Shown here: positions 1 to 54,419 of the stretch, in pieces
Numbering within the stretch: the first letter of the stretch is position 1
Layout of the letters: every line of letters starts with the position of its first letter
Source: Pyrinomonadaceae bacterium
GTDB taxonomy: Bacteria > Acidobacteriota > Blastocatellia > Pyrinomonadales > Pyrinomonadaceae
Assembly (NCBI GenBank): GCA_014380365.1
Contig: JACMJZ010000014.1
Coordinates: forward strand, 1 to 54,419
DNA length: 54,419 nucleotides
Reading direction: 5' to 3'
Made by a program: the position numbers and the translations under genes
Notes under the pieces: model-generated
What the model was told of the DNA's origin: nothing
What the model saw: the letters and a program-made list of their open reading frames with translations, nothing else
Databases searched by the model: none

Positions 1-35
1 CGGATTCTTACGGGCGACGAGTTCCAAACAGAGAG

Positions 36-148
36 TTATCCACTGATTTCGCAGATCACTCAGATTAAAGGAATTAGTTAACAGCCAGCGCCGATGTCGA
101 GAGCTACTCTCGTGTGGAATCTGAGTAATCTGCGTAATCTGCGGATAG
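36..148. repeat. Dispersed long inverted repeat, ATCTGCG family, copy 1
   Basis: Two arms (about 36-71 and 113-148) are imperfect reverse complements. Each arm is made of a reiterated 8-9 nt word of the type TAATCTGCG / CGCAGATTA. A second copy with the same architecture is at 50888-50993, next to rpoD. It lies just upstream of the lipoprotein gene start and has no coding potential that I trust. Such palindromes of short quasi-repeats are probably mobile or recombinogenic intergenic elements; function unknown. Confidence 0.75.
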
Positions 149-222
149 TTTCCATTGACTTGGACCCCCTTTTTGGAATAGAAGCGCACTGCTCTTCCAG
201 TCCCTGCATGTGAGTGTGGTCC

Positions 223-849
223 ATGAAACAAATTCCTGTCCTGCTTTTACTTGGTCTGGTGCTATCGCTGTGCAATCTCGGTGATAAGCTTAAAACCTCT
301 GATAACTCCGGTGGCTCAGGCAAATCGGCTTCGTCCGACTCGGGCGGCGACGCCGAAAAGGCGAGCCCGACTGCTGCCCAGACCGCAGCGCTGTCTGGTG
401 GCACAACAGCTAACTGGGAAAACCAGGGCATGTCCTGGACCGTGCCGCCAAATTGGAAGGAAACCAGCAAAGAGTCGAAATCGCTGCTTTGGCGTTCACC
501 CGGCGGCGGCGACGCGGCGAATTTGATCGTGAGTATCTCGCCGATGGACGAAAGTTTTCCCGTCGACAGCGCGAATCAGGCCTCTTTCGATGGCCAGAAG
601 ACGCGCTTTAAAAACGGCGAAGTCGACGAGCTCAAGTGGTTGGAGATTGATGGACTGAAAGGCGTGCAGTTTCGCGAGTCGGATCCGGAAACACCTGACG
701 GCATTCGGCGGCTCCAATGGTTGGCTTATAGGAAATACGCCGGGCAGGTGCAAGGGATTAATGTGATGCTTTCCACCAGCGGCAAGGATTTTCTGAGACA
801 CCAGGATGCGATGTACGGCGTCTTGTACTCGACGAAGGTCGCCCACTAG
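223..849 (+). CDS. Small putative lipoprotein, function unknown
   Basis: A 208-residue protein when started at the ATG at 223; a GTG three codons upstream is in frame but less likely. The first 16 residues are hydrophobic (IPVLLLLGLVLSL) and end at Cys17, a degenerate lipobox, so export and lipid anchoring are likely but not certain. Residues about 25-65 are a low-complexity Ser/Gly/Ala linker. The remaining 140 residues look like a compact alpha/beta domain starting with a WTVPPNW motif. I do not recognise the family. It is monocistronic as far as can be seen, with a long hairpin right after the stop and a convergent gene beyond it. Confidence 0.7.
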   Translation: MKQIPVLLLLGLVLSLCNLGDKLKTSDNSGGSGKSASSDSGGDAEKASPTAAQTAALSGGTTANWENQGMSWTVPPNWKETSKESKSLLWRSPGGGDAANLIVSISPMDESFPVDSANQASFDGQKTRFKNGEVDELKWLEIDGLKGVQFRESDPETPDGIRRLQWLAYRKYAGQVQGINVMLSTSGKDFLRHQDAMYGVLYSTKVAH

Positions 850-859
850 AGTCTGAATT

Positions 860-930
860 GTAGGGGCGTCCCCTCTGTGGGCGCCCCAACTCGCAGGGAA
901 CAAGGGGCGCCCACGGAGGGACGCCCCTAC
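860..930. repeat. REP-like hairpin between convergent genes
   Basis: Left arm 860-887 (starts GTAGGGGCGTCCC) and right arm 904-930 (ends GGGACGCCCCTAC) are complementary with one insertion and a mismatch or two, separated by about 16 nt. It sits 11 nt after the lipoprotein stop and 52 nt before the end of the convergent gene, so it may also act as a bidirectional transcription barrier. There is no T-tract, so it is not a classical intrinsic terminator. Confidence 0.75.
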
Positions 931-981
931 AACGATTTGGACGCTGCTCGGCGCTGGGCCGCGCCTTTATTTCAAGAGACC

Positions 982-2037
982 TTAATTCTTCTTGATGTAG
1001 TTTCGATGAATCCACGCGTCCTTGTTGGCGCGGTCGCGAGTTTCAAAGAAAATATTCTTCTCGTCCTCGGCGGTGACAAGCCCAACGCGTGCGCTCACTT
1101 CTTTCTCGCTCGCCTTGGCCTTCTCTCCCTCGGCCAGGAAGGATCTAGCATGCTCCGGCTTGGCCGGCGCAAACTTATCCTTTTGAAGTTCAGCGATGGC
1201 CTCAATGGCATTGGCCTTCAACAACTTGGGCCAGAGCTTTTTAAACAGCGAGTTCGACCCATAGACGTCTGCGCTATTTACTTTGCCGTTGATCGCAAAC
1301 ACATAGCCGATCACGTCCTTGCTACCATTCACGATATGCGATAGCGCTTTGATGTAACTATCGGCCGTCTCCTGTACTTTGCGATTCTCAACCGCAAGTT
1401 GCAGGCTCGAGGCCGAAACGGTGGAATTAACCCGGGCGCCAACATTTTGGCTCAACTTGTCCTGGGCCACTGTCACGCTTTCCCACACGCCGCCCTGCGA
1501 ATTCGAACGCTTGGCAGCAAGCTTAATCTCTTTCGTGGACACGAAATCAGACGAACTGCTGAAAACGGTCGAGCGTTCATTCCCGCGACCACTCCAGCGC
1601 CCGTGTTCAACGCAAAAAGCGGCAATTGGCATTTTGCCGGAACGACGCGGCACGATTAGATCGACGCCAATCATGCGGTCCTGTTGCCCACCCTTAACGA
1701 TGTCACCCGACTGAACGTAGATATCTTCGTCGGAAAGATTTTGAATGGAGAGCTCGTTAACGCTCTTCGTCTCGTAAACCACCACCTTCTTTTGCACCAT
1801 CGCTTCCTGCAATGTCAGGAACGTTTTCCCCTCAAACATGTTCTTGCCATGTACGAGAAAGATAGTGAGGTTATTGTGCGTGAACGGCCCTGAAAGGCGG
1901 TAATCTCCAGCCTGAATCTGCGCTGGTTTGAGTATGCGACCAGTGCCCCTTCGTTGCGCATTGATCACCATGCCCACGCCCGCAACCACTGAAAACAGAA
2001 CTAACCCGAGTGTTAATACAAACGCTTCCTTCTTCAT
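982..2037 (-). CDS. ARPP-1 (DUF6569)-like exported protein
   Basis: A 351-residue protein with a start well supported by an AAGGAGA site just upstream of the ATG. Residues 5-27 form a hydrophobic N-terminal signal or anchor (VLTLGLVLFSVVAGVGMVI), so the rest is probably periplasmic. The segment around residues 55-160, with VNELSIQNLSDEDIYVQSGD and the following KGGQQDRMI and CVEHGRW words, matches what I remember of the ARPP-1 domain (DUF6569), a family of unknown biochemical role found in Acidobacteriota and Bacteroidota. The C-terminal third is helical and charged. It is convergent with the upstream lipoprotein and has no operon partner. The family call rests on motif memory only. Confidence 0.7.
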   Translation of the reverse strand: MKKEAFVLTLGLVLFSVVAGVGMVINAQRRGTGRILKPAQIQAGDYRLSGPFTHNNLTIFLVHGKNMFEGKTFLTLQEAMVQKKVVVYETKSVNELSIQNLSDEDIYVQSGDIVKGGQQDRMIGVDLIVPRRSGKMPIAAFCVEHGRWSGRGNERSTVFSSSSDFVSTKEIKLAAKRSNSQGGVWESVTVAQDKLSQNVGARVNSTVSASSLQLAVENRKVQETADSYIKALSHIVNGSKDVIGYVFAINGKVNSADVYGSNSLFKKLWPKLLKANAIEAIAELQKDKFAPAKPEHARSFLAEGEKAKASEKEVSARVGLVTAEDEKNIFFETRDRANKDAWIHRNYIKKN

Positions 2038-2660
2038 TCTCTTGTCTCCTTAGAGCCCCTGGGCGGCTCCGCTTTGGAGGGCTGCTTTTTTGGCAGCTCT
2101 CGTTTTAGCAAGTTGGGCCATTACACGCCGACTCCTTCATCGCTCTGCTCTAGCGGAACGGTTCTCTCCAGTTTCTCGATTACCGGCAGACACAGTCCTG
2201 CCTGACCGCTTAATGGCCCAACCCTGCAAATAAAATTCTTTACGGGGAGATCGACTGGGAGACTCCCCTTGAAAATCCCCCTGGAAGTCTGGGGAGACTG
2301 TGGGCGTTAGTACCTAACTGGTTGGTAGAACGAGGTTGGGGAGTGTTCTTGCACTGAGACGAGCATAGCAGGTCGGATCGTTGCCACAACATCAATCTGT
2401 CATTGGCAGATCATGGTGAGGCAAGTGAATTGCTATTCCTGTTCGGTCAGATCTGAAACGCTTTGGGAGCTCAATGCATTTCTATTGCAGACCAATCTGC
2501 TGCCGGCCCTCATTACGATCCCCAAAAGAAAGCATTCCTCACCCCCCGGCTGACGCTCGTTTGAGAGAATCAACCGAGCGTCAGCACCACATTGAGCAAC
2601 CCTATTTGATGACGGAGCGATACTGGAATTGAAATATTAGGGATTGCGCGCGGAGGCGAG
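2038..2660. other. Intergenic stretch, 0.6 kb, no gene seen
   Basis: The DNA between the ARPP-1-like gene start and the stop of the winged-helix gene shows no credible coding sequence. It holds a perfect 11-bp inverted repeat (GCTGACGCTCG at 2549-2559 with its complement at 2575-2585), located about 75 nt downstream of the winged-helix gene on its own strand. It lacks a T-tract, so a terminator role is only possible. Short GGGGAG/CTCCCC complementary runs lie near 2246-2300. Confidence 0.5.
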
Positions 2661-4640
2661 TTAAGCAAAGTCTCTGATTAGCACGATGTCCCTGATTTTT
2701 GACCCGCGCGAGACTATTAGTTGTCCTTCGTCGTCCCAGTCGTAGTTAAAAATCGCGTCTTCGGTAAAGTTAGTAGTCTGAGTAGGTGGCGAACCATCGA
2801 GGGGTTGTTGCCAGATGTTAGAGACTCCACGGAACCGGTCGAGGTAATTGAGCGACTCGCCGTCCGGCGACCAGCGGATCGCCTGATGGTAAGGAAAAGG
2901 AATGGCAAAGACCATCAGGGGTGCGCCACCATTCGCGTCCAGCACAGCTATCTTCCATTTATCGGCTTCGTCTTTGCGATATGTACAAGCGATGCGCTTG
3001 CCGTCAGTTGACACAACTGCCTTAATCGCCATTCCCTCGTGCGTCAACTGCTGCGGTGGGCCTCCGTCAATTGGGATTCGCCAGAGTGTGTTTCGAGCCT
3101 TGCCCTGAGGCGTATACACGATAGATCTACCGTCTGGAGCAATACTGGGGTAGCTCTCTCCATCGCCAAAAGTTAACTGCTTCCTATTGCTCCCATCGGC
3201 GTCAATACGCCAGATGTGATGTATGCCACCCTCGGCCGATACAAAGGTGACGAAGCGACCATCACGCGAAACAGAAGGAAAAAGACAACCGTCGTTGGTT
3301 AGCCGTTTGGCATCAGAGCCGTCGACATTCATGCTCCACAGGTCCGGCTGTTGATTCTCTGTTAAAGCGTAAAAAACCCGTCCGTTGGCCGCCACAGCCA
3401 GCCCGTCAAAACCTTCGGTGCGCCCCGAAGTAATGCGCCGCGGAGCGCCGGCGGCAGGCACAATCCAGATATTAGCCAACGCATCGGTCTGCATCGTAAC
3501 GAGCGTTGGTGGGTTTTGGGCCAGGCTTAACTCCTCGTAGCTGTTGGTGTCGTTTGTAATTCGCTGGGCTTCGCAATCGGGATATGGGAGGAGCCAGATT
3601 TGAAGCGAATTGGAATTTAGGGCCGTTGCTGAAAAGTAGAGACTGCTGCCGTCTTTGTTCCACCCCACCGCGCGCAGATCTTTCCATTCCCATGAGCAGA
3701 GTTCGATGGGGTCGGCGCCGTTTACTGGTACTGCGAAGAGCGTGAACTCCAACTTGTTGCTGCGGCTGGCCCCGACGGCGATCAACTTGCCGTCTGGCGA
3801 CCACGAAGGGCTGGAGAACGAGAACTTATTCGGGTGCTGACGAGAGGCCAATTCTCTTTCATGCGTGCCATCAGTGTTGGCAACGATAATTGCATCTCGA
3901 TGCTGACCTGGAAAACTCCGCACGAAAGCCATCTGAAGACCGTCGGGCGAAAGAGCGATTGGCGAATCGATGTTAACTAACACACGCTGCGGTTCTTGTG
4001 ATTGCCCGCCGCGCACCGCCACGCGATGCAAGACATTGATAGTGCTATTGGACTGAGCGGAGATGTAATACAGACACTTTGCGTCAGCAGTGAAGCGCAG
4101 GCCCCAGCACAATTCCGGATCGGGCGGGACTACTTCCCACTTTTCACCCGAATCAAGTTTCCAAATCCACAAGCTGTGATTGCCTGCCTCGATGGGCACG
4201 TATGCGAGTAATCGCGCATCGCCCGAAATCGCAACATCCAGAATACGCCCGGCATAAGTCAGCCGAACGATCTTCATAGAACTGAAGCTCTCGCTAATCG
4301 GCCGCTCGTTTCCACCGGCCTTCACCAGAGGCACAAAACGGTAGCCCCGCTTCGGCACGGTTTCAATGAAGGTGGCTCCCGTGTCGCTGTCTCCGAGCGC
4401 CCCTCGCAAGACCGAGATAGTGACGGTCAGATTGGAATCCTCCACGATCACGTCGGCCCAGAGACTTTCAATCATCTCCCTTCGAGAAACTACTTTCCCC
4501 GCCTGTCGCACCAGAAGCTCGAGAGCTTGAAGCGCTTTCGGCGTTAGCGGAAGAATTACACCCTTCTGCCGCAGTACCCCTTCATTGGTGTCTAACTCAA
4601 AATCACCAAACCTATATTTCTCACGGCGCCTTTGAACCAT
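2661..4640 (-). CDS. Winged-helix DNA-binding protein with TolB-like beta-propeller repeats
   Basis: A 659-residue protein. Residues 8-105 are an OmpR/CadC-type winged helix (YRFGDFELD start, LTPKALQALELLV, ETVPKRGYRFV end). From about residue 125 on come repeated WSPDGK / ISPDGR / VSRDGRF words typical of PD40 (TolB/WD-like) blades, about a dozen in all. No clear transmembrane helix separates the two parts, unlike CadC, so it may be a cytosolic regulator whose propeller binds a ligand or partner. The architecture is common and heavily paralogous in Acidobacteriota. A good sigma70-type promoter lies 27 nt or more upstream (see 4667-4695). No neighbour shares its strand closely, so its target is unknown. 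Confidence 0.88.
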   Translation of the reverse strand: MVQRRREKYRFGDFELDTNEGVLRQKGVILPLTPKALQALELLVRQAGKVVSRREMIESLWADVIVEDSNLTVTISVLRGALGDSDTGATFIETVPKRGYRFVPLVKAGGNERPISESFSSMKIVRLTYAGRILDVAISGDARLLAYVPIEAGNHSLWIWKLDSGEKWEVVPPDPELCWGLRFTADAKCLYYISAQSNSTINVLHRVAVRGGQSQEPQRVLVNIDSPIALSPDGLQMAFVRSFPGQHRDAIIVANTDGTHERELASRQHPNKFSFSSPSWSPDGKLIAVGASRSNKLEFTLFAVPVNGADPIELCSWEWKDLRAVGWNKDGSSLYFSATALNSNSLQIWLLPYPDCEAQRITNDTNSYEELSLAQNPPTLVTMQTDALANIWIVPAAGAPRRITSGRTEGFDGLAVAANGRVFYALTENQQPDLWSMNVDGSDAKRLTNDGCLFPSVSRDGRFVTFVSAEGGIHHIWRIDADGSNRKQLTFGDGESYPSIAPDGRSIVYTPQGKARNTLWRIPIDGGPPQQLTHEGMAIKAVVSTDGKRIACTYRKDEADKWKIAVLDANGGAPLMVFAIPFPYHQAIRWSPDGESLNYLDRFRGVSNIWQQPLDGSPPTQTTNFTEDAIFNYDWDDEGQLIVSRGSKIRDIVLIRDFA

Positions 4641-4666
4641 AGCTCTTTTAGTGTTTTACCGCTTAT

Positions 4667-4695
4667 TTAATATTTTCTTAAGGATTTGCAGTCAA
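4667..4695 (-). promoter_or_regulatory. Sigma70-type promoter for the winged-helix/TolB gene
   Basis: On the minus strand a -35 TTGACT (4690-4695) and a -10 TATTAA (4667-4672) are separated by exactly 17 nt. The spacer and downstream region are AT-rich, unlike the surroundings. The predicted start of transcription is near 4660, about 20 nt before the ATG, leaving a short leader. Confidence 0.65.
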
Positions 4696-4774
4696 TGTAC
4701 TTGTATTGTGACCTCTACCACCGGGGAGGGTATCACCCCCCGCTATCGTGTCCCTTACTTATTCACGCTCCTCA

Positions 4775-4812
4775 GCTGCCCGCTATCGCTCACCCCAGCA
4801 GTAGCGGGCAGC
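4775..4812. repeat. REP-like inverted repeat
   Basis: Perfect 11-bp arms GCTGCCCGCTA and TAGCGGGCAGC with a 16-nt loop. It lies in the promoter-side intergenic region of the winged-helix gene. No T-tract follows on either strand. Confidence 0.6.
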
Positions 4813-5737
4813 ATTGTATCTGTGCGCTTTATCGAAACCAAAGCAAATTTGAAACGGGGGCAACGCTGAGGGGCTGTCTCGTTAAGAAAACCCAAATAGC
4901 AGGTCCTCGGGCTGGAGGCGAGACTTGCGTATGGAAGAGCAGCGGGGGCCTCCACAAGTTGGTCTCCGGCTAATTAAGTGGCCAACAGAAATCATTAGTG
5001 ATTTGATTGAAGGCGCCAGGGATCCAATGTTGACGAAATCCGTGAGCTGAACGAACACAGAAAAATCGCTTGTTACCGTTAGTTGCTGTACCCATTGTTC
5101 TGACCGTAAACGCCAGCTCGAGCGCTCCCTTTCAATACGCCAGTCGATGGCAACGAACGCTCATTGCGCCTGGGTACGTTGAGCCGTCAACGCAGCACCG
5201 ACAGGCGGCAGTTAGAAGAGTCACGCGGAAGCCCGCAAGATTTACTTTCCGGGTGCGAATGACCTCGGTGCCCTTGAATGCTTAGGAATCTCGGGCCTTA
5301 AACTGGTATGGCAAATAGCGACATTTCATTTCATCTTCGCCATTTCGGTAACGCGGGAGTGCGGTTCGAGGCTACATCTGGCTTCGGCATGAAAGGTTTT
5401 GAGCTCGCCAATCAGATCCAATAGAGATGGATTTTTCTGTGGAAGGACTTGGTGGAACCCCTTAGTCCAAGTTGCACACGTTGGGATCTCTAAGTCGGCT
5501 GACAGCGACCTTGACACCTTTTGTCCGGAAGTCTAGTGTGTGCGGGTCCATCAACCAGAGCGCCAGCAGCTCCACTCCATCCTTTTTCCATCGAGTTTTT
5601 TACTGTGTTTGGGTCATGAAGGGCTTGACCAAACGCTTCCATTCTTGAGGTCGGTTCTTGAACTGATGCCTAAGTCTTAGGTCTCCGTAACCTCGTGCCG
5701 ACCAGAGATCGAGAACATCCAAAAGGAGGATCTTGTT

Positions 5738-7501
5738 ATGCTACCGAAATGGACAGTGATGGTTCACCTTGCGGGTGATAACAACTTAAGCGCCGAGTGT
5801 GTCTACGCTCTCACCGAGATGAGGAGAATTGGCTCAAACAAGGATGTCGCTGTCATTGCGAACCTCAACACCAGTGTCCACAGCGCCACCAGCTTGTTCA
5901 TAACTAAAGGAAACACCCCTGGGGAAACAAACGAAAAGTTAGTGAAATCGCGAGATCTGCGGCTAGAGAGGGAGGCTGTGGCCCTAGCTCGATCAGCAAA
6001 CAGGCGCGCCGGCAACACCGGGGAAGGCGACGGAGGTCCCGTGCGGAAGTCGTATTTCGATTCCATTTTTGATTTTTTTCAGGAGTGTGTCACCAACTAT
6101 CCGGCTCAACACTACATGGTTGTGCTGTCCGGCCACGGAGCCGGCGTCATTGGTAACTTTTTGCCGGAGGAAGAAGGGGATCGCATAGACAGCTTGACCA
6201 TAATCAGCATGGCTCAACTTGTAGCAAAGGTCGCGGGCGCAATTAGAACTCAGAATGGTCTGTCGGAAAAGGTTCAGGCCATTGACATCCTGGGCTTGGA
6301 CAATTGCCTGATGAGCATGACCGAAGTCGCCTACATAGTTAACAACTCTGCAAAGGTGATGATCGGCGCGGAAGGGTTTGAGCCCATGGCTGGCTGGCCC
6401 TACGCCCGCGTGCTTGATGCAGTGAGGGACCTTGCCAGAGACACGGCCAACGGTGGGACACTCGCCCAGGTGAAAGATCTCTCCAAGAGAATTGTATGCG
6501 ACTACGTCAATCACTATCGAGATTACCAGGCGGCAGGCGTCTCCGTTGACCTATCGGCCTGTGACCTCAGCCAAAGTGAGGAGCTCATGTGGGCAGTTAA
6601 CAGTCTGGCCCAAGTGCTACTAGAGTACTTGCCAGATCACGAACTGGATAACGGTCATGGCAAAACCGCTGAGTTAAGAAACGCGCTTGTGCTTGCGCAT
6701 TGGGAGGCGCAACCCTATAAGAACGAGCAGTACACAGACCTCTATGACTTCTGCGAGCGTTTGAAGTTCTATTGCGGGCTTTACGATGTCAGAAGGGCGT
6801 GCCAGAACGTGATGAATGTGATCAGCGGCAGCGAATACGAAGAGGAAGCGATGGAGGCGGACAACGCCTTCTCTGCCCTGGTCGGTGTCAAGGGCCAGAC
6901 TAAGGACAATCCAATTAGTAATTTCCAGAAGATGCCGGGCTTCATCCTCAAGTCCTGCTATAGCGGGCTGACGGTGCAATACTCGTTTGGCGTGTCAATC
7001 TACTTTCCATGGGCAGAGGAGCCCGCGGCCTTGGGTGAATACCAGAATGTCTATTTCGCGGAGAATTCACGCTGGATAGAATTCCTGAGGGCATATTTCA
7101 AAGCGACAAAACGCAACGTGCGGCCAGGCCGAAACATGTTAGCCGGGCGGCCAGATCTACTGCGCAGTTTCGATGAAGAGGTGACTGGCGAACTCTTTAA
7201 CGTCGCAAGCAACAGCGGACCAGTCTTTCCAAGCAATCGGAACGGCTCCGTAAATAAGAACGGCTCCGTAAACAAGAATGGCTCAGTGAACAAAGACTTG
7301 GGAAACTTCATCGGCAGCATGAGAAATCCGCCCATCGAATTCGATGAGTGTGTCTGTGAAGTTGATCCTTCGAGCAATGGCGGGACTCAAGATAAGGCCG
7401 CCAAGCAGAAGGGCAAGGATGCCAGAATTACCGCGTCTTCCGGTAAAGCGAAGTCAGTTGCAACGAGAAAAAGTGTGAAGAGAGCTAGATCTTCAAGGTA
7501 A
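5738..7501 (+). CDS. Clostripain-like C11 family cysteine peptidase
   Basis: A 587-residue protein preceded by a near-perfect AAAGGAGG site 8 nt from the ATG. The N-terminus KWTVMVHLAGDNNLS is the hallmark of the clostripain (C11) family, clan CD like caspases. The expected catalytic dyad is visible: His133 in LSGHGAG and Cys190 in LDNCLMS. No signal peptide is seen, so it is probably cytoplasmic. After the catalytic region (to about residue 455) comes a linker with three exact six-residue repeats NGSVNK (residues 502-519), then a tail rich in Lys/Arg/Ser. C11 enzymes cleave after basic residues and often self-process at such sites; that self-cleavage happens here is inference. A decayed C11 N-terminus follows, then the TPR-CHAT gene, another clan CD protease. 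Confidence 0.9.
   Translation: MLPKWTVMVHLAGDNNLSAECVYALTEMRRIGSNKDVAVIANLNTSVHSATSLFITKGNTPGETNEKLVKSRDLRLEREAVALARSANRRAGNTGEGDGGPVRKSYFDSIFDFFQECVTNYPAQHYMVVLSGHGAGVIGNFLPEEEGDRIDSLTIISMAQLVAKVAGAIRTQNGLSEKVQAIDILGLDNCLMSMTEVAYIVNNSAKVMIGAEGFEPMAGWPYARVLDAVRDLARDTANGGTLAQVKDLSKRIVCDYVNHYRDYQAAGVSVDLSACDLSQSEELMWAVNSLAQVLLEYLPDHELDNGHGKTAELRNALVLAHWEAQPYKNEQYTDLYDFCERLKFYCGLYDVRRACQNVMNVISGSEYEEEAMEADNAFSALVGVKGQTKDNPISNFQKMPGFILKSCYSGLTVQYSFGVSIYFPWAEEPAALGEYQNVYFAENSRWIEFLRAYFKATKRNVRPGRNMLAGRPDLLRSFDEEVTGELFNVASNSGPVFPSNRNGSVNKNGSVNKNGSVNKDLGNFIGSMRNPPIEFDECVCEVDPSSNGGTQDKAAKQKGKDARITASSGKAKSVATRKSVKRARSSR
7241..7294 (+). repeat. Three in-frame 18-nt tandem repeats inside the C11 gene
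   Basis: Three adjacent 18-nt units (7241-7258, 7259-7276, 7277-7294) each encode NGSVNK. The first two units differ at one base; the third has several synonymous changes. The array lies in the linker between the catalytic part and the basic tail and could vary in copy number by slippage. Confidence 0.9.
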
Positions 7502-7530
7502 CATCCGATGCACAGCAAGCGTCGCACTGT

Positions 7531-7674
7531 ATGCTCGTCACAGGTTCTGCAAAACTGAAAGGAGTTTGGCGCTTGCACGGCCTGAAAGAACGGCAATGGA
7601 CGGTGATGGTCTACATGGCCGGCGAAGAAGTAGCCCAAACAAGGAAATGCAAAATGCCAGCAAATCTGAAATAG
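7531..7674 (+). pseudogene. Decayed second C11 peptidase N-terminus
   Basis: A 47-codon frame from an ATG at 7531 contains RQWTVMVYMAGEE (7591-7629), clearly the clostripain start motif seen also in the intact gene 1.8 kb upstream (KWTVMVHLAGDNN). The similarity stops after about 13 residues and the frame ends at a TAG at 7672. No His or Cys catalytic motif follows in any frame before the CHAT gene. It is best read as the remnant of a duplicated or deleted C11 gene. It could instead be a short expressed peptide, but no strong ribosome site is seen at 7531. Confidence 0.65.
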
Positions 7675-7705
7675 CCGCATGAAGGCTATTCCAGACCGGC
7701 TTTGA

Positions 7706-7727
7706 ATAACCGCAGGGTTATGTTTTT
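7706..7727 (+). terminator. Weak intrinsic terminator candidate
   Basis: ATAACC (7706-7711), loop GCAG, GGTTAT (7716-7721), then GTTTTT. The stem is only six base pairs and AT-rich. Its place between the C11 remnant and the CHAT gene fits a transcript end. Confidence 0.35.
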
Positions 7728-7868
7728 AACTGGCGGCGCGGTTGACTCGGACCTCAACGAAAGGAGTCTCAGATATCCATTGAAACGAACTCCCCCGAGA
7801 ATCAGCAAAACATCTGCCAGTACTCTGCAAAGTAGTTTGGTTGGCCCGCAAATTAGGCATGGGAGCCA

Positions 7869-10800
7869 ATGTACTTCAGCAAGCTTGTCAAAAACAGTCT
7901 GGCCCTCTTAGCCATCGCCTTCATCCTGTCAGAGCCGACGTTTCAGGGCCGCCCCCGCTCTGTGCTCCTTACTGCCTTTGCTGAATCAAGCGGCACAGAA
8001 CAAGGTACTGATGGTATTCATCTGCCGGCGCCGGGAGAATCAACTACGCAAGAACTCTCCGCTGGCGAATTCCATTCGTACCGAATAACACTCGAGACAA
8101 ATCAATACCTCCACGCACTTGTCGAGCAACATGGCATGGAAGCGGGCGTGACGCTCTACGAACCGAGTGGCCGAATCCTGGTTCAACTCGATTGCCGCCA
8201 TTACGGGCCGACACCCGTTTCACTCATCGCAGAAACGACTGGAACATACCGGATGGAAGTGCGGTCGCTTGAAAGAGAGCACGTGCGCGGGCGTTACGAA
8301 TTGAAGGCCGAAGAAATCAGACCTTCTACGGAGAAAGACAAGTATCGGATTGCAGCCGAGAAATCTTTTGCCGAGGCGGAGCAACTGCTCGAAGAGTCGA
8401 AAGCGGAATCAATCCGCAGGGCGGTGGATAAGTTCAAAGCCTCGCTGCCCGCCTGGAAGGCTGCCGGTGATCGTCGGGAAGAAGCTCTTTCACTCAAGCG
8501 CATCGGTGAGAGCTATCAGCCTTTAGGTGAGTATCAAAGCTCGCTGACCTTTTACAATCAGTCGCTCTCTATTAGTCGACAGATAAGGGATCGCAAGAGT
8601 GAAGGCGAAATACTTAACGATCTCAGCATCATTTACCTTACGTTGGGAGATGTCCCCAGAGCCACTTACCTCTGCTCACAGGCCCTGAAGTTAAGCCGGG
8701 CCACAGGTAATCTTCACGGTGAGGCTCAGGCCCTAAACAACTTTGGAGAAGTTCACTACGGACTGGGCGAGTTGCAGCAGTCCGTTGACCTGTATCAGCA
8801 AGCGTTACCGCTCTGGCGCAAGTTGGGCGATCGGAGAGGTCAGGCTCTGACACTTTTGAACTTTGGCTACTCCTACTCGGACATGGGCAAGATGAGTGAA
8901 GCTTTCAACGCTTATGCTCAAGCCCTGCTTTTCTGGCGAACCATAAACAACCTTCGGGGCCAGGCCGCAACGCTTACCGCGATCGGGCGTTTGTATTCCC
9001 GCATGGGAGAAAGTCAGGAGGCACTCGGCTTTTTTGATCAAGCGATGCGGATCGCCCAAGCCGTCGGAGACCCGATTGAGCAAGCCAGAATTCTCAATGG
9101 CATTGCTTACATCTACGACCAGTTAGGTGAAAAGCAAAAGGCAATTGGCTATTACAACCAGGCACTCTCTCTCTTTCGCGCCGCCAGATATTCCAATGGA
9201 GAAGCAAGCACGCTTCACGACATCGGTCGGGCGTACTATTCCCTCGGAGATAATCAGCAAGCCCTTGACTACTATCAGCAGGCTCTCAGCATCTCCAGAG
9301 CCGCCGGCGACCGTCGCCTGGAGTTCACTGAGTTAAGAGATATTGGCAAGGTCTATGATTCTCTGGGCGACAAAGCAAAGGCGCTCGACGCTTACCTTAG
9401 GGCGCTTTCTTTCTGGCGATCGGAACGAGATCTCCGCGCAGAAGTCGATACACTCAACCCCATAGGACTCATCTTTGAAGCACGAGGACAGAAACAGAAG
9501 GCGCTCGAATACTACGAAAAGGCGCTGCCGCTCAGCCGCACAGCAAAGTACCGTTATGGAGAGACCGCGACGCTCCTGGCTATCGCGCGGGTGGAGCGTG
9601 ACAGCGGCCACTTGATGAAAGCTCGCGACCGCGCGGAGGAGGCACTCGTAGTCGTCGAATCGCTCCGGGAGAAGGTTGACAGTCAGGACCTGCGCGCGTC
9701 GTACTTCGCATCGGTGCGGCAACCGTATGAGTTTTATATTGACCTGCTCATGAGGCTGCATGTCGAGCGCCCTTCCGAAGGGTTTGATGCCGCCGCGTTT
9801 GAGGCGAGCGAGCGAGCCCGGGCGCGTTCGCTGCTCGAGACGCTGTCTGTTGCGCGCGTTGGCGTCCGGCGCAGGGCTGAGCCGGCTCTATTGGAGCGGG
9901 AGAGTAAGCTGAGTAAAGAACTGAACGATAAAGCCGCGCGACGGATGAATCTTGCCCCCGCCAGCAAACAGGACGACCCTGAGGCGCTGATGCTCGCCAA
10001 AGAGATCGACGACCTCGCGTGGCAACTTCGTGAGGTAGAGGCCCAGATCAGGGCAGGCAGTATGGAGCAAACCGCGTCGCTTGAGACGCGGCCCCTGGGA
10101 TTGAAGGCGATTCAGGACCGCGTAGTCAGTGATGAAACGCTCCTCCTGGAGTATTCACTCGGAGAGGAGCGGAGCTTTCTATGGGCTATCACCAGAGAAA
10201 CGATTTTCGCTTACGAGCTGCCGCGACGGGCAGAGATCGAAGAATTGGCTCGCGGTGTCTATGACTCGCTCACCGCAAATCAACTTCTGCCGGGAGAACC
10301 ATTCGTGGAACAGCAAGCCAGGGTGGCCATGGCTAACGAACAACTACCATCACAGATCGGAAACCTCAGCAAGATTCTGCTCGCTCCGGTGGCGGACAAA
10401 CTCCGAACAAAGCGCTTGCTGATCGTGGCTGATGGCGCGTTGCAGTACATACCGTTTCAGGTTCTGACCAAACCGACCACACCTAACCTGGCCAACAACG
10501 GCGAAAAAGCAGCAGAGCCCAGACCACTGGTAGCAGACCACGAAATCGTCAATCAGTCCTCGGCTTCCGCGTTGGCAGTTCTGATGGGGGACACCAGCAG
10601 ACGAAAGCAACCTTCGAACTCCGTAGCTGTCTTCGCGGACCCTGTATTCGAAGCAGACGATCCACGCATTACTTCTGGTAGCGTCACGACAACTGATGTC
10701 CTCCAACCGCCGCCCAGTGGAACAGAGTCTGATCGGGCTCTCAGAGACGTCGGCTTAATCGGAAACGGGACCAGAATTCCGCGCCTGCGCGCTTCACAAG

Positions 10801-11471
10801 ACGAAGCGGACGCTATCATGACCGCGGCGCCCTGGTGGTCAGGATTCAAAGCTATTGGTTTTCAGGCTAGTCGAGCGACCGCACTGAGGTCAGATCTTGG
10901 CGATTACCGCATCATCCACTTCGCCACTCATGGTTTTCTCAACGATGAGCACCCGGAATTGTCCGGCGTTGTCCTCTCGTTGTTTGACGAAAAAGGGCAA
11001 TCGCAAGAAGGATTTCTACGCTTGCATGATATTTACAACTTAAATCTGCCGGTTGACCTGGTGGTCCTGAGCGCATGTAACACTGGGCTTGGAAAAGAAG
11101 TTAAGGGAGAGGGATTGATCGGACTGACCCGCGGCTTTATGTATGCTGGCGCGTCTAGTGTGGTCGCGAGTCTGTGGAAGGTCGACGATGAGGCGACCGC
11201 AGAATTGATGCGACTCTTCTATGGCTTCATGTTGCGAGATGGTCTGTCACCCGCGGCCGCGCTCAGAAAGGCCCAAGTGACTATGTCCCAGCAGAAGCGT
11301 CGACAGTCGCCATATTTCTGGGCCGGCTTTGTAATTCAAGGACAGTATCTTCAATCTGAAAGGTCCAGTCGTTTGCCAATCCCTGGTCTCGCCCTTTGGG
11401 CAGTGGCGGCAGCCGTCCTAAGTGCTGCGGGAATCTACGCCTTGAGGCGACGACGAAAGACCGCTCTTTAG
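7869..11471 (+). CDS. TPR-CHAT protease with N-terminal PPC-like domain
   Basis: A 1200-residue protein. Residues 8-25 are hydrophobic (signal or anchor); residues about 45-150 look like a PPC-type beta domain (THE FHSYRITLE and YRMEVRSLE strands fit this fold). Roughly residues 155-640 are ten or more TPR/TPR_12 repeats with the GDRRGEA and YYQQALSISR pattern. The CHAT (caspase-like, clan CD) domain covers about 850-1155, with His1021 in HFATHGF and Cys1070 in LSACNTG, so the dyad is intact. A C-terminal hydrophobic helix lies near 1176-1195. The CHAT domain is thus probably tethered to the membrane; which side is unclear. It is followed after 70 nt by an ECF sigma factor gene and a membrane anti-sigma-like gene, a plausible transcription unit. 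No Cas protein is adjacent, so this is not the type III-E CRISPR TPR-CHAT. Confidence 0.9.
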   Translation: MYFSKLVKNSLALLAIAFILSEPTFQGRPRSVLLTAFAESSGTEQGTDGIHLPAPGESTTQELSAGEFHSYRITLETNQYLHALVEQHGMEAGVTLYEPSGRILVQLDCRHYGPTPVSLIAETTGTYRMEVRSLEREHVRGRYELKAEEIRPSTEKDKYRIAAEKSFAEAEQLLEESKAESIRRAVDKFKASLPAWKAAGDRREEALSLKRIGESYQPLGEYQSSLTFYNQSLSISRQIRDRKSEGEILNDLSIIYLTLGDVPRATYLCSQALKLSRATGNLHGEAQALNNFGEVHYGLGELQQSVDLYQQALPLWRKLGDRRGQALTLLNFGYSYSDMGKMSEAFNAYAQALLFWRTINNLRGQAATLTAIGRLYSRMGESQEALGFFDQAMRIAQAVGDPIEQARILNGIAYIYDQLGEKQKAIGYYNQALSLFRAARYSNGEASTLHDIGRAYYSLGDNQQALDYYQQALSISRAAGDRRLEFTELRDIGKVYDSLGDKAKALDAYLRALSFWRSERDLRAEVDTLNPIGLIFEARGQKQKALEYYEKALPLSRTAKYRYGETATLLAIARVERDSGHLMKARDRAEEALVVVESLREKVDSQDLRASYFASVRQPYEFYIDLLMRLHVERPSEGFDAAAFEASERARARSLLETLSVARVGVRRRAEPALLERESKLSKELNDKAARRMNLAPASKQDDPEALMLAKEIDDLAWQLREVEAQIRAGSMEQTASLETRPLGLKAIQDRVVSDETLLLEYSLGEERSFLWAITRETIFAYELPRRAEIEELARGVYDSLTANQLLPGEPFVEQQARVAMANEQLPSQIGNLSKILLAPVADKLRTKRLLIVADGALQYIPFQVLTKPTTPNLANNGEKAAEPRPLVADHEIVNQSSASALAVLMGDTSRRKQPSNSVAVFADPVFEADDPRITSGSVTTTDVLQPPPSGTESDRALRDVGLIGNGTRIPRLRASQDEADAIMTAAPWWSGFKAIGFQASRATALRSDLGDYRIIHFATHGFLNDEHPELSGVVLSLFDEKGQSQEGFLRLHDIYNLNLPVDLVVLSACNTGLGKEVKGEGLIGLTRGFMYAGASSVVASLWKVDDEATAELMRLFYGFMLRDGLSPAAALRKAQVTMSQQKRRQSPYFWAGFVIQGQYLQSERSSRLPIPGLALWAVAAAVLSAAGIYALRRRRKTAL

Positions 11472-11541
11472 ACTACAATGCGCCGAGAGGCCACCGGGCC
11501 GAGCCACAAATTTCACCTGCGTCCGACTCTTACTGGCTTGA

Positions 11542-12096
11542 ATGAAGAAAGACTGGATCCTAACTCAGGAATCTTTTGATGCCCTGCTCGTCTGGCTTGA
11601 TCCCGCGCGTGAAGAAGCCGGACGAAAATACGAGGAGATCCGGGTTCGTCTCATCAAGATTTTCACCTGCCGTAAGTGTTCTGAAGCGGAAGACCTCGCC
11701 GACGAAACAATTAACCGGGTCAGCAAAAAGTTAAAGGAAATCGAGAGCACTTACTCAGGTGCCCGCGCGCCCTATTTTTATGGAGTGGCCAACAAGGTGT
11801 ACATGGAGTATTTGAGAAGGAAGAAGGTGCCTGCGCCACCCGCGCCCGCCGATCAGTCAGACGCTATTGAGAAAGAATATGCCTGCCTCGAAAAATGTAT
11901 TGAAGACTTAACGCCTGACAATCGAGAACTGGTGCTCCAGTATTATCAGGGTGAGAAAACGGCCAAGATAGTTCATCGCAAACAGCTAGCCGAACAGCTG
12001 GGTATCGCTGTGAACGCCCTGAGAATACGCGCTCATCGCATTCGCACCTCGCTTCAGGATTGTGTGGAAGGTTGCCTTCAGGAAGCGACTGCATGA
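11542..12096 (+). CDS. ECF-type RNA polymerase sigma factor
   Basis: A 184-residue sigma70-family protein. Residues about 25-95 fit region 2 (SEAEDLADETINRVSKKL, then PYFYGVANKVYMEYLRRKK), and residues 120-175 fit region 4 (LTPDNRELVLQYYQ, then LAEQLGIAVNALRIRAHRI). It would direct RNA polymerase to a specific promoter set. It lies 70 nt after the TPR-CHAT gene and 60 nt before a membrane protein likely to be its anti-sigma partner, so all three may be cotranscribed and functionally coupled. No strong Shine-Dalgarno precedes the ATG. The pair of cysteines CRKC near residue 49 is unusual and could be redox or metal responsive, which is speculation. Confidence 0.85.
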   Translation: MKKDWILTQESFDALLVWLDPAREEAGRKYEEIRVRLIKIFTCRKCSEAEDLADETINRVSKKLKEIESTYSGARAPYFYGVANKVYMEYLRRKKVPAPPAPADQSDAIEKEYACLEKCIEDLTPDNRELVLQYYQGEKTAKIVHRKQLAEQLGIAVNALRIRAHRIRTSLQDCVEGCLQEATA

Positions 12097-12156
12097 AATG
12101 GCCTGGGCTAAATAAGCATTGAATATGGAGAGCCTTGACGGGGGAAGGGGCTGGCA

Positions 12157-13086
12157 TTGAAGTTAGACGCTAAAGAACTGGCATTAATAAGGAAATATCT
12201 TCTGGGGCGGTCGCCGCAGGAGGAATGCACTAACATCGAACAACGGCTGTTGGCCGATTCTGACTATTTTCAGGAGATTTTAATTGGAGAAGAAGAGCTA
12301 ACTGACGAGTACGTTGCCGAACAACTTTCTGAATCTGACAGACAAGCTTTTGAGACAAACTTCCTGGTGACCGTTGAGCGGCAGAGACGAGTGAGTTTTG
12401 CACGTCGCTGGAGTAAGTACATCGGCGAAGCGACAAAAACGGCGGTGGAGGAAGAGATTGTCACTCAACCTTCTGAACTGTCAGCCGATTCAGACGACTC
12501 CGTCGTTTCCCCAGTTTCCACGGTTTCCACAGTTTTCCCCGTTTTCCCGGTTTCCCCACAGAGGCGACGCTTCTTTTCGTTTTTCCCTGCGCAAACCCCG
12601 ATTCTCTCTTACTCCCTGGCGGCTGCCGTCCTGCTGGGGGTTGTCAGCCTTTCCTGGGTAGTAGTCAGGAATTGGAGAAGTCCACAGACTGGGGGAAGTG
12701 CTTTGGCTGTGACCCTGACCCCGGGACTTACGAGGGACGGCGGCGAGATTACAAGAATCAGGCTATCGCCAGGACTGGACAGTGTTGACCTCCGGCTTAC
12801 TCTTCCGAAATCTGACTATCGAGAGAAATCTGACTATCGAGTTTATAGAAGTGTCTTACTGGCTGATGACAGGTCACAAATGTGGTCCAGCGGAGACCTG
12901 ATAGCGGTCAATGAAGCGGAAAGTCTCGGTAGCCAGAGCGACAACGGCTCTGGAACAACTTTCGTCGTTTCAAGGGTTCCGGCCAGACTGCTTGCGCCCG
13001 GCGACTATCGCGTCGCAGTCAGTGGCCGCTCAAGCAACAGCGCGTTTGAAGACATCGCCACCTACTCCTTCCGCGTAGTGCGATAG
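12157..13086 (+). CDS. Membrane anti-sigma-like partner protein
   Basis: A 309-residue protein starting at a TTG preceded by a GGGGAAGGGG stretch. Residues 1-85 form an acidic helical domain (SPQEECTNIEQRLLADSDYF, then EEELTDEYVAEQLSESDR) of a kind I associate with sigma-factor neighbours in Acidobacteriota; it lacks the zinc-binding His/Cys motif of classical ZAS anti-sigma factors. A Pro/Val/Ser linker (about 115-135) leads to a single transmembrane helix near residues 150-170 and an extracytoplasmic beta-rich domain ending FRVVR. The likely role is holding the sigma factor at the membrane, an inference from position and topology. The linker is encoded by DNA micro-repeats (12508-12561). 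Confidence 0.7.
   Translation: MKLDAKELALIRKYLLGRSPQEECTNIEQRLLADSDYFQEILIGEEELTDEYVAEQLSESDRQAFETNFLVTVERQRRVSFARRWSKYIGEATKTAVEEEIVTQPSELSADSDDSVVSPVSTVSTVFPVFPVSPQRRRFFSFFPAQTPILSYSLAAAVLLGVVSLSWVVVRNWRSPQTGGSALAVTLTPGLTRDGGEITRIRLSPGLDSVDLRLTLPKSDYREKSDYRVYRSVLLADDRSQMWSSGDLIAVNEAESLGSQSDNGSGTTFVVSRVPARLLAPGDYRVAVSGRSSNSAFEDIATYSFRVVR
12508..12561 (+). repeat. Degenerate 9-nt tandem repeats in the anti-sigma-like gene
   Basis: About six diverged copies of a 9-nt word of the type GTTTCCCCA / GTTTCCACG run in frame and encode a Val-Ser/Phe-Pro linker just before the transmembrane helix. It is a likely site of length variation between strains. Confidence 0.7.
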
Positions 13087-13151
13087 ATCTCTCCTCCGCT
13101 CATTCCTCGTTCCATTTCCTGGTGTCCCCCACGTATTCGCACGCAGACTCA

Positions 13152-13253
13152 CGCCACGCGCATCAAACTCGTTATCAAAGAACTGTCCTTCGTCTCTACC
13201 AACTACTTCAGTAGCGCCTTCAATTTTGGGCCAGCACTACCGCGCTCTCGCGA
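13152..13253 (-). pseudogene. Fragment of a thymidine kinase gene
   Basis: Positions 13152-13212 align with 24553-24612 inside the intact tdk of this window with only four differences (three substitutions and a one-base indel); weaker matching continues to 13253. On the minus strand the fragment reads [15 protein letters not shown], the Walker B segment of thymidine kinase, with Ile changed to Arg, and then goes out of frame. No other part of tdk is found nearby. This is a partial duplication or the relic of a second tdk, not a gene. Confidence 0.85.
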
Positions 13254-13409
13254 AGCGTGCTCTGTAACTTCCCGAATTGATGACGTTGGTAGAACCCAGT
13301 TGCTGAGTCTTATTGCGCGGTGAACGCTGGAGCTCTTAGCGACGGTGCCGGTCGTAGTTCGTTAACCATGAATAGCCACGCCAAGGGTAGTGTCACGGTT
13401 TGAATTAAA

Positions 13410-13513
13410 CTCTGTGCGTCCTCTGTGTTCTCTATGTCTCTGTGGTGACTCCTTTTTGGCGATTGCTCACCACCGAGACACGGGGAAACGGAGGTTCACA
13501 GAGGAAACTGAAA
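13410..13513. repeat. Dispersed long inverted repeat, CTCTGTG family, copy 1
   Basis: One arm carries words such as CTCTGTGTTCTC and GTCTCTGTGG, the other CACCGAGACACGG and GTTCACAGAG, as imperfect reverse complements around a centre near 13455. A second element with the same words lies at 42133-42235. No coding function is seen. Confidence 0.7.
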
Positions 13514-13663
13514 GTGGGACACTAGCCACGCCAAGTCCGATCTTGAAATAGCCCGGCTTACAAGAGACAATGGCGGCGCTCAGCTTCGTTAGGCTTATCT
13601 TTTCCACGAGTTTCTCGCTAACCGTTCTCAGTTCAGTTCTTAAGTTGAGGTAGCCTCGCCCAT

Positions 13664-16600
13664 ATGATTGGCCAAACTTTCTCGCACTACCGAATTATTA
13701 AGGAACTCGGCAAAGGTGGCATGGGCGTTGTCTACCTCGCGGAGGACACGGTGCTGGGCCGGCAAGTCGCCGTCAAGACACTAACCGAAGCAGGTGGCCC
13801 GGGCCGGCAACATTTTCGCACCCGTTTCCTGCGCGAAGCGCGCGCAGTATCCGCCCTTTCTCATCCGCATATCGCCACCATTCACGACTACGGCGAAACT
13901 CCCGACGGGCAACCATACATAGTGATGGAGCTAGTCAAGGGCGAAACGCTCGCCGAACTGTTGAGCAAGAACACGTTGACGATTGCCCGCGCAATCGAGA
14001 TCATCAAGCAAGTCGCCGAAGCACTCTCCGAAGCACACCGGCATGGCATAGTGCATCGCGACATCAAACCTTCGAACATCGCTATAAATGAGCGTGGTCA
14101 AGTCAAAGTCCTGGACTTCGGACTTGCGAAAGAGATTACTGCTGCACAAGCCGCTGAGGGAGATCCCGAGGCACACGCGCTTCTCAATACGCAAACCCGC
14201 GAAGGTGTGATCGTGGGCACGCCGACGTATCTATCGCCCGAGCAAGCGCTGGGAGTGGACGTCGACTCGCGCAGCGATCTGTTCTCACTCGGCGGCGTGC
14301 TGTACGAGTGCATCGCGGGTAAACCACCATTCTTTGGCGGCAACCCGATCGAGATTTGCGCGCGAGTAATCCGCGACGATCCTCCTCCGCCATCGCAACT
14401 AAACGCGGACGTTAGCAGTGAACTGGATCGCATTACACTGAAAGCCCTGGCCAAGAAGCAGGAGGAACGTTACCAAACAGCGGACGAATTGATCGCTGAC
14501 TTAGATCTGTTGCAGACAGAAATGCATGGTCAAGGCTCGGGCCACACAGTCACCCGCCTGATTGCTCCATCCGCCGTAACACAACCCGCCAGCGCGCTCG
14601 CCACCCTATCAGACATCTTCAAGCGCCCTCGTGTATCAGTGGGTTATGCTTTGGCTGTGGCGCTCTTGATAAGCGTGGGCATTCTTGGTTATTGGCTTCT
14701 GACGCGTTCCCGGCCCCATACGCCCAATGCGGGGGCGCAACGCTGGTTTGACTTAGGCGTCACGGCTCTGCGCGAGGGTGCTCATCATAAGGCAAGCAAA
14801 CTATTTGAAGAGGCTATCAAAGAGGATGATCAATTTGCCCTGGCTCATGCAAGGTTGGCCGAAGCCTGGTCCGAATTGGACTATACAGATAAGGCCAAGG
14901 ATGAACTCATTCGGGCTGCCGACCTTGTGCCGGATCGTTCAATCCTGCCTCAGGTGGATGGTTTTCGGCTCCAGGCTGTAACGGATACGGTGAGGCGAGA
15001 CTTTGCCAAAGCTATCGAGAGCTATCGCAGTATCGTCTCGGACCTTAGCGAACCGGAAAGGCCGCACGCCTATGTAGATCTAGGGCGCGCCTATGAAAAG
15101 AATGAAGACTTAGTAAAGGCAATTGAGAGTTACTTGGAGGCTACAAAGCGCAACCCCCATTATGCTGCGGCATTCCTTCGACTGGGCATCGTTTATGGCC
15201 GTCATCAGGATATTCCAAAAGCAGAGCTGGCATTTGATGAAGCGCTAAGACTTTATCAACTGTCGACTGATCTCGAGGGAACTACGGAGGCTCTCTTTCA
15301 AAGAGGTTCACTTCTCAATAGCCTCGATAAGTTTTCGGAGGCCCACAATCAGTTGAGACGTGCGCTTGAGATTGCGGCTAGTACCAAAAACAAACCCCAG
15401 CAAATCAAAACGCAGCTACAGCTGAGCAGCGTCGCCTATAGTGAGGGAGATGCCGTGCATGCTGAACAGTTAGCAAACACGGCCTTAGAAATGGCCCGAG
15501 CTGAAGGGCTCGATAACCTCACAACCAGCGGCTTAATTGATATCGGCAATATTTTTTTATTGCGTGGCAAATACATCGAAGCCGACAGATATTTTAATCA
15601 GGCACTTCGGATCGCCCAGTTGAACAAAGGTCGTCGCGGCGAGGCAAAGGCGCTGCTGTCCCTCGGCAGCCTGCGTCTCCAGGAAGGAAATGCGAGCGCC
15701 GCAGTTGATTCGATCAAGCCAGCGGTCGCCTATTATCAACAGGGCAACTACCGGAAAGAGACGTCCCAGGCTCTTTTATTGTTGGGACGAGCAAGTGAGT
15801 TGCAGGGCAATTACGACGAAGCGTTAAAGGCCTACGCGGAACAACTTCAGGTTGCAGCACAGATTGGCGATCCATCGCAGTTGGCTTATGCGCACGTATA
15901 CCTCGGTTCGTTCTTGGGTTATCAGGAACGGTATACAGAGGCGCTAGAACATTTTCGCCAGAGTTATAACATTAATAAAGGGTTGGGCGCTCACCCACGT
16001 TTGGGCTACGACTCCATGAATCAGGGAAATATGCTTTGGCAGGTTGGGCAATACAAAGAGGCTCGCGAGACACTCAACCAAGCGTCCTCTCTGGCAAAAC
16101 AACCCGGTGGAGATAATCAACAGCTTATGGCTTGGATTCTTTTGTTCGAGGCTCGTATGGCTTTGAGTGAGCTTCATCCCCAGAAGGCGGCTTTGTTGGC
16201 CAGGCAGTCTCTGGCTCTGGCAGGCACTGAGTACAAAGACATCCTCATTCAGGCAAAGTCCACCTTAGGATTAGCGCAAGCTCTCTCTGGCATGTTACGT
16301 GCAGGGTTAGGTTCGTGTCAGGAGGCGGTTGATCTAGCGACAGAAATCCGCGACCCACGATTAATCTCAAGCGGCCAATTGGCGCTATCGAGGGTGCTCC
16401 TGGAAAACGGAGACTCTCAGAATGCCTTGAAAATTTCACTCGCGGCCCAGGACTCTTTCTCTCGTAATGCCCTGCGTCATTCCGAATGGCAGGCGTGGAC
16501 CATCGCCGCGCTGGCAGGTGATCAACTAGGAGATCGAACAAAGGCGCATGAATATGCAAGCCGAGCTGAGAATGGACTTGGGAAACTTCGGGAGGACTGG

Positions 16601-16687
16601 GGCGAGGAAATCTTCAACGCCTATGTTCAGAGATCCGACGTCCAGTATTACCGCAAGCGAATAGGTGGAGTCTTAGCAAACCCTTAA
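13664..16687 (+). CDS. Transmembrane Ser/Thr protein kinase with C-terminal TPR domain
   Basis: A 1007-residue Hanks-type kinase. Residues 9-285 are the kinase domain with glycine loop GKGGMG (16-21), Lys38 in VAVK, the HRD motif at 131-133, Asn138, DFG at 151-153 and SPEQ near 191; all catalytic residues are intact. One transmembrane helix spans about 326-347. The remainder (about 360-990) is TPR repeats, so the sensory part is presumably outside the membrane. It would phosphorylate Ser/Thr on cytoplasmic proteins; the FHA-domain proteins at 22.3 and 42.4 kb are conceivable readers. A 98-residue protein gene follows after 27 nt, likely in the same transcript, which ends at a strong terminator at 17041. 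Confidence 0.93.
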   Translation: MIGQTFSHYRIIKELGKGGMGVVYLAEDTVLGRQVAVKTLTEAGGPGRQHFRTRFLREARAVSALSHPHIATIHDYGETPDGQPYIVMELVKGETLAELLSKNTLTIARAIEIIKQVAEALSEAHRHGIVHRDIKPSNIAINERGQVKVLDFGLAKEITAAQAAEGDPEAHALLNTQTREGVIVGTPTYLSPEQALGVDVDSRSDLFSLGGVLYECIAGKPPFFGGNPIEICARVIRDDPPPPSQLNADVSSELDRITLKALAKKQEERYQTADELIADLDLLQTEMHGQGSGHTVTRLIAPSAVTQPASALATLSDIFKRPRVSVGYALAVALLISVGILGYWLLTRSRPHTPNAGAQRWFDLGVTALREGAHHKASKLFEEAIKEDDQFALAHARLAEAWSELDYTDKAKDELIRAADLVPDRSILPQVDGFRLQAVTDTVRRDFAKAIESYRSIVSDLSEPERPHAYVDLGRAYEKNEDLVKAIESYLEATKRNPHYAAAFLRLGIVYGRHQDIPKAELAFDEALRLYQLSTDLEGTTEALFQRGSLLNSLDKFSEAHNQLRRALEIAASTKNKPQQIKTQLQLSSVAYSEGDAVHAEQLANTALEMARAEGLDNLTTSGLIDIGNIFLLRGKYIEADRYFNQALRIAQLNKGRRGEAKALLSLGSLRLQEGNASAAVDSIKPAVAYYQQGNYRKETSQALLLLGRASELQGNYDEALKAYAEQLQVAAQIGDPSQLAYAHVYLGSFLGYQERYTEALEHFRQSYNINKGLGAHPRLGYDSMNQGNMLWQVGQYKEARETLNQASSLAKQPGGDNQQLMAWILLFEARMALSELHPQKAALLARQSLALAGTEYKDILIQAKSTLGLAQALSGMLRAGLGSCQEAVDLATEIRDPRLISSGQLALSRVLLENGDSQNALKISLAAQDSFSRNALRHSEWQAWTIAALAGDQLGDRTKAHEYASRAENGLGKLREDWGEEIFNAYVQRSDVQYYRKRIGGVLANP

Positions 16688-16714
16688 TGCACTATCACAG
16701 GAAAAGGAGACGAA

Positions 16715-17011
16715 ATGGATCAGAAATCGGAAAAAGAAGAAGAGTTTGGCTTTGAGCGCGAAGGGCGCAAAGGAACACTAGAGGTCCCACCCGTCGTTAT
16801 CAAAGGTGGTTCCATAGAGGTTGAGTTTCCCATCGAGCCCTTCGATGCCCCCGAGCACGGTAAGAAGGTCAAGTTGGTCAAACACCCAAAGAACACCGAA
16901 ATTACTATCATAGAAGTCAGGGATCCTCAGAAGAACGTGATTAACACCTATAGGCTGCCCGCTAACTTGAAAGGCAAATGTTACATCTGCATCTGGGATA
17001 ACAGTCCATAG
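16715..17011 (+). CDS. Small acidic/basic mixed protein, function unknown
   Basis: A 98-residue soluble protein with a strong AAAAGGAGA site 7 nt before the ATG, so translation is likely to be high. The first 20 residues are highly charged; the rest has alternating hydrophobic residues suggesting a small beta-sandwich (IEVEFPIEP, KVKLVKH, TEITIIEVRD). No signal peptide or membrane helix. It follows the kinase gene by 27 nt and precedes a strong terminator, and is convergent with the subtilisin gene. Being a kinase substrate or protease partner is only a guess. I do not recognise the family. Confidence 0.75.
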   Translation: MDQKSEKEEEFGFEREGRKGTLEVPPVVIKGGSIEVEFPIEPFDAPEHGKKVKLVKHPKNTEITIIEVRDPQKNVINTYRLPANLKGKCYICIWDNSP

Positions 17012-17040
17012 CGCTTGTAGGGGAAGGCGATTGAGCTTTG

Positions 17041-17070
17041 GCGCGGCTGGTGACACCAGCCGCGCTTTTT
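17041..17070 (+). terminator. Strong intrinsic terminator after the kinase operon
   Basis: Perfect 11-bp GC-rich stem (GCGCGGCTGGT at 17041-17051, ACCAGCCGCGC at 17055-17065), 3-nt loop and five Ts. It ends transcription of the kinase and 98-residue protein genes and separates them from the convergent subtilisin gene. Confidence 0.92.
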
Positions 17071-17119
17071 CTTCAGACGGGGAACCGTTTGGATTTCAGA
17101 AGCAAGTAAGAGATATCTG

Positions 17120-18523
17120 TCAGGGAGCCTTGACGAGGCCGGCACCAACGTCTTGAGGGAGAAAGGGCAGCGGCCGGGCATTTTTAGTTATCAACGACCA
17201 AAGATCCCTTCCGAGTACGCCTGGGTTGGCTTCAGCATAGAGAGCCGCAATGCCGGCCACGTGAGATACGGCCATACTGGTTCCGTATTTCAAGGAATAT
17301 CTCTTGGGCATCAAATAACTGGAGTATATGTCAGCACCCGGGGCAGCAATGTCTATTCCTCTACTAGTCGAGTCTACGCCCCCATTGGAGAACCCAGCGA
17401 TCTTGAGTTCAGAATCGACTGCGCCGACCGCCATGGTCGAGTAGCAACCAGCCGGTTCGTATATGGGAGACACACGAATTGGGCGAAGGCTGTCATTGCC
17501 GGCTGCCGCCATTACCAGCGTCCCCAATTTTAAGGCGCGACGGGTAATATTTTCATAGGCTACGCTGTATGGCGCATCAGGATCCTTCTCCCATCCCAGT
17601 GCCATCGAGATAACGTGACACCCTTTGTTAATGGCCCATTCCATGCCGGCTATGATCCATCCGTCTTCTCCCTCACCGTGGTTGTCAAGAACCTTTCCCA
17701 CAAAAATGTCAGCGCCGTAGGCAATTCCATACCTCGGCGTGATCGAAGGTTTGAGCGGCCCACAAGCCGTGCCCGTGCAGTGCGTTCCATGTCCGTTGTC
17801 GTCTTTAGCTGTCTTTGCACCTGGTACGAAAGAAGCGATTACTATAGTTCGGTCCACGAAATCGGGGTGGTAGATGATCTTTCCTCCAGCACCTACCTCT
17901 AGGTCCAGACCTGTATCCAAAATTGCCACCCGAACGCCACGGCCACTGAAAGTTGTATGGACTACTTCTGTTGCTTGAAGTCCCCAGGTAACTTGCGATT
18001 CGTCAAAAACCATACTGTCGAACGTCTCTGGCACAGGCGACAGAAACTCACGATCACAGAAAGTGCTTTTCAAGCGAGGCTTTTGACTCTCCAAGGCGCG
18101 CCGGATCTTCTCCGGTTCGACCGCCAAGATCGGACTATCTAACTCCGCAGCTGCCTGCACCAACCGGCTTATCTGTTCAGGCGAACCGGCAACAATCGCA
18201 ACACTCAGCGTCTTGAAAAAAATAGCGCCTTGGCTGACTGCTTCATCTTCTCTTACTTGATCATTTGTTGACGCAGACGACACCATAGTCTCAAGGCCGA
18301 ACGATTCGAGTCTCTCCAAGCCTTCCTTAACTGCGTCTTGACGGAAGACCACTATGTATCTACCCGTGGTCTTTGATTGGGTAGCTTTAGAATTCGCTTC
18401 GTCTGAGTTATGGCCCGACGAACGCATGGTATTTTCAGGTTTTGGCCGCTTCATTCCATTCTTCAGTGGGGTATCTGGTGAAAACCGTGCCTTAAAGTCT
18501 TGGCCTGTGTACGGAAATGTCAC
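17120..18523 (-). CDS. Subtilisin-like serine protease (S8), no signal peptide
   Basis: A 467-residue S8 peptidase. Residues about 54-145 look like an inhibitor-type propeptide (RYIVVFRQ start). The catalytic triad is intact: Asp203 in AILDTGLD, His245 in DNGHGTH, Ser416 in GTSMA, with the oxyanion Asn343 in AAAGND. The GTG at 18523 gives a polar N-terminus without signal peptide; a later ATG (18454, MKRPKPE) is a reasonable alternative start. A cytosolic location is therefore likely, though leaderless export cannot be excluded. It is convergent with the kinase operon and is the fourth protease-related gene in this stretch. Substrate unknown. Confidence 0.92.
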   Translation of the reverse strand: MTFPYTGQDFKARFSPDTPLKNGMKRPKPENTMRSSGHNSDEANSKATQSKTTGRYIVVFRQDAVKEGLERLESFGLETMVSSASTNDQVREDEAVSQGAIFFKTLSVAIVAGSPEQISRLVQAAAELDSPILAVEPEKIRRALESQKPRLKSTFCDREFLSPVPETFDSMVFDESQVTWGLQATEVVHTTFSGRGVRVAILDTGLDLEVGAGGKIIYHPDFVDRTIVIASFVPGAKTAKDDNGHGTHCTGTACGPLKPSITPRYGIAYGADIFVGKVLDNHGEGEDGWIIAGMEWAINKGCHVISMALGWEKDPDAPYSVAYENITRRALKLGTLVMAAAGNDSLRPIRVSPIYEPAGCYSTMAVGAVDSELKIAGFSNGGVDSTSRGIDIAAPGADIYSSYLMPKRYSLKYGTSMAVSHVAGIAALYAEANPGVLGRDLWSLITKNARPLPFLPQDVGAGLVKAP

Positions 18524-18741
18524 TCCGCCGTAAAGCTTCCTGTGGTGAGCCCAGCCCGTGGAATGATGCCGACTACTGAGTTTTATTAAACCACTCGAAA
18601 AAGTCGGCGCGAATCAGAGTGGGGCGCCAAGCTTATCGAGGCTCTAGCACGAGAGAAACTGACTGACGAACGGCAAGGTAAGCAGTATTCGTTTCAGAGC
18701 GAGCAAGATCTTGGCAGCCGCACGGTAAGTGTGCGGTAGGG

Positions 18742-19008
18742 CTAGACCAGCCAGAGCATAAATTCAGCTACCTCGATTACCAGAGCGCTCATCTCATCAG
18801 CTGCCGTCGGCCGGCCATCGGTCGTTGTCGATTGAATGCTTTCCGATCCAGATAGGCCGGCTTCACAATCAACCGGGGCTGGCGAGGCGTACCCACCACC
18901 ACCTATTGTAATCGGACTCGACTGGGCAAAGGCGCTCAATGGCACGCACATGAGCGCGAGCGAAACTAGCGATGTTCCCACAGCCCGTGGAAGGTATCTC
19001 TTAATCAT
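18742..19008 (-). CDS. Small secreted protein, function unknown
   Basis: An 88-residue protein with an AAGGAG site 7-8 nt before the ATG. Residues 1-29 are a clear signal peptide (KR near the start, hydrophobic core LVSLALMCVPL, cleavage after AFA). The mature part is only about 59 residues, with a Gly/Ser-rich start, a single cysteine and an acidic-hydrophobic C-terminus (VIEVAEFMLWLV) that could insert in a membrane or serve as a recognition tail. It lies downstream of the metallopeptidase gene on the same strand with a 147-nt gap. I do not recognise the family. Confidence 0.7.
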   Translation of the reverse strand: MIKRYLPRAVGTSLVSLALMCVPLSAFAQSSPITIGGGGYASPAPVDCEAGLSGSESIQSTTTDGRPTAADEMSALVIEVAEFMLWLV

Positions 19009-19155
19009 CTCAGTTGCTCCTTCGAATTTCGGTTATCGAATTGCAAACGGCACCCTTTTACGCCAGACCATAATATAAATCAAGCTATTTTCGAGTTTAT
19101 TCTTCGGCCGCCTTTCAGCTTTAAGTCGACATTTCCGCTGCATGGTTCAACGAGT

Positions 19156-19785
19156 CTATGGCGTATTGCTGTAGCCCGCCCGCATCAAATCGGCGCGAAT
19201 CCTGCCGGGCGCATGGGTTTGATCACCAGCGGACGGCGTTACCCAATCGATGAACTTTTGCATCTGAGCCGGACTGAACTGCCGGCTAGCCTTCAACAAC
19301 GTGCCGGCAAAATAATCAGCCTGGCCTTCAGCGCCGTACTGCATGGCAAATTGATCGACTGGTATTAAGCGATAGGCTTGTGAGACATGGCCGAGTTCGT
19401 GGGCATAAATACCGATCGTTATGTCTTCGTCCAGTTCTGCAAACCATTGGGGATTTACCGCAATTCCGAACGCGCCCGCGCGCGCATTTTTCTCTCCGTC
19501 GAGCACTAAGATCGGGAAGCGCATGGTTTGCAGTACGGGATTCCTGGCGATGGCCCAGGGGCTAAACCAGTCGAACAGTTGTTGCTGTCGCGGGCTGACG
19601 GGAGCAGGCTGGGGCAAAATCTGGTATCCCGCTCCCGGCATCGCCGCAGAGTAAGAACAGGAAGGGAGTTGAAACTGTACGTTATTCGACGCCGCAGCAC
19701 GCGCGGATTCTGTGACGCTTGGGGTAATTGGATTCGGCTGAATGCCCAGAAAGGTAAGAAGTAGTAAGAAGAGAACTCTTTCCAT
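19156..19785 (-). CDS. Small exported zinc metallopeptidase-like protein (HELGH)
   Basis: A 209-residue protein when started at the ATG at 19785, which has an ideal AAGGAG nine nucleotides upstream; an in-frame start 11 codons earlier is less likely. Residues 1-18 are a hydrophobic signal peptide. The core holds a gluzincin-type zinc motif HELGH within IYAHELGHVSQAY, followed about 25 residues later by EGQADYFAG, which resembles the third-ligand Glu and Asp motif of M48-like enzymes. The family is not certain. It would act in the periplasm or outside. Same-strand neighbours on both sides are small proteins with equally strong ribosome sites, possible substrates. Confidence 0.8.
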   Translation of the reverse strand: MERVLFLLLLTFLGIQPNPITPSVTESARAAASNNVQFQLPSCSYSAAMPGAGYQILPQPAPVSPRQQQLFDWFSPWAIARNPVLQTMRFPILVLDGEKNARAGAFGIAVNPQWFAELDEDITIGIYAHELGHVSQAYRLIPVDQFAMQYGAEGQADYFAGTLLKASRQFSPAQMQKFIDWVTPSAGDQTHAPGRIRADLMRAGYSNTP

Positions 19786-19828
19786 TGGAATCTGCTCCTT
19801 TCTCCTAGTTGGGATCACTATTGTAAGA

Positions 19829-19887
19829 GGGCGGCGGCTCTATACCCTGGAATCTTCGAATAGAAGTTCCCCGAGAGCCCGCCGCCG
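19829..19887 (-). terminator. Hairpin downstream of the 91-residue protein gene
   Basis: Arms GGCGGCGGCTCT (19829-19841) and AGAGCCCGCCGCC (19874-19886) pair with one bulge. On the minus strand the structure begins about 12 nt after the stop and a short CTCTT follows. It may end or attenuate the transcript before the metallopeptidase gene. The T-tract is poor. Confidence 0.45.
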
Positions 19888-19897
19888 AACCTACTAG

Positions 19898-20173
19898 TTA
19901 GACTGGACAGGCCATGTCAGCCAGGCCCATGAGGAATTCAATTGCATCGGCCGCCTTGTCCCCGATCTTTGGGATCTTCCTGATAACTTTAACCAGGATT
20001 CTGAGCCAGCCCTTGATTGCGTGATACTTCTCGCACAGATCCCCTGCATCAATCGAAGAGAAGGAAGCCACGTTGGCTCCTCCCTTACCCCGAGCACTTA
20101 GACCTTTCAACTCAGCATCAATGCGGTCGACAGCGTCTAGTTCTTCTTTACTGAAATTCAATTCCTGACTCAT
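19898..20173 (-). CDS. Small protein with basic amphipathic middle, function unknown
   Basis: A 91-residue protein with AAAGGAG 6 nt before the ATG, so the start is solid. Residues 1-35 are acidic and helical with a Gly-rich end (ARGKGGANV). Residues 50-70 form a basic amphipathic helix (IKGWLRILVKVIRKIPKIG), and the end is hydrophobic with a penultimate-region Cys (MACPV). No signal peptide. The leader-like acidic N-terminus with a Gly-rich junction and cationic C-terminal part resembles a peptide precursor or toxin, but no maturation or export gene is recognised beside it, so this stays speculative. Confidence 0.65.
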   Translation of the reverse strand: MSQELNFSKEELDAVDRIDAELKGLSARGKGGANVASFSSIDAGDLCEKYHAIKGWLRILVKVIRKIPKIGDKAADAIEFLMGLADMACPV

Positions 20174-20357
20174 CTTTTTCTCCTTTGTGAGACTGTGAAG
20201 TTCGCACAGACTCTTAATCTGTTGCTTTCTTGTTTGGCCAGCAACTGCACCCAGCCTCGTTTAGCGGAGTTGCTACTTTCGATTCATGACAACCAGTGCT
20301 GTATATGAAAAAAGGGAAGGAAGCCGGTTGTAAGCGTTCCTACCCCTCCGACTAGAT

Positions 20358-22091
20358 TCAGGGCGACGGGGTTGGCGAAGGTGAAGCTATGGGCGTAGCG
20401 ACAAAATTCGCTGACTTATCCGCACAGGTCCATGAATGCTCTGCCGGCGTGAACGTATGGTCGTCGAGTGATGGAATAATTTTGAAGGGCGCCGCGTGCG
20501 ATCGCGTCACTTCGAATTGGTATTCGCCCTTGTCATTTGTTGTAGCCGTCTTCTTGTTTCCATCAATTTCGGTTAGTTCCAATGTTACGTCTTTCAGCGG
20601 AACGCCACCTTTGGTGACTGTTCCTCTGATGAGATGATCGGCGGAAAAATTCAAATTCGCTTTGGTGTCGTTCAAGAAAAATGCCGGGCTGATCGAAGGC
20701 GAGAAGCTGAGGGCTTGTAATTCTGGTTCAACTGTATAGGTGCGACCGTCAGGCACGTTCGGAAACTTATAACTACCATCCGCGTCGGTCGTACTTGTTC
20801 GATCAGAAAAGTCGCCACCCCCGCTCAACGTTAATGTCACACCTGCGACGCCGACATTGCAGGCGTCAGTGATTCTGCCCGAGATGGAATGATCTGTTAG
20901 CGATGTTCCAAAGGGCGTACTCACCACTCTCACGCGGTTCACATGCTCGATTTGGTGGCCAACTATCACGAGATCTCCCAAGGCGCGCATGACATCTTGA
21001 TCATTTTTTGGATCGAAGTGTCGGTCGTTTGGATTTGCCAACGGATTACATGTTTTCTTGTCCGGACAAATGAGCCTTTTGGGAACGAAGGTAACAATTC
21101 GCGCTTGTACGTTATTGGGAATAATCGTTTTGGTTGAGACGTCATCGCGGTAGGTTTGGTCCGCTAGACGATCCAAGCGAGTAGGCAGCAAATCCGGCCA
21201 CGCATCCTCAAGACCCTTTTCAAACGGATTAATGAGATTGATTACAGTGGAAAAGTTCGCCTTCCGATTTACTGCATGAAAAAACGGCAAGAATGCCGAA
21301 AGGGCCGCGGGGAGGCTTTTGAGTATTGCGATCGTAGTTTTTCGCGGGCTGTATTCCCCATACCCCTCCAAGCTCCCGCGCACGGTGCGATACCCTGAGC
21401 TTGGAATTCGATAGTTGCCACCGAGCGCTGGAAGCGTGAAACCGATCCCTGACAGCTGCAAGTCGTAACCGGAGTCGTTACCAATCACTACTTCGATTTC
21501 ATAAAAGTGCTTGGAAACGGAACTACCAAAATTGTGTCTGACGATTTTGTCTGGCACGACGGCCCAAAACACATCTACCTGACCTTTATTATTAAGACCG
21601 GGAGGAATCGGCTGCGGCGTGACGCCCGTAACCGAGAAGTCGATTAGAGTCTTGCTCCCAGATGGGTTTGACGAATTAGAAAGCCACAACTTCACGATGC
21701 CTAACGGAGCATCGGGCGCAATCTTCAATTTGGCGGTCACCTGGCATTGCCTTTGATTTAGCTCTGTAACCGTGATTCCGCTTCCTGCCGGTGCGTGAAG
21801 ATTGAGTTTAGCCGTGGCGCCGGCGACTTCAACGCAGCCATCCTGGCTGACTATGACCTCGTACTCCCTGCCCTGGGTTCCACTGGACGGCGCTATCGAA
21901 TAAATGGGAGGAGCAGGCGAGGGCGTTGCAAAAGCTGTAGGCGTCTCAACAGGCGTAATTGGAGATGGAAATGAAGCTTTATTTCTCGTTCTTGAAGTCT
22001 CGACGGCAGCCGAGAGAGGTGTAGTCAGCAGAGTAATTGTCAGGATGAGCGCAATCTTCTGGTAAACCGGATGAAAGGATTTGGAAGGCAT
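20358..22091 (-). CDS. Large exported protein with IPT-like and carboxypeptidase-regulatory-like domains
   Basis: A 577-residue protein when started at the ATG at 22091, which follows a good AAGGAGA site; an upstream in-frame start adds 27 unlikely residues. Residues 1-30 form a signal peptide ending near LSAAVE. Then comes a Pro/Thr-rich stretch, an IPT/TIG-like beta domain (IYSIAPSSGTQG), a middle part of unknown fold (about 170-410), and two Cna-B or carboxypeptidase-regulatory-like domains (ISGRITDACNVGVAGV and IRGTVTKGGVPLKDV). It ends in a Pro/Ser/Thr tail without a sorting motif. It is probably a cell-surface or secreted structural protein. It heads the minus-strand series 22.1-18.7 kb. 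Confidence 0.75.
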   Translation of the reverse strand: MPSKSFHPVYQKIALILTITLLTTPLSAAVETSRTRNKASFPSPITPVETPTAFATPSPAPPIYSIAPSSGTQGREYEVIVSQDGCVEVAGATAKLNLHAPAGSGITVTELNQRQCQVTAKLKIAPDAPLGIVKLWLSNSSNPSGSKTLIDFSVTGVTPQPIPPGLNNKGQVDVFWAVVPDKIVRHNFGSSVSKHFYEIEVVIGNDSGYDLQLSGIGFTLPALGGNYRIPSSGYRTVRGSLEGYGEYSPRKTTIAILKSLPAALSAFLPFFHAVNRKANFSTVINLINPFEKGLEDAWPDLLPTRLDRLADQTYRDDVSTKTIIPNNVQARIVTFVPKRLICPDKKTCNPLANPNDRHFDPKNDQDVMRALGDLVIVGHQIEHVNRVRVVSTPFGTSLTDHSISGRITDACNVGVAGVTLTLSGGGDFSDRTSTTDADGSYKFPNVPDGRTYTVEPELQALSFSPSISPAFFLNDTKANLNFSADHLIRGTVTKGGVPLKDVTLELTEIDGNKKTATTNDKGEYQFEVTRSHAAPFKIIPSLDDHTFTPAEHSWTCADKSANFVATPIASPSPTPSP

Positions 22092-22277
22092 CTTATTCTC
22101 CTTGAAGCGGTGAAGCTCAACTACTGTTCGATAACAACTGCGAGGTACCACATAGCTAATACCGTGCCGCACGATTCATCGCACCTGGTTCTTCTCTTCT
22201 AGCTAGTTGTCTCTCTTGAAGGGACGATCTGCGCGAGTAATTATCGGAGGGCCTGACCAATTGAATCTTCCCGACTG

Positions 22278-22301
22278 TCAATATTGATAGTTCGACTATC
22301 A
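22278..22301. promoter_or_regulatory. Overlapping palindromes upstream of the sigma54 activator gene
   Basis: A perfect 10-bp palindrome TCAATATTGA (22278-22287) overlaps an inverted repeat TGATAG-5 nt-CTATCA (22285-22301). They lie 23-46 nt before the ATG and are AT-rich in a GC-rich context, so an operator is plausible. Confidence 0.4.
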
Positions 22302-22323
22302 CTTCTGATATGCTTCCAAGCGC

Positions 22324-24255
22324 ATGGAGCCCCACCTCATCGCCATCTCGGGATCGCTAAAGGGAACGACCTTCCCTTTGGCGAAGGACGAGATCTCTGT
22401 CGGCCGCGAAGCTTCAAACGAAATCTATCTAAACGACCCGTCCATTTCGCGACGGCATTGCCTGATTAGACGAACGTCAGTGTTCGACGCGGAAGAAGTA
22501 AATCAACTCACTATTCGCGATCTCGAAAGCTACAACGGCACGTTTGTGAATGGGGTGCCTGTCCTTGAGCAGTCGCTCGCGCACGGTGATCAGATTGCTT
22601 TGGGCGATGTTCTCTTTCTTTTCCTCGCCCACGAGGGCGGAGAAGAAGATGCTCCGGCGATCCAAATGGACGAGGTTGGTTTGATTACACGGTCCACAAT
22701 CCGACTCAAGCGCGAGGAGGCGTTCTACCTTCGTCCTGAAAGAGTGCTGGCGGCACTCCGATCTGACGATCGCGTTGCGCGCGAGCTGAACACGCTTCTC
22801 AAAATCAGCAATACGATCAATTCGATCCGCGATATGCGGGAACTACAACAGCGGCTGTTGGAGTTGATTCTGGAAGTGGTTCCAGCTGAACGTGGCGCCA
22901 CTCTTCTGCTCGATGAAACTCGGGAGGAGTTTGTTTCGATCTGTGGCTGGAGCCGCCTTCGCGGCGCCGACGATTCCATCAAGGTAAGCAAAACCATCAC
23001 GAATCAGGTGCTGCGCGAAGTCGTGGCGCTGCTGAGTAACGATATCTTTGAAAGCGAAAACATTGGCGGGACGCCCAGTCTGGTGGCGGCGCGCGTTTGC
23101 TCGCTGCTGTGTGTACCTCTAATACTTTTCGATAAGCCATTGGGTGTGATCTATCTCGATACCAGCGATCCCACAGCGCGTTTCGATGAGGGCCATCTCC
23201 AGTTGTTAACTGCTATTGCCGGAATTGCCTCCGTCGCCTTCGATAACGCGGAACGGTTTCAGGGATTGCAGATTGAAAACCAGCGACTGCAGGAGGAGGT
23301 TCAACTCGAGCACAAGATGATTGGCGAGAGCGCGCCGATGCGTGAGATTTACCGCTTCCTTGCCAAGGTGGCGGCGACCCAATCAACCGTTTTGCTGCGA
23401 GGTGAAAGCGGAACTGGAAAGGAGCTAGCCGCCCATGCGATTCACTTGAATAGCTCGCGCGCGTCGAAACCCTTTGTTGCAATCAACTGCGCGACTTTGA
23501 CCGAAACGCTACTCGAGAGCGAGCTGTTTGGACATGAGAAAGGCGCCTTCACAGGAGCAATTGCGCAGAGACGGGGCAAGCTTGAAGTCGCAGATGGTGG
23601 GACAGTCTTTCTCGATGAGGTGGGTGAACTAACGCCGATGATTCAGGCCAAGCTGCTGCGGGTGCTGCAGGAGCGTGAGTTTGAAAGAGTAGGGAGTACG
23701 CGGCCTATCAAGGTTGACGTTCGCATCATCGCGGCTACCAACAAAGATCTGGAAGCGGCGATTAAAAGCGGAGGCTTTCGCCAGGATCTCTACTACCGTC
23801 TAAATGTGGTTTCTATCGCGATGCCGCCACTCAGAGAACGTCGCGAGGATATCTCGCTCCTGGCAAGCTTCTTCACGGTTAAGTATAGCAACCAGTGTAA
23901 GCGCAGGGTCAGCGGGATCTCCCCTGAAGCACGCAATGCTTTGCGATCCTATGATTGGCCCGGAAACGTTCGCGAGTTGGAGAATGCAATAGAGCGGGCA
24001 GTTGTCCTCGGATCAAGTGATTCGATAAGGCTGGACGATCTGCCAGAGAGCTTGCTTGAATCCGGGCAGGCCGGAAGTCTGAAGAGTGGATATTATGAAA
24101 CCCTGAGGGAGACGAAGAAACAGCTTATAACGAAGATGCTCGAACAAACCGGCGGCAATTACACCGAGGCCGCAAAGTTGTTAGGAGTACACCCAAACAA
24201 TCTTCACCGACTGATTCGGAGCCTAAATCTCAAGACAAGCCTCAAGAAAACTTAG
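22324..24255 (+). CDS. FHA-GAF-AAA+ sigma54-dependent transcription activator
   Basis: A 643-residue protein. Residues 3-100 are an FHA domain ([21 protein letters not shown]), which binds phosphothreonine. Residues about 155-305 are a GAF-like sensor. Residues 335-575 are an AAA+ domain with Walker A GESGTGKE (about 358), the sigma54-contact loop GAFTGA (about 408) and Walker B VFLDEVGE. Residues 600-640 carry a Fis-type HTH ([19 protein letters not shown]). It therefore activates sigma54 promoters, likely under control of a Ser/Thr kinase rather than a two-component receiver. The kinase at 13.7 kb is a possible partner. Its targets are unknown. Confidence 0.95.
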
Positions 24256-24274
24256 TTTCAATTCTCTTTCAGAG

Positions 24275-24898
24275 TCATTCCGGATGCACCGTGGGGGCGT
24301 CGGCGTGGGGGACGAAGCAGCGACGGCAGCGGGCTTCGTACATGTCGCCGCCACCCACTGCTACACGTTCTTCGGATTCAACGGTGCGTTGCGTATAGTT
24401 CGCCGGTTGGCCACACTTCATGCAGATGGCGTGGGTCTTGGTGATGTATTCAGCGATTGCGAGCAGCTGCGGCATTGGTTCCCAGGGTTTGCCGGTATAG
24501 TCCTGATCCAAGCCCGCGATGATTACCCGAACTCCGCGTTGGGCCAACTCATTCGCCACGCGCACCAACTCGTTATCAAAGAACTGTCCTTCGTCTATAC
24601 CAACGACTTCAGTATCAGCCTCGACTTTCGCCAGCACTTCAGCCGCACTCCGAATGTTGGCCGACTCGTGACGCATTTCCGAATGCGAGACAATGTGATC
24701 CTGTGAAAAACGCGTGTCAATCTCCGGTTTAAATACCTGCACCTTTTGCCGCGCTATTTTGGCACGCCGCAGCCGGCGAATCAGCTCTTCTGATTTTCCC
24801 GAGAACATCGACCCAGCTATTACTTCAACCCACCCCGTGGTCGCGCGTGGATGATGACTCGGTTCGCTGTCGTTAGTCTGTGCAATTAATTCGTCCAT
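24275..24898 (-). CDS. tdk: Thymidine kinase
   Basis: A 207-residue type II thymidine kinase that phosphorylates thymidine to dTMP in nucleotide salvage. Seen: P-loop [11 protein letters not shown] near residue 30, Walker B and catalytic region GIDEGQFF near 98-105, the lasso and zinc-site cysteines CMKC and CRRC in the C-terminal third. Length is normal. The stop is convergent with the sigma54 activator, 20 nt away. The yjjX-like gene lies 27 nt upstream on the same strand, so the two nucleotide-metabolism genes probably form an operon. A fragment nearly identical to its Walker B region lies at 13152. Confidence 0.95.
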
Positions 24899-24925
24899 GT
24901 TAGATCCGCAAACGAACAGTTTGCG

Positions 24926-25528
24926 TTACCGTTCGGTGTACATCTCCTTATTGTAGAACGGGGCGAACGCCGCAATCAGCGCCACCTCGAAACTCATCGA
25001 GCGCGTTACCAGTTCACGGGAGAGAATACCCCAGGCGCCCTGGCGGCTGCGGATGTCCTGAATCCCCGCGACTTCATCGATCACGAGTCCAAGTTCGCGC
25101 CGCCCTTCGATCACTTTTTTCGCCAGCCAGGTGGGAACACTAATCGATGGGGTGGCGCCAAATCCTTCGGCCTTCCCATCCGTTGCATAGGCCCACCCTT
25201 TCAAGAACGTGTGCCACTCTCCGCCGAGCGAAATCGAGTGAAATCCGCCCTCCAGCCCGACAAAGATGTCTGCATCCCGGCGCTGCTTCCGGAGTAGATC
25301 GCGAACCGCGAGGGCTCTCTCACGCGCGCCCTGCATTAGCTCCCAATCATTCAAGGGCATCGCCGGCACGTTTGTCTCAACCGGGCGCGCAATCAAATCA
25401 ACGTCGGCCCAGGACGAATCAATCTCCCCCACGCGGGCAATGCTGGCGCGCACGGCCATGATTTTTGCCGCACGATCAGAGCCTAGCGCGATCGTCTTAA
25501 CCTGGGCCTGGGCTTGCGGGTAGTTCAA
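24926..25528 (-). CDS. yjjX: Inosine/xanthosine triphosphatase (DUF84, YjjX family)
   Basis: A 200-residue protein of the NTPase_I-T family, which hydrolyses non-canonical purine triphosphates (ITP, XTP) and so protects nucleic acids. Motifs seen: ALGSDRAAKIMAVR at the start, ARERALAVRDLL, then VGLEGGFHSI and the C-terminal SRQGAWGILSRELVTRS block typical of the family. It is slightly longer than E. coli YjjX. Its stop lies 27 nt before the tdk start, suggesting a nucleotide clean-up and salvage operon. Confidence 0.88.
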   Translation of the reverse strand: MNYPQAQAQVKTIALGSDRAAKIMAVRASIARVGEIDSSWADVDLIARPVETNVPAMPLNDWELMQGARERALAVRDLLRKQRRDADIFVGLEGGFHSISLGGEWHTFLKGWAYATDGKAEGFGATPSISVPTWLAKKVIEGRRELGLVIDEVAGIQDIRSRQGAWGILSRELVTRSMSFEVALIAAFAPFYNKEMYTER

Positions 25529-25617
25529 AGTTAACAGATTAGAAGGAGACTCGTCCGTCGGCTAAAACGCGTCAGAGGCTATAACAGAGCAACGGTCGGC
25601 GTCAAAAGAGCGTGACG

Positions 25618-25665
25618 GTGGGCCCGCGCATCTTGCGCGGGATTCATGGGCCGACGCCCATGCCA
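25618..25665. repeat. Two-hairpin REP-like element, copy 1
   Basis: Two adjacent small hairpins (CGCGCATCTTGCGCG and TGGGCCGACGCCCA) end with CATGCCA. The same order and most bases recur at 42331-42381. It lies between yjjX and the leuA-like gene promoter. Confidence 0.7.
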
Positions 25666-25702
25666 TTTTCAAAACTGACCACTAGCGGGCGGAATACGTT
25701 GC

Positions 25703-25732
25703 TTGACATTAACCGCGGCGGGTTGCTGTAAT
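25703..25732 (+). promoter_or_regulatory. Sigma70-type promoter of the leuA-like gene
   Basis: A perfect -35 TTGACA (25703-25708) and a -10 TGTAAT (25727-25732) with 18-nt spacing. The predicted leader is about 115 nt and contains a 7-bp inverted repeat (25764-25770 with 25806-25812); no Leu-rich leader peptide is evident. Confidence 0.65.
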
Positions 25733-25854
25733 CAAATTTCTTCCGATATTGAAGGTCAGCGTCTCAGGTTTCAGCTTGATTAGGTTCGACAAGCGCCAAA
25801 GCCGCAACCTGAAGGTTTTCTGAGCTTCTTGAACAGTTCCGGAGGTTTTCTCCA

Positions 25855-27078
25855 GTGTCACTTGCCGAACTAGTCTACGATTGGAACACCATCGACGCAT
25901 CGCTGGTTCCTCCCAATCGTTACATCAGTTTCGATGATGAGACCTTGCGCGACGGGTTGCAGTCGCCTTCCGTTTGCGAGCCAGCCGTTGAGAAAAAGAT
26001 CGAATTGCTTCATCTCATGGACGCGCTGGGAATCGACACTGCCGACATCGGATTGCCAGGGGCGGGCGGAACTCATGCGGCCGGTGTCGAATTGATGGCC
26101 CGCGAAATTGCAGAGCAAAAGCTGAGAATTCGTCCCAATTGCGCTGCGCGCACTCATCGCAGCGATATTCAGCCCATCGTCGAAATCTCGCAACGGGTCG
26201 GAATTCCGATCGAAGCCTGCACGTTCATTGGTTCTTCAGCGATTAGGTTTTTCGCCGAAGGTTGGACGCTGGAAAAGTTGCTGAAACTCACCGAAGAGGC
26301 GGTGACCTTCGCGGTCAGTGAAGGACTGCCGGTGATGTATGTGACCGAAGACACGACCCGGGCAAATCCCGAAACGCTTCATGCGCTCTACTCTACGGCC
26401 ATCCAGTGTGGAGCGAAGGCCGTCTGCGTTTGCGACACGGTGGGACATTCAACTCCGGACGGCGCGCGCGCGGTAGTTAGATTCGTCAAAAATATCATTG
26501 AAGAACAGGGCGGCAATATCCGTCTTGATTGGCACGGCCACCAGGATCGAGGCTTGGGCGTGATCAATTCCATCGCCGCCATTCAGGGCGGCGCTGACCA
26601 GGTGCACGGTTCGGCATTAGGAATTGGCGAGCGAGTCGGGAATACGCCGATGGATCAGTTGCTCGTCAACTTGAAGTTGATGGGCTGGATTCAAAACGAC
26701 CTGTCGCGGCTGGGCGAGTACTGCTCATTAACATCAGATGCTTGCGACTGGGCCATCCCGGTTAACTATCCGGTGTTTGGGCGCGATGCTTTCCGCACAG
26801 CCACTGGAGTACACGCGGCAGCGGTGATTAAGAGTTACCGCAAAGGTGACACGGAGCTCGCGGATCTTGTTTATTCCGGAGTGCCCGCGGGACAGTTTGG
26901 ACTCGAGCAGGTGGTGGAGATTGGACCGATGAGCGGGAAGTCAAACGTCGTCTACTGGCTTGAGAAGCGTGGACTCGACGCGAGCGAAGAAATGGTCAGC
27001 CGAATTTATGAGCGGGCGAAACAGGCATCCGCCGTTTTGTCAGACGACGAAATAATGCAAGTGTTTGAACGAGTCTGA
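25855..27078 (+). CDS. 2-isopropylmalate synthase-like DRE-TIM acyltransferase
   Basis: A 407-residue enzyme starting at a GTG preceded by GGAGG. The DRE-TIM barrel motifs are present: DDETLRDGLQSP (about 27-38, metal and catalytic residues), DWHGHQDRGLG with the HxH metal pair (about 226), and GIGERVGNTPMDQLL near 258. It condenses an acyl-CoA (or pyruvate-derived) donor with a 2-oxo acid. Its length matches synthases without the leucine-binding regulatory domain, so feedback control may be lost or replaced. Isopropylmalate synthase is the first guess; homocitrate or citramalate synthase cannot be excluded. No other leucine gene is near. It has its own promoter and ends at a strong bidirectional terminator. 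Confidence 0.85.
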   Translation: MSLAELVYDWNTIDASLVPPNRYISFDDETLRDGLQSPSVCEPAVEKKIELLHLMDALGIDTADIGLPGAGGTHAAGVELMAREIAEQKLRIRPNCAARTHRSDIQPIVEISQRVGIPIEACTFIGSSAIRFFAEGWTLEKLLKLTEEAVTFAVSEGLPVMYVTEDTTRANPETLHALYSTAIQCGAKAVCVCDTVGHSTPDGARAVVRFVKNIIEEQGGNIRLDWHGHQDRGLGVINSIAAIQGGADQVHGSALGIGERVGNTPMDQLLVNLKLMGWIQNDLSRLGEYCSLTSDACDWAIPVNYPVFGRDAFRTATGVHAAAVIKSYRKGDTELADLVYSGVPAGQFGLEQVVEIGPMSGKSNVVYWLEKRGLDASEEMVSRIYERAKQASAVLSDDEIMQVFERV

Positions 27079-27098
27079 CTAAGCCAAGGGAAACGGGA

Positions 27099-27155
27099 AA
27101 GAGGGTCATGCGGAATGGAGTAGCTAAACCGGCTATCGTTCCGCATGACCCTTTT
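27099..27155. terminator. Bidirectional intrinsic terminator
   Basis: A stem of about 17 bp (core GGGTCATGCGGAA at 27103-27115 with its complement at 27139-27151) is followed by TTTT on the plus strand and has AAA before it for the opposite strand. It serves the convergent leuA-like and DUF4388 genes. Confidence 0.9.
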
Positions 27156-27174
27156 CAGTTTTCGGTTTCTTCTC

Positions 27175-28143
27175 TTAGTTAATCGGAATAGTGACAGAAG
27201 CTGAACCAGCTTTGCCTGGAGGAAATCGTTTTTGGCGAGCAATCCTCACCGCGCTCGCGTCTCCACCAGACGCCTGCGTTACGCGACCTGACTCATCGTA
27301 AGTAACCGTTACGACAACCTTCTTTGGGCCAGCCTTAACAGGGCTCGGGACAACGGTCGCGGGGACTTGTGAAGACGGAGCTGGCATAGTCTGGGCTTCG
27401 GTGGCCGCCATTGCTTCTCGCGCTCTCAATCTTTCCCTATCACGCAGCCGCTTCGCAGACAGTGCCGCATCATTGAGTGTATCCGCCGAAGCCGCGGGCG
27501 CATCGTTTGACTCTTCGACAACAGCAGGTGCTGTTTCATTTTCTGGCGAGATGCTGCTGGCGGGCTGAGGTTCTGGTTGATTGACAACCGCAGCAGTCCT
27601 ACCGCGGCCATACCAACCGGCAGGGACACCGAGTGCCGCAACGCTGGCAATGATCGCGACAGCGACGGCTCCGGCGATCAAGCCCTTTCGCTTGCCAGTC
27701 GATTCCATACTTCCAAATGAGAGAAATCCGGGTACCCGCAAACTCTCCAAATCGTTGACTGAAGTCTCCGGCTGGGTCGCCTCCGCAGCAGCGCTGTCTG
27801 GCGAATAGTCAGGTGGAAAAGCAGTAGAAGGAACCATGCCTTCGTCCAGGCGTCGCAAGCCTTCCAGCACTACCTGAGTCCAGGGTTGATTAATAGTTCG
27901 CTCAATTGCTTCCTCTGCGCTGCCAAACTCAAATTTGGCATTAGGCAGCGTGAGGGCGAAGTACACGGCATCAATTCCTCGCAAAACACCGATGCGAGCG
28001 TCCACCACGGAACCGGCCTGGAGATAGAAACTGCCGTGACCTTGTGGGTAGAGAACTCTGAGCTTTCCGGTCTTGCGTTGGTTGCAAAAAAATTCAATCA
28101 GTTCGGAAAGCGAAAGGTCGCTCAGATGTCCGGTTAGTGCCAT
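27175..28143 (-). CDS. DUF4388 (PatA-like) protein with membrane helix and TonB-like C-terminus
   Basis: A 322-residue protein. Residues 1-100 match the DUF4388/PatA N-terminal type (LTGHLSDLSLSELIEFFCNQRKTGKLRV), usually found in gliding and development regulators. A transmembrane helix spans about 154-173, followed by a Pro/Ala/Ser-rich linker and a short C-terminal part (VVVTVTYDESGRVTQASGG, then RQKRFPPG) resembling the end of a TonB-C domain. The combination would link a cytoplasmic DUF4388 module to the periplasm. The TonB-like part is short, so this assignment is moderate. The gene follows the TonB-C gene upstream by 88 nt on the same strand, likely one operon. Confidence 0.75.
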   Translation of the reverse strand: MALTGHLSDLSLSELIEFFCNQRKTGKLRVLYPQGHGSFYLQAGSVVDARIGVLRGIDAVYFALTLPNAKFEFGSAEEAIERTINQPWTQVVLEGLRRLDEGMVPSTAFPPDYSPDSAAAEATQPETSVNDLESLRVPGFLSFGSMESTGKRKGLIAGAVAVAIIASVAALGVPAGWYGRGRTAAVVNQPEPQPASSISPENETAPAVVEESNDAPAASADTLNDAALSAKRLRDRERLRAREAMAATEAQTMPAPSSQVPATVVPSPVKAGPKKVVVTVTYDESGRVTQASGGDASAVRIARQKRFPPGKAGSASVTIPIN

Positions 28144-28231
28144 CAGGATTAGCCCCTTCTAAAACTAGAGATTATTCAGCGAGGAATTAACAACAGGAAG
28201 AAACGCCTGTCGCTGTGTTTTGAGTTTGAAA

Positions 28232-29386
28232 TTACTGGGCGAGCGCGAACTTGTAGCTGATCGTGCCCGACACCTTGACAGGTTGGCCCGAGAGTTTCGT
28301 GGGAGAAAACCGCGCTCTCAAAGCCGCTTGAATGGCAACTTCTCGCAAGGCCATTGGTCCGCTTATAGCTTGCGCAGAGATCACCTTTCCCATTTCGTCA
28401 ATCACCACTTCCACTATGACAGACCCTGATACCCGCGATCGTTTTGCCGCATCGGGATAGCTTGGCGGCGGCAAACTGACCGCGCTACCGTTAAGTACTC
28501 CACCGGATACTGGTTTTAGTAAGGGTCGCGGTGCCGGCGGCGGCGGCTCGGTATCGAATTTAACCAAGAGGTTTGAGGAGTTTGAGCTGAGTCGTGGCAT
28601 TCCTACATCAACTGCTCCGGCGTTCAATTTGTCTGTGGTCGTTACCACTTTCGGTATGTTAACGGATTTCTGAACCGGAGTAGCTGCGTTATTCGGCGAC
28701 GGGTTAACCGGCGGCTTAAGTGCGATTGCGGTGTTTTTCGTTTCCACACTCGGAGTAGCCACGCTGTTCGCGGAAGCAATAGGTGGGGCCGAGGGAGCCG
28801 AAGCTGGCGCCGCGGCGGGTTGCGCCATTCGCAGCATCTTCTCGTCAAGGTAATACATGATGGAGCGGTAGGTTACCTCGGTGGGCTCGAATGACATTTT
28901 GCCCGCATCGATGACGGCTACCGACGTGCTCATCTTGTTCCAGTTGCCAACAAAATCAAATTCGTACTTGTAGATCTCTTTGCTCACTAAAGACCCATCG
29001 TCATTTGTGAGAATCATCTCGCTGATGTTGCCCTTGTCGTCGTATTTATAAACTTCCTTCCCGGTAAGGTTTGCACCAGCAATCGGAAAATACTGGTTCT
29101 CAACCTTGGCGCCTTTTATATCGTAGGCAACAATCTCAAGAACTGTGCGCTTGCCCTCCGCAAGTTTCCCAGTCTCGCTTGAGAGTTTGACGATCTCCGT
29201 TCGAACTCTCCGCACGGGTCCGACCAGTCCATCTCGCGTGCGATCGTTTTCGACCACTGCGGAAGCAGGCGCAGCCGGAACTGTCGCCTTTGCCGTCAGG
29301 CTCGATTGCGCTAAAGCCGAAGTCGACAAGGCACTAAAAATAAGTGCGACTGATACTAAACCAAAGGAAACTCGCCGTCTGAACAT
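28232..29386 (-). CDS. Exported protein with TonB C-terminal domain
   Basis: A 384-residue protein. Residues 1-27 are a signal peptide (cleavage near ALAQ). Residues about 45-185 form a beta-rich domain with YDIKGAKVE and YKYDDKGNI words, like RHS/LIC10280-type strand repeats. A Pro/Ala/Asn-rich linker precedes a TonB-C domain at about 300-384 (PPPSYPDAAKRSRVSGSVIVEVVID and ALRARFSPTKLSG). Classical TonB is anchored in the inner membrane; here the N-terminus looks cleavable, so it may be a periplasmic relative rather than a true energy transducer. An excellent promoter lies at 29487-29515. Confidence 0.85.
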   Translation of the reverse strand: MFRRRVSFGLVSVALIFSALSTSALAQSSLTAKATVPAAPASAVVENDRTRDGLVGPVRRVRTEIVKLSSETGKLAEGKRTVLEIVAYDIKGAKVENQYFPIAGANLTGKEVYKYDDKGNISEMILTNDDGSLVSKEIYKYEFDFVGNWNKMSTSVAVIDAGKMSFEPTEVTYRSIMYYLDEKMLRMAQPAAAPASAPSAPPIASANSVATPSVETKNTAIALKPPVNPSPNNAATPVQKSVNIPKVVTTTDKLNAGAVDVGMPRLSSNSSNLLVKFDTEPPPPAPRPLLKPVSGGVLNGSAVSLPPPSYPDAAKRSRVSGSVIVEVVIDEMGKVISAQAISGPMALREVAIQAALRARFSPTKLSGQPVKVSGTISYKFALAQ

Positions 29387-29486
29387 TGATTTTCTCCTGA
29401 ATTGGGAGTGGTGTGACTCTTTTCAAAGCCTGTGAGGCCGGGTGTGCCTGGGGGGTTAGATTGACTAACCGCGGAATGGCACGCTG

Positions 29487-29515
29487 ATAATAGCGGGTTT
29501 AACTTAGTTTGTCCA
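29487..29515 (-). promoter_or_regulatory. Sigma70-type promoter for the TonB-C and DUF4388 genes
   Basis: On the minus strand a -35 TGGACA (29510-29515) and a -10 TATTAT (29487-29492) are separated by exactly 17 nt. The leader to the ATG at 29386 is about 95 nt. Confidence 0.7.
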
Positions 29516-29546
29516 TAGGCAACATCGCTGGCCCCGGGACTGAATC

Positions 29547-31193
29547 TTAATGGGATTTCCTGCCATCCTCGCCTGAAACTTTGGGAAAGGAGGCTATAAG
29601 TCTAACTATTTCGTCGATTAGGCCAGCGGTGTTAGCGCGGCGAGTTTGGTCATTGCACATGATGGAGAATACGAAAACTTGCCCGTCCGAGGCGGTGAGG
29701 TAGCCGGAAAGCGATGTGTCATAAGTTAATGAACCGGTCTTGGCTGACACCCGATCGGTTAAGGTCCTCAGCCGGCCGGCCAGCGTGCCGTCATGTCCGG
29801 CGAGCGGCAGGGAATCCTTGAAGACCTGGCTCGAAGTTGTTTTCGACATGGCCCGGAGCAAGCTGGTGGTGGAACCGGGTGTGACCAGGTTGAGTCGCGA
29901 GAGCCCGGATCCGTCGTGCAGCCCAAGCCGTTCAGCGGCGACGCCCGACCTCGTCAACCACGAACGAATCACAGCCAGTCCCACCTCGTCATCTCCGCGC
30001 TCTCTCCCAATTTCGCTCGGCAGCGCCGCGATCTCTCCACGCTCGCGGCCAATCGTGCGTAAAATTAGTTCAGCGTAAAGATTGTTGCTGTCCTTGTTTG
30101 TCTTTCTAACAATCTCGCCCAAGGGTTGGCTGGTGACGAACGCCAGTTCAACTGCCTGAGACGGATTGAATCTCTGACTCTGCGGAACCCTTGAATCTCG
30201 CGCTTGCGCTTCACCGCCGACCGTTATTCCTCGTGACTTGAGCGCCGCTCTGAAAATGGTTGCAGCCCACAGCGCCGGATTATGCACCGAGAGACGCGCG
30301 CCAAAACCCTTACTGCCGGGAGCGAACTCACCCCACACCTTCACGTTGTTATCCGATAGCCCGCGATGCACACCAATCTTTGGTCGCGCGCCCGGCTTAC
30401 CAGTCGCCATGCGGTTTTCCACGTTCACATAAGCCAATGGCTCACTGGCCTTCACCTCAGGTGGGCCGCCGCTTTTCGCCGACGGAACGAGGTTGACACC
30501 AACCTCATTCCCGTTAATCGTCAGCGCGCTTGCTTCCGCGGCGAAGTACCACTGTAGATCAGTCCACTGCCACCCTTCGCCCAGAGGGTCACCACGAAAG
30601 TAACTCTCATCTCCGATCACCTTGCCATCGATGCGCCGGACACCGCGCTGATAAAGATCCTCCACTAACTTTGCCAATGAGCCGCGATCAGCATCTTTGC
30701 TTTGCGACACGAAATCAGGCGCACCGCGGCCATAGAGGATGAGGTCCCCGGAAATTCTCCCGCTCGCATCCGGCTGCACGTTTGCGTAAACGGAGGTGCG
30801 CCAGCGGAAGTCAGCACCCAACACATCCAGGGCAACTCCCGTTGCGTAAAGTTTCATGTTAGACGCGGGAGTAAAAAGCTTGTCGGCGTTTCGCTGATAG
30901 AGCGTGGCTCCGTCCGCCAGCGAGCTGACGTGAACACCCCAGCGCGCGGAGCTAAGATCGCTTTCGTCTATGGACCTATCTATTTGCCTGGCCAACTCCT
31001 GCTCCGCGGACGAAGCCGGTGAAGAAGCAGGTTTCGACTCAGCTACCGCTGCCGCCTTGGGACGTTCCTTCTCCGGGTTATCCTTCGCACGGCCTGTGAT
31101 CGCAGGCCGGAGTACCAGCAAACTCAGCGTCGTGAGGACGACGAGGAGGCTGCCTACAAGAATGAATCGATGTTTGTTGTATTCCTTATTCAT
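29547..31193 (-). CDS. dacB: D-alanyl-D-alanine carboxypeptidase/endopeptidase (PBP4 type, S13)
   Basis: A 548-residue low-molecular-mass penicillin-binding protein that trims and cleaves peptidoglycan cross-links in the periplasm. Residues 10-30 are a signal or anchor helix. The three active-site motifs are visible: SxxK as Ser111-Asn-Met-Lys114, SxN in KDSNNLYAE, and KTG in SAKTGSLTYD near the C-terminus. Length suits the family, including the inserted domains. It is the last gene of a minus-strand series after a family 9 glycosyltransferase (106 nt gap), suggesting envelope biogenesis. Confidence 0.95.
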   Translation of the reverse strand: MNKEYNKHRFILVGSLLVVLTTLSLLVLRPAITGRAKDNPEKERPKAAAVAESKPASSPASSAEQELARQIDRSIDESDLSSARWGVHVSSLADGATLYQRNADKLFTPASNMKLYATGVALDVLGADFRWRTSVYANVQPDASGRISGDLILYGRGAPDFVSQSKDADRGSLAKLVEDLYQRGVRRIDGKVIGDESYFRGDPLGEGWQWTDLQWYFAAEASALTINGNEVGVNLVPSAKSGGPPEVKASEPLAYVNVENRMATGKPGARPKIGVHRGLSDNNVKVWGEFAPGSKGFGARLSVHNPALWAATIFRAALKSRGITVGGEAQARDSRVPQSQRFNPSQAVELAFVTSQPLGEIVRKTNKDSNNLYAELILRTIGRERGEIAALPSEIGRERGDDEVGLAVIRSWLTRSGVAAERLGLHDGSGLSRLNLVTPGSTTSLLRAMSKTTSSQVFKDSLPLAGHDGTLAGRLRTLTDRVSAKTGSLTYDTSLSGYLTASDGQVFVFSIMCNDQTRRANTAGLIDEIVRLIASFPKVSGEDGRKSH

Positions 31194-31299
31194 TATTCAT
31201 ATGAGTTCTTGGGGTCGTCTTGTCAGAACCGCCTGCGGTACCGGGCGGGCCCGAATGGGGGGGACAATAATAAAACTGCCTCGCCTAAATCGCGACTGC

Positions 31300-32331
31300 T
31301 CAACTCGCGAAAAGGTTCGCGGTCCGCTCCGACGCCAGCACTGACCTCGTCGCTTCGTAGACTTCATCCACGGTGATGTCGCCAATCACGCTACTGTAAA
31401 TTACACGATGGCGATCACCCTGGGGCAAATAGCTTTCAGGAGCGCGTTTATCAAGCAGAAGTACGACGGGCGTGCCAACTGCCGAGGCGATGTGCATCGG
31501 CCCTGTGTCGTTTGAGACAAATGCCGCGAGGCGCGCCTGCGCAGCCGCCAGCTGAGGGATGGTAAGTTGATCCAGAATCACGACTGATGGCGGAAACTGT
31601 TGCCGGACATCTTTAACAAAGGCATGCTCCTCCGGCCCGAGAAAGACCACTACCTTCACCTGATCGTTTCTGATGAGGAAATCGGCAAGGCTGGCAAACT
31701 GCTCGAGCGGCCAGCGGCGGCTGGGATGACCGGCGCCAGGAAAGAGACCAACAAGCGGCGCGCCGGCATCTGCCTTGGCCTTATTTAGCTTTCGCGCAAT
31801 CGCCGCATCATCGTGCGGCGTAGTCTTCAAAGTCGGAACCCGCTCAGCTTTCTCAATCTCCAGGGGAATCAGCACGTCAAGATAACGATCGATTAAGTGT
31901 CGCTTGCGATGGTCCGTTTCGATTGGCGGACGAGGTTGAAAGTTTGCCAGGTAATCCAGTGACCTGCCGGGCCGGCGCGAATAGAGACGCTTTGGGGCGC
32001 CCGACAGAAAACCCAACAGGTTGGTTTCGGAGAGACTGTGAAGATCGATGACGAAGTCAAACTTCTTTCGTCTGACATCCTGGACGATTTTGAAAACGCG
32101 GACGATCGAAAGTGGTTTAAAGCCATCTCGTAGCGCCACGCGATCCACGACGAAGGTTTCATCGGCGTAACCGGATAAAGCGATCACCTCGGCTCCCGGC
32201 TTTCCTACCGCCACGGTAATGCGCGCCCGCGGAAATCGTCTTCGAATTGCCCGCAACGCCGGCAAACTAAGGACGACGTCGCCGAGTTGGCCGAAATCAA
32301 TGATCAGGATATTGCGCGGGTCGAAACTCAC
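31300..32331 (-). CDS. Glycosyltransferase family 9 (heptosyltransferase-like)
   Basis: A 343-residue ADP-heptose:LPS heptosyltransferase-type enzyme. Signature parts: ILIIDFGQLGDVVLSLPAL at the N-terminus, LFPGAGHPSRRWP in the middle (nucleotide-sugar binding), and VSNDTGPMHIASAVGTPVV near the C-terminus. It transfers a sugar, often heptose, to the lipopolysaccharide core at the inner face of the inner membrane. Exact donor and position cannot be told. It lies between gpmI and dacB on the minus strand. Confidence 0.9.
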   Translation of the reverse strand: MSFDPRNILIIDFGQLGDVVLSLPALRAIRRRFPRARITVAVGKPGAEVIALSGYADETFVVDRVALRDGFKPLSIVRVFKIVQDVRRKKFDFVIDLHSLSETNLLGFLSGAPKRLYSRRPGRSLDYLANFQPRPPIETDHRKRHLIDRYLDVLIPLEIEKAERVPTLKTTPHDDAAIARKLNKAKADAGAPLVGLFPGAGHPSRRWPLEQFASLADFLIRNDQVKVVVFLGPEEHAFVKDVRQQFPPSVVILDQLTIPQLAAAQARLAAFVSNDTGPMHIASAVGTPVVLLLDKRAPESYLPQGDRHRVIYSSVIGDITVDEVYEATRSVLASERTANLFAS

Positions 32332-32374
32332 TCTTTCATCTTAACCGCCAACGGGCAGGACTCTAAATCGACGA

Positions 32375-32450
32375 CAGGATTTACAAGGTGAACAGGATTA
32401 AGGAAGTAACAAATAAGGCCTCTCACTATCCTGTTAATTCTGTAAATCCT
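32375..32450. repeat. Inverted repeat of the GGATTTACA type
   Basis: Left arm 32375-32398 (starts CAGGATTTACA, then GAACAGGATTA) and right arm 32428-32450 (TCCTGTTAATTCTGTAAATCC) are imperfect complements separated by about 29 nt. It lies between gpmI and the glycosyltransferase gene. Same general architecture as the other palindromes here: arms made of two related short words. Confidence 0.7.
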
Positions 32451-32466
32451 ATCCATTTCCAATCTC

Positions 32467-34041
32467 TCACTTCGACTCACGCAAATCTTGCCCGGTCATC
32501 TCTGCAGGCTTTTCGTTACCCATCAAGCCCAGTATCGTCGGCCCAATATCTTCCAACGCGCCACCTTCGCGCATCTTCAATCCGCGTGAACCTTCGTCTA
32601 TCAGGTGAAACGGGACTGGGTTTGTCGTGTGTGCGGTATGCGCACCGCCGGTTTTCGGATCGATCATCTGCTCAGCGTTGCCGTGGTCGGCGGTAATCAG
32701 GGTGATGCCGCCCGCACGTCTGATGCTTTTGGTGATCCAGCCAAGGCAAGTATCAACGTACTGACAGGCTTCGACCGTCTTATCGAGTTTGCCTGTATGA
32801 CCCACCATGTCGGGATTAGCGAAATTGACGATAAAGATGTCTGTCTCGGCCTCGGCGACGGCGCCCAACACCTTCTCGGTAAGTTTGAATGCCGACATCT
32901 CCGGTTGCAGGTCGTAGGTGGAAATCTTCGGCGAAGGCACAAGCAGCCGGCGTTCGCCCACATGCTCCTTCTCGATGCCGCCATTGAAGAAGTATGTTAC
33001 ATGGGCATACTTCTCAGTTTCCGCCAGACGGTAATTGCGCACCCGAACGCTTTCCCAAACTTCAGCCAGAACATTCTTGTGATCGTGTGGAGAAAAGGCG
33101 ACTGGAAGGGGGAATGTTCTGTCGTAAGTAGTGAAGCAGACAAATTGGATCCGAGGGCGGCGGGTGACGTCAAACTCTTCGAAACCCACGACCGCCAGGG
33201 CCCTCGTAAGTTGCCGGGCGCGATCCGGTCGAAAGTTAAAAAAGATAACCGTGTCGCCATCCTGGATTGTGGCCACTGGCTGCTCACGAGCATCAACCAG
33301 CACCGTCGGTTCGATAAACTCGTCCGTTATGCCACGTTCGTAGGAGCTCAGAATCGCCGCCACGGGATCACTGACCCGATTACCTTGAGCGTTTACCAGC
33401 AGATTGTAGGCGCGCTCAGTTCGCTCCCAACGTTTGTCGCGGTCCATTGCGTAGTAACGGCCGATGAGCGAGGCAATTTGGCCAGAGCCAACTTCGACGG
33501 TCTTTGCTTGCAAGGCAGCAACGTATTGAACGGCTGATGAAGGTGGCGTGTCGCGGCCGTCCAGAAAGCAGTGGATGTAAACGCGATCGAGTCCGCGTTG
33601 CTTCGCCATGCGGAGTAGCGCGTAAAGATGTTGCTGGGAAGAGTGCACCTGGCCGTCGGAAAGAAGTCCCATCAAGTGAAGCGCTTTGCCTTTTTGCTTC
33701 ACTCCATCCATCGCGGCGACCAGTACTTCATTTTTGCGAAACTCACCCGTGGCGATGTCGTAATCAACTCGCGAAACGTCCATGCGAATGACGCGTCCCG
33801 CTCCGATGTTCAAGTGCCCAACTTCGGAATTTCCCATGACACCCGCTGGCAGACCCACCCGCTCTCCGGAAGCTTCGAGCAACGTGTGCGGGTACTTTTC
33901 ACAGAGTTCGTCGTAGTAAGGCGTGGCCGCCAGCGCAATTGCATTGCCTTCACGCGCGGGTGAATAACCCCAACCGTCGATGATGATGAGAGCTAGTGGC
34001 CCTCTTGAATCCGGCAAAAGAATCTCCTGTGTTGACTTCAT
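32467..34041 (-). CDS. gpmI: 2,3-bisphosphoglycerate-independent phosphoglycerate mutase
   Basis: A 524-residue manganese enzyme that interconverts 3- and 2-phosphoglycerate in glycolysis and gluconeogenesis. Seen: N-terminal LALIIIDGWGYSP with the metal Asp, the phosphoserine nucleophile Ser72 in GNSEVGHLNIGAGR, the family block HCFLDGRDTPP near 155, and the C-terminal metal site TADHGNAEQM. Length is normal. It lies one gene downstream of enolase, which catalyses the next step, with a GNAT acetyltransferase between. Confidence 0.97.
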   Translation of the reverse strand: MKSTQEILLPDSRGPLALIIIDGWGYSPAREGNAIALAATPYYDELCEKYPHTLLEASGERVGLPAGVMGNSEVGHLNIGAGRVIRMDVSRVDYDIATGEFRKNEVLVAAMDGVKQKGKALHLMGLLSDGQVHSSQQHLYALLRMAKQRGLDRVYIHCFLDGRDTPPSSAVQYVAALQAKTVEVGSGQIASLIGRYYAMDRDKRWERTERAYNLLVNAQGNRVSDPVAAILSSYERGITDEFIEPTVLVDAREQPVATIQDGDTVIFFNFRPDRARQLTRALAVVGFEEFDVTRRPRIQFVCFTTYDRTFPLPVAFSPHDHKNVLAEVWESVRVRNYRLAETEKYAHVTYFFNGGIEKEHVGERRLLVPSPKISTYDLQPEMSAFKLTEKVLGAVAEAETDIFIVNFANPDMVGHTGKLDKTVEACQYVDTCLGWITKSIRRAGGITLITADHGNAEQMIDPKTGGAHTAHTTNPVPFHLIDEGSRGLKMREGGALEDIGPTILGLMGNEKPAEMTGQDLRESK

Positions 34042-34047
34042 TCAAGT

Positions 34048-34136
34048 AGTTCAGAGTTCAAACTTTCTTTTGTGTTTTCGAAACGCAGCAAGCTAAAGCT
34101 TGAACTCTGAACTGCTTGAGCGAACTCTGAACTTCG
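34048..34136. repeat. Inverted repeat of the GTTCAGAGTTC type
   Basis: Left part near 34048-34062 (TAGTTCAGAGTTCAAAC) pairs with right parts near 34101-34115 and 34121-34136 (TTGAACTCTGAACT and GAACTCTGAACTT). The word is reiterated twice on the right. It fills the gpmI to GNAT gap. Confidence 0.65.
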
Positions 34137-34184
34137 CGCTGGGCGCTCATGTGTAGGGGAGGGCGCCCGCGGTCCGGTATTAAC

Positions 34185-34670
34185 TTAATTGTCCGGCGCG
34201 TCTTGCCAATAATCGGGCGCTTCCTGCATGTTCGGGTCTGGCCGTTCCATCCAGCGGTCTGGCCGCTTCAGTTCATGGAAACCAAATCGCCGGTAGAGTT
34301 CGTGCGCGTCTTTGGTTGCCAGGACCCAACGGCGAAACTGTTGCAACTGCGGATGCGCGAGGATCGTTTCCATCAGCCACTTGGCCAACCCTTGTCCGCG
34401 GTGTTCCTCCAGAATAAAAACGTCAGCCACCCAGGCGAAGGTCGCAAAATCGGTTACCACGCGAGCAAACCCGATCTGCTGACCGCTTTCATAGAGTCCG
34501 AAGTTTAATGAATTGTCGAGCGCGCGCCGCACAGTTTCGATTTTGCGCCCCTGTCCCCAGTAAGACTGGTTGGCAATGAAGTCGTGGATGATCGGAATGT
34601 CGAGCAGGACGTCATCGGTACTGATGGTGTAATCATCTCGCTTCCATTCGCGCTTAGGGACGGCGTTCAT
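34185..34670 (-). CDS. GNAT family N-acetyltransferase
   Basis: A 161-residue acetyl-CoA-dependent acyltransferase. The acetyl-CoA loop is visible as EEHRGQGLAKWLME near residues 95-108, preceded by the beta strand WVADVFIL and followed by the C-terminal YRRFGFHEL motif common in the family. Substrate unknown. It starts 17 nt after the eno stop and lies before gpmI, so it is probably cotranscribed with glycolytic genes; regulation of metabolic enzymes by acetylation is an idea, not evidence. Confidence 0.9.
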   Translation of the reverse strand: MNAVPKREWKRDDYTISTDDVLLDIPIIHDFIANQSYWGQGRKIETVRRALDNSLNFGLYESGQQIGFARVVTDFATFAWVADVFILEEHRGQGLAKWLMETILAHPQLQQFRRWVLATKDAHELYRRFGFHELKRPDRWMERPDPNMQEAPDYWQDAPDN

Positions 34671-34687
34671 TCTGATCCTCCCGGCGC

Positions 34688-37467
<2,780 letters not shown>

Positions 37468-37563
37468 TCTACAATCGAGAGGCGCCCGAGAATTTCCCAG
37501 CCGTCCTTACAGTAGTGAAACGCCCAGAATCATAACATGCGGCAGGTTGCGGAGCATGGCAGA

Positions 37564-37720
37564 AGTCCGACCGGAGGGAGGCTCTTACTCAAGCGGAAGC
37601 CCGACCGTGAGGGAGGATCGTCGCAGAAAACGGCTAAGCGAATTCCCTGATTGGCGGGCTGCTGAAAATCTACGGTCTCTCTTCTTTCGAAGGATTGAGC
37701 CCTTCCTGACGGTCGGGCTT
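37564..37720. repeat. Cluster of GCCCGACCG-type REP-like repeats
   Basis: Copies of AAGCCCGACCGTGAGGGAGG (37597-37616) and a shorter version (37564-37581) are direct repeats; CCTTCCTGACGGTCGGGCTT (37701-37720) is their inverted partner. They fill the gap between the CNNM gene start and the end of the CarD-like gene and could fold into a large hairpin. Confidence 0.7.
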
Positions 37721-37735
37721 AAGCTTTATTTTGGT

Positions 37736-38281
37736 TTAGTGCCCGGCGACTGCCCCAGCGGCTCGGGCCTTGACGGGGCGTCGATCATGTTTGACGCAGG
37801 CACGCGTGAGAGCCTGTTCCACCCGCGGCTCGATATTGCATTGGGGCTGGCGGCAAACGGCGGCTAACTCTGAAATAACCAGGTAGCGGGCCCGCTCGAG
37901 CATTCGTTGCTCTCGAAATGAAAGTGGCTTGAGTTGATTGAGATAAGTCAGATGCTTGAGGACGTCCGCCGCCTCAAACACATCGCCGGTGCGCATCTTC
38001 TCGGTGAATTCTTTAAAGCGATCCTTCCAATCATTAGCCGGACATGAAAAATCGTCCGCCAAGATCTTAAAAAGTACTTCGCACTCGCCTGAAGAAATCG
38101 GTGAACGCAGACCTACTTCCGACGCGTTTGAGACTGGGACAAGCACGAGCGAATTGTTGGCCGCAAGGCGAAGCATGTAGAAAGGAAGTGAGTTTGCTCC
38201 GATTTGTTTCTGTTCAATCTGCTCGATGGTACCGATTCCGTGATTGGGATAAACGACTTTCTGGCCGACTTTGAAGCCCAC
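37736..38281 (-). CDS. CarD/CdnL-type RNA polymerase-binding regulator
   Basis: A 181-residue protein if started at the GTG at 38281, which has GGAGGT five nucleotides upstream; the frame continues 24 codons further upstream but without family similarity. Residues 1-65 match the CarD N-terminal Tudor-like RNA polymerase interaction domain (VGFKVGQKVVYPNHGIGTIEQIE), and residues 70-165 the helical DNA-binding part (EVLFKILADDF, WKDRFKEFTEKMRTGDVFEAADVLKHL). CarD stabilises the open promoter complex, especially at rRNA promoters. A Lys/Arg/Ala-rich tail of about 20 residues is extra. Confidence 0.93.
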   Translation of the reverse strand: MGFKVGQKVVYPNHGIGTIEQIEQKQIGANSLPFYMLRLAANNSLVLVPVSNASEVGLRSPISSGECEVLFKILADDFSCPANDWKDRFKEFTEKMRTGDVFEAADVLKHLTYLNQLKPLSFREQRMLERARYLVISELAAVCRQPQCNIEPRVEQALTRACVKHDRRPVKARAAGAVAGH

Positions 38282-38570
38282 GCAACACCTCCGTTGGTTG
38301 TGAAAATCAGACTGCGCCGCACGCGGGTCTGGGGGAAAACCGAAGCGGCGCATGATAAGCGCCGGGCCCTAATAGGTAAGTAAATCGAGTCTAGCAACTG
38401 TCCTTGCAAAGCGTCAAGCACTTGGGGGCAGCACCTCGAAGCGAGTGAAAAATAGGGCAACCCGTGTAGGTTTTCCGTCTTGACTTTCCTCAATTACTGA
38501 TAATGCCGATGGACGTGCGTCATCACACATAGCAGGGTTTCATGCGAGGACACCAAACCCCATCACGTCA

Positions 38571-40370
38571 TTAGCGGGGCGCGATGGTAATTGGCAGTTG
38601 GTAGTCAGTTATGTTTTGGCAAGGCTTAAACTCGACCACTGTTTTCGCAACTTCCGCCGCCCTTCGTATCTGAAGGCGCAACTCGCCTTCTTCCGCCAGG
38701 CGCACTCTTAAGTCAAGCAGCGATTCATTCTCGCCGGCGATTCTCGCCAATGCCCAATAACTTCCTGGCGCCAGATTGTTGAGGGCGAACGTTCCATCGG
38801 CATTCACCGGGGCCGCGAACACGCGCAACACATCGTCTGCGTTTTCCTTCTCACCAGGAACCAGATGGACGTAGAGCTTCGGCGGCACCTTTTCTCCGGG
38901 CGCCAGCTTTATCGTTCCGCGAAGCGAAGCAGCGCCTTCAGCTAGAGTGACAATCAGTCCACTGACACGCTCGCCACTTTTTAGGCTCAGGCCGTTTCGC
39001 GCCATATCCAGGGTTCGACCCGAGGGGCTAGTTTTCACTGCGGGGGGTCGGCCTGTCGGCGCATCGCGAGCAATTGACCGGAGATACCAGTATTTCGCAA
39101 AGAACCGCGTACCAAAATTGTATTGGCCGGACGAAAGATTTCGCAGCAGAAAGTCACCTGACGTGTTTGGCGATCCCTGGGCAGCGACAAAAGCAAACGG
39201 CCGCGGCTGACCCTTCTCAACGCCTTTCTCGCTGCGGCGGGCACCCACCAAAATTTCAGTAAACAGCGGTCTGCGCTTGTTCTTGCACTCAGGAGCCGTC
39301 GAACTTTCCAAAGTTAACCGTCCCCCGATCGAAGCGAGCGGCTTGACCGTCAGTTCAATGCCTGAGCGGTCAGCGCCTTTAACAGTGACTCGATGCGGCT
39401 CCGAAAGCAGCAGCTCGCCGGGACCCAATGAAAGTTGCGCAACCAGATCGTAATCACCGTCGCTCACGCCATAGAAACTGAACCCCTTACTGTTGGGTAG
39501 CTGATAGGAGTAAGCAGTTCCCATAGGGATGCCATTGGAAACTTGCGTTAAGTTGATATTCGGTTGCGAAATGCCCGTTGGATCAATTGGGCCGACTACG
39601 ACGCCCGTGATCACGTGTCCAGCCTCGGAACGATATCGGATGTCCACGCCGGTCGTCTCGTCGCCTGCTCTGACAACAATCTCAGAGGCGGTATCGCGTG
39701 TTGAAGATGGGGCGTAGATTGCCACATCTGACTCGAATGCACCCGAGGAGGGTCCGAAAGCGGCGCGGCCTCCAGCCGACACCAAATAGGTGCCGGGCGT
39801 TAAACCATAAAGCCTGTAAACACCCCGATCGTCGGTCGCTCTTGAAATGTTATTCTGCGGGAAGCGAGAGGGCCGGCCACCGGCATCAAGAATCAAAATA
39901 GCCCGCACAGCCATTTGCACCACAGGATCTCCAGCGGACGACATAACCGAGCCGGTTATCACGCCCCCCTTCACCATCGTCACATCCACCGCGTCTCCAA
40001 TTCGATAGTAGACCGGCAGGCTATCCTGATCGCGCGGCAGCGAAATGTAGCCGGGCGCAAAGGCTGAAACGCCATAGAGCTCCGCACTCAGTGCGTCAAT
40101 CTGAAAATTCCCTTCGGCGTCAGTTGTGGTGACGCGGGGTTGGAAGAATGGGGTAGACCCCCTGAGGGTAACCGTGGCAGCGTGAACCGGCTGACCCGTG
40201 TCGGTGACAACTCGTCCGCTTATCGTACCGGTTGTGGGCGCCGCTGGACTCTCTTCCGTTTGGGACTGTGCCGTGAAATTCGCCGTGAGTACGAGCAACG
40301 CAAGGCCAACAATGCTCGCACCAGATCTTGTTTCGGCGAAGGTCATAAGTCGGAAAACCGGAAGACTCAA
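38571..40370 (-). CDS. Secreted carboxypeptidase-regulatory-like domain protein B
   Basis: A 599-residue exported protein. The TTG at 40370 overlaps the upstream stop (TTGA); an ATG eight codons later is an alternative start. A hydrophobic segment near residues 18-35 is the signal peptide. Seen are repeated beta-sandwich units: GTISGRVVTDTGQPVHAATVTLRG (about 48), GVITGSVMSSAGDPV (135), YRLYGLTPGTYLVSAGG (190), HVITGVVVGP, SIGGRLTLES and a final AALNNL-type block. These carboxypeptidase-D regulatory-like folds are non-catalytic and often bind surfaces or ligands. It is a diverged paralogue of the protein encoded just upstream and is probably translationally coupled to it. Confidence 0.8.
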   Translation of the reverse strand: MSLPVFRLMTFAETRSGASIVGLALLVLTANFTAQSQTEESPAAPTTGTISGRVVTDTGQPVHAATVTLRGSTPFFQPRVTTTDAEGNFQIDALSAELYGVSAFAPGYISLPRDQDSLPVYYRIGDAVDVTMVKGGVITGSVMSSAGDPVVQMAVRAILILDAGGRPSRFPQNNISRATDDRGVYRLYGLTPGTYLVSAGGRAAFGPSSGAFESDVAIYAPSSTRDTASEIVVRAGDETTGVDIRYRSEAGHVITGVVVGPIDPTGISQPNINLTQVSNGIPMGTAYSYQLPNSKGFSFYGVSDGDYDLVAQLSLGPGELLLSEPHRVTVKGADRSGIELTVKPLASIGGRLTLESSTAPECKNKRRPLFTEILVGARRSEKGVEKGQPRPFAFVAAQGSPNTSGDFLLRNLSSGQYNFGTRFFAKYWYLRSIARDAPTGRPPAVKTSPSGRTLDMARNGLSLKSGERVSGLIVTLAEGAASLRGTIKLAPGEKVPPKLYVHLVPGEKENADDVLRVFAAPVNADGTFALNNLAPGSYWALARIAGENESLLDLRVRLAEEGELRLQIRRAAEVAKTVVEFKPCQNITDYQLPITIAPR

Positions 40371-42112
40371 GGGTTAGGAGCCGAATCGCGTGGCGGATTG
40401 AGATCAAGTGAAACAACAACCTCGGTCACTGCTCCATCCGCAACACTCACGGATTGTTTAGCTGAGGGCGGTCGCTGGCGCGCGCCTGCGATGAAAGTGC
40501 TGACGTGAAGATCGTAGGAACCACCCGGGACGCCTTCGATGATGAAGTAGCCGCGCGAATCCGCTTCCTGTGGCCTTAAGGAAGAGGAAGGTTCTCCAAC
40601 TTTTGCCAGCCGCACCATTACGCGCGCTCCGATTGGGAGGGGGCCATTTACGATGTTCACGTTGCCGCGCACAACCCCGGTCGCGTAATTAAAAACGACT
40701 CTGACACCGGAGACCTGCTCGCCGGCGTTAATCTTCAGGCCCCGAGGCTGCGCTACCCCATCTTGCTCAACCCTCGCGAGCGAAAATCCTTTGGGCGGGC
40801 TGTAGTCTTGATTAGCGAGCGAAAAGCTGGCGGTGCCTGCCTTCAATCCTCCAACTCGAAACGTGCCATCCGGATTTATAGTCGAGGACTGGTAACCGCC
40901 TGCCGGATTGCCTTCGTTGTAGACATAAACCTGGAAACGAAGCTGCAGAAGCCGTGCCCACACAGACTTGTCAGCGCCACCCTCAAGCACGACTAACCCA
41001 GCTAAGCTGGCTCCCTTCGAGGTCCTGACAGTTATCCCGGCTATATCCTGATCAACTACCTCAAAAGCCACCGGGTCAGCCTGCGCCTGGTTGTTCGTCG
41101 GTAAAATAATGAGTGAGTACTTGCCGGGAAGAATATTCTCGAGGCGAAATTCGCCACGTTGATCTGAACTCGCATTCGTGCTCACAAAAGATCTTTGCTG
41201 GCCCATCATTCGTTGCAGGCCAAAACGAACATTCGGCACAGGCTGGTTGGTCTCGCCGTCAATGATTAAGCCCGCTGCCGTAAACCCGCGAAGGGTCTTG
41301 CTTACCGTAATGTCGATGTTTGTGGCCTCACCGCCTTCGGCAAGCTCTATTACCTTTGCCTCGTTCACATCACTAACATCCGGATGGAACACGCGTTCGA
41401 GAGCGGGACGACTGCGGCCAACCGTAGTGTACAAACCGTCGGCCGGCTGCCCCACCGATAGTTTGTATTGTCCTGCCGCCAGGCCGTAAATCCGATAGAC
41501 GCCCCGATCGTCCGTCTGGAAAGGTAAGCCTTGAAAGAATATGGGACTTCCTGGATCTACCTGCCGCGCAGACATTGCAACGACGCGTTCTTCGACAACG
41601 GGCCGCCCATCGGAGTACGAAACCTTCCCTGTGATAACTGCTCCGCGGGCGATCGAAAAGTCGACGTCATCGACCATCTCCCCCTCCGCTACATGCAACG
41701 CCTTGCCACGCGAACCGAAGGAAACCTGGTTGACTTCGGGAACAATATAATCGGGGGCCATCGGCACGACGCGATAAAACCCGGCCGGGACTTCACTGAT
41801 GCGGTAGTTGCCGTCAGCGTCGCTGGTGGCTTTCAGAAGCGGCGCCATTTGCGGTCCACTCTGTTCCTTAGTAAGAGCGACTACGATTCCGGCTTTGCCC
41901 TTTCCCTGTAGAGTTATGCGGCCGGAAACACTTCCGACCACAGCCTTTTTGAGCGGTTTAGTTTGTGACCTGACCTGGGAGTGAAGTCCTGTGCAGCACA
42001 GCACAAGTGAAAAAACGAGCAGGCAGCGAGTGGGGCTATTCATAAGCATTCGAAGTAAAGCCGTGGGAGTTCGGTAGGATGATACCGGAATCCGGCCCCG
42101 GTTGTCTCTCAA
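40367..42112 (-). CDS. Secreted carboxypeptidase-regulatory-like domain protein A
   Basis: A 581-residue frame; the real start may be the Met at residue 22 or 24 (about 42049 or 42043), directly before a signal peptide (CLLVFSLVLCCTGLHSQ). Then come repeated carboxypeptidase-regulatory-like units: GSVSGRITLQGKGKAGIVVAL, GAVITGKVSYSDGRPVVEERV, YRIYGLAAGQYKLSVGQ, GEFRLENILPGKYSLII and RGYFIIEGVPGGSYDLHV. No peptidase motif is present. Its order of units parallels the downstream gene B, with GDPxxxx and DDRGVYRxYGL blocks in the same places, so the pair arose by duplication. Surface location is inferred. Confidence 0.8.
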   Translation of the reverse strand: MRDNRGRIPVSSYRTPTALLRMLMNSPTRCLLVFSLVLCCTGLHSQVRSQTKPLKKAVVGSVSGRITLQGKGKAGIVVALTKEQSGPQMAPLLKATSDADGNYRISEVPAGFYRVVPMAPDYIVPEVNQVSFGSRGKALHVAEGEMVDDVDFSIARGAVITGKVSYSDGRPVVEERVVAMSARQVDPGSPIFFQGLPFQTDDRGVYRIYGLAAGQYKLSVGQPADGLYTTVGRSRPALERVFHPDVSDVNEAKVIELAEGGEATNIDITVSKTLRGFTAAGLIIDGETNQPVPNVRFGLQRMMGQQRSFVSTNASSDQRGEFRLENILPGKYSLIILPTNNQAQADPVAFEVVDQDIAGITVRTSKGASLAGLVVLEGGADKSVWARLLQLRFQVYVYNEGNPAGGYQSSTINPDGTFRVGGLKAGTASFSLANQDYSPPKGFSLARVEQDGVAQPRGLKINAGEQVSGVRVVFNYATGVVRGNVNIVNGPLPIGARVMVRLAKVGEPSSSLRPQEADSRGYFIIEGVPGGSYDLHVSTFIAGARQRPPSAKQSVSVADGAVTEVVVSLDLNPPRDSAPNP

Positions 42113-42132
42113 TTCGGGGTCCTGGTTTCACT

Positions 42133-42235
42133 TTTCTCTGTGGAACCTCCGTGTTCTCTGTGTCTCTGTGGCGAGCAATCGGCAAGGCAGATTCACCACA
42201 GAGACACATAGAACACCGAGGGACGCACAGAGATT
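42133..42235. repeat. Dispersed long inverted repeat, CTCTGTG family, copy 2
   Basis: Left arm has CTCTGTGGAACCTCCGTG and TCTCTGTGTCTCTGTGG; the right arm has CCACAGAGACACATAG and GGACGCACAGAG. The arms pair imperfectly around a centre near 42185 that includes CGAGCAATCGGC; copy 1 at 13410 has a related centre (GGCGATTGCTC). It lies between divergent genes. Confidence 0.75.
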
Positions 42236-42330
42236 AGTTCAAACTCCCTCTCAAATCTGCTGCTTCGTGTAATCCTATTCAGTTGTCACCGCCAAACCAT
42301 GCTGTTAGGATCGACTAGAGTCATTTAGTT

Positions 42331-42381
42331 GTGGCACGCGCACATCCGGTGCGCGATTCCTGGGCGAGACGCCCATGCCAC
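42331..42381. repeat. Two-hairpin REP-like element, copy 2
   Basis: Same order as copy 1 at 25618: a GC-rich hairpin (GCGCACATCCGGTGCGC), ATTC, then TGGGCGAGACGCCCA and TGCCA. It lies just before the adenylate cyclase start and is responsible for a false N-terminal extension of that frame. Confidence 0.7.
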
Positions 42382-42405
42382 TGCTCCTTCTCCGGATCAT
42401 TCGTT

Positions 42406-44091
42406 ATGGCATTTCTGAAAATCACCGATGCTAGCGGCCGGCAATGGCAGTACGACTTTCCGCCGGACACTATCTGCACCATAGGCCGCGCGCCTGACAA
42501 TGCGGTTGTACTCGATGACCCGCGCGCCTCGCGTTATCACGCCCACATTAAACCGTCAGAGGATGGCTCCTTCACCCTCGTTGACGGCGCAATTATCAAC
42601 GGCCAACTCCGCCGCAGCGCAAATAAGGTTTTCGTTAACGGCGGCGCGCAGTCCGAGTACCAGCTAAAGAACGGCGATCGCATCACCATTGGCGCGAGCA
42701 CGCTGCGCCTGGATCAACGCGCGGAGGAACGCACAACAGACGTGCGTTACGACGATAGGCCTCTCGGTCACACCCAACTCGTCGTCTCGGCCAATGATGT
42801 GATGTCGACGGTTCTGGCTGCCAAGTCAGGCGACGCGCCGACCACCCCAACCACATCTCCGGCGCGCGACCGGGTGCTCGAAGCGTTGCAACGCAAAGCA
42901 AACATCCTCAGCGCCCTTTATGAGATGAGCAAGACGCTCGGCTCAGTTTTCGATCTAGAAGCGATTTTTGCCAAAGCCACGGATGTCATATTCCGCTCGA
43001 CACCTGCCGACCGCGTCGTGGCGCTGCTGGCTGAGGGCGACGGCAACGGCAATCCTGAAGACGTAGTGCTGAACCCGATTGCCATGCGCGCGCGCGATGA
43101 GAGCCTCAATAACCATGCGCGCAAACTTTCGATTGGCCGCACCATTACGCGAAAAGTTATGAAGGATCGAGTCGCCTTGCTTTCGCAGGACGCCGCTTCC
43201 GACGAACAGTTTGCCGGCGTTGACTCGATCGTGTCTCAGGGAGTTCGTTCCACGATCTGCGCTCCTTTGGTTGGTGAGTCGCGCGTTCACGGCGCCATCT
43301 ACGCCGACCGCCTCGATCCGTTTGCTGCGTTTAAGCCTGACGACCTCGAGTTGATCAGCGCCGTCGCCGCGCAGACTGCAATCGCAGTTGAGAACGCGCG
43401 CGCGCATGAGCGACTGGCTCGCGAGGAAGTTGCCCGCGCAAACTACAGCCGGTTCCTGCCCGAGTATGTCGTCAAGCAGATGCTCGAGAATCCCGAGTCG
43501 TTTAAGCTCGGCGGAGTTAACCAGACAATCACAATTCTCTTCGCCGACATTCGTGGCTTCACCACCATCTCCGAACACGCGCCGCCCGAGAAGATTGTCG
43601 GACTGCTCAACAGATATTTTTCGGCGATGACTGACATCATCTTCGCTCACGGCGGAACGCTCGACAAATATCTCGGCGATGGACTGATGGCGCTTTTCGG
43701 CGCGCCGACAACTACTCCAGAAGACGCGTCGAATGCGCTGAACACGGCAGTGGCGATGCAGCGCCGAATCCTCGGCATCAATCTGGAGTTGCAGCAGGAA
43801 GGATTGCCGGAGATCGGAGTTGGCATTGGTTTGCATACCGGTGAAGTGACGGTCGGTTACATCGGTTCTGAGCGGCGCTCGGAGTACACGGCTATCGGCG
43901 ATTCGGTTAACACTGCTTCGCGTCTGGAATCAAACGCTCGAGGAGGCCAGATTCTGCTCAGCGACGCCACCGCGAAAGCCGCACGCAGCCGTTACAAACT
44001 GAAGTCACGCGATCCCATCACCGTTAAGAATCGCGAGCAACCGGTTATCTTGTGGGAAGTTGAGTGGCAGCGGGCCAGCGGCGCGCTTTAG
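42406..44091 (+). CDS. FHA-GAF-class III adenylate/guanylate cyclase
   Basis: A 561-residue protein from the ATG at 42406; earlier in-frame codons translate a REP-like repeat and were rejected. Residues 1-105 are an FHA domain (CTIGRAPDN, SRYHAHI, VFVNGG). Residues 170-330 are a GAF-like sensor. Residues about 370-540 are a class III cyclase domain: metal Asp in FADIRGF (about 381) and in KYLGDGLMALFG (about 425), then the EYTAIGDSVNTASRLE block (about 492) typical of adenylate cyclases. It makes cAMP, or possibly cGMP, probably in response to a phosphoprotein and a GAF ligand. It is monocistronic. Confidence 0.93.
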   Translation: MAFLKITDASGRQWQYDFPPDTICTIGRAPDNAVVLDDPRASRYHAHIKPSEDGSFTLVDGAIINGQLRRSANKVFVNGGAQSEYQLKNGDRITIGASTLRLDQRAEERTTDVRYDDRPLGHTQLVVSANDVMSTVLAAKSGDAPTTPTTSPARDRVLEALQRKANILSALYEMSKTLGSVFDLEAIFAKATDVIFRSTPADRVVALLAEGDGNGNPEDVVLNPIAMRARDESLNNHARKLSIGRTITRKVMKDRVALLSQDAASDEQFAGVDSIVSQGVRSTICAPLVGESRVHGAIYADRLDPFAAFKPDDLELISAVAAQTAIAVENARAHERLAREEVARANYSRFLPEYVVKQMLENPESFKLGGVNQTITILFADIRGFTTISEHAPPEKIVGLLNRYFSAMTDIIFAHGGTLDKYLGDGLMALFGAPTTTPEDASNALNTAVAMQRRILGINLELQQEGLPEIGVGIGLHTGEVTVGYIGSERRSEYTAIGDSVNTASRLESNARGGQILLSDATAKAARSRYKLKSRDPITVKNREQPVILWEVEWQRASGAL

Positions 44092-44113
44092 GTTTGACCT
44101 CACGCAAGATCCG

Positions 44114-44210
44114 GGCTCTCTGCGGCCCTTTGCAAAATCTTTGCGCTCTCTGCGTTGCGTTTTGCCCGAATAATTCATTAACCGCAAAGGATTCGCAAAG
44201 GTCGCAAAGA
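44114..44210. repeat. Inverted repeat of the GCAAAG type
   Basis: Left arm holds TTTGCAAAATCTTTGCG and CTCTGCGTTGCG; right arm holds CCGCAAAGGATTCGCAAAG and GTCGCAAAGA. Imperfect complement around a centre near 44170. It fills the cyclase to site-2 protease gap. Confidence 0.65.
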
Positions 44211-44262
44211 TGATCAAGACTCGCCAGCGTAACAATAAATCGCTTCGCCTTCGAAACTCGCT

Positions 44263-45429
44263 ATGGGCTTTCCTGAGTTCTTCAAACGACAACTGACCAT
44301 CGCTCGCGTCTATGGCATTCCTGTTCGCATAGACTATCGCTGGTTTGCAGTGGTCGCTTTAAGCGTTTGGCTAATCGCAAGCAATCTGCAGAGTCACGTT
44401 TTGCAGCTTGGCAATGTGGGCGTGCCGCCGCTTGCACCGGCCACAGCCTGGATCCTCGGGTTCATAACTACCGCTGGTCTCTTCCTTTCAGTCTTTGGAC
44501 ATGAACTCTCGCATGCCTTGATGGCCCGCGCAGAAGGCATCGGCATCGAGGAGATTGTCCTTCATCCATTTGGCGGCCTCGCTCGACTCAAGAATGAGCC
44601 TCAGAATCCGCGAGCTGAACTACGAATCGCGGTCGCCGGTCCAGCCGCTAGTTTTCTGTTTGCCATCCTCGCGTTTGTCGCGGCGAAAATTGCGTCGCTG
44701 GGAAACTACGAAGCTACCTACATAGTTTTCTTCCTAATTGCCTCCGGTAATCTCCTGCTCGCTCTTTTTAATCTCTTCCCCGGTTACCCGCTCGACGGCG
44801 GCCGTGTGCTGCGCGCCATCCTCTGGCGCTCCAGCGGCAGCATCCAGGATGCAACTCGCAAGGCAGGAATTTGCGGAATCCTGATCGGCGGCATGCTGAT
44901 TCTGTTTGGCATCTACATCATGGTTGCGCCCAACTGGAGACCTACCGAACCTTATTTCATGGGCGGCTGGTCGATTCTGGTGGGAATATTTTTGCTCGAT
45001 ACCGCCGCGAAAGTCGTCAAGGGTGCGCAACAAGCAAAGCTGCTAACAGTCGCTGATGGAATGTCTCCACCGGTAGCAATTGATCCCGGGCTGTCCATTA
45101 GTAGATTTGTAGACGACATCCTGCCGCTGCACCGGCAAACGAGTTTCCCCGTCGCATTGAGGGGCCGACTCCACGGAATCCTGACGCTTGAGGATCTGAA
45201 ATCGCTCCCGCGCGAACGTTGGCCGAAGACAATTGTGCAGACGGTCATGCGTCCGATCGTTCCGGAATTCTTTGTCGGTCCATCGACGACGCTGGACTCC
45301 GCTCAGGAGTTAATGAAGGAAAATGGCGTCGGCTCGATTGCCGTGATAAACGCCAAAGGCGACCTCGTCGGATTTCTCTCGCGCGGAAAAATCAGGCGCA
45401 GCTCGAAAAAGAAACCTCCTTCACGATAG
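44263..45429 (+). CDS. Site-2 protease family (M50) zinc metalloprotease with CBS domains
   Basis: A 388-residue intramembrane metalloprotease. Six or so hydrophobic segments cover residues 28-245. The zinc motif is HELSH (His80-Glu81, His84) and the third ligand lies in NLFPGYPLDGGR (Asp178), the S2P hallmark. Residues about 262-380 are a CBS pair (MSPPVAID, VMRPIVPEF, VGSIAVINAKGDLVGFL) that would sense adenine nucleotides. Such enzymes cleave membrane anti-sigma factors or other anchored regulators; the substrate is unknown. The anti-sigma-like protein at 12157 has a single helix and could be a candidate, but this is only a guess. Confidence 0.92.
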   Translation: MGFPEFFKRQLTIARVYGIPVRIDYRWFAVVALSVWLIASNLQSHVLQLGNVGVPPLAPATAWILGFITTAGLFLSVFGHELSHALMARAEGIGIEEIVLHPFGGLARLKNEPQNPRAELRIAVAGPAASFLFAILAFVAAKIASLGNYEATYIVFFLIASGNLLLALFNLFPGYPLDGGRVLRAILWRSSGSIQDATRKAGICGILIGGMLILFGIYIMVAPNWRPTEPYFMGGWSILVGIFLLDTAAKVVKGAQQAKLLTVADGMSPPVAIDPGLSISRFVDDILPLHRQTSFPVALRGRLHGILTLEDLKSLPRERWPKTIVQTVMRPIVPEFFVGPSTTLDSAQELMKENGVGSIAVINAKGDLVGFLSRGKIRRSSKKKPPSR

Positions 45430-45696
45430 TTCAGCCTTCTTCCGCAGGCTCGTTGGGTGTCTCTACCAAACTTGTGATGAGCCGTGCCGAGTCACTACCC
45501 TCTCGACTACCACCATTGCCACAGTGCCCCTTTTCCGCGATAATCCATGCGGAGCAATCATTTCCAGGCTGAAGGAATCTCGTACATGCTAGCGGTACTC
45601 GGGGCGCTCTTTGCCTAAGACCGACGATACGGTTTGGGGACACTAAATTGTTACTTCTAAAAAGCAGATCGCTAATCCCCAGTTTGAAAACAAGAG

Positions 45697-46557
45697 ATGC
45701 TGCTACAACTGCCATACACGGAGTATCTGGGAAGACTCGCTGAGCCGCGCAACATCGCGGACGTTGTCATTGTCTTCTTGCTTGTGTATGCAGTTTTGAA
45801 GCTCGTGCGCGGAACTCGCGCCGCACCCATGGCCGCCGCCATCGGTGCTTTTGCCCTCCTCTATTGGCTTGCGGTCCAACAAGATCTCGGCACGCTGGCT
45901 TTCATTCTTCGGGGCGCGCTGCTCTACATCGGCGTCGCCATCATTGTCCTCTTCCAATCCGAAATCAGGCAGGCATTAATTACTTTTGGTAATCGTTTTA
46001 GTATGCCGTTCGCGCGCCGGCACCACGGGCAATTTGGCGAAGGCGTTTATGACGAGGTAGTCCTTGCAGCCACGACGCTCTCCTCAACCAAGACTGGCGC
46101 CTTGATCGTGATCGAACGCAATGTCGGCCTGAAGAACATAATTGATGGCGGCGTGAAGCTTGATGCCGAACTGAGTTACGACTTGCTGGTGAGCATTTTC
46201 AATCCCGAGTCGCCGCTGCACGATGGCGCCGTCATAGTGCGCCGGCATCGCGTCGCGGCAGCCTCGTGTTTTCTACCGTTAACTTTGAACTCGCGTCTTT
46301 CGCGCGATCTGGGCACCCGCCATCGCGCGGCTCTAGGTGTGACTGAAGATACTGACGCCGTAGCAGTCGTGGTTTCAGAGGAGTCGGGTTTGATCTCGAT
46401 CGTAAAACGTGGCGAGATTAAGCGCGGCCTCGATGGGCCTAAGCTGCAGGCCGCAATCTCGCAAGCGCTGGAGATTGTGCCAAGACGCGAGAAGGTAAAG
46501 CAGATTGAGAAGCCGGCTGAACCGGATGCGGACACCGAAGAGGTGGCCTCGCTGTGA
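45697..46557 (+). CDS. cdaA: Diadenylate cyclase, membrane-bound CdaA type
   Basis: A 286-residue enzyme making cyclic di-AMP from two ATP. Three transmembrane helices lie within residues 20-95 (VIVFLLVYAVLKLV, FALLYWLAVQ, LLYIGVAIIVLF). The DAC domain follows (about 105-270) with the catalytic SPLHDGAVIV and GTRHRAALGVTEDTDAV motifs intact. C-di-AMP controls turgor, potassium and cell-wall homeostasis. It heads the conserved cdaA-ybbR-glmM gene order, so the product regulators and the cell-wall precursor enzyme are cotranscribed. Confidence 0.96.
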   Translation: MLLQLPYTEYLGRLAEPRNIADVVIVFLLVYAVLKLVRGTRAAPMAAAIGAFALLYWLAVQQDLGTLAFILRGALLYIGVAIIVLFQSEIRQALITFGNRFSMPFARRHHGQFGEGVYDEVVLAATTLSSTKTGALIVIERNVGLKNIIDGGVKLDAELSYDLLVSIFNPESPLHDGAVIVRRHRVAAASCFLPLTLNSRLSRDLGTRHRAALGVTEDTDAVAVVVSEESGLISIVKRGEIKRGLDGPKLQAAISQALEIVPRREKVKQIEKPAEPDADTEEVASL

Positions 46558-46560
46558 TTC

Positions 46561-46625
46561 TCAAATCTTGAAATCTTGAATCTGAGATCTCAGATCTGAG
46601 ATTTGAGATCTGAATTCTGAACTAA
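46561..46625. repeat. AGATCTGAG-rich palindromic element inside the cda operon
   Basis: It contains a perfect 16-bp palindrome ATCTGAGATCTCAGAT (46580-46595) flanked by further copies of the words AATCTTGA, GAGATCT and TGAATTCTGAA. It occupies nearly the whole 73-nt gap between cdaA and the ybbR-like gene. Confidence 0.8.
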
Positions 46626-46630
46626 GAACA

Positions 46631-47446
46631 ATGCCTTTCCAGGATATAGACGAAGCAACAGACACCCCGCTGCCGCAGCCGCCAACTCAGCTTGAGCTGT
46701 GGCTTCGTAAGATTTTTCTGGAAGACTGGGGTCTGAAGCTGCTCGCACTGGCAATCGCAATCGTGCTCTGGCTGAGTGTGGCCGGCCAGAACAAACCTGT
46801 CACCCAGCGGATCTCCGGCGTTCAGCTAAATTTTCTCCGCCACGAAGGCCTCGAAATAAGTAACGACCCCGCCAGCAGCGTGGAGGTCACGGTCAAGGGA
46901 AGTCCAAACTTGCTTGATCAGATGAACTTGCGCGATCTGGTGGTTACCGTTGATATCAGTAATCAGAAAGCCGGCGAACGCGTGGTCCGACTTTCGCCTG
47001 ATACCGTCAAGATGGAACTTCCCCCTGGGGTAACGATATTGGCTTTCCGCCCAGCCACGATTCCGATCCGCCTTGAGCCAACCATGGAGCTTGCACTTGA
47101 TGTCGAAGTCAAATTTGAGGGCAGAGTGCCCGAAGGCTACGAGGTCACCAGCATCAGCGCTAACCCATCCATGATTAGATTACGTGGGCCGTCCGATCGA
47201 GTCAGTCTTTTACAAAAGGCGGTGACTGAGACTGTTAGACTGGATGGCAGAAAGGAAAGTTTCAGCCTGTCGCGGGTTGCGATAAACATCTCCGATCCGA
47301 AGATCGAGATTCTGGACCCCAATGTGGAGGTACGCGTGGAGATTGCCGAGAGGAAGCGCGATAACATGAAACTCGGCGTGGGATTGGTCGACGGCCCACC
47401 GTATGTGGCTGGCATCATTTCACCACCGACCTCGACTCGCCGGTAG
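46631..47446 (+). CDS. cdaR: YbbR-domain protein, likely CdaA regulator
   Basis: A 271-residue protein with one N-terminal transmembrane helix (about residues 38-56, LKLLALAIAIVLWLSVAG) and two to three YbbR-type beta domains outside the membrane (VEVTVKGSPNLLDQM, PEGYEVTSISANPSMIRLRGPSD). In Firmicutes, CdaR binds CdaA and tunes c-di-AMP synthesis; the same job is inferred from synteny. It is shorter than Firmicutes CdaR, which has four YbbR units. The glmM gene starts 26 nt after its stop. Confidence 0.9.
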   Translation: MPFQDIDEATDTPLPQPPTQLELWLRKIFLEDWGLKLLALAIAIVLWLSVAGQNKPVTQRISGVQLNFLRHEGLEISNDPASSVEVTVKGSPNLLDQMNLRDLVVTVDISNQKAGERVVRLSPDTVKMELPPGVTILAFRPATIPIRLEPTMELALDVEVKFEGRVPEGYEVTSISANPSMIRLRGPSDRVSLLQKAVTETVRLDGRKESFSLSRVAINISDPKIEILDPNVEVRVEIAERKRDNMKLGVGLVDGPPYVAGIISPPTSTRR

Positions 47447-47472
47447 TTATCCATCCCTCGCCTCTGTTCATC

Positions 47473-48882
47473 ATGAAGAAACTTTTTGGCACTGACGGCA
47501 TTCGTGGCGAAGCGGGAAAATTTCCCCTTGACGCCGCCACCATAGAAACAATCGGCGCTTCTCTGGCTACGCGACTCAAGGAAAAACTCGGCCGCTCTCC
47601 GGTAATCGTTATTGGAAGAGATACGCGTGAGTCGGGCGACTGGATCGAGCAGTCACTGATTGCCGGAGCGGCGAGCGCTGAGGCCGAGTTGCGATCGGCG
47701 GGTGTGATTACCACTCCAGGCGTGGCCTTCCTCGTCCGATCGTTACCGGCGGACGCAGGCGTGGTGCTCAGCGCTTCGCACAATGCCTTCCAGGATAACG
47801 GCATCAAAGTCTTCGCTCCGTCTGGACGCAAGCTCGACGAAGAAACTGAACGCTTGATCGAAAGCGACGTTTTTGCAATCAGGTCTGACGACACTGCCGC
47901 AAAGTTGCCCGCCACGGCCCGACCTGGAACCGAATCTCTCAGCAGTGCGAGTGACGTTAGCAAGTCAGTCGCCAATGCCGCCAAATCAGAGTATTTAACT
48001 AGTCGCTATCTGGATTTTCTTGCTAAGGAGATCGGTCAGGACTTGTCGCTTCACGGACTCCGGCTCGTAATCGATTGCGCGAACGGGGCCGCCTCGAATA
48101 TCGCTCCGCAGTTGTTCCAGCGGCTCGGAGCGACTGTGACGTCGATTAATAACACTCCTGATGGACGCAACATAAACCTCGACTGCGGGTCCCTTCACAC
48201 CGAAAGCCTGCAGAATACAGTGCAAAAACAAAATGCGGCGCTGGGCGTGGCGCTGGATGGCGATGCGGATCGATCACTCTTCGTAGACGCCAAGGGCGGG
48301 CTGGTGAATGGTGATGCTACGTTGTGGGTGCTGGCGAAATACCTTCGAACTCGCGGACGGTTGCGGCAGGATACCGTAGTGGCGACGGTGATGAGCAACC
48401 TTGGCCTGGAGCTGGCATTGCAGTCGCAGGAAATCAGTCTGGTGCGCACCGACGTTGGCGACAAGTATGTATTGGAAGAGTTGCTTCGCATAGGCGCGAG
48501 CCTCGGTGGTGAGCAATCAGGACACATTATCTTTCCGGAGTTGAGCCTGGCCGGAGATGGGTTAATCACCACCATCTGCCTGCTGCGCGCCATGCTCGAC
48601 GAGGGTAAGCCGCTTCATGAATTGACGGAAGGTTTTCAGACGTTTCCGCAGATACTCCTGAACGTGAAAGTTAAAGTGAAACGGCCCTTTGGCGAGGTGG
48701 CGTCTATCCAGAAAGCAGCGCAACTCATCGAAGGAGACCTTGGCTCCCGCGGGAGACTACTGTTGCGTTACTCCGGCACAGAGCCTCTGGCGCGGGTGAT
48801 GATTGAAGGGGAGAGTCAAAACGAAATCGAGGCGCAGGCGCGAGAACTGGCCGGAGTGATCCGGGAAGCGCTCGGGACCTGA
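47473..48882 (+). CDS. glmM: Phosphoglucosamine mutase
   Basis: A 469-residue enzyme turning glucosamine-6-phosphate into glucosamine-1-phosphate for UDP-GlcNAc and peptidoglycan. Seen: KKLFGTDGIRGEAG at the start, phosphoserine Ser102 in LSASHNAFQDNGIK, the metal loop DGDADRS near 257, the sugar loop GGEQSGHIIF and the phosphate loop RYSGTEPLARVM at the C-terminus. Length is normal with a small insert after residue 130. GlmM in other bacteria binds and inhibits CdaA, fitting the operon. Confidence 0.96.
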   Translation: MKKLFGTDGIRGEAGKFPLDAATIETIGASLATRLKEKLGRSPVIVIGRDTRESGDWIEQSLIAGAASAEAELRSAGVITTPGVAFLVRSLPADAGVVLSASHNAFQDNGIKVFAPSGRKLDEETERLIESDVFAIRSDDTAAKLPATARPGTESLSSASDVSKSVANAAKSEYLTSRYLDFLAKEIGQDLSLHGLRLVIDCANGAASNIAPQLFQRLGATVTSINNTPDGRNINLDCGSLHTESLQNTVQKQNAALGVALDGDADRSLFVDAKGGLVNGDATLWVLAKYLRTRGRLRQDTVVATVMSNLGLELALQSQEISLVRTDVGDKYVLEELLRIGASLGGEQSGHIIFPELSLAGDGLITTICLLRAMLDEGKPLHELTEGFQTFPQILLNVKVKVKRPFGEVASIQKAAQLIEGDLGSRGRLLLRYSGTEPLARVMIEGESQNEIEAQARELAGVIREALGT

Positions 48883-49128
48883 AGGTGCTTTCGCAATGGA
48901 TTTTTTACGTGAAGCTCCTGAAAGATTTACACGACCCCTGGAGACTCGACCACCCGAAGTAGTTCTGCTTGACACAGGGAACAATCGAAAAACCCAACGC
49001 GGAGATTCTGGAGGAGCAGGAATCTGACTCGGCACACGTGTTGCCATGTATCTCGCGGGGCAAGAAGAGACGTTGGTGAACCCTCCGTCTCAGTGGTTGC
49101 TGGGGTGAGGACAGTGACCACAAATAAT

Positions 49129-49168
49129 GAATGGGCGCGACGAACTCCCAAGTTTGTCGCGCCCATTC
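49129..49168. repeat. Perfect 13-bp inverted repeat upstream of aroB
   Basis: GAATGGGCGCGAC (49129-49141) and its exact complement (49156-49168) with a 14-nt loop. It is the first of two neighbouring hairpins in the 420-nt glmM to aroB gap, which holds no believable gene. Confidence 0.8.
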
Positions 49169-49198
49169 GCTTTTGTATGCAACGCTCAATCAGAAGAA

Positions 49199-49263
49199 CG
49201 CGCGTAAGCAAGGGCTCCTTAATATCCCAGCCAATCAAAAACCAGAGCCCTTGCTTACGCGCG
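49199..49263. repeat. Perfect 19-bp inverted repeat upstream of aroB
   Basis: CGCGCGTAAGCAAGGGCTC (49199-49217) and its exact complement (49245-49263) with a 27-nt loop. A truncated third copy of the word (TGCTTACGC) follows at 49269. It may be a REP-like element; whether it affects aroB expression is open. Confidence 0.85.
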
Positions 49264-49303
49264 GGCTTCTGCTTACGCTGTCCGGCGAGAGGAGTTTGGA
49301 CAT

Positions 49304-50440
49304 TTGCTCGGTTTACAGGTTCACACCCACGCACGACAGCAAAAATACGAGATTAGAATCGGCCGGGGACTCCTGACTTCGGTTGGCGCAAATGCGCGTC
49401 GAGGTTTCGGATCACAGGCGCAGCGAGTGGTCTTAGTCTCAAACCGCAAGGTTTTTGAGATTTACGGCCCTACGGTGATCAGGAGTATTGAAGCGAGCGG
49501 ATTTACCGTTTGGCCGTGGTTAATTGGGGACGGCGAACGCCATAAGTCGATGCGCACGGTCGAAGGCATCCTTCGTCTCCTCGCCGAGAATCGACTTGAT
49601 CGAAACGATGGGGTGATTGCGCTGGGCGGAGGAGTGGTCGGCGATGTAGCGGGTTTTGTCGCGGCTACCTATCTGCGCGGCATTTCAGTTATTCAGATTC
49701 CTACTACGTTGCTGGCCCAGATCGATTCCGCGGTAGGTGGCAAGACGGGCGTCAACCTTCCGGCTGGAAAAAATCTCGTTGGCGCTTTTCATCAACCCCG
49801 CGCCGTCATCATCGACATAGAAACGCTCGCCACTTTGCCTTCGCGCGAGCTTGTGGCGGGGTGGTGCGAGAGTGTTAAGCAGGGAGCCGTGGCTAGCCGG
49901 AAACTTTTCAAACAGACGACCCAATTTCTGGCACGGGTGAAGGCCGGCGACGCCTTCATCTGCTCACAACTCGAAGATTTGATCGCGGCGCATTGTGCCT
50001 TCAAAGCCTCCATCGTGGCAGCGGATGAACGTGAGGATGGTTCTCGCTCTGACCGTCGGTCGCGGCGAATTCTGAATTTCGGTCACACGATTGCCCATGC
50101 CCTCGAAGTTGTCACCGCCTATCGTCGCTTTCGCCACGGCGAAGCGGTGGGCTACGGAGTACTGGTGGCGGCCGAATTGTCAAAACATCTAGGCTTACTG
50201 CCGTCCCCAGAGTTAGAATTACTCCGGCACTCGGTTCGCCTCTGTGGGCCGTTGCCCTTGGCAGGCGACTTGGACGCAGCAGAGATTGCAGCCGCGATAG
50301 CCAGGGACAAAAAAAGCAACCGCGGCCAGGTTCAGTGGGTACTGCTTCGGCGGATAGGACGCCCCCTGATAGTAGACGGGAAAGAGATAAGCGCCCGCCT
50401 GTTGCAGAAAACGTTAAGGACTGTCCTGGGATTAAGGTAG
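49304..50440 (+). CDS. aroB: 3-dehydroquinate synthase
   Basis: A 378-residue enzyme making 3-dehydroquinate from DAHP, step two of the shikimate pathway. It starts at TTG with AGGAG nine nucleotides upstream. Seen: the NAD-binding GGGVVGDVAGFVAATYLRG, IPTTLLAQIDSAVGGKTGVNLPAGKN with substrate residues, the zinc-site Glu in AGWCESVKQG and the zinc His in NFGHTIAHALE and RHGEAVGYG. Length is normal. The gene for a small membrane protein follows after 19 nt. Confidence 0.96.
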   Translation: MLGLQVHTHARQQKYEIRIGRGLLTSVGANARRGFGSQAQRVVLVSNRKVFEIYGPTVIRSIEASGFTVWPWLIGDGERHKSMRTVEGILRLLAENRLDRNDGVIALGGGVVGDVAGFVAATYLRGISVIQIPTTLLAQIDSAVGGKTGVNLPAGKNLVGAFHQPRAVIIDIETLATLPSRELVAGWCESVKQGAVASRKLFKQTTQFLARVKAGDAFICSQLEDLIAAHCAFKASIVAADEREDGSRSDRRSRRILNFGHTIAHALEVVTAYRRFRHGEAVGYGVLVAAELSKHLGLLPSPELELLRHSVRLCGPLPLAGDLDAAEIAAAIARDKKSNRGQVQWVLLRRIGRPLIVDGKEISARLLQKTLRTVLGLR

Positions 50441-50459
50441 TGGGGCCCGAGAAAAAACT

Positions 50460-50846
50460 ATGAACAAGAAAACCGCAAAACCCTCCGAACGCGGCAGCGC
50501 GCGGCTTAAGTTCATTCTCGTCATTTTGGTTATCGCGCTGGTGGCCTACATCGGATACCTGTATATTCCGGTCGCCTATCAATCGTATCTCTTCAAGGAT
50601 CTAATGCAACACAACGCTGACGTCGCCAGCACGCAGGGATACGATCCGGCCTGGGTGAAGAATCAACTCACCAAGGCCGGCCCGGAATACGGCCTACCTC
50701 CCGACGCAAAAATTTCGACCGTGCATAAAGAAAATCGCATGGAAGTGACAGTCCAGTTCACTAAGCCCATCGTCTTCCCCGGATACACTTACAACTACAA
50801 CTTCGACCACACCGTCAAGAGCACGGCCTTTTTAACGTTCAAATGA
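50460..50846 (+). CDS. Small membrane-anchored protein, function unknown
   Basis: A 128-residue protein starting 19 nt after aroB. Residues 1-16 are basic and polar; residues 17-37 form one transmembrane helix (LKFILVILVIALVAYIGYLY); the rest is a small extracytoplasmic alpha/beta domain with a DAKISTVHKENRMEVTVQF hairpin. The layout resembles DUF4845-like or pilin-like small proteins (positively charged start, one helix, periplasmic domain), but I cannot assign it. It is probably translated from the aroB transcript. Confidence 0.8.
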   Translation: MNKKTAKPSERGSARLKFILVILVIALVAYIGYLYIPVAYQSYLFKDLMQHNADVASTQGYDPAWVKNQLTKAGPEYGLPPDAKISTVHKENRMEVTVQFTKPIVFPGYTYNYNFDHTVKSTAFLTFK

Positions 50847-50887
50847 ACCTGTTTGGAGTACCGCCTTCAGGCAGTGCTTCGGATAGA

Positions 50888-50993
50888 CTGTCCACAGATT
50901 ACGCAGATTACACCGATTAGAGGGAAACTGCCGCCGGCGTGCTTGATCACCGCCGAGCATAATCTGTGGAATCTGCGTAATCTGCGGATGAGA
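50888..50993. repeat. Dispersed long inverted repeat, ATCTGCG family, copy 2
   Basis: Left arm (TCCACAGATTACGCAGATTA near 50888-50912) and right arm (ATCTGTGGAATCTGCGTAAT then CTGCGGATG near 50960-50993) match copy 1 at 36-148 in word content, order and spacing. It lies between the small membrane protein gene and the end of rpoD. Confidence 0.8.
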
Positions 50994-51021
50994 TTTGGAA
51001 TTCTTTCGGCAGAATGTTTGC

Positions 51022-52779
<1,758 letters not shown>

Positions 52780-52948
52780 TTGCTCTGCTCCAAAAACAAA
52801 TCAAAATCCGAGGGCGCGCCTTGAAGACGCGTTTACCCTGGGAACCGTCCACGAAACTACCCGAAAATAACACCAATACATTTCGTGCAATTTAGTGGAT
52901 CGTTATCTAATTCAAAAGCGCTGCTCAGAAACAAAAGTTGACGGGGGG

Positions 52949-54419
52949 CTAGCTCCCGGTTTGCAATGCTTCGGGTTTTGGAAGCAACGCGCTCCGGCGT
53001 CGGGCCAGGTCCAAATGCTCTGTCGATAGCTTATCGCGGCGCTCCGTTTCTCCATTGCGTTCGGCCGCCGCAATCTCCGCTCTTAGGTCGCTGATGCGAC
53101 GGTCTACGTTCATCAATCGTAAAGCGTCAACACAGCGTTGGGCAGCTAATCGCCCACCGTCGGATTGCTTTTCTTCAGATTCGTTAGCCTCGCTCATTAG
53201 TAACGCAGGCAAAAGTTCGGCAACGGGTTCCCCCTCGGTCTTCTTAGTCAAAAAGTCAAAATCAATCGTAGCGCCTTCACGTTCACCATCGATCAAAGCC
53301 TGGAAAAGAGGGGCTGTCGGTAACCCGTTATAATCCTCAGGTTCGAGTTTTGCCAGGACGGCGCTACGTAGCGCATCGTCGGCAAGCAACAGTTCCAATA
53401 GCTGCTGTTCCGCGACCGTTGGTTTGGTATACGTGGCTGTAGCGGTCTTACGCTCCACTCGCACGCCGTCACCGCCACCTCGAATCGAATGCCACAACTC
53501 TCGCCGCAATGACGCATCGCCGATGCGCAACGCATCCATCGCGATATCAAAGTATTCGCGCTTCTGTATGCGGCTGCGGACGGCGCGAACAAACGGCAGA
53601 ACCTCATCGATCGCGGCCTCCTTGTCGGCCGGATTGCTGAGTTTACGATCACCCACCGCCTGATCGATCACAAACTGTATGTGGGGTTGGGCCTCGCCTC
53701 GCCTTCGATGGTATTCGGTCGCGCCGGATTTTCTCAGAAAGTCGTCCGGGTCTGCGCCGTCCGGAAGTACCAGAATCTTGACTTCAAGATCTTCCGCCAG
53801 GAGTATCTCGATAGCCTTTTTCGCAGCCTGCACACCCGCTTTGTCGCCATCATAATTGACGACAACTTTGCGGGCAAACCGGCCCAACAGTTTCACCTGA
53901 TCGGGCGTTAACGCAGTGCCGAGGCTGGCGGCGACGTTACGAATGCCAAACTGATAAGGCACAATCAGATCCAAAAAACCTTCGACCAGGATCACAAATC
54001 CGTTCCGCCGAATCTCATCACGAGTCAGATTCAGGCCAAACAGATTGCGTCCTTTTATGTAGGCTGCGGTCTCCGGCGAGTTGATATACTTTGCGTCTTC
54101 ATCTTTGAGCGTGCGTCCGCCAAAGGCGATCGGCTTTCCCTGAATATCCATCACTGGGAAAATCAGCCGGCCGCGAAAACGATCGTAGGAACCGCTGCCT
54201 CCGTCCTTTTTTACAACTAACCCGCTGCGTTCGATCTGATCCTGGCTGGCACCTTTCTGGCGCAGATGACTCGACAGCGCCTCCCAACTATCGGGCGCGT
54301 AACCCAGCCGAAATGTTTTAGTCGTCTCTTCAGTAATCTCGCGGCGAATCAGATAGTCCCGCGCAATACTGCCTTCACTGCTGGTCTCAAGCTGCTGTTC
54401 CCACCATTCCAGCGCCCAC
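52949..54419 (-). CDS. dnaG: DNA primase, 3' portion (5' end outside the window)
   Basis: About 490 C-terminal codons of primase; the frame is open to the window edge, so the start and the N-terminal zinc-finger domain are missing. In the part beyond 54154 the frame reads through YDRFRGRLIFPV, a conserved DnaG segment. The TOPRIM domain is seen with EGFLDLIVPYQFG and the metal-binding NYDGDKAG, LPDGADPDDFL. The C-terminal part for helicase interaction is short and Arg/Glu-rich. It synthesises RNA primers at the replication fork. rpoD follows downstream. Confidence 0.97.
   Translation of the reverse strand, partial: WALEWWEQQLETSSEGSIARDYLIRREITEETTKTFRLGYAPDSWEALSSHLRQKGASQDQIERSGLVVKKDGGSGSYDRFRGRLIFPVMDIQGKPIAFGGRTLKDEDAKYINSPETAAYIKGRNLFGLNLTRDEIRRNGFVILVEGFLDLIVPYQFGIRNVAASLGTALTPDQVKLLGRFARKVVVNYDGDKAGVQAAKKAIEILLAEDLEVKILVLPDGADPDDFLRKSGATEYHRRRGEAQPHIQFVIDQAVGDRKLSNPADKEAAIDEVLPFVRAVRSRIQKREYFDIAMDALRIGDASLRRELWHSIRGGGDGVRVERKTATATYTKPTVAEQQLLELLLADDALRSAVLAKLEPEDYNGLPTAPLFQALIDGEREGATIDFDFLTKKTEGEPVAELLPALLMSEANESEEKQSDGGRLAAQRCVDALRLMNVDRRISDLRAEIAAAERNGETERRDKLSTEHLDLARRRSALLPKPEALQTGS

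What the first reader, a model, noticed from the sequence alone, without database searches (positions are those of the whole stretch)
13152..13253. A thymidine-kinase fragment 11 kb from the intact tdk
61 positions align to the Walker B coding part of tdk with four differences including a frame-breaking indel, and weaker similarity extends about 40 more. The fragment lies in an intergenic region that also carries a dispersed palindrome. Such near-identity suggests a recent local duplication or gene-conversion-like event, or repair with copied DNA.
Basis: seen in the sequence. Interest (0 to 1): 0.55.

Follow-up and report, generated by a model that had tools for sequence, protein, structure and literature searches.

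The report
Decayed thymidine-kinase scrap at rearrangement scar
A 108-base dead copy of part of the bacterium's own thymidine kinase gene lies where a roughly 10.7-kb gene block probably moved in beside that gene; it is an ordinary gene remnant that happens to mark a local rearrangement.

Summary
Window 13147-13254 matches tdk at 24547-24654, same strand, 92/111 identical, E 3e-23; 0 of 1000 dinucleotide shuffles reach its score. The sequence on either side is not tdk beyond chance. The scrap groups with this genome's own tdk rather than those of relatives. It is frameshifted and its own changes fall at codon positions 1-2, so it is decaying.

The context is new. The scrap and the intact tdk bracket a block (kinase, subtilase, FHA/sigma-54 activator; about 13538-24255). 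In relative G004 that block lies on another contig, bracketed by a tRNA-Val and a 60-bp copy of it. In the 8 of 15 genus relatives whose tdk neighbourhood I read, the block is not beside tdk. The scrap lies between older neighbours of tdk (CHAT/sigma/anti-sigma genes) and the block. Best reading: the remnant of a tdk copy made when the block came in, or shortly before. One relative, G001, has its own tdk pseudogene on the same side of tdk. Gene conversion is not supported; a regulatory role is unlikely but not excluded. Interest is low.

The parts
13147..13254 (-). tdk' : decayed copy of tdk coding bases 245-352 (about codons 82-117, Walker B region), frameshifted
   Evidence: BLASTN 92/111, E 3e-23; shuffles 0 of 1000; profile hit; tree
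24275..24898 (-). intact tdk, thymidine kinase, 207 aa; source of the copy
   Evidence: translation; Pfam TK E 1e-54; 14 of 16 genus genomes have a match
13373..13535 (.). dispersed palindrome (core 13389-13525) between identical 13-bp direct repeats TAGCCACGCCAAG (13373-13385, 13523-13535); probably a later, separate insertion
13538..24255 (.). block between tdk' and tdk: kinase/TPR gene 13664-16687 (+), subtilase 17120-18523 (-), other ORFs, FHA/GAF/sigma-54 activator 22324-24255 (+); same order and strands in G004 on another contig
   Evidence: Pfam; homology with G004 C31 starts at 13538 and runs to codon 638 of 643 of the activator
7869..13086 (+). CHAT-TPR protein 7869-11471, sigma-factor-like 11542-12096, anti-sigma-like 12157-13086: relatives lie near tdk in G004 and G015, so probably an older neighbour of tdk
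   Evidence: anti-sigma role inferred from position; no Pfam match

Best explanation
The fragment is the last recognisable piece of a second copy of this organism's own tdk. The copy arose within this lineage, lost its reading frame and both ends, and is decaying without function. It sits at the left edge of a block (kinase - subtilase - FHA/sigma-54 activator) that now separates tdk from its probable older neighbours (CHAT/sigma/anti-sigma genes). The copy was most likely made when that block was inserted at the 3' side of tdk, or by a tandem duplication just before; the palindrome came later, between the scrap and the block. Shown: the copy, its closeness to own tdk, its loss of frame, the block's different location in G004. 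Inferred: the order of events, and that insertion and duplication were one event.
For: Match E 3e-23 and 0 of 1000 shuffles. Local alignment score to own tdk 121, best relative 66; sister to own tdk with support 95 and 100. Of 10 substitutions in the alignment, the 5 where tdk agrees with G004, G012 and G006 (changes in the scrap) are all at codon positions 1 or 2; the other 5 are all at position 3. Between the intact tdk of G000 and G004, 22 of 24 differences are at position 3. Block: G004 C31 has kinase, subtilase and activator in the same order and strands, homologous from window 13538 to near the activator's end, while its tdk is on C19; G013 and G005 have kinase and activator together on contigs other than their tdk contigs. 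In 8 of 15 genus relatives I read the tdk neighbourhood and the block is not beside tdk (the other 7 were not read). Older neighbours: sigma/anti-sigma homologues 1.6-3 kb from tdk in G015 and 7-8 kb in G004, on tdk's 3' side. Parallel case: G001 has a tdk pseudogene 2.3 kb 3' of its tdk, same strand, with an internal deletion and frameshift, 91% and 86% identical to its own tdk in its two parts.
Against: No relative with the duplicate intact was found, so the order of events is inferred. No recognisable tdk 3' end or flank accompanies the scrap, so a simple target duplication reaching the tdk stop is not seen directly. G013 and G005 modules are not bracketed by a gene copy as far as their contigs show (one 38-nt 87% pair in G013, none in G005). 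At one of 5 informative sites the scrap agrees with the relatives and not with own tdk. The interior of the block differs between G000 and G004, so it is not one conserved insert.
Confidence: 0.75

Rival explanations
1. Independent events: a small tandem or ectopic duplication of tdk DNA decayed in place, and the block was inserted between the copies later, with no mechanistic link.
For: G001 has a tdk pseudogene next to tdk without this block, so duplications at this side of tdk happen without it.
Against: The scrap lies within 300 bp of the left limit of the block's homology with G004 (13254 vs 13538), which is unlikely for unrelated events but not impossible.
Confidence: 0.2
2. Integrase-type insertion: an island integrated into tdk near codon 80, rebuilt tdk from its own copy of the 3' part, and left the original 3' part at the far end, as islands do at tRNA genes.
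For: Geometry like G004's block, bracketed by tRNA-Val 173886-173960 and an exact 60-bp copy 162322-162381, 11,564 bp apart; in the window the copies are 11,400 bp apart. In G007 the same tRNA has G004's left flank (about 100 bp beyond the tRNA) on one side and its right flank on the other, like an empty site.
Against: No integrase among the Pfam-scanned ORFs of the block in G000 (8 ORFs) or in 4 of the G004 ORFs. The scrap shares lineage-specific states with the current tdk at 3 of 5 sites, so the 3' part is not visibly foreign. The duplicated stretch would be about 380 bp, long for an attachment site (recalled).
Confidence: 0.1
3. Gene conversion or repair patched a 61-bp tract of tdk into an unrelated or older sequence.
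For: The 3' coding half of the scrap has 2 of 52 mismatches against 8 of 52 in the other half.
Against: The difference is not significant (p 0.09), and homology continues through 13214-13254 at lower identity, as decay alone would give.
Confidence: 0.04
4. Functional antisense: readthrough from the sigma/anti-sigma operon (plus strand) would make an RNA complementary to tdk mRNA over up to 61 bases.
For: Strand orientation and a perfect stretch of about 27 bases.
Against: Not found in any of 38 other genomes; no Rfam family on the scrap; promoter-like sites do not lie on it and no terminator-like site was found; changes look neutral.
Confidence: 0.03

Closest known systems
Bacterial gene remnant / unitary fragment pseudogene (the class that tools such as Pseudofinder report; PMC9336565, seen as search listing with start of abstract only)
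   Same: Truncated, frameshifted, decaying copy of a gene that is intact elsewhere in the genome
   Different: Very short (108 bp), and placed at the edge of a moved block
Duplicated sequence left at rearrangement breakpoints (discussed for mitochondrial genomes in PMC5569537, seen as search listing with start of abstract only)
   Same: A partial duplicate adjoining a breakpoint
   Different: Bacterial chromosome; the breakpoint is inferred from one close comparison
Genomic island at a tRNA gene with a displaced 3' tRNA copy (recalled; G004 C31 is an instance by shape)
   Same: Gene on one side and a partial direct copy on the other, about 11 kb apart
   Different: Here a protein gene, an internal rather than 3'-terminal piece, 83% identity, no integrase found

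Membership tests
gene remnant (pseudogene fragment) | significant homology to an intact gene | tested here: met
   E 3e-23, 0 of 1000 shuffles
gene remnant (pseudogene fragment) | truncated and out of frame | tested here: met
   108 of 624 bases; single-base indels
gene remnant (pseudogene fragment) | no constraint: changes not concentrated at third positions | tested here: met
   5 of 5 scrap-side changes at positions 1-2; few sites
gene remnant (pseudogene fragment) | not expressed as a product | not testable with these tools
   no RNA or protein data
integrase-type genomic island | flanking direct repeats from the target gene | tested here: inconclusive
   tdk' and tdk are in direct orientation, but tdk' is internal and lacks the 3' end
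integrase-type genomic island | integrase or recombinase gene | tested here: not met
   none among 8 scanned ORFs of the block 13538-24255
integrase-type genomic island | empty site in a relative | tested here: inconclusive
   block not beside tdk in the 8 relatives read, but their left flanks differ from the window and from each other

The most novel reading that the evidence does not exclude
The kinase - (subtilase) - FHA/sigma-54 pair with variable genes between is a mobile unit that inserts at the 3' side of genes and leaves a partial direct copy of the target gene at its far end: tRNA-Val in G004, tdk in this genome, without an integrase of its own.
Probability: 0.08. Interest if true: 0.5.

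Novelty: new member of a known kind. Interest (0 to 1): 0.15.

Why it matters
It is a small dated marker of how gene blocks move in these soil Acidobacteriota: the scrap tells which side of tdk was broken and that it happened after the split from the sampled relatives. If the bracketed block proved mobile, it would be a signalling module that travels without an evident integrase; that is not shown.

Tried and rejected
Chance similarity: rejected. Longer tdk remnant around the scrap: not significant on either side, although an unconstrained alignment can be drawn through both flanks (score 147 vs 139). Scrap inherited from an old duplication shared with G001: rejected, each copy is closest to its own genome's tdk overall, though the 5' part of the G001 remnant is equally close to G009 (86%) and G002 (87%). 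A second tdk in G013: two contig ends, C333 and C262, overlap in tdk with 350 of 357 identical, and C262 carries the ARPP-1 gene next to tdk as G015 does, so I read it as one gene split by strain variation; not proven.

Frequency of such scraps: in 454 kb of this genome (247 intergenic stretches of 60 bases or more, 118 with some match; 107 matches to ORFs at E<1e-6, most in repeat families) I kept only targets in ORFs of 180 aa or more and pieces with at most 3 hits; 15 rows remained and tdk' was the strongest. One other row is longer than 60 bases (C33 190992-191122, 131 bases, 76%); the rest are 24-52 bases. One unfiltered match was stronger (C33 1-289, contig edge) and was dropped by the filter. 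Sources outside these 454 kb were not tested.

tdk copies in the class: 114 of 117 genomes have a protein match, each exactly one; that search does not see tdk' in this genome either, so it says nothing about short scraps. Rfam: two microRNA models on the palindrome far below their gathering scores (25.6 vs 100 and 24.1 vs 96 bits), taken as chance hairpin matches. PADLOC: kinase, subtilase and sigma-54 domain matches only, not a defence system. Literature: listings only; none describes this case; no paper was opened.

Full report
Observation. Window 13147-13254 is 92/111 identical to 24547-24654 inside tdk, same strand, E 3e-23. Shuffling gives no comparable score in 1000 trials, while the flanks score no better than shuffles. 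tdk at 24275-24898 is intact and a Pfam thymidine kinase.

Host. The window is a whole contig of a 4.98-Mb draft genome. This is an inference from lengths.

Origin of the scrap. Its local alignment score is 121 with own tdk and at most 66 with 13 other genus tdk sequences. It is sister to own tdk with support 95 (108 columns) and 100 (with full genes). Of 5 sites where own tdk differs from a state common to G004, G012 and G006, the scrap shares own tdk at 3, the relatives at 1, neither at 1. Ten substitutions separate scrap and tdk in that alignment. In five of them tdk agrees with the three relatives, so the change is in the scrap: all five at codon positions 1 or 2. The remaining five are at position 3. 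Intact tdk genes differ mainly at position 3 (22 of 24 differences between G000 and G004 in this stretch). The scrap is therefore an unconstrained copy made within this lineage.

Other genomes. A DNA search of 39 genomes finds matches to the scrap part only at tdk genes outside this genome. A DNA profile run on the tdk neighbourhoods of 8 relatives finds one further remnant, in G001: two pieces, 30576-30721 and 30722-30869, model positions 54-201 and 470-617, so with an internal deletion, 2.3 kb 3' of its tdk on the same strand. It is 86% and 91% identical to G001's own tdk in the two pieces. The ORF after it (30996-31331) has an HTH_38 domain and looked IS30-like to me by recall; no transposase domain was matched. 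In the class, 114 of 117 genomes have tdk, one match each.

Context. To the right of tdk gene order is conserved in the 8 relatives read; to the left it differs. In G015 and G013 an ARPP-1 domain gene (window 982-2037; Pfam) is next to tdk. Sigma and anti-sigma homologues lie near tdk in G015 and G004, and a CHAT-TPR homologue does in G004. In the window the scrap follows directly on the anti-sigma-like gene, 60 bp after its stop, and the block follows.

The block. Kinase/TPR, subtilase and FHA/GAF/sigma-54 activator occur in the same order and strands in G004 on contig C31, 162687-173797, with homology from window 13538. If the contigs are right, that is at least about 179 kb from its tdk on C19 (contig positions). 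G013 and G005 have kinase and activator together, on contigs other than those with tdk. The genes between differ. In G004 the block lies between an intact tRNA-Val(gac) at 173886-173960 and an exact 60-bp copy at 162322-162381, which ARAGORN also calls as a 72-base tRNA-Val. G007 has this tRNA with G004's two outer flanks on its two sides, like an empty site; the left flank compared is only about 100 bp. In G013 the only bracketing direct repeat seen is 38 bases at 87%, and in G005 there is none. This genome gave no match to the tRNA pattern within 2 mismatches; the assembly is 95% complete.

Palindrome. 13389-13525 is one of about 8 places of a dispersed palindrome in 454 kb. This copy, alone of the 8 examined, lies between identical 13-bp direct repeats, as a later insertion would.

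Mechanism. Most likely a tdk duplicate arose on the 3' side of tdk, together with or shortly before the entry of the block, and then decayed. That insertion and duplication were one event is an inference from the scrap lying at the block's left limit. The parallel with the tRNA-bracketed block of G004 is suggestive, but two of four genomes with the pair do not show it.

Verdict. A real, statistically secure but ordinary gene remnant.

Noticed in passing
L164/L165 (G004 C31), 162322-173960 in contig coordinates: The kinase-subtilase-FHA/sigma-54 block lies between tRNA-Val(gac) and an exact 60-bp copy of it, 11,564 bp apart, without an integrase among the ORFs scanned.
   Followed up: partly
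13373-13535: Dispersed palindrome with identical 13-bp direct repeats at its ends, seen at 1 of 8 copies examined.
   Followed up: partly
L138 (G001 C89), contig 30576-31331: tdk pseudogene with internal deletion and frameshift, followed by an HTH_38-domain ORF that may be a broken transposase.
   Followed up: partly
13195-13210 and 13278-13293: 16-nt inverted pair, 81% complementary, one arm inside the scrap; may be chance.
   Followed up: no
G004 C31 150609-160214 (L164): Run of ORFs that by recall look like contractile tail-sheath/injection genes, left of the tRNA copy; not searched.
   Followed up: no
454 kb of G000 (C22, C30, C33): 118 of 247 intergenic stretches of 60 bases or more match somewhere else in the same 454 kb: a genome rich in dispersed intergenic repeats.
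   Followed up: no
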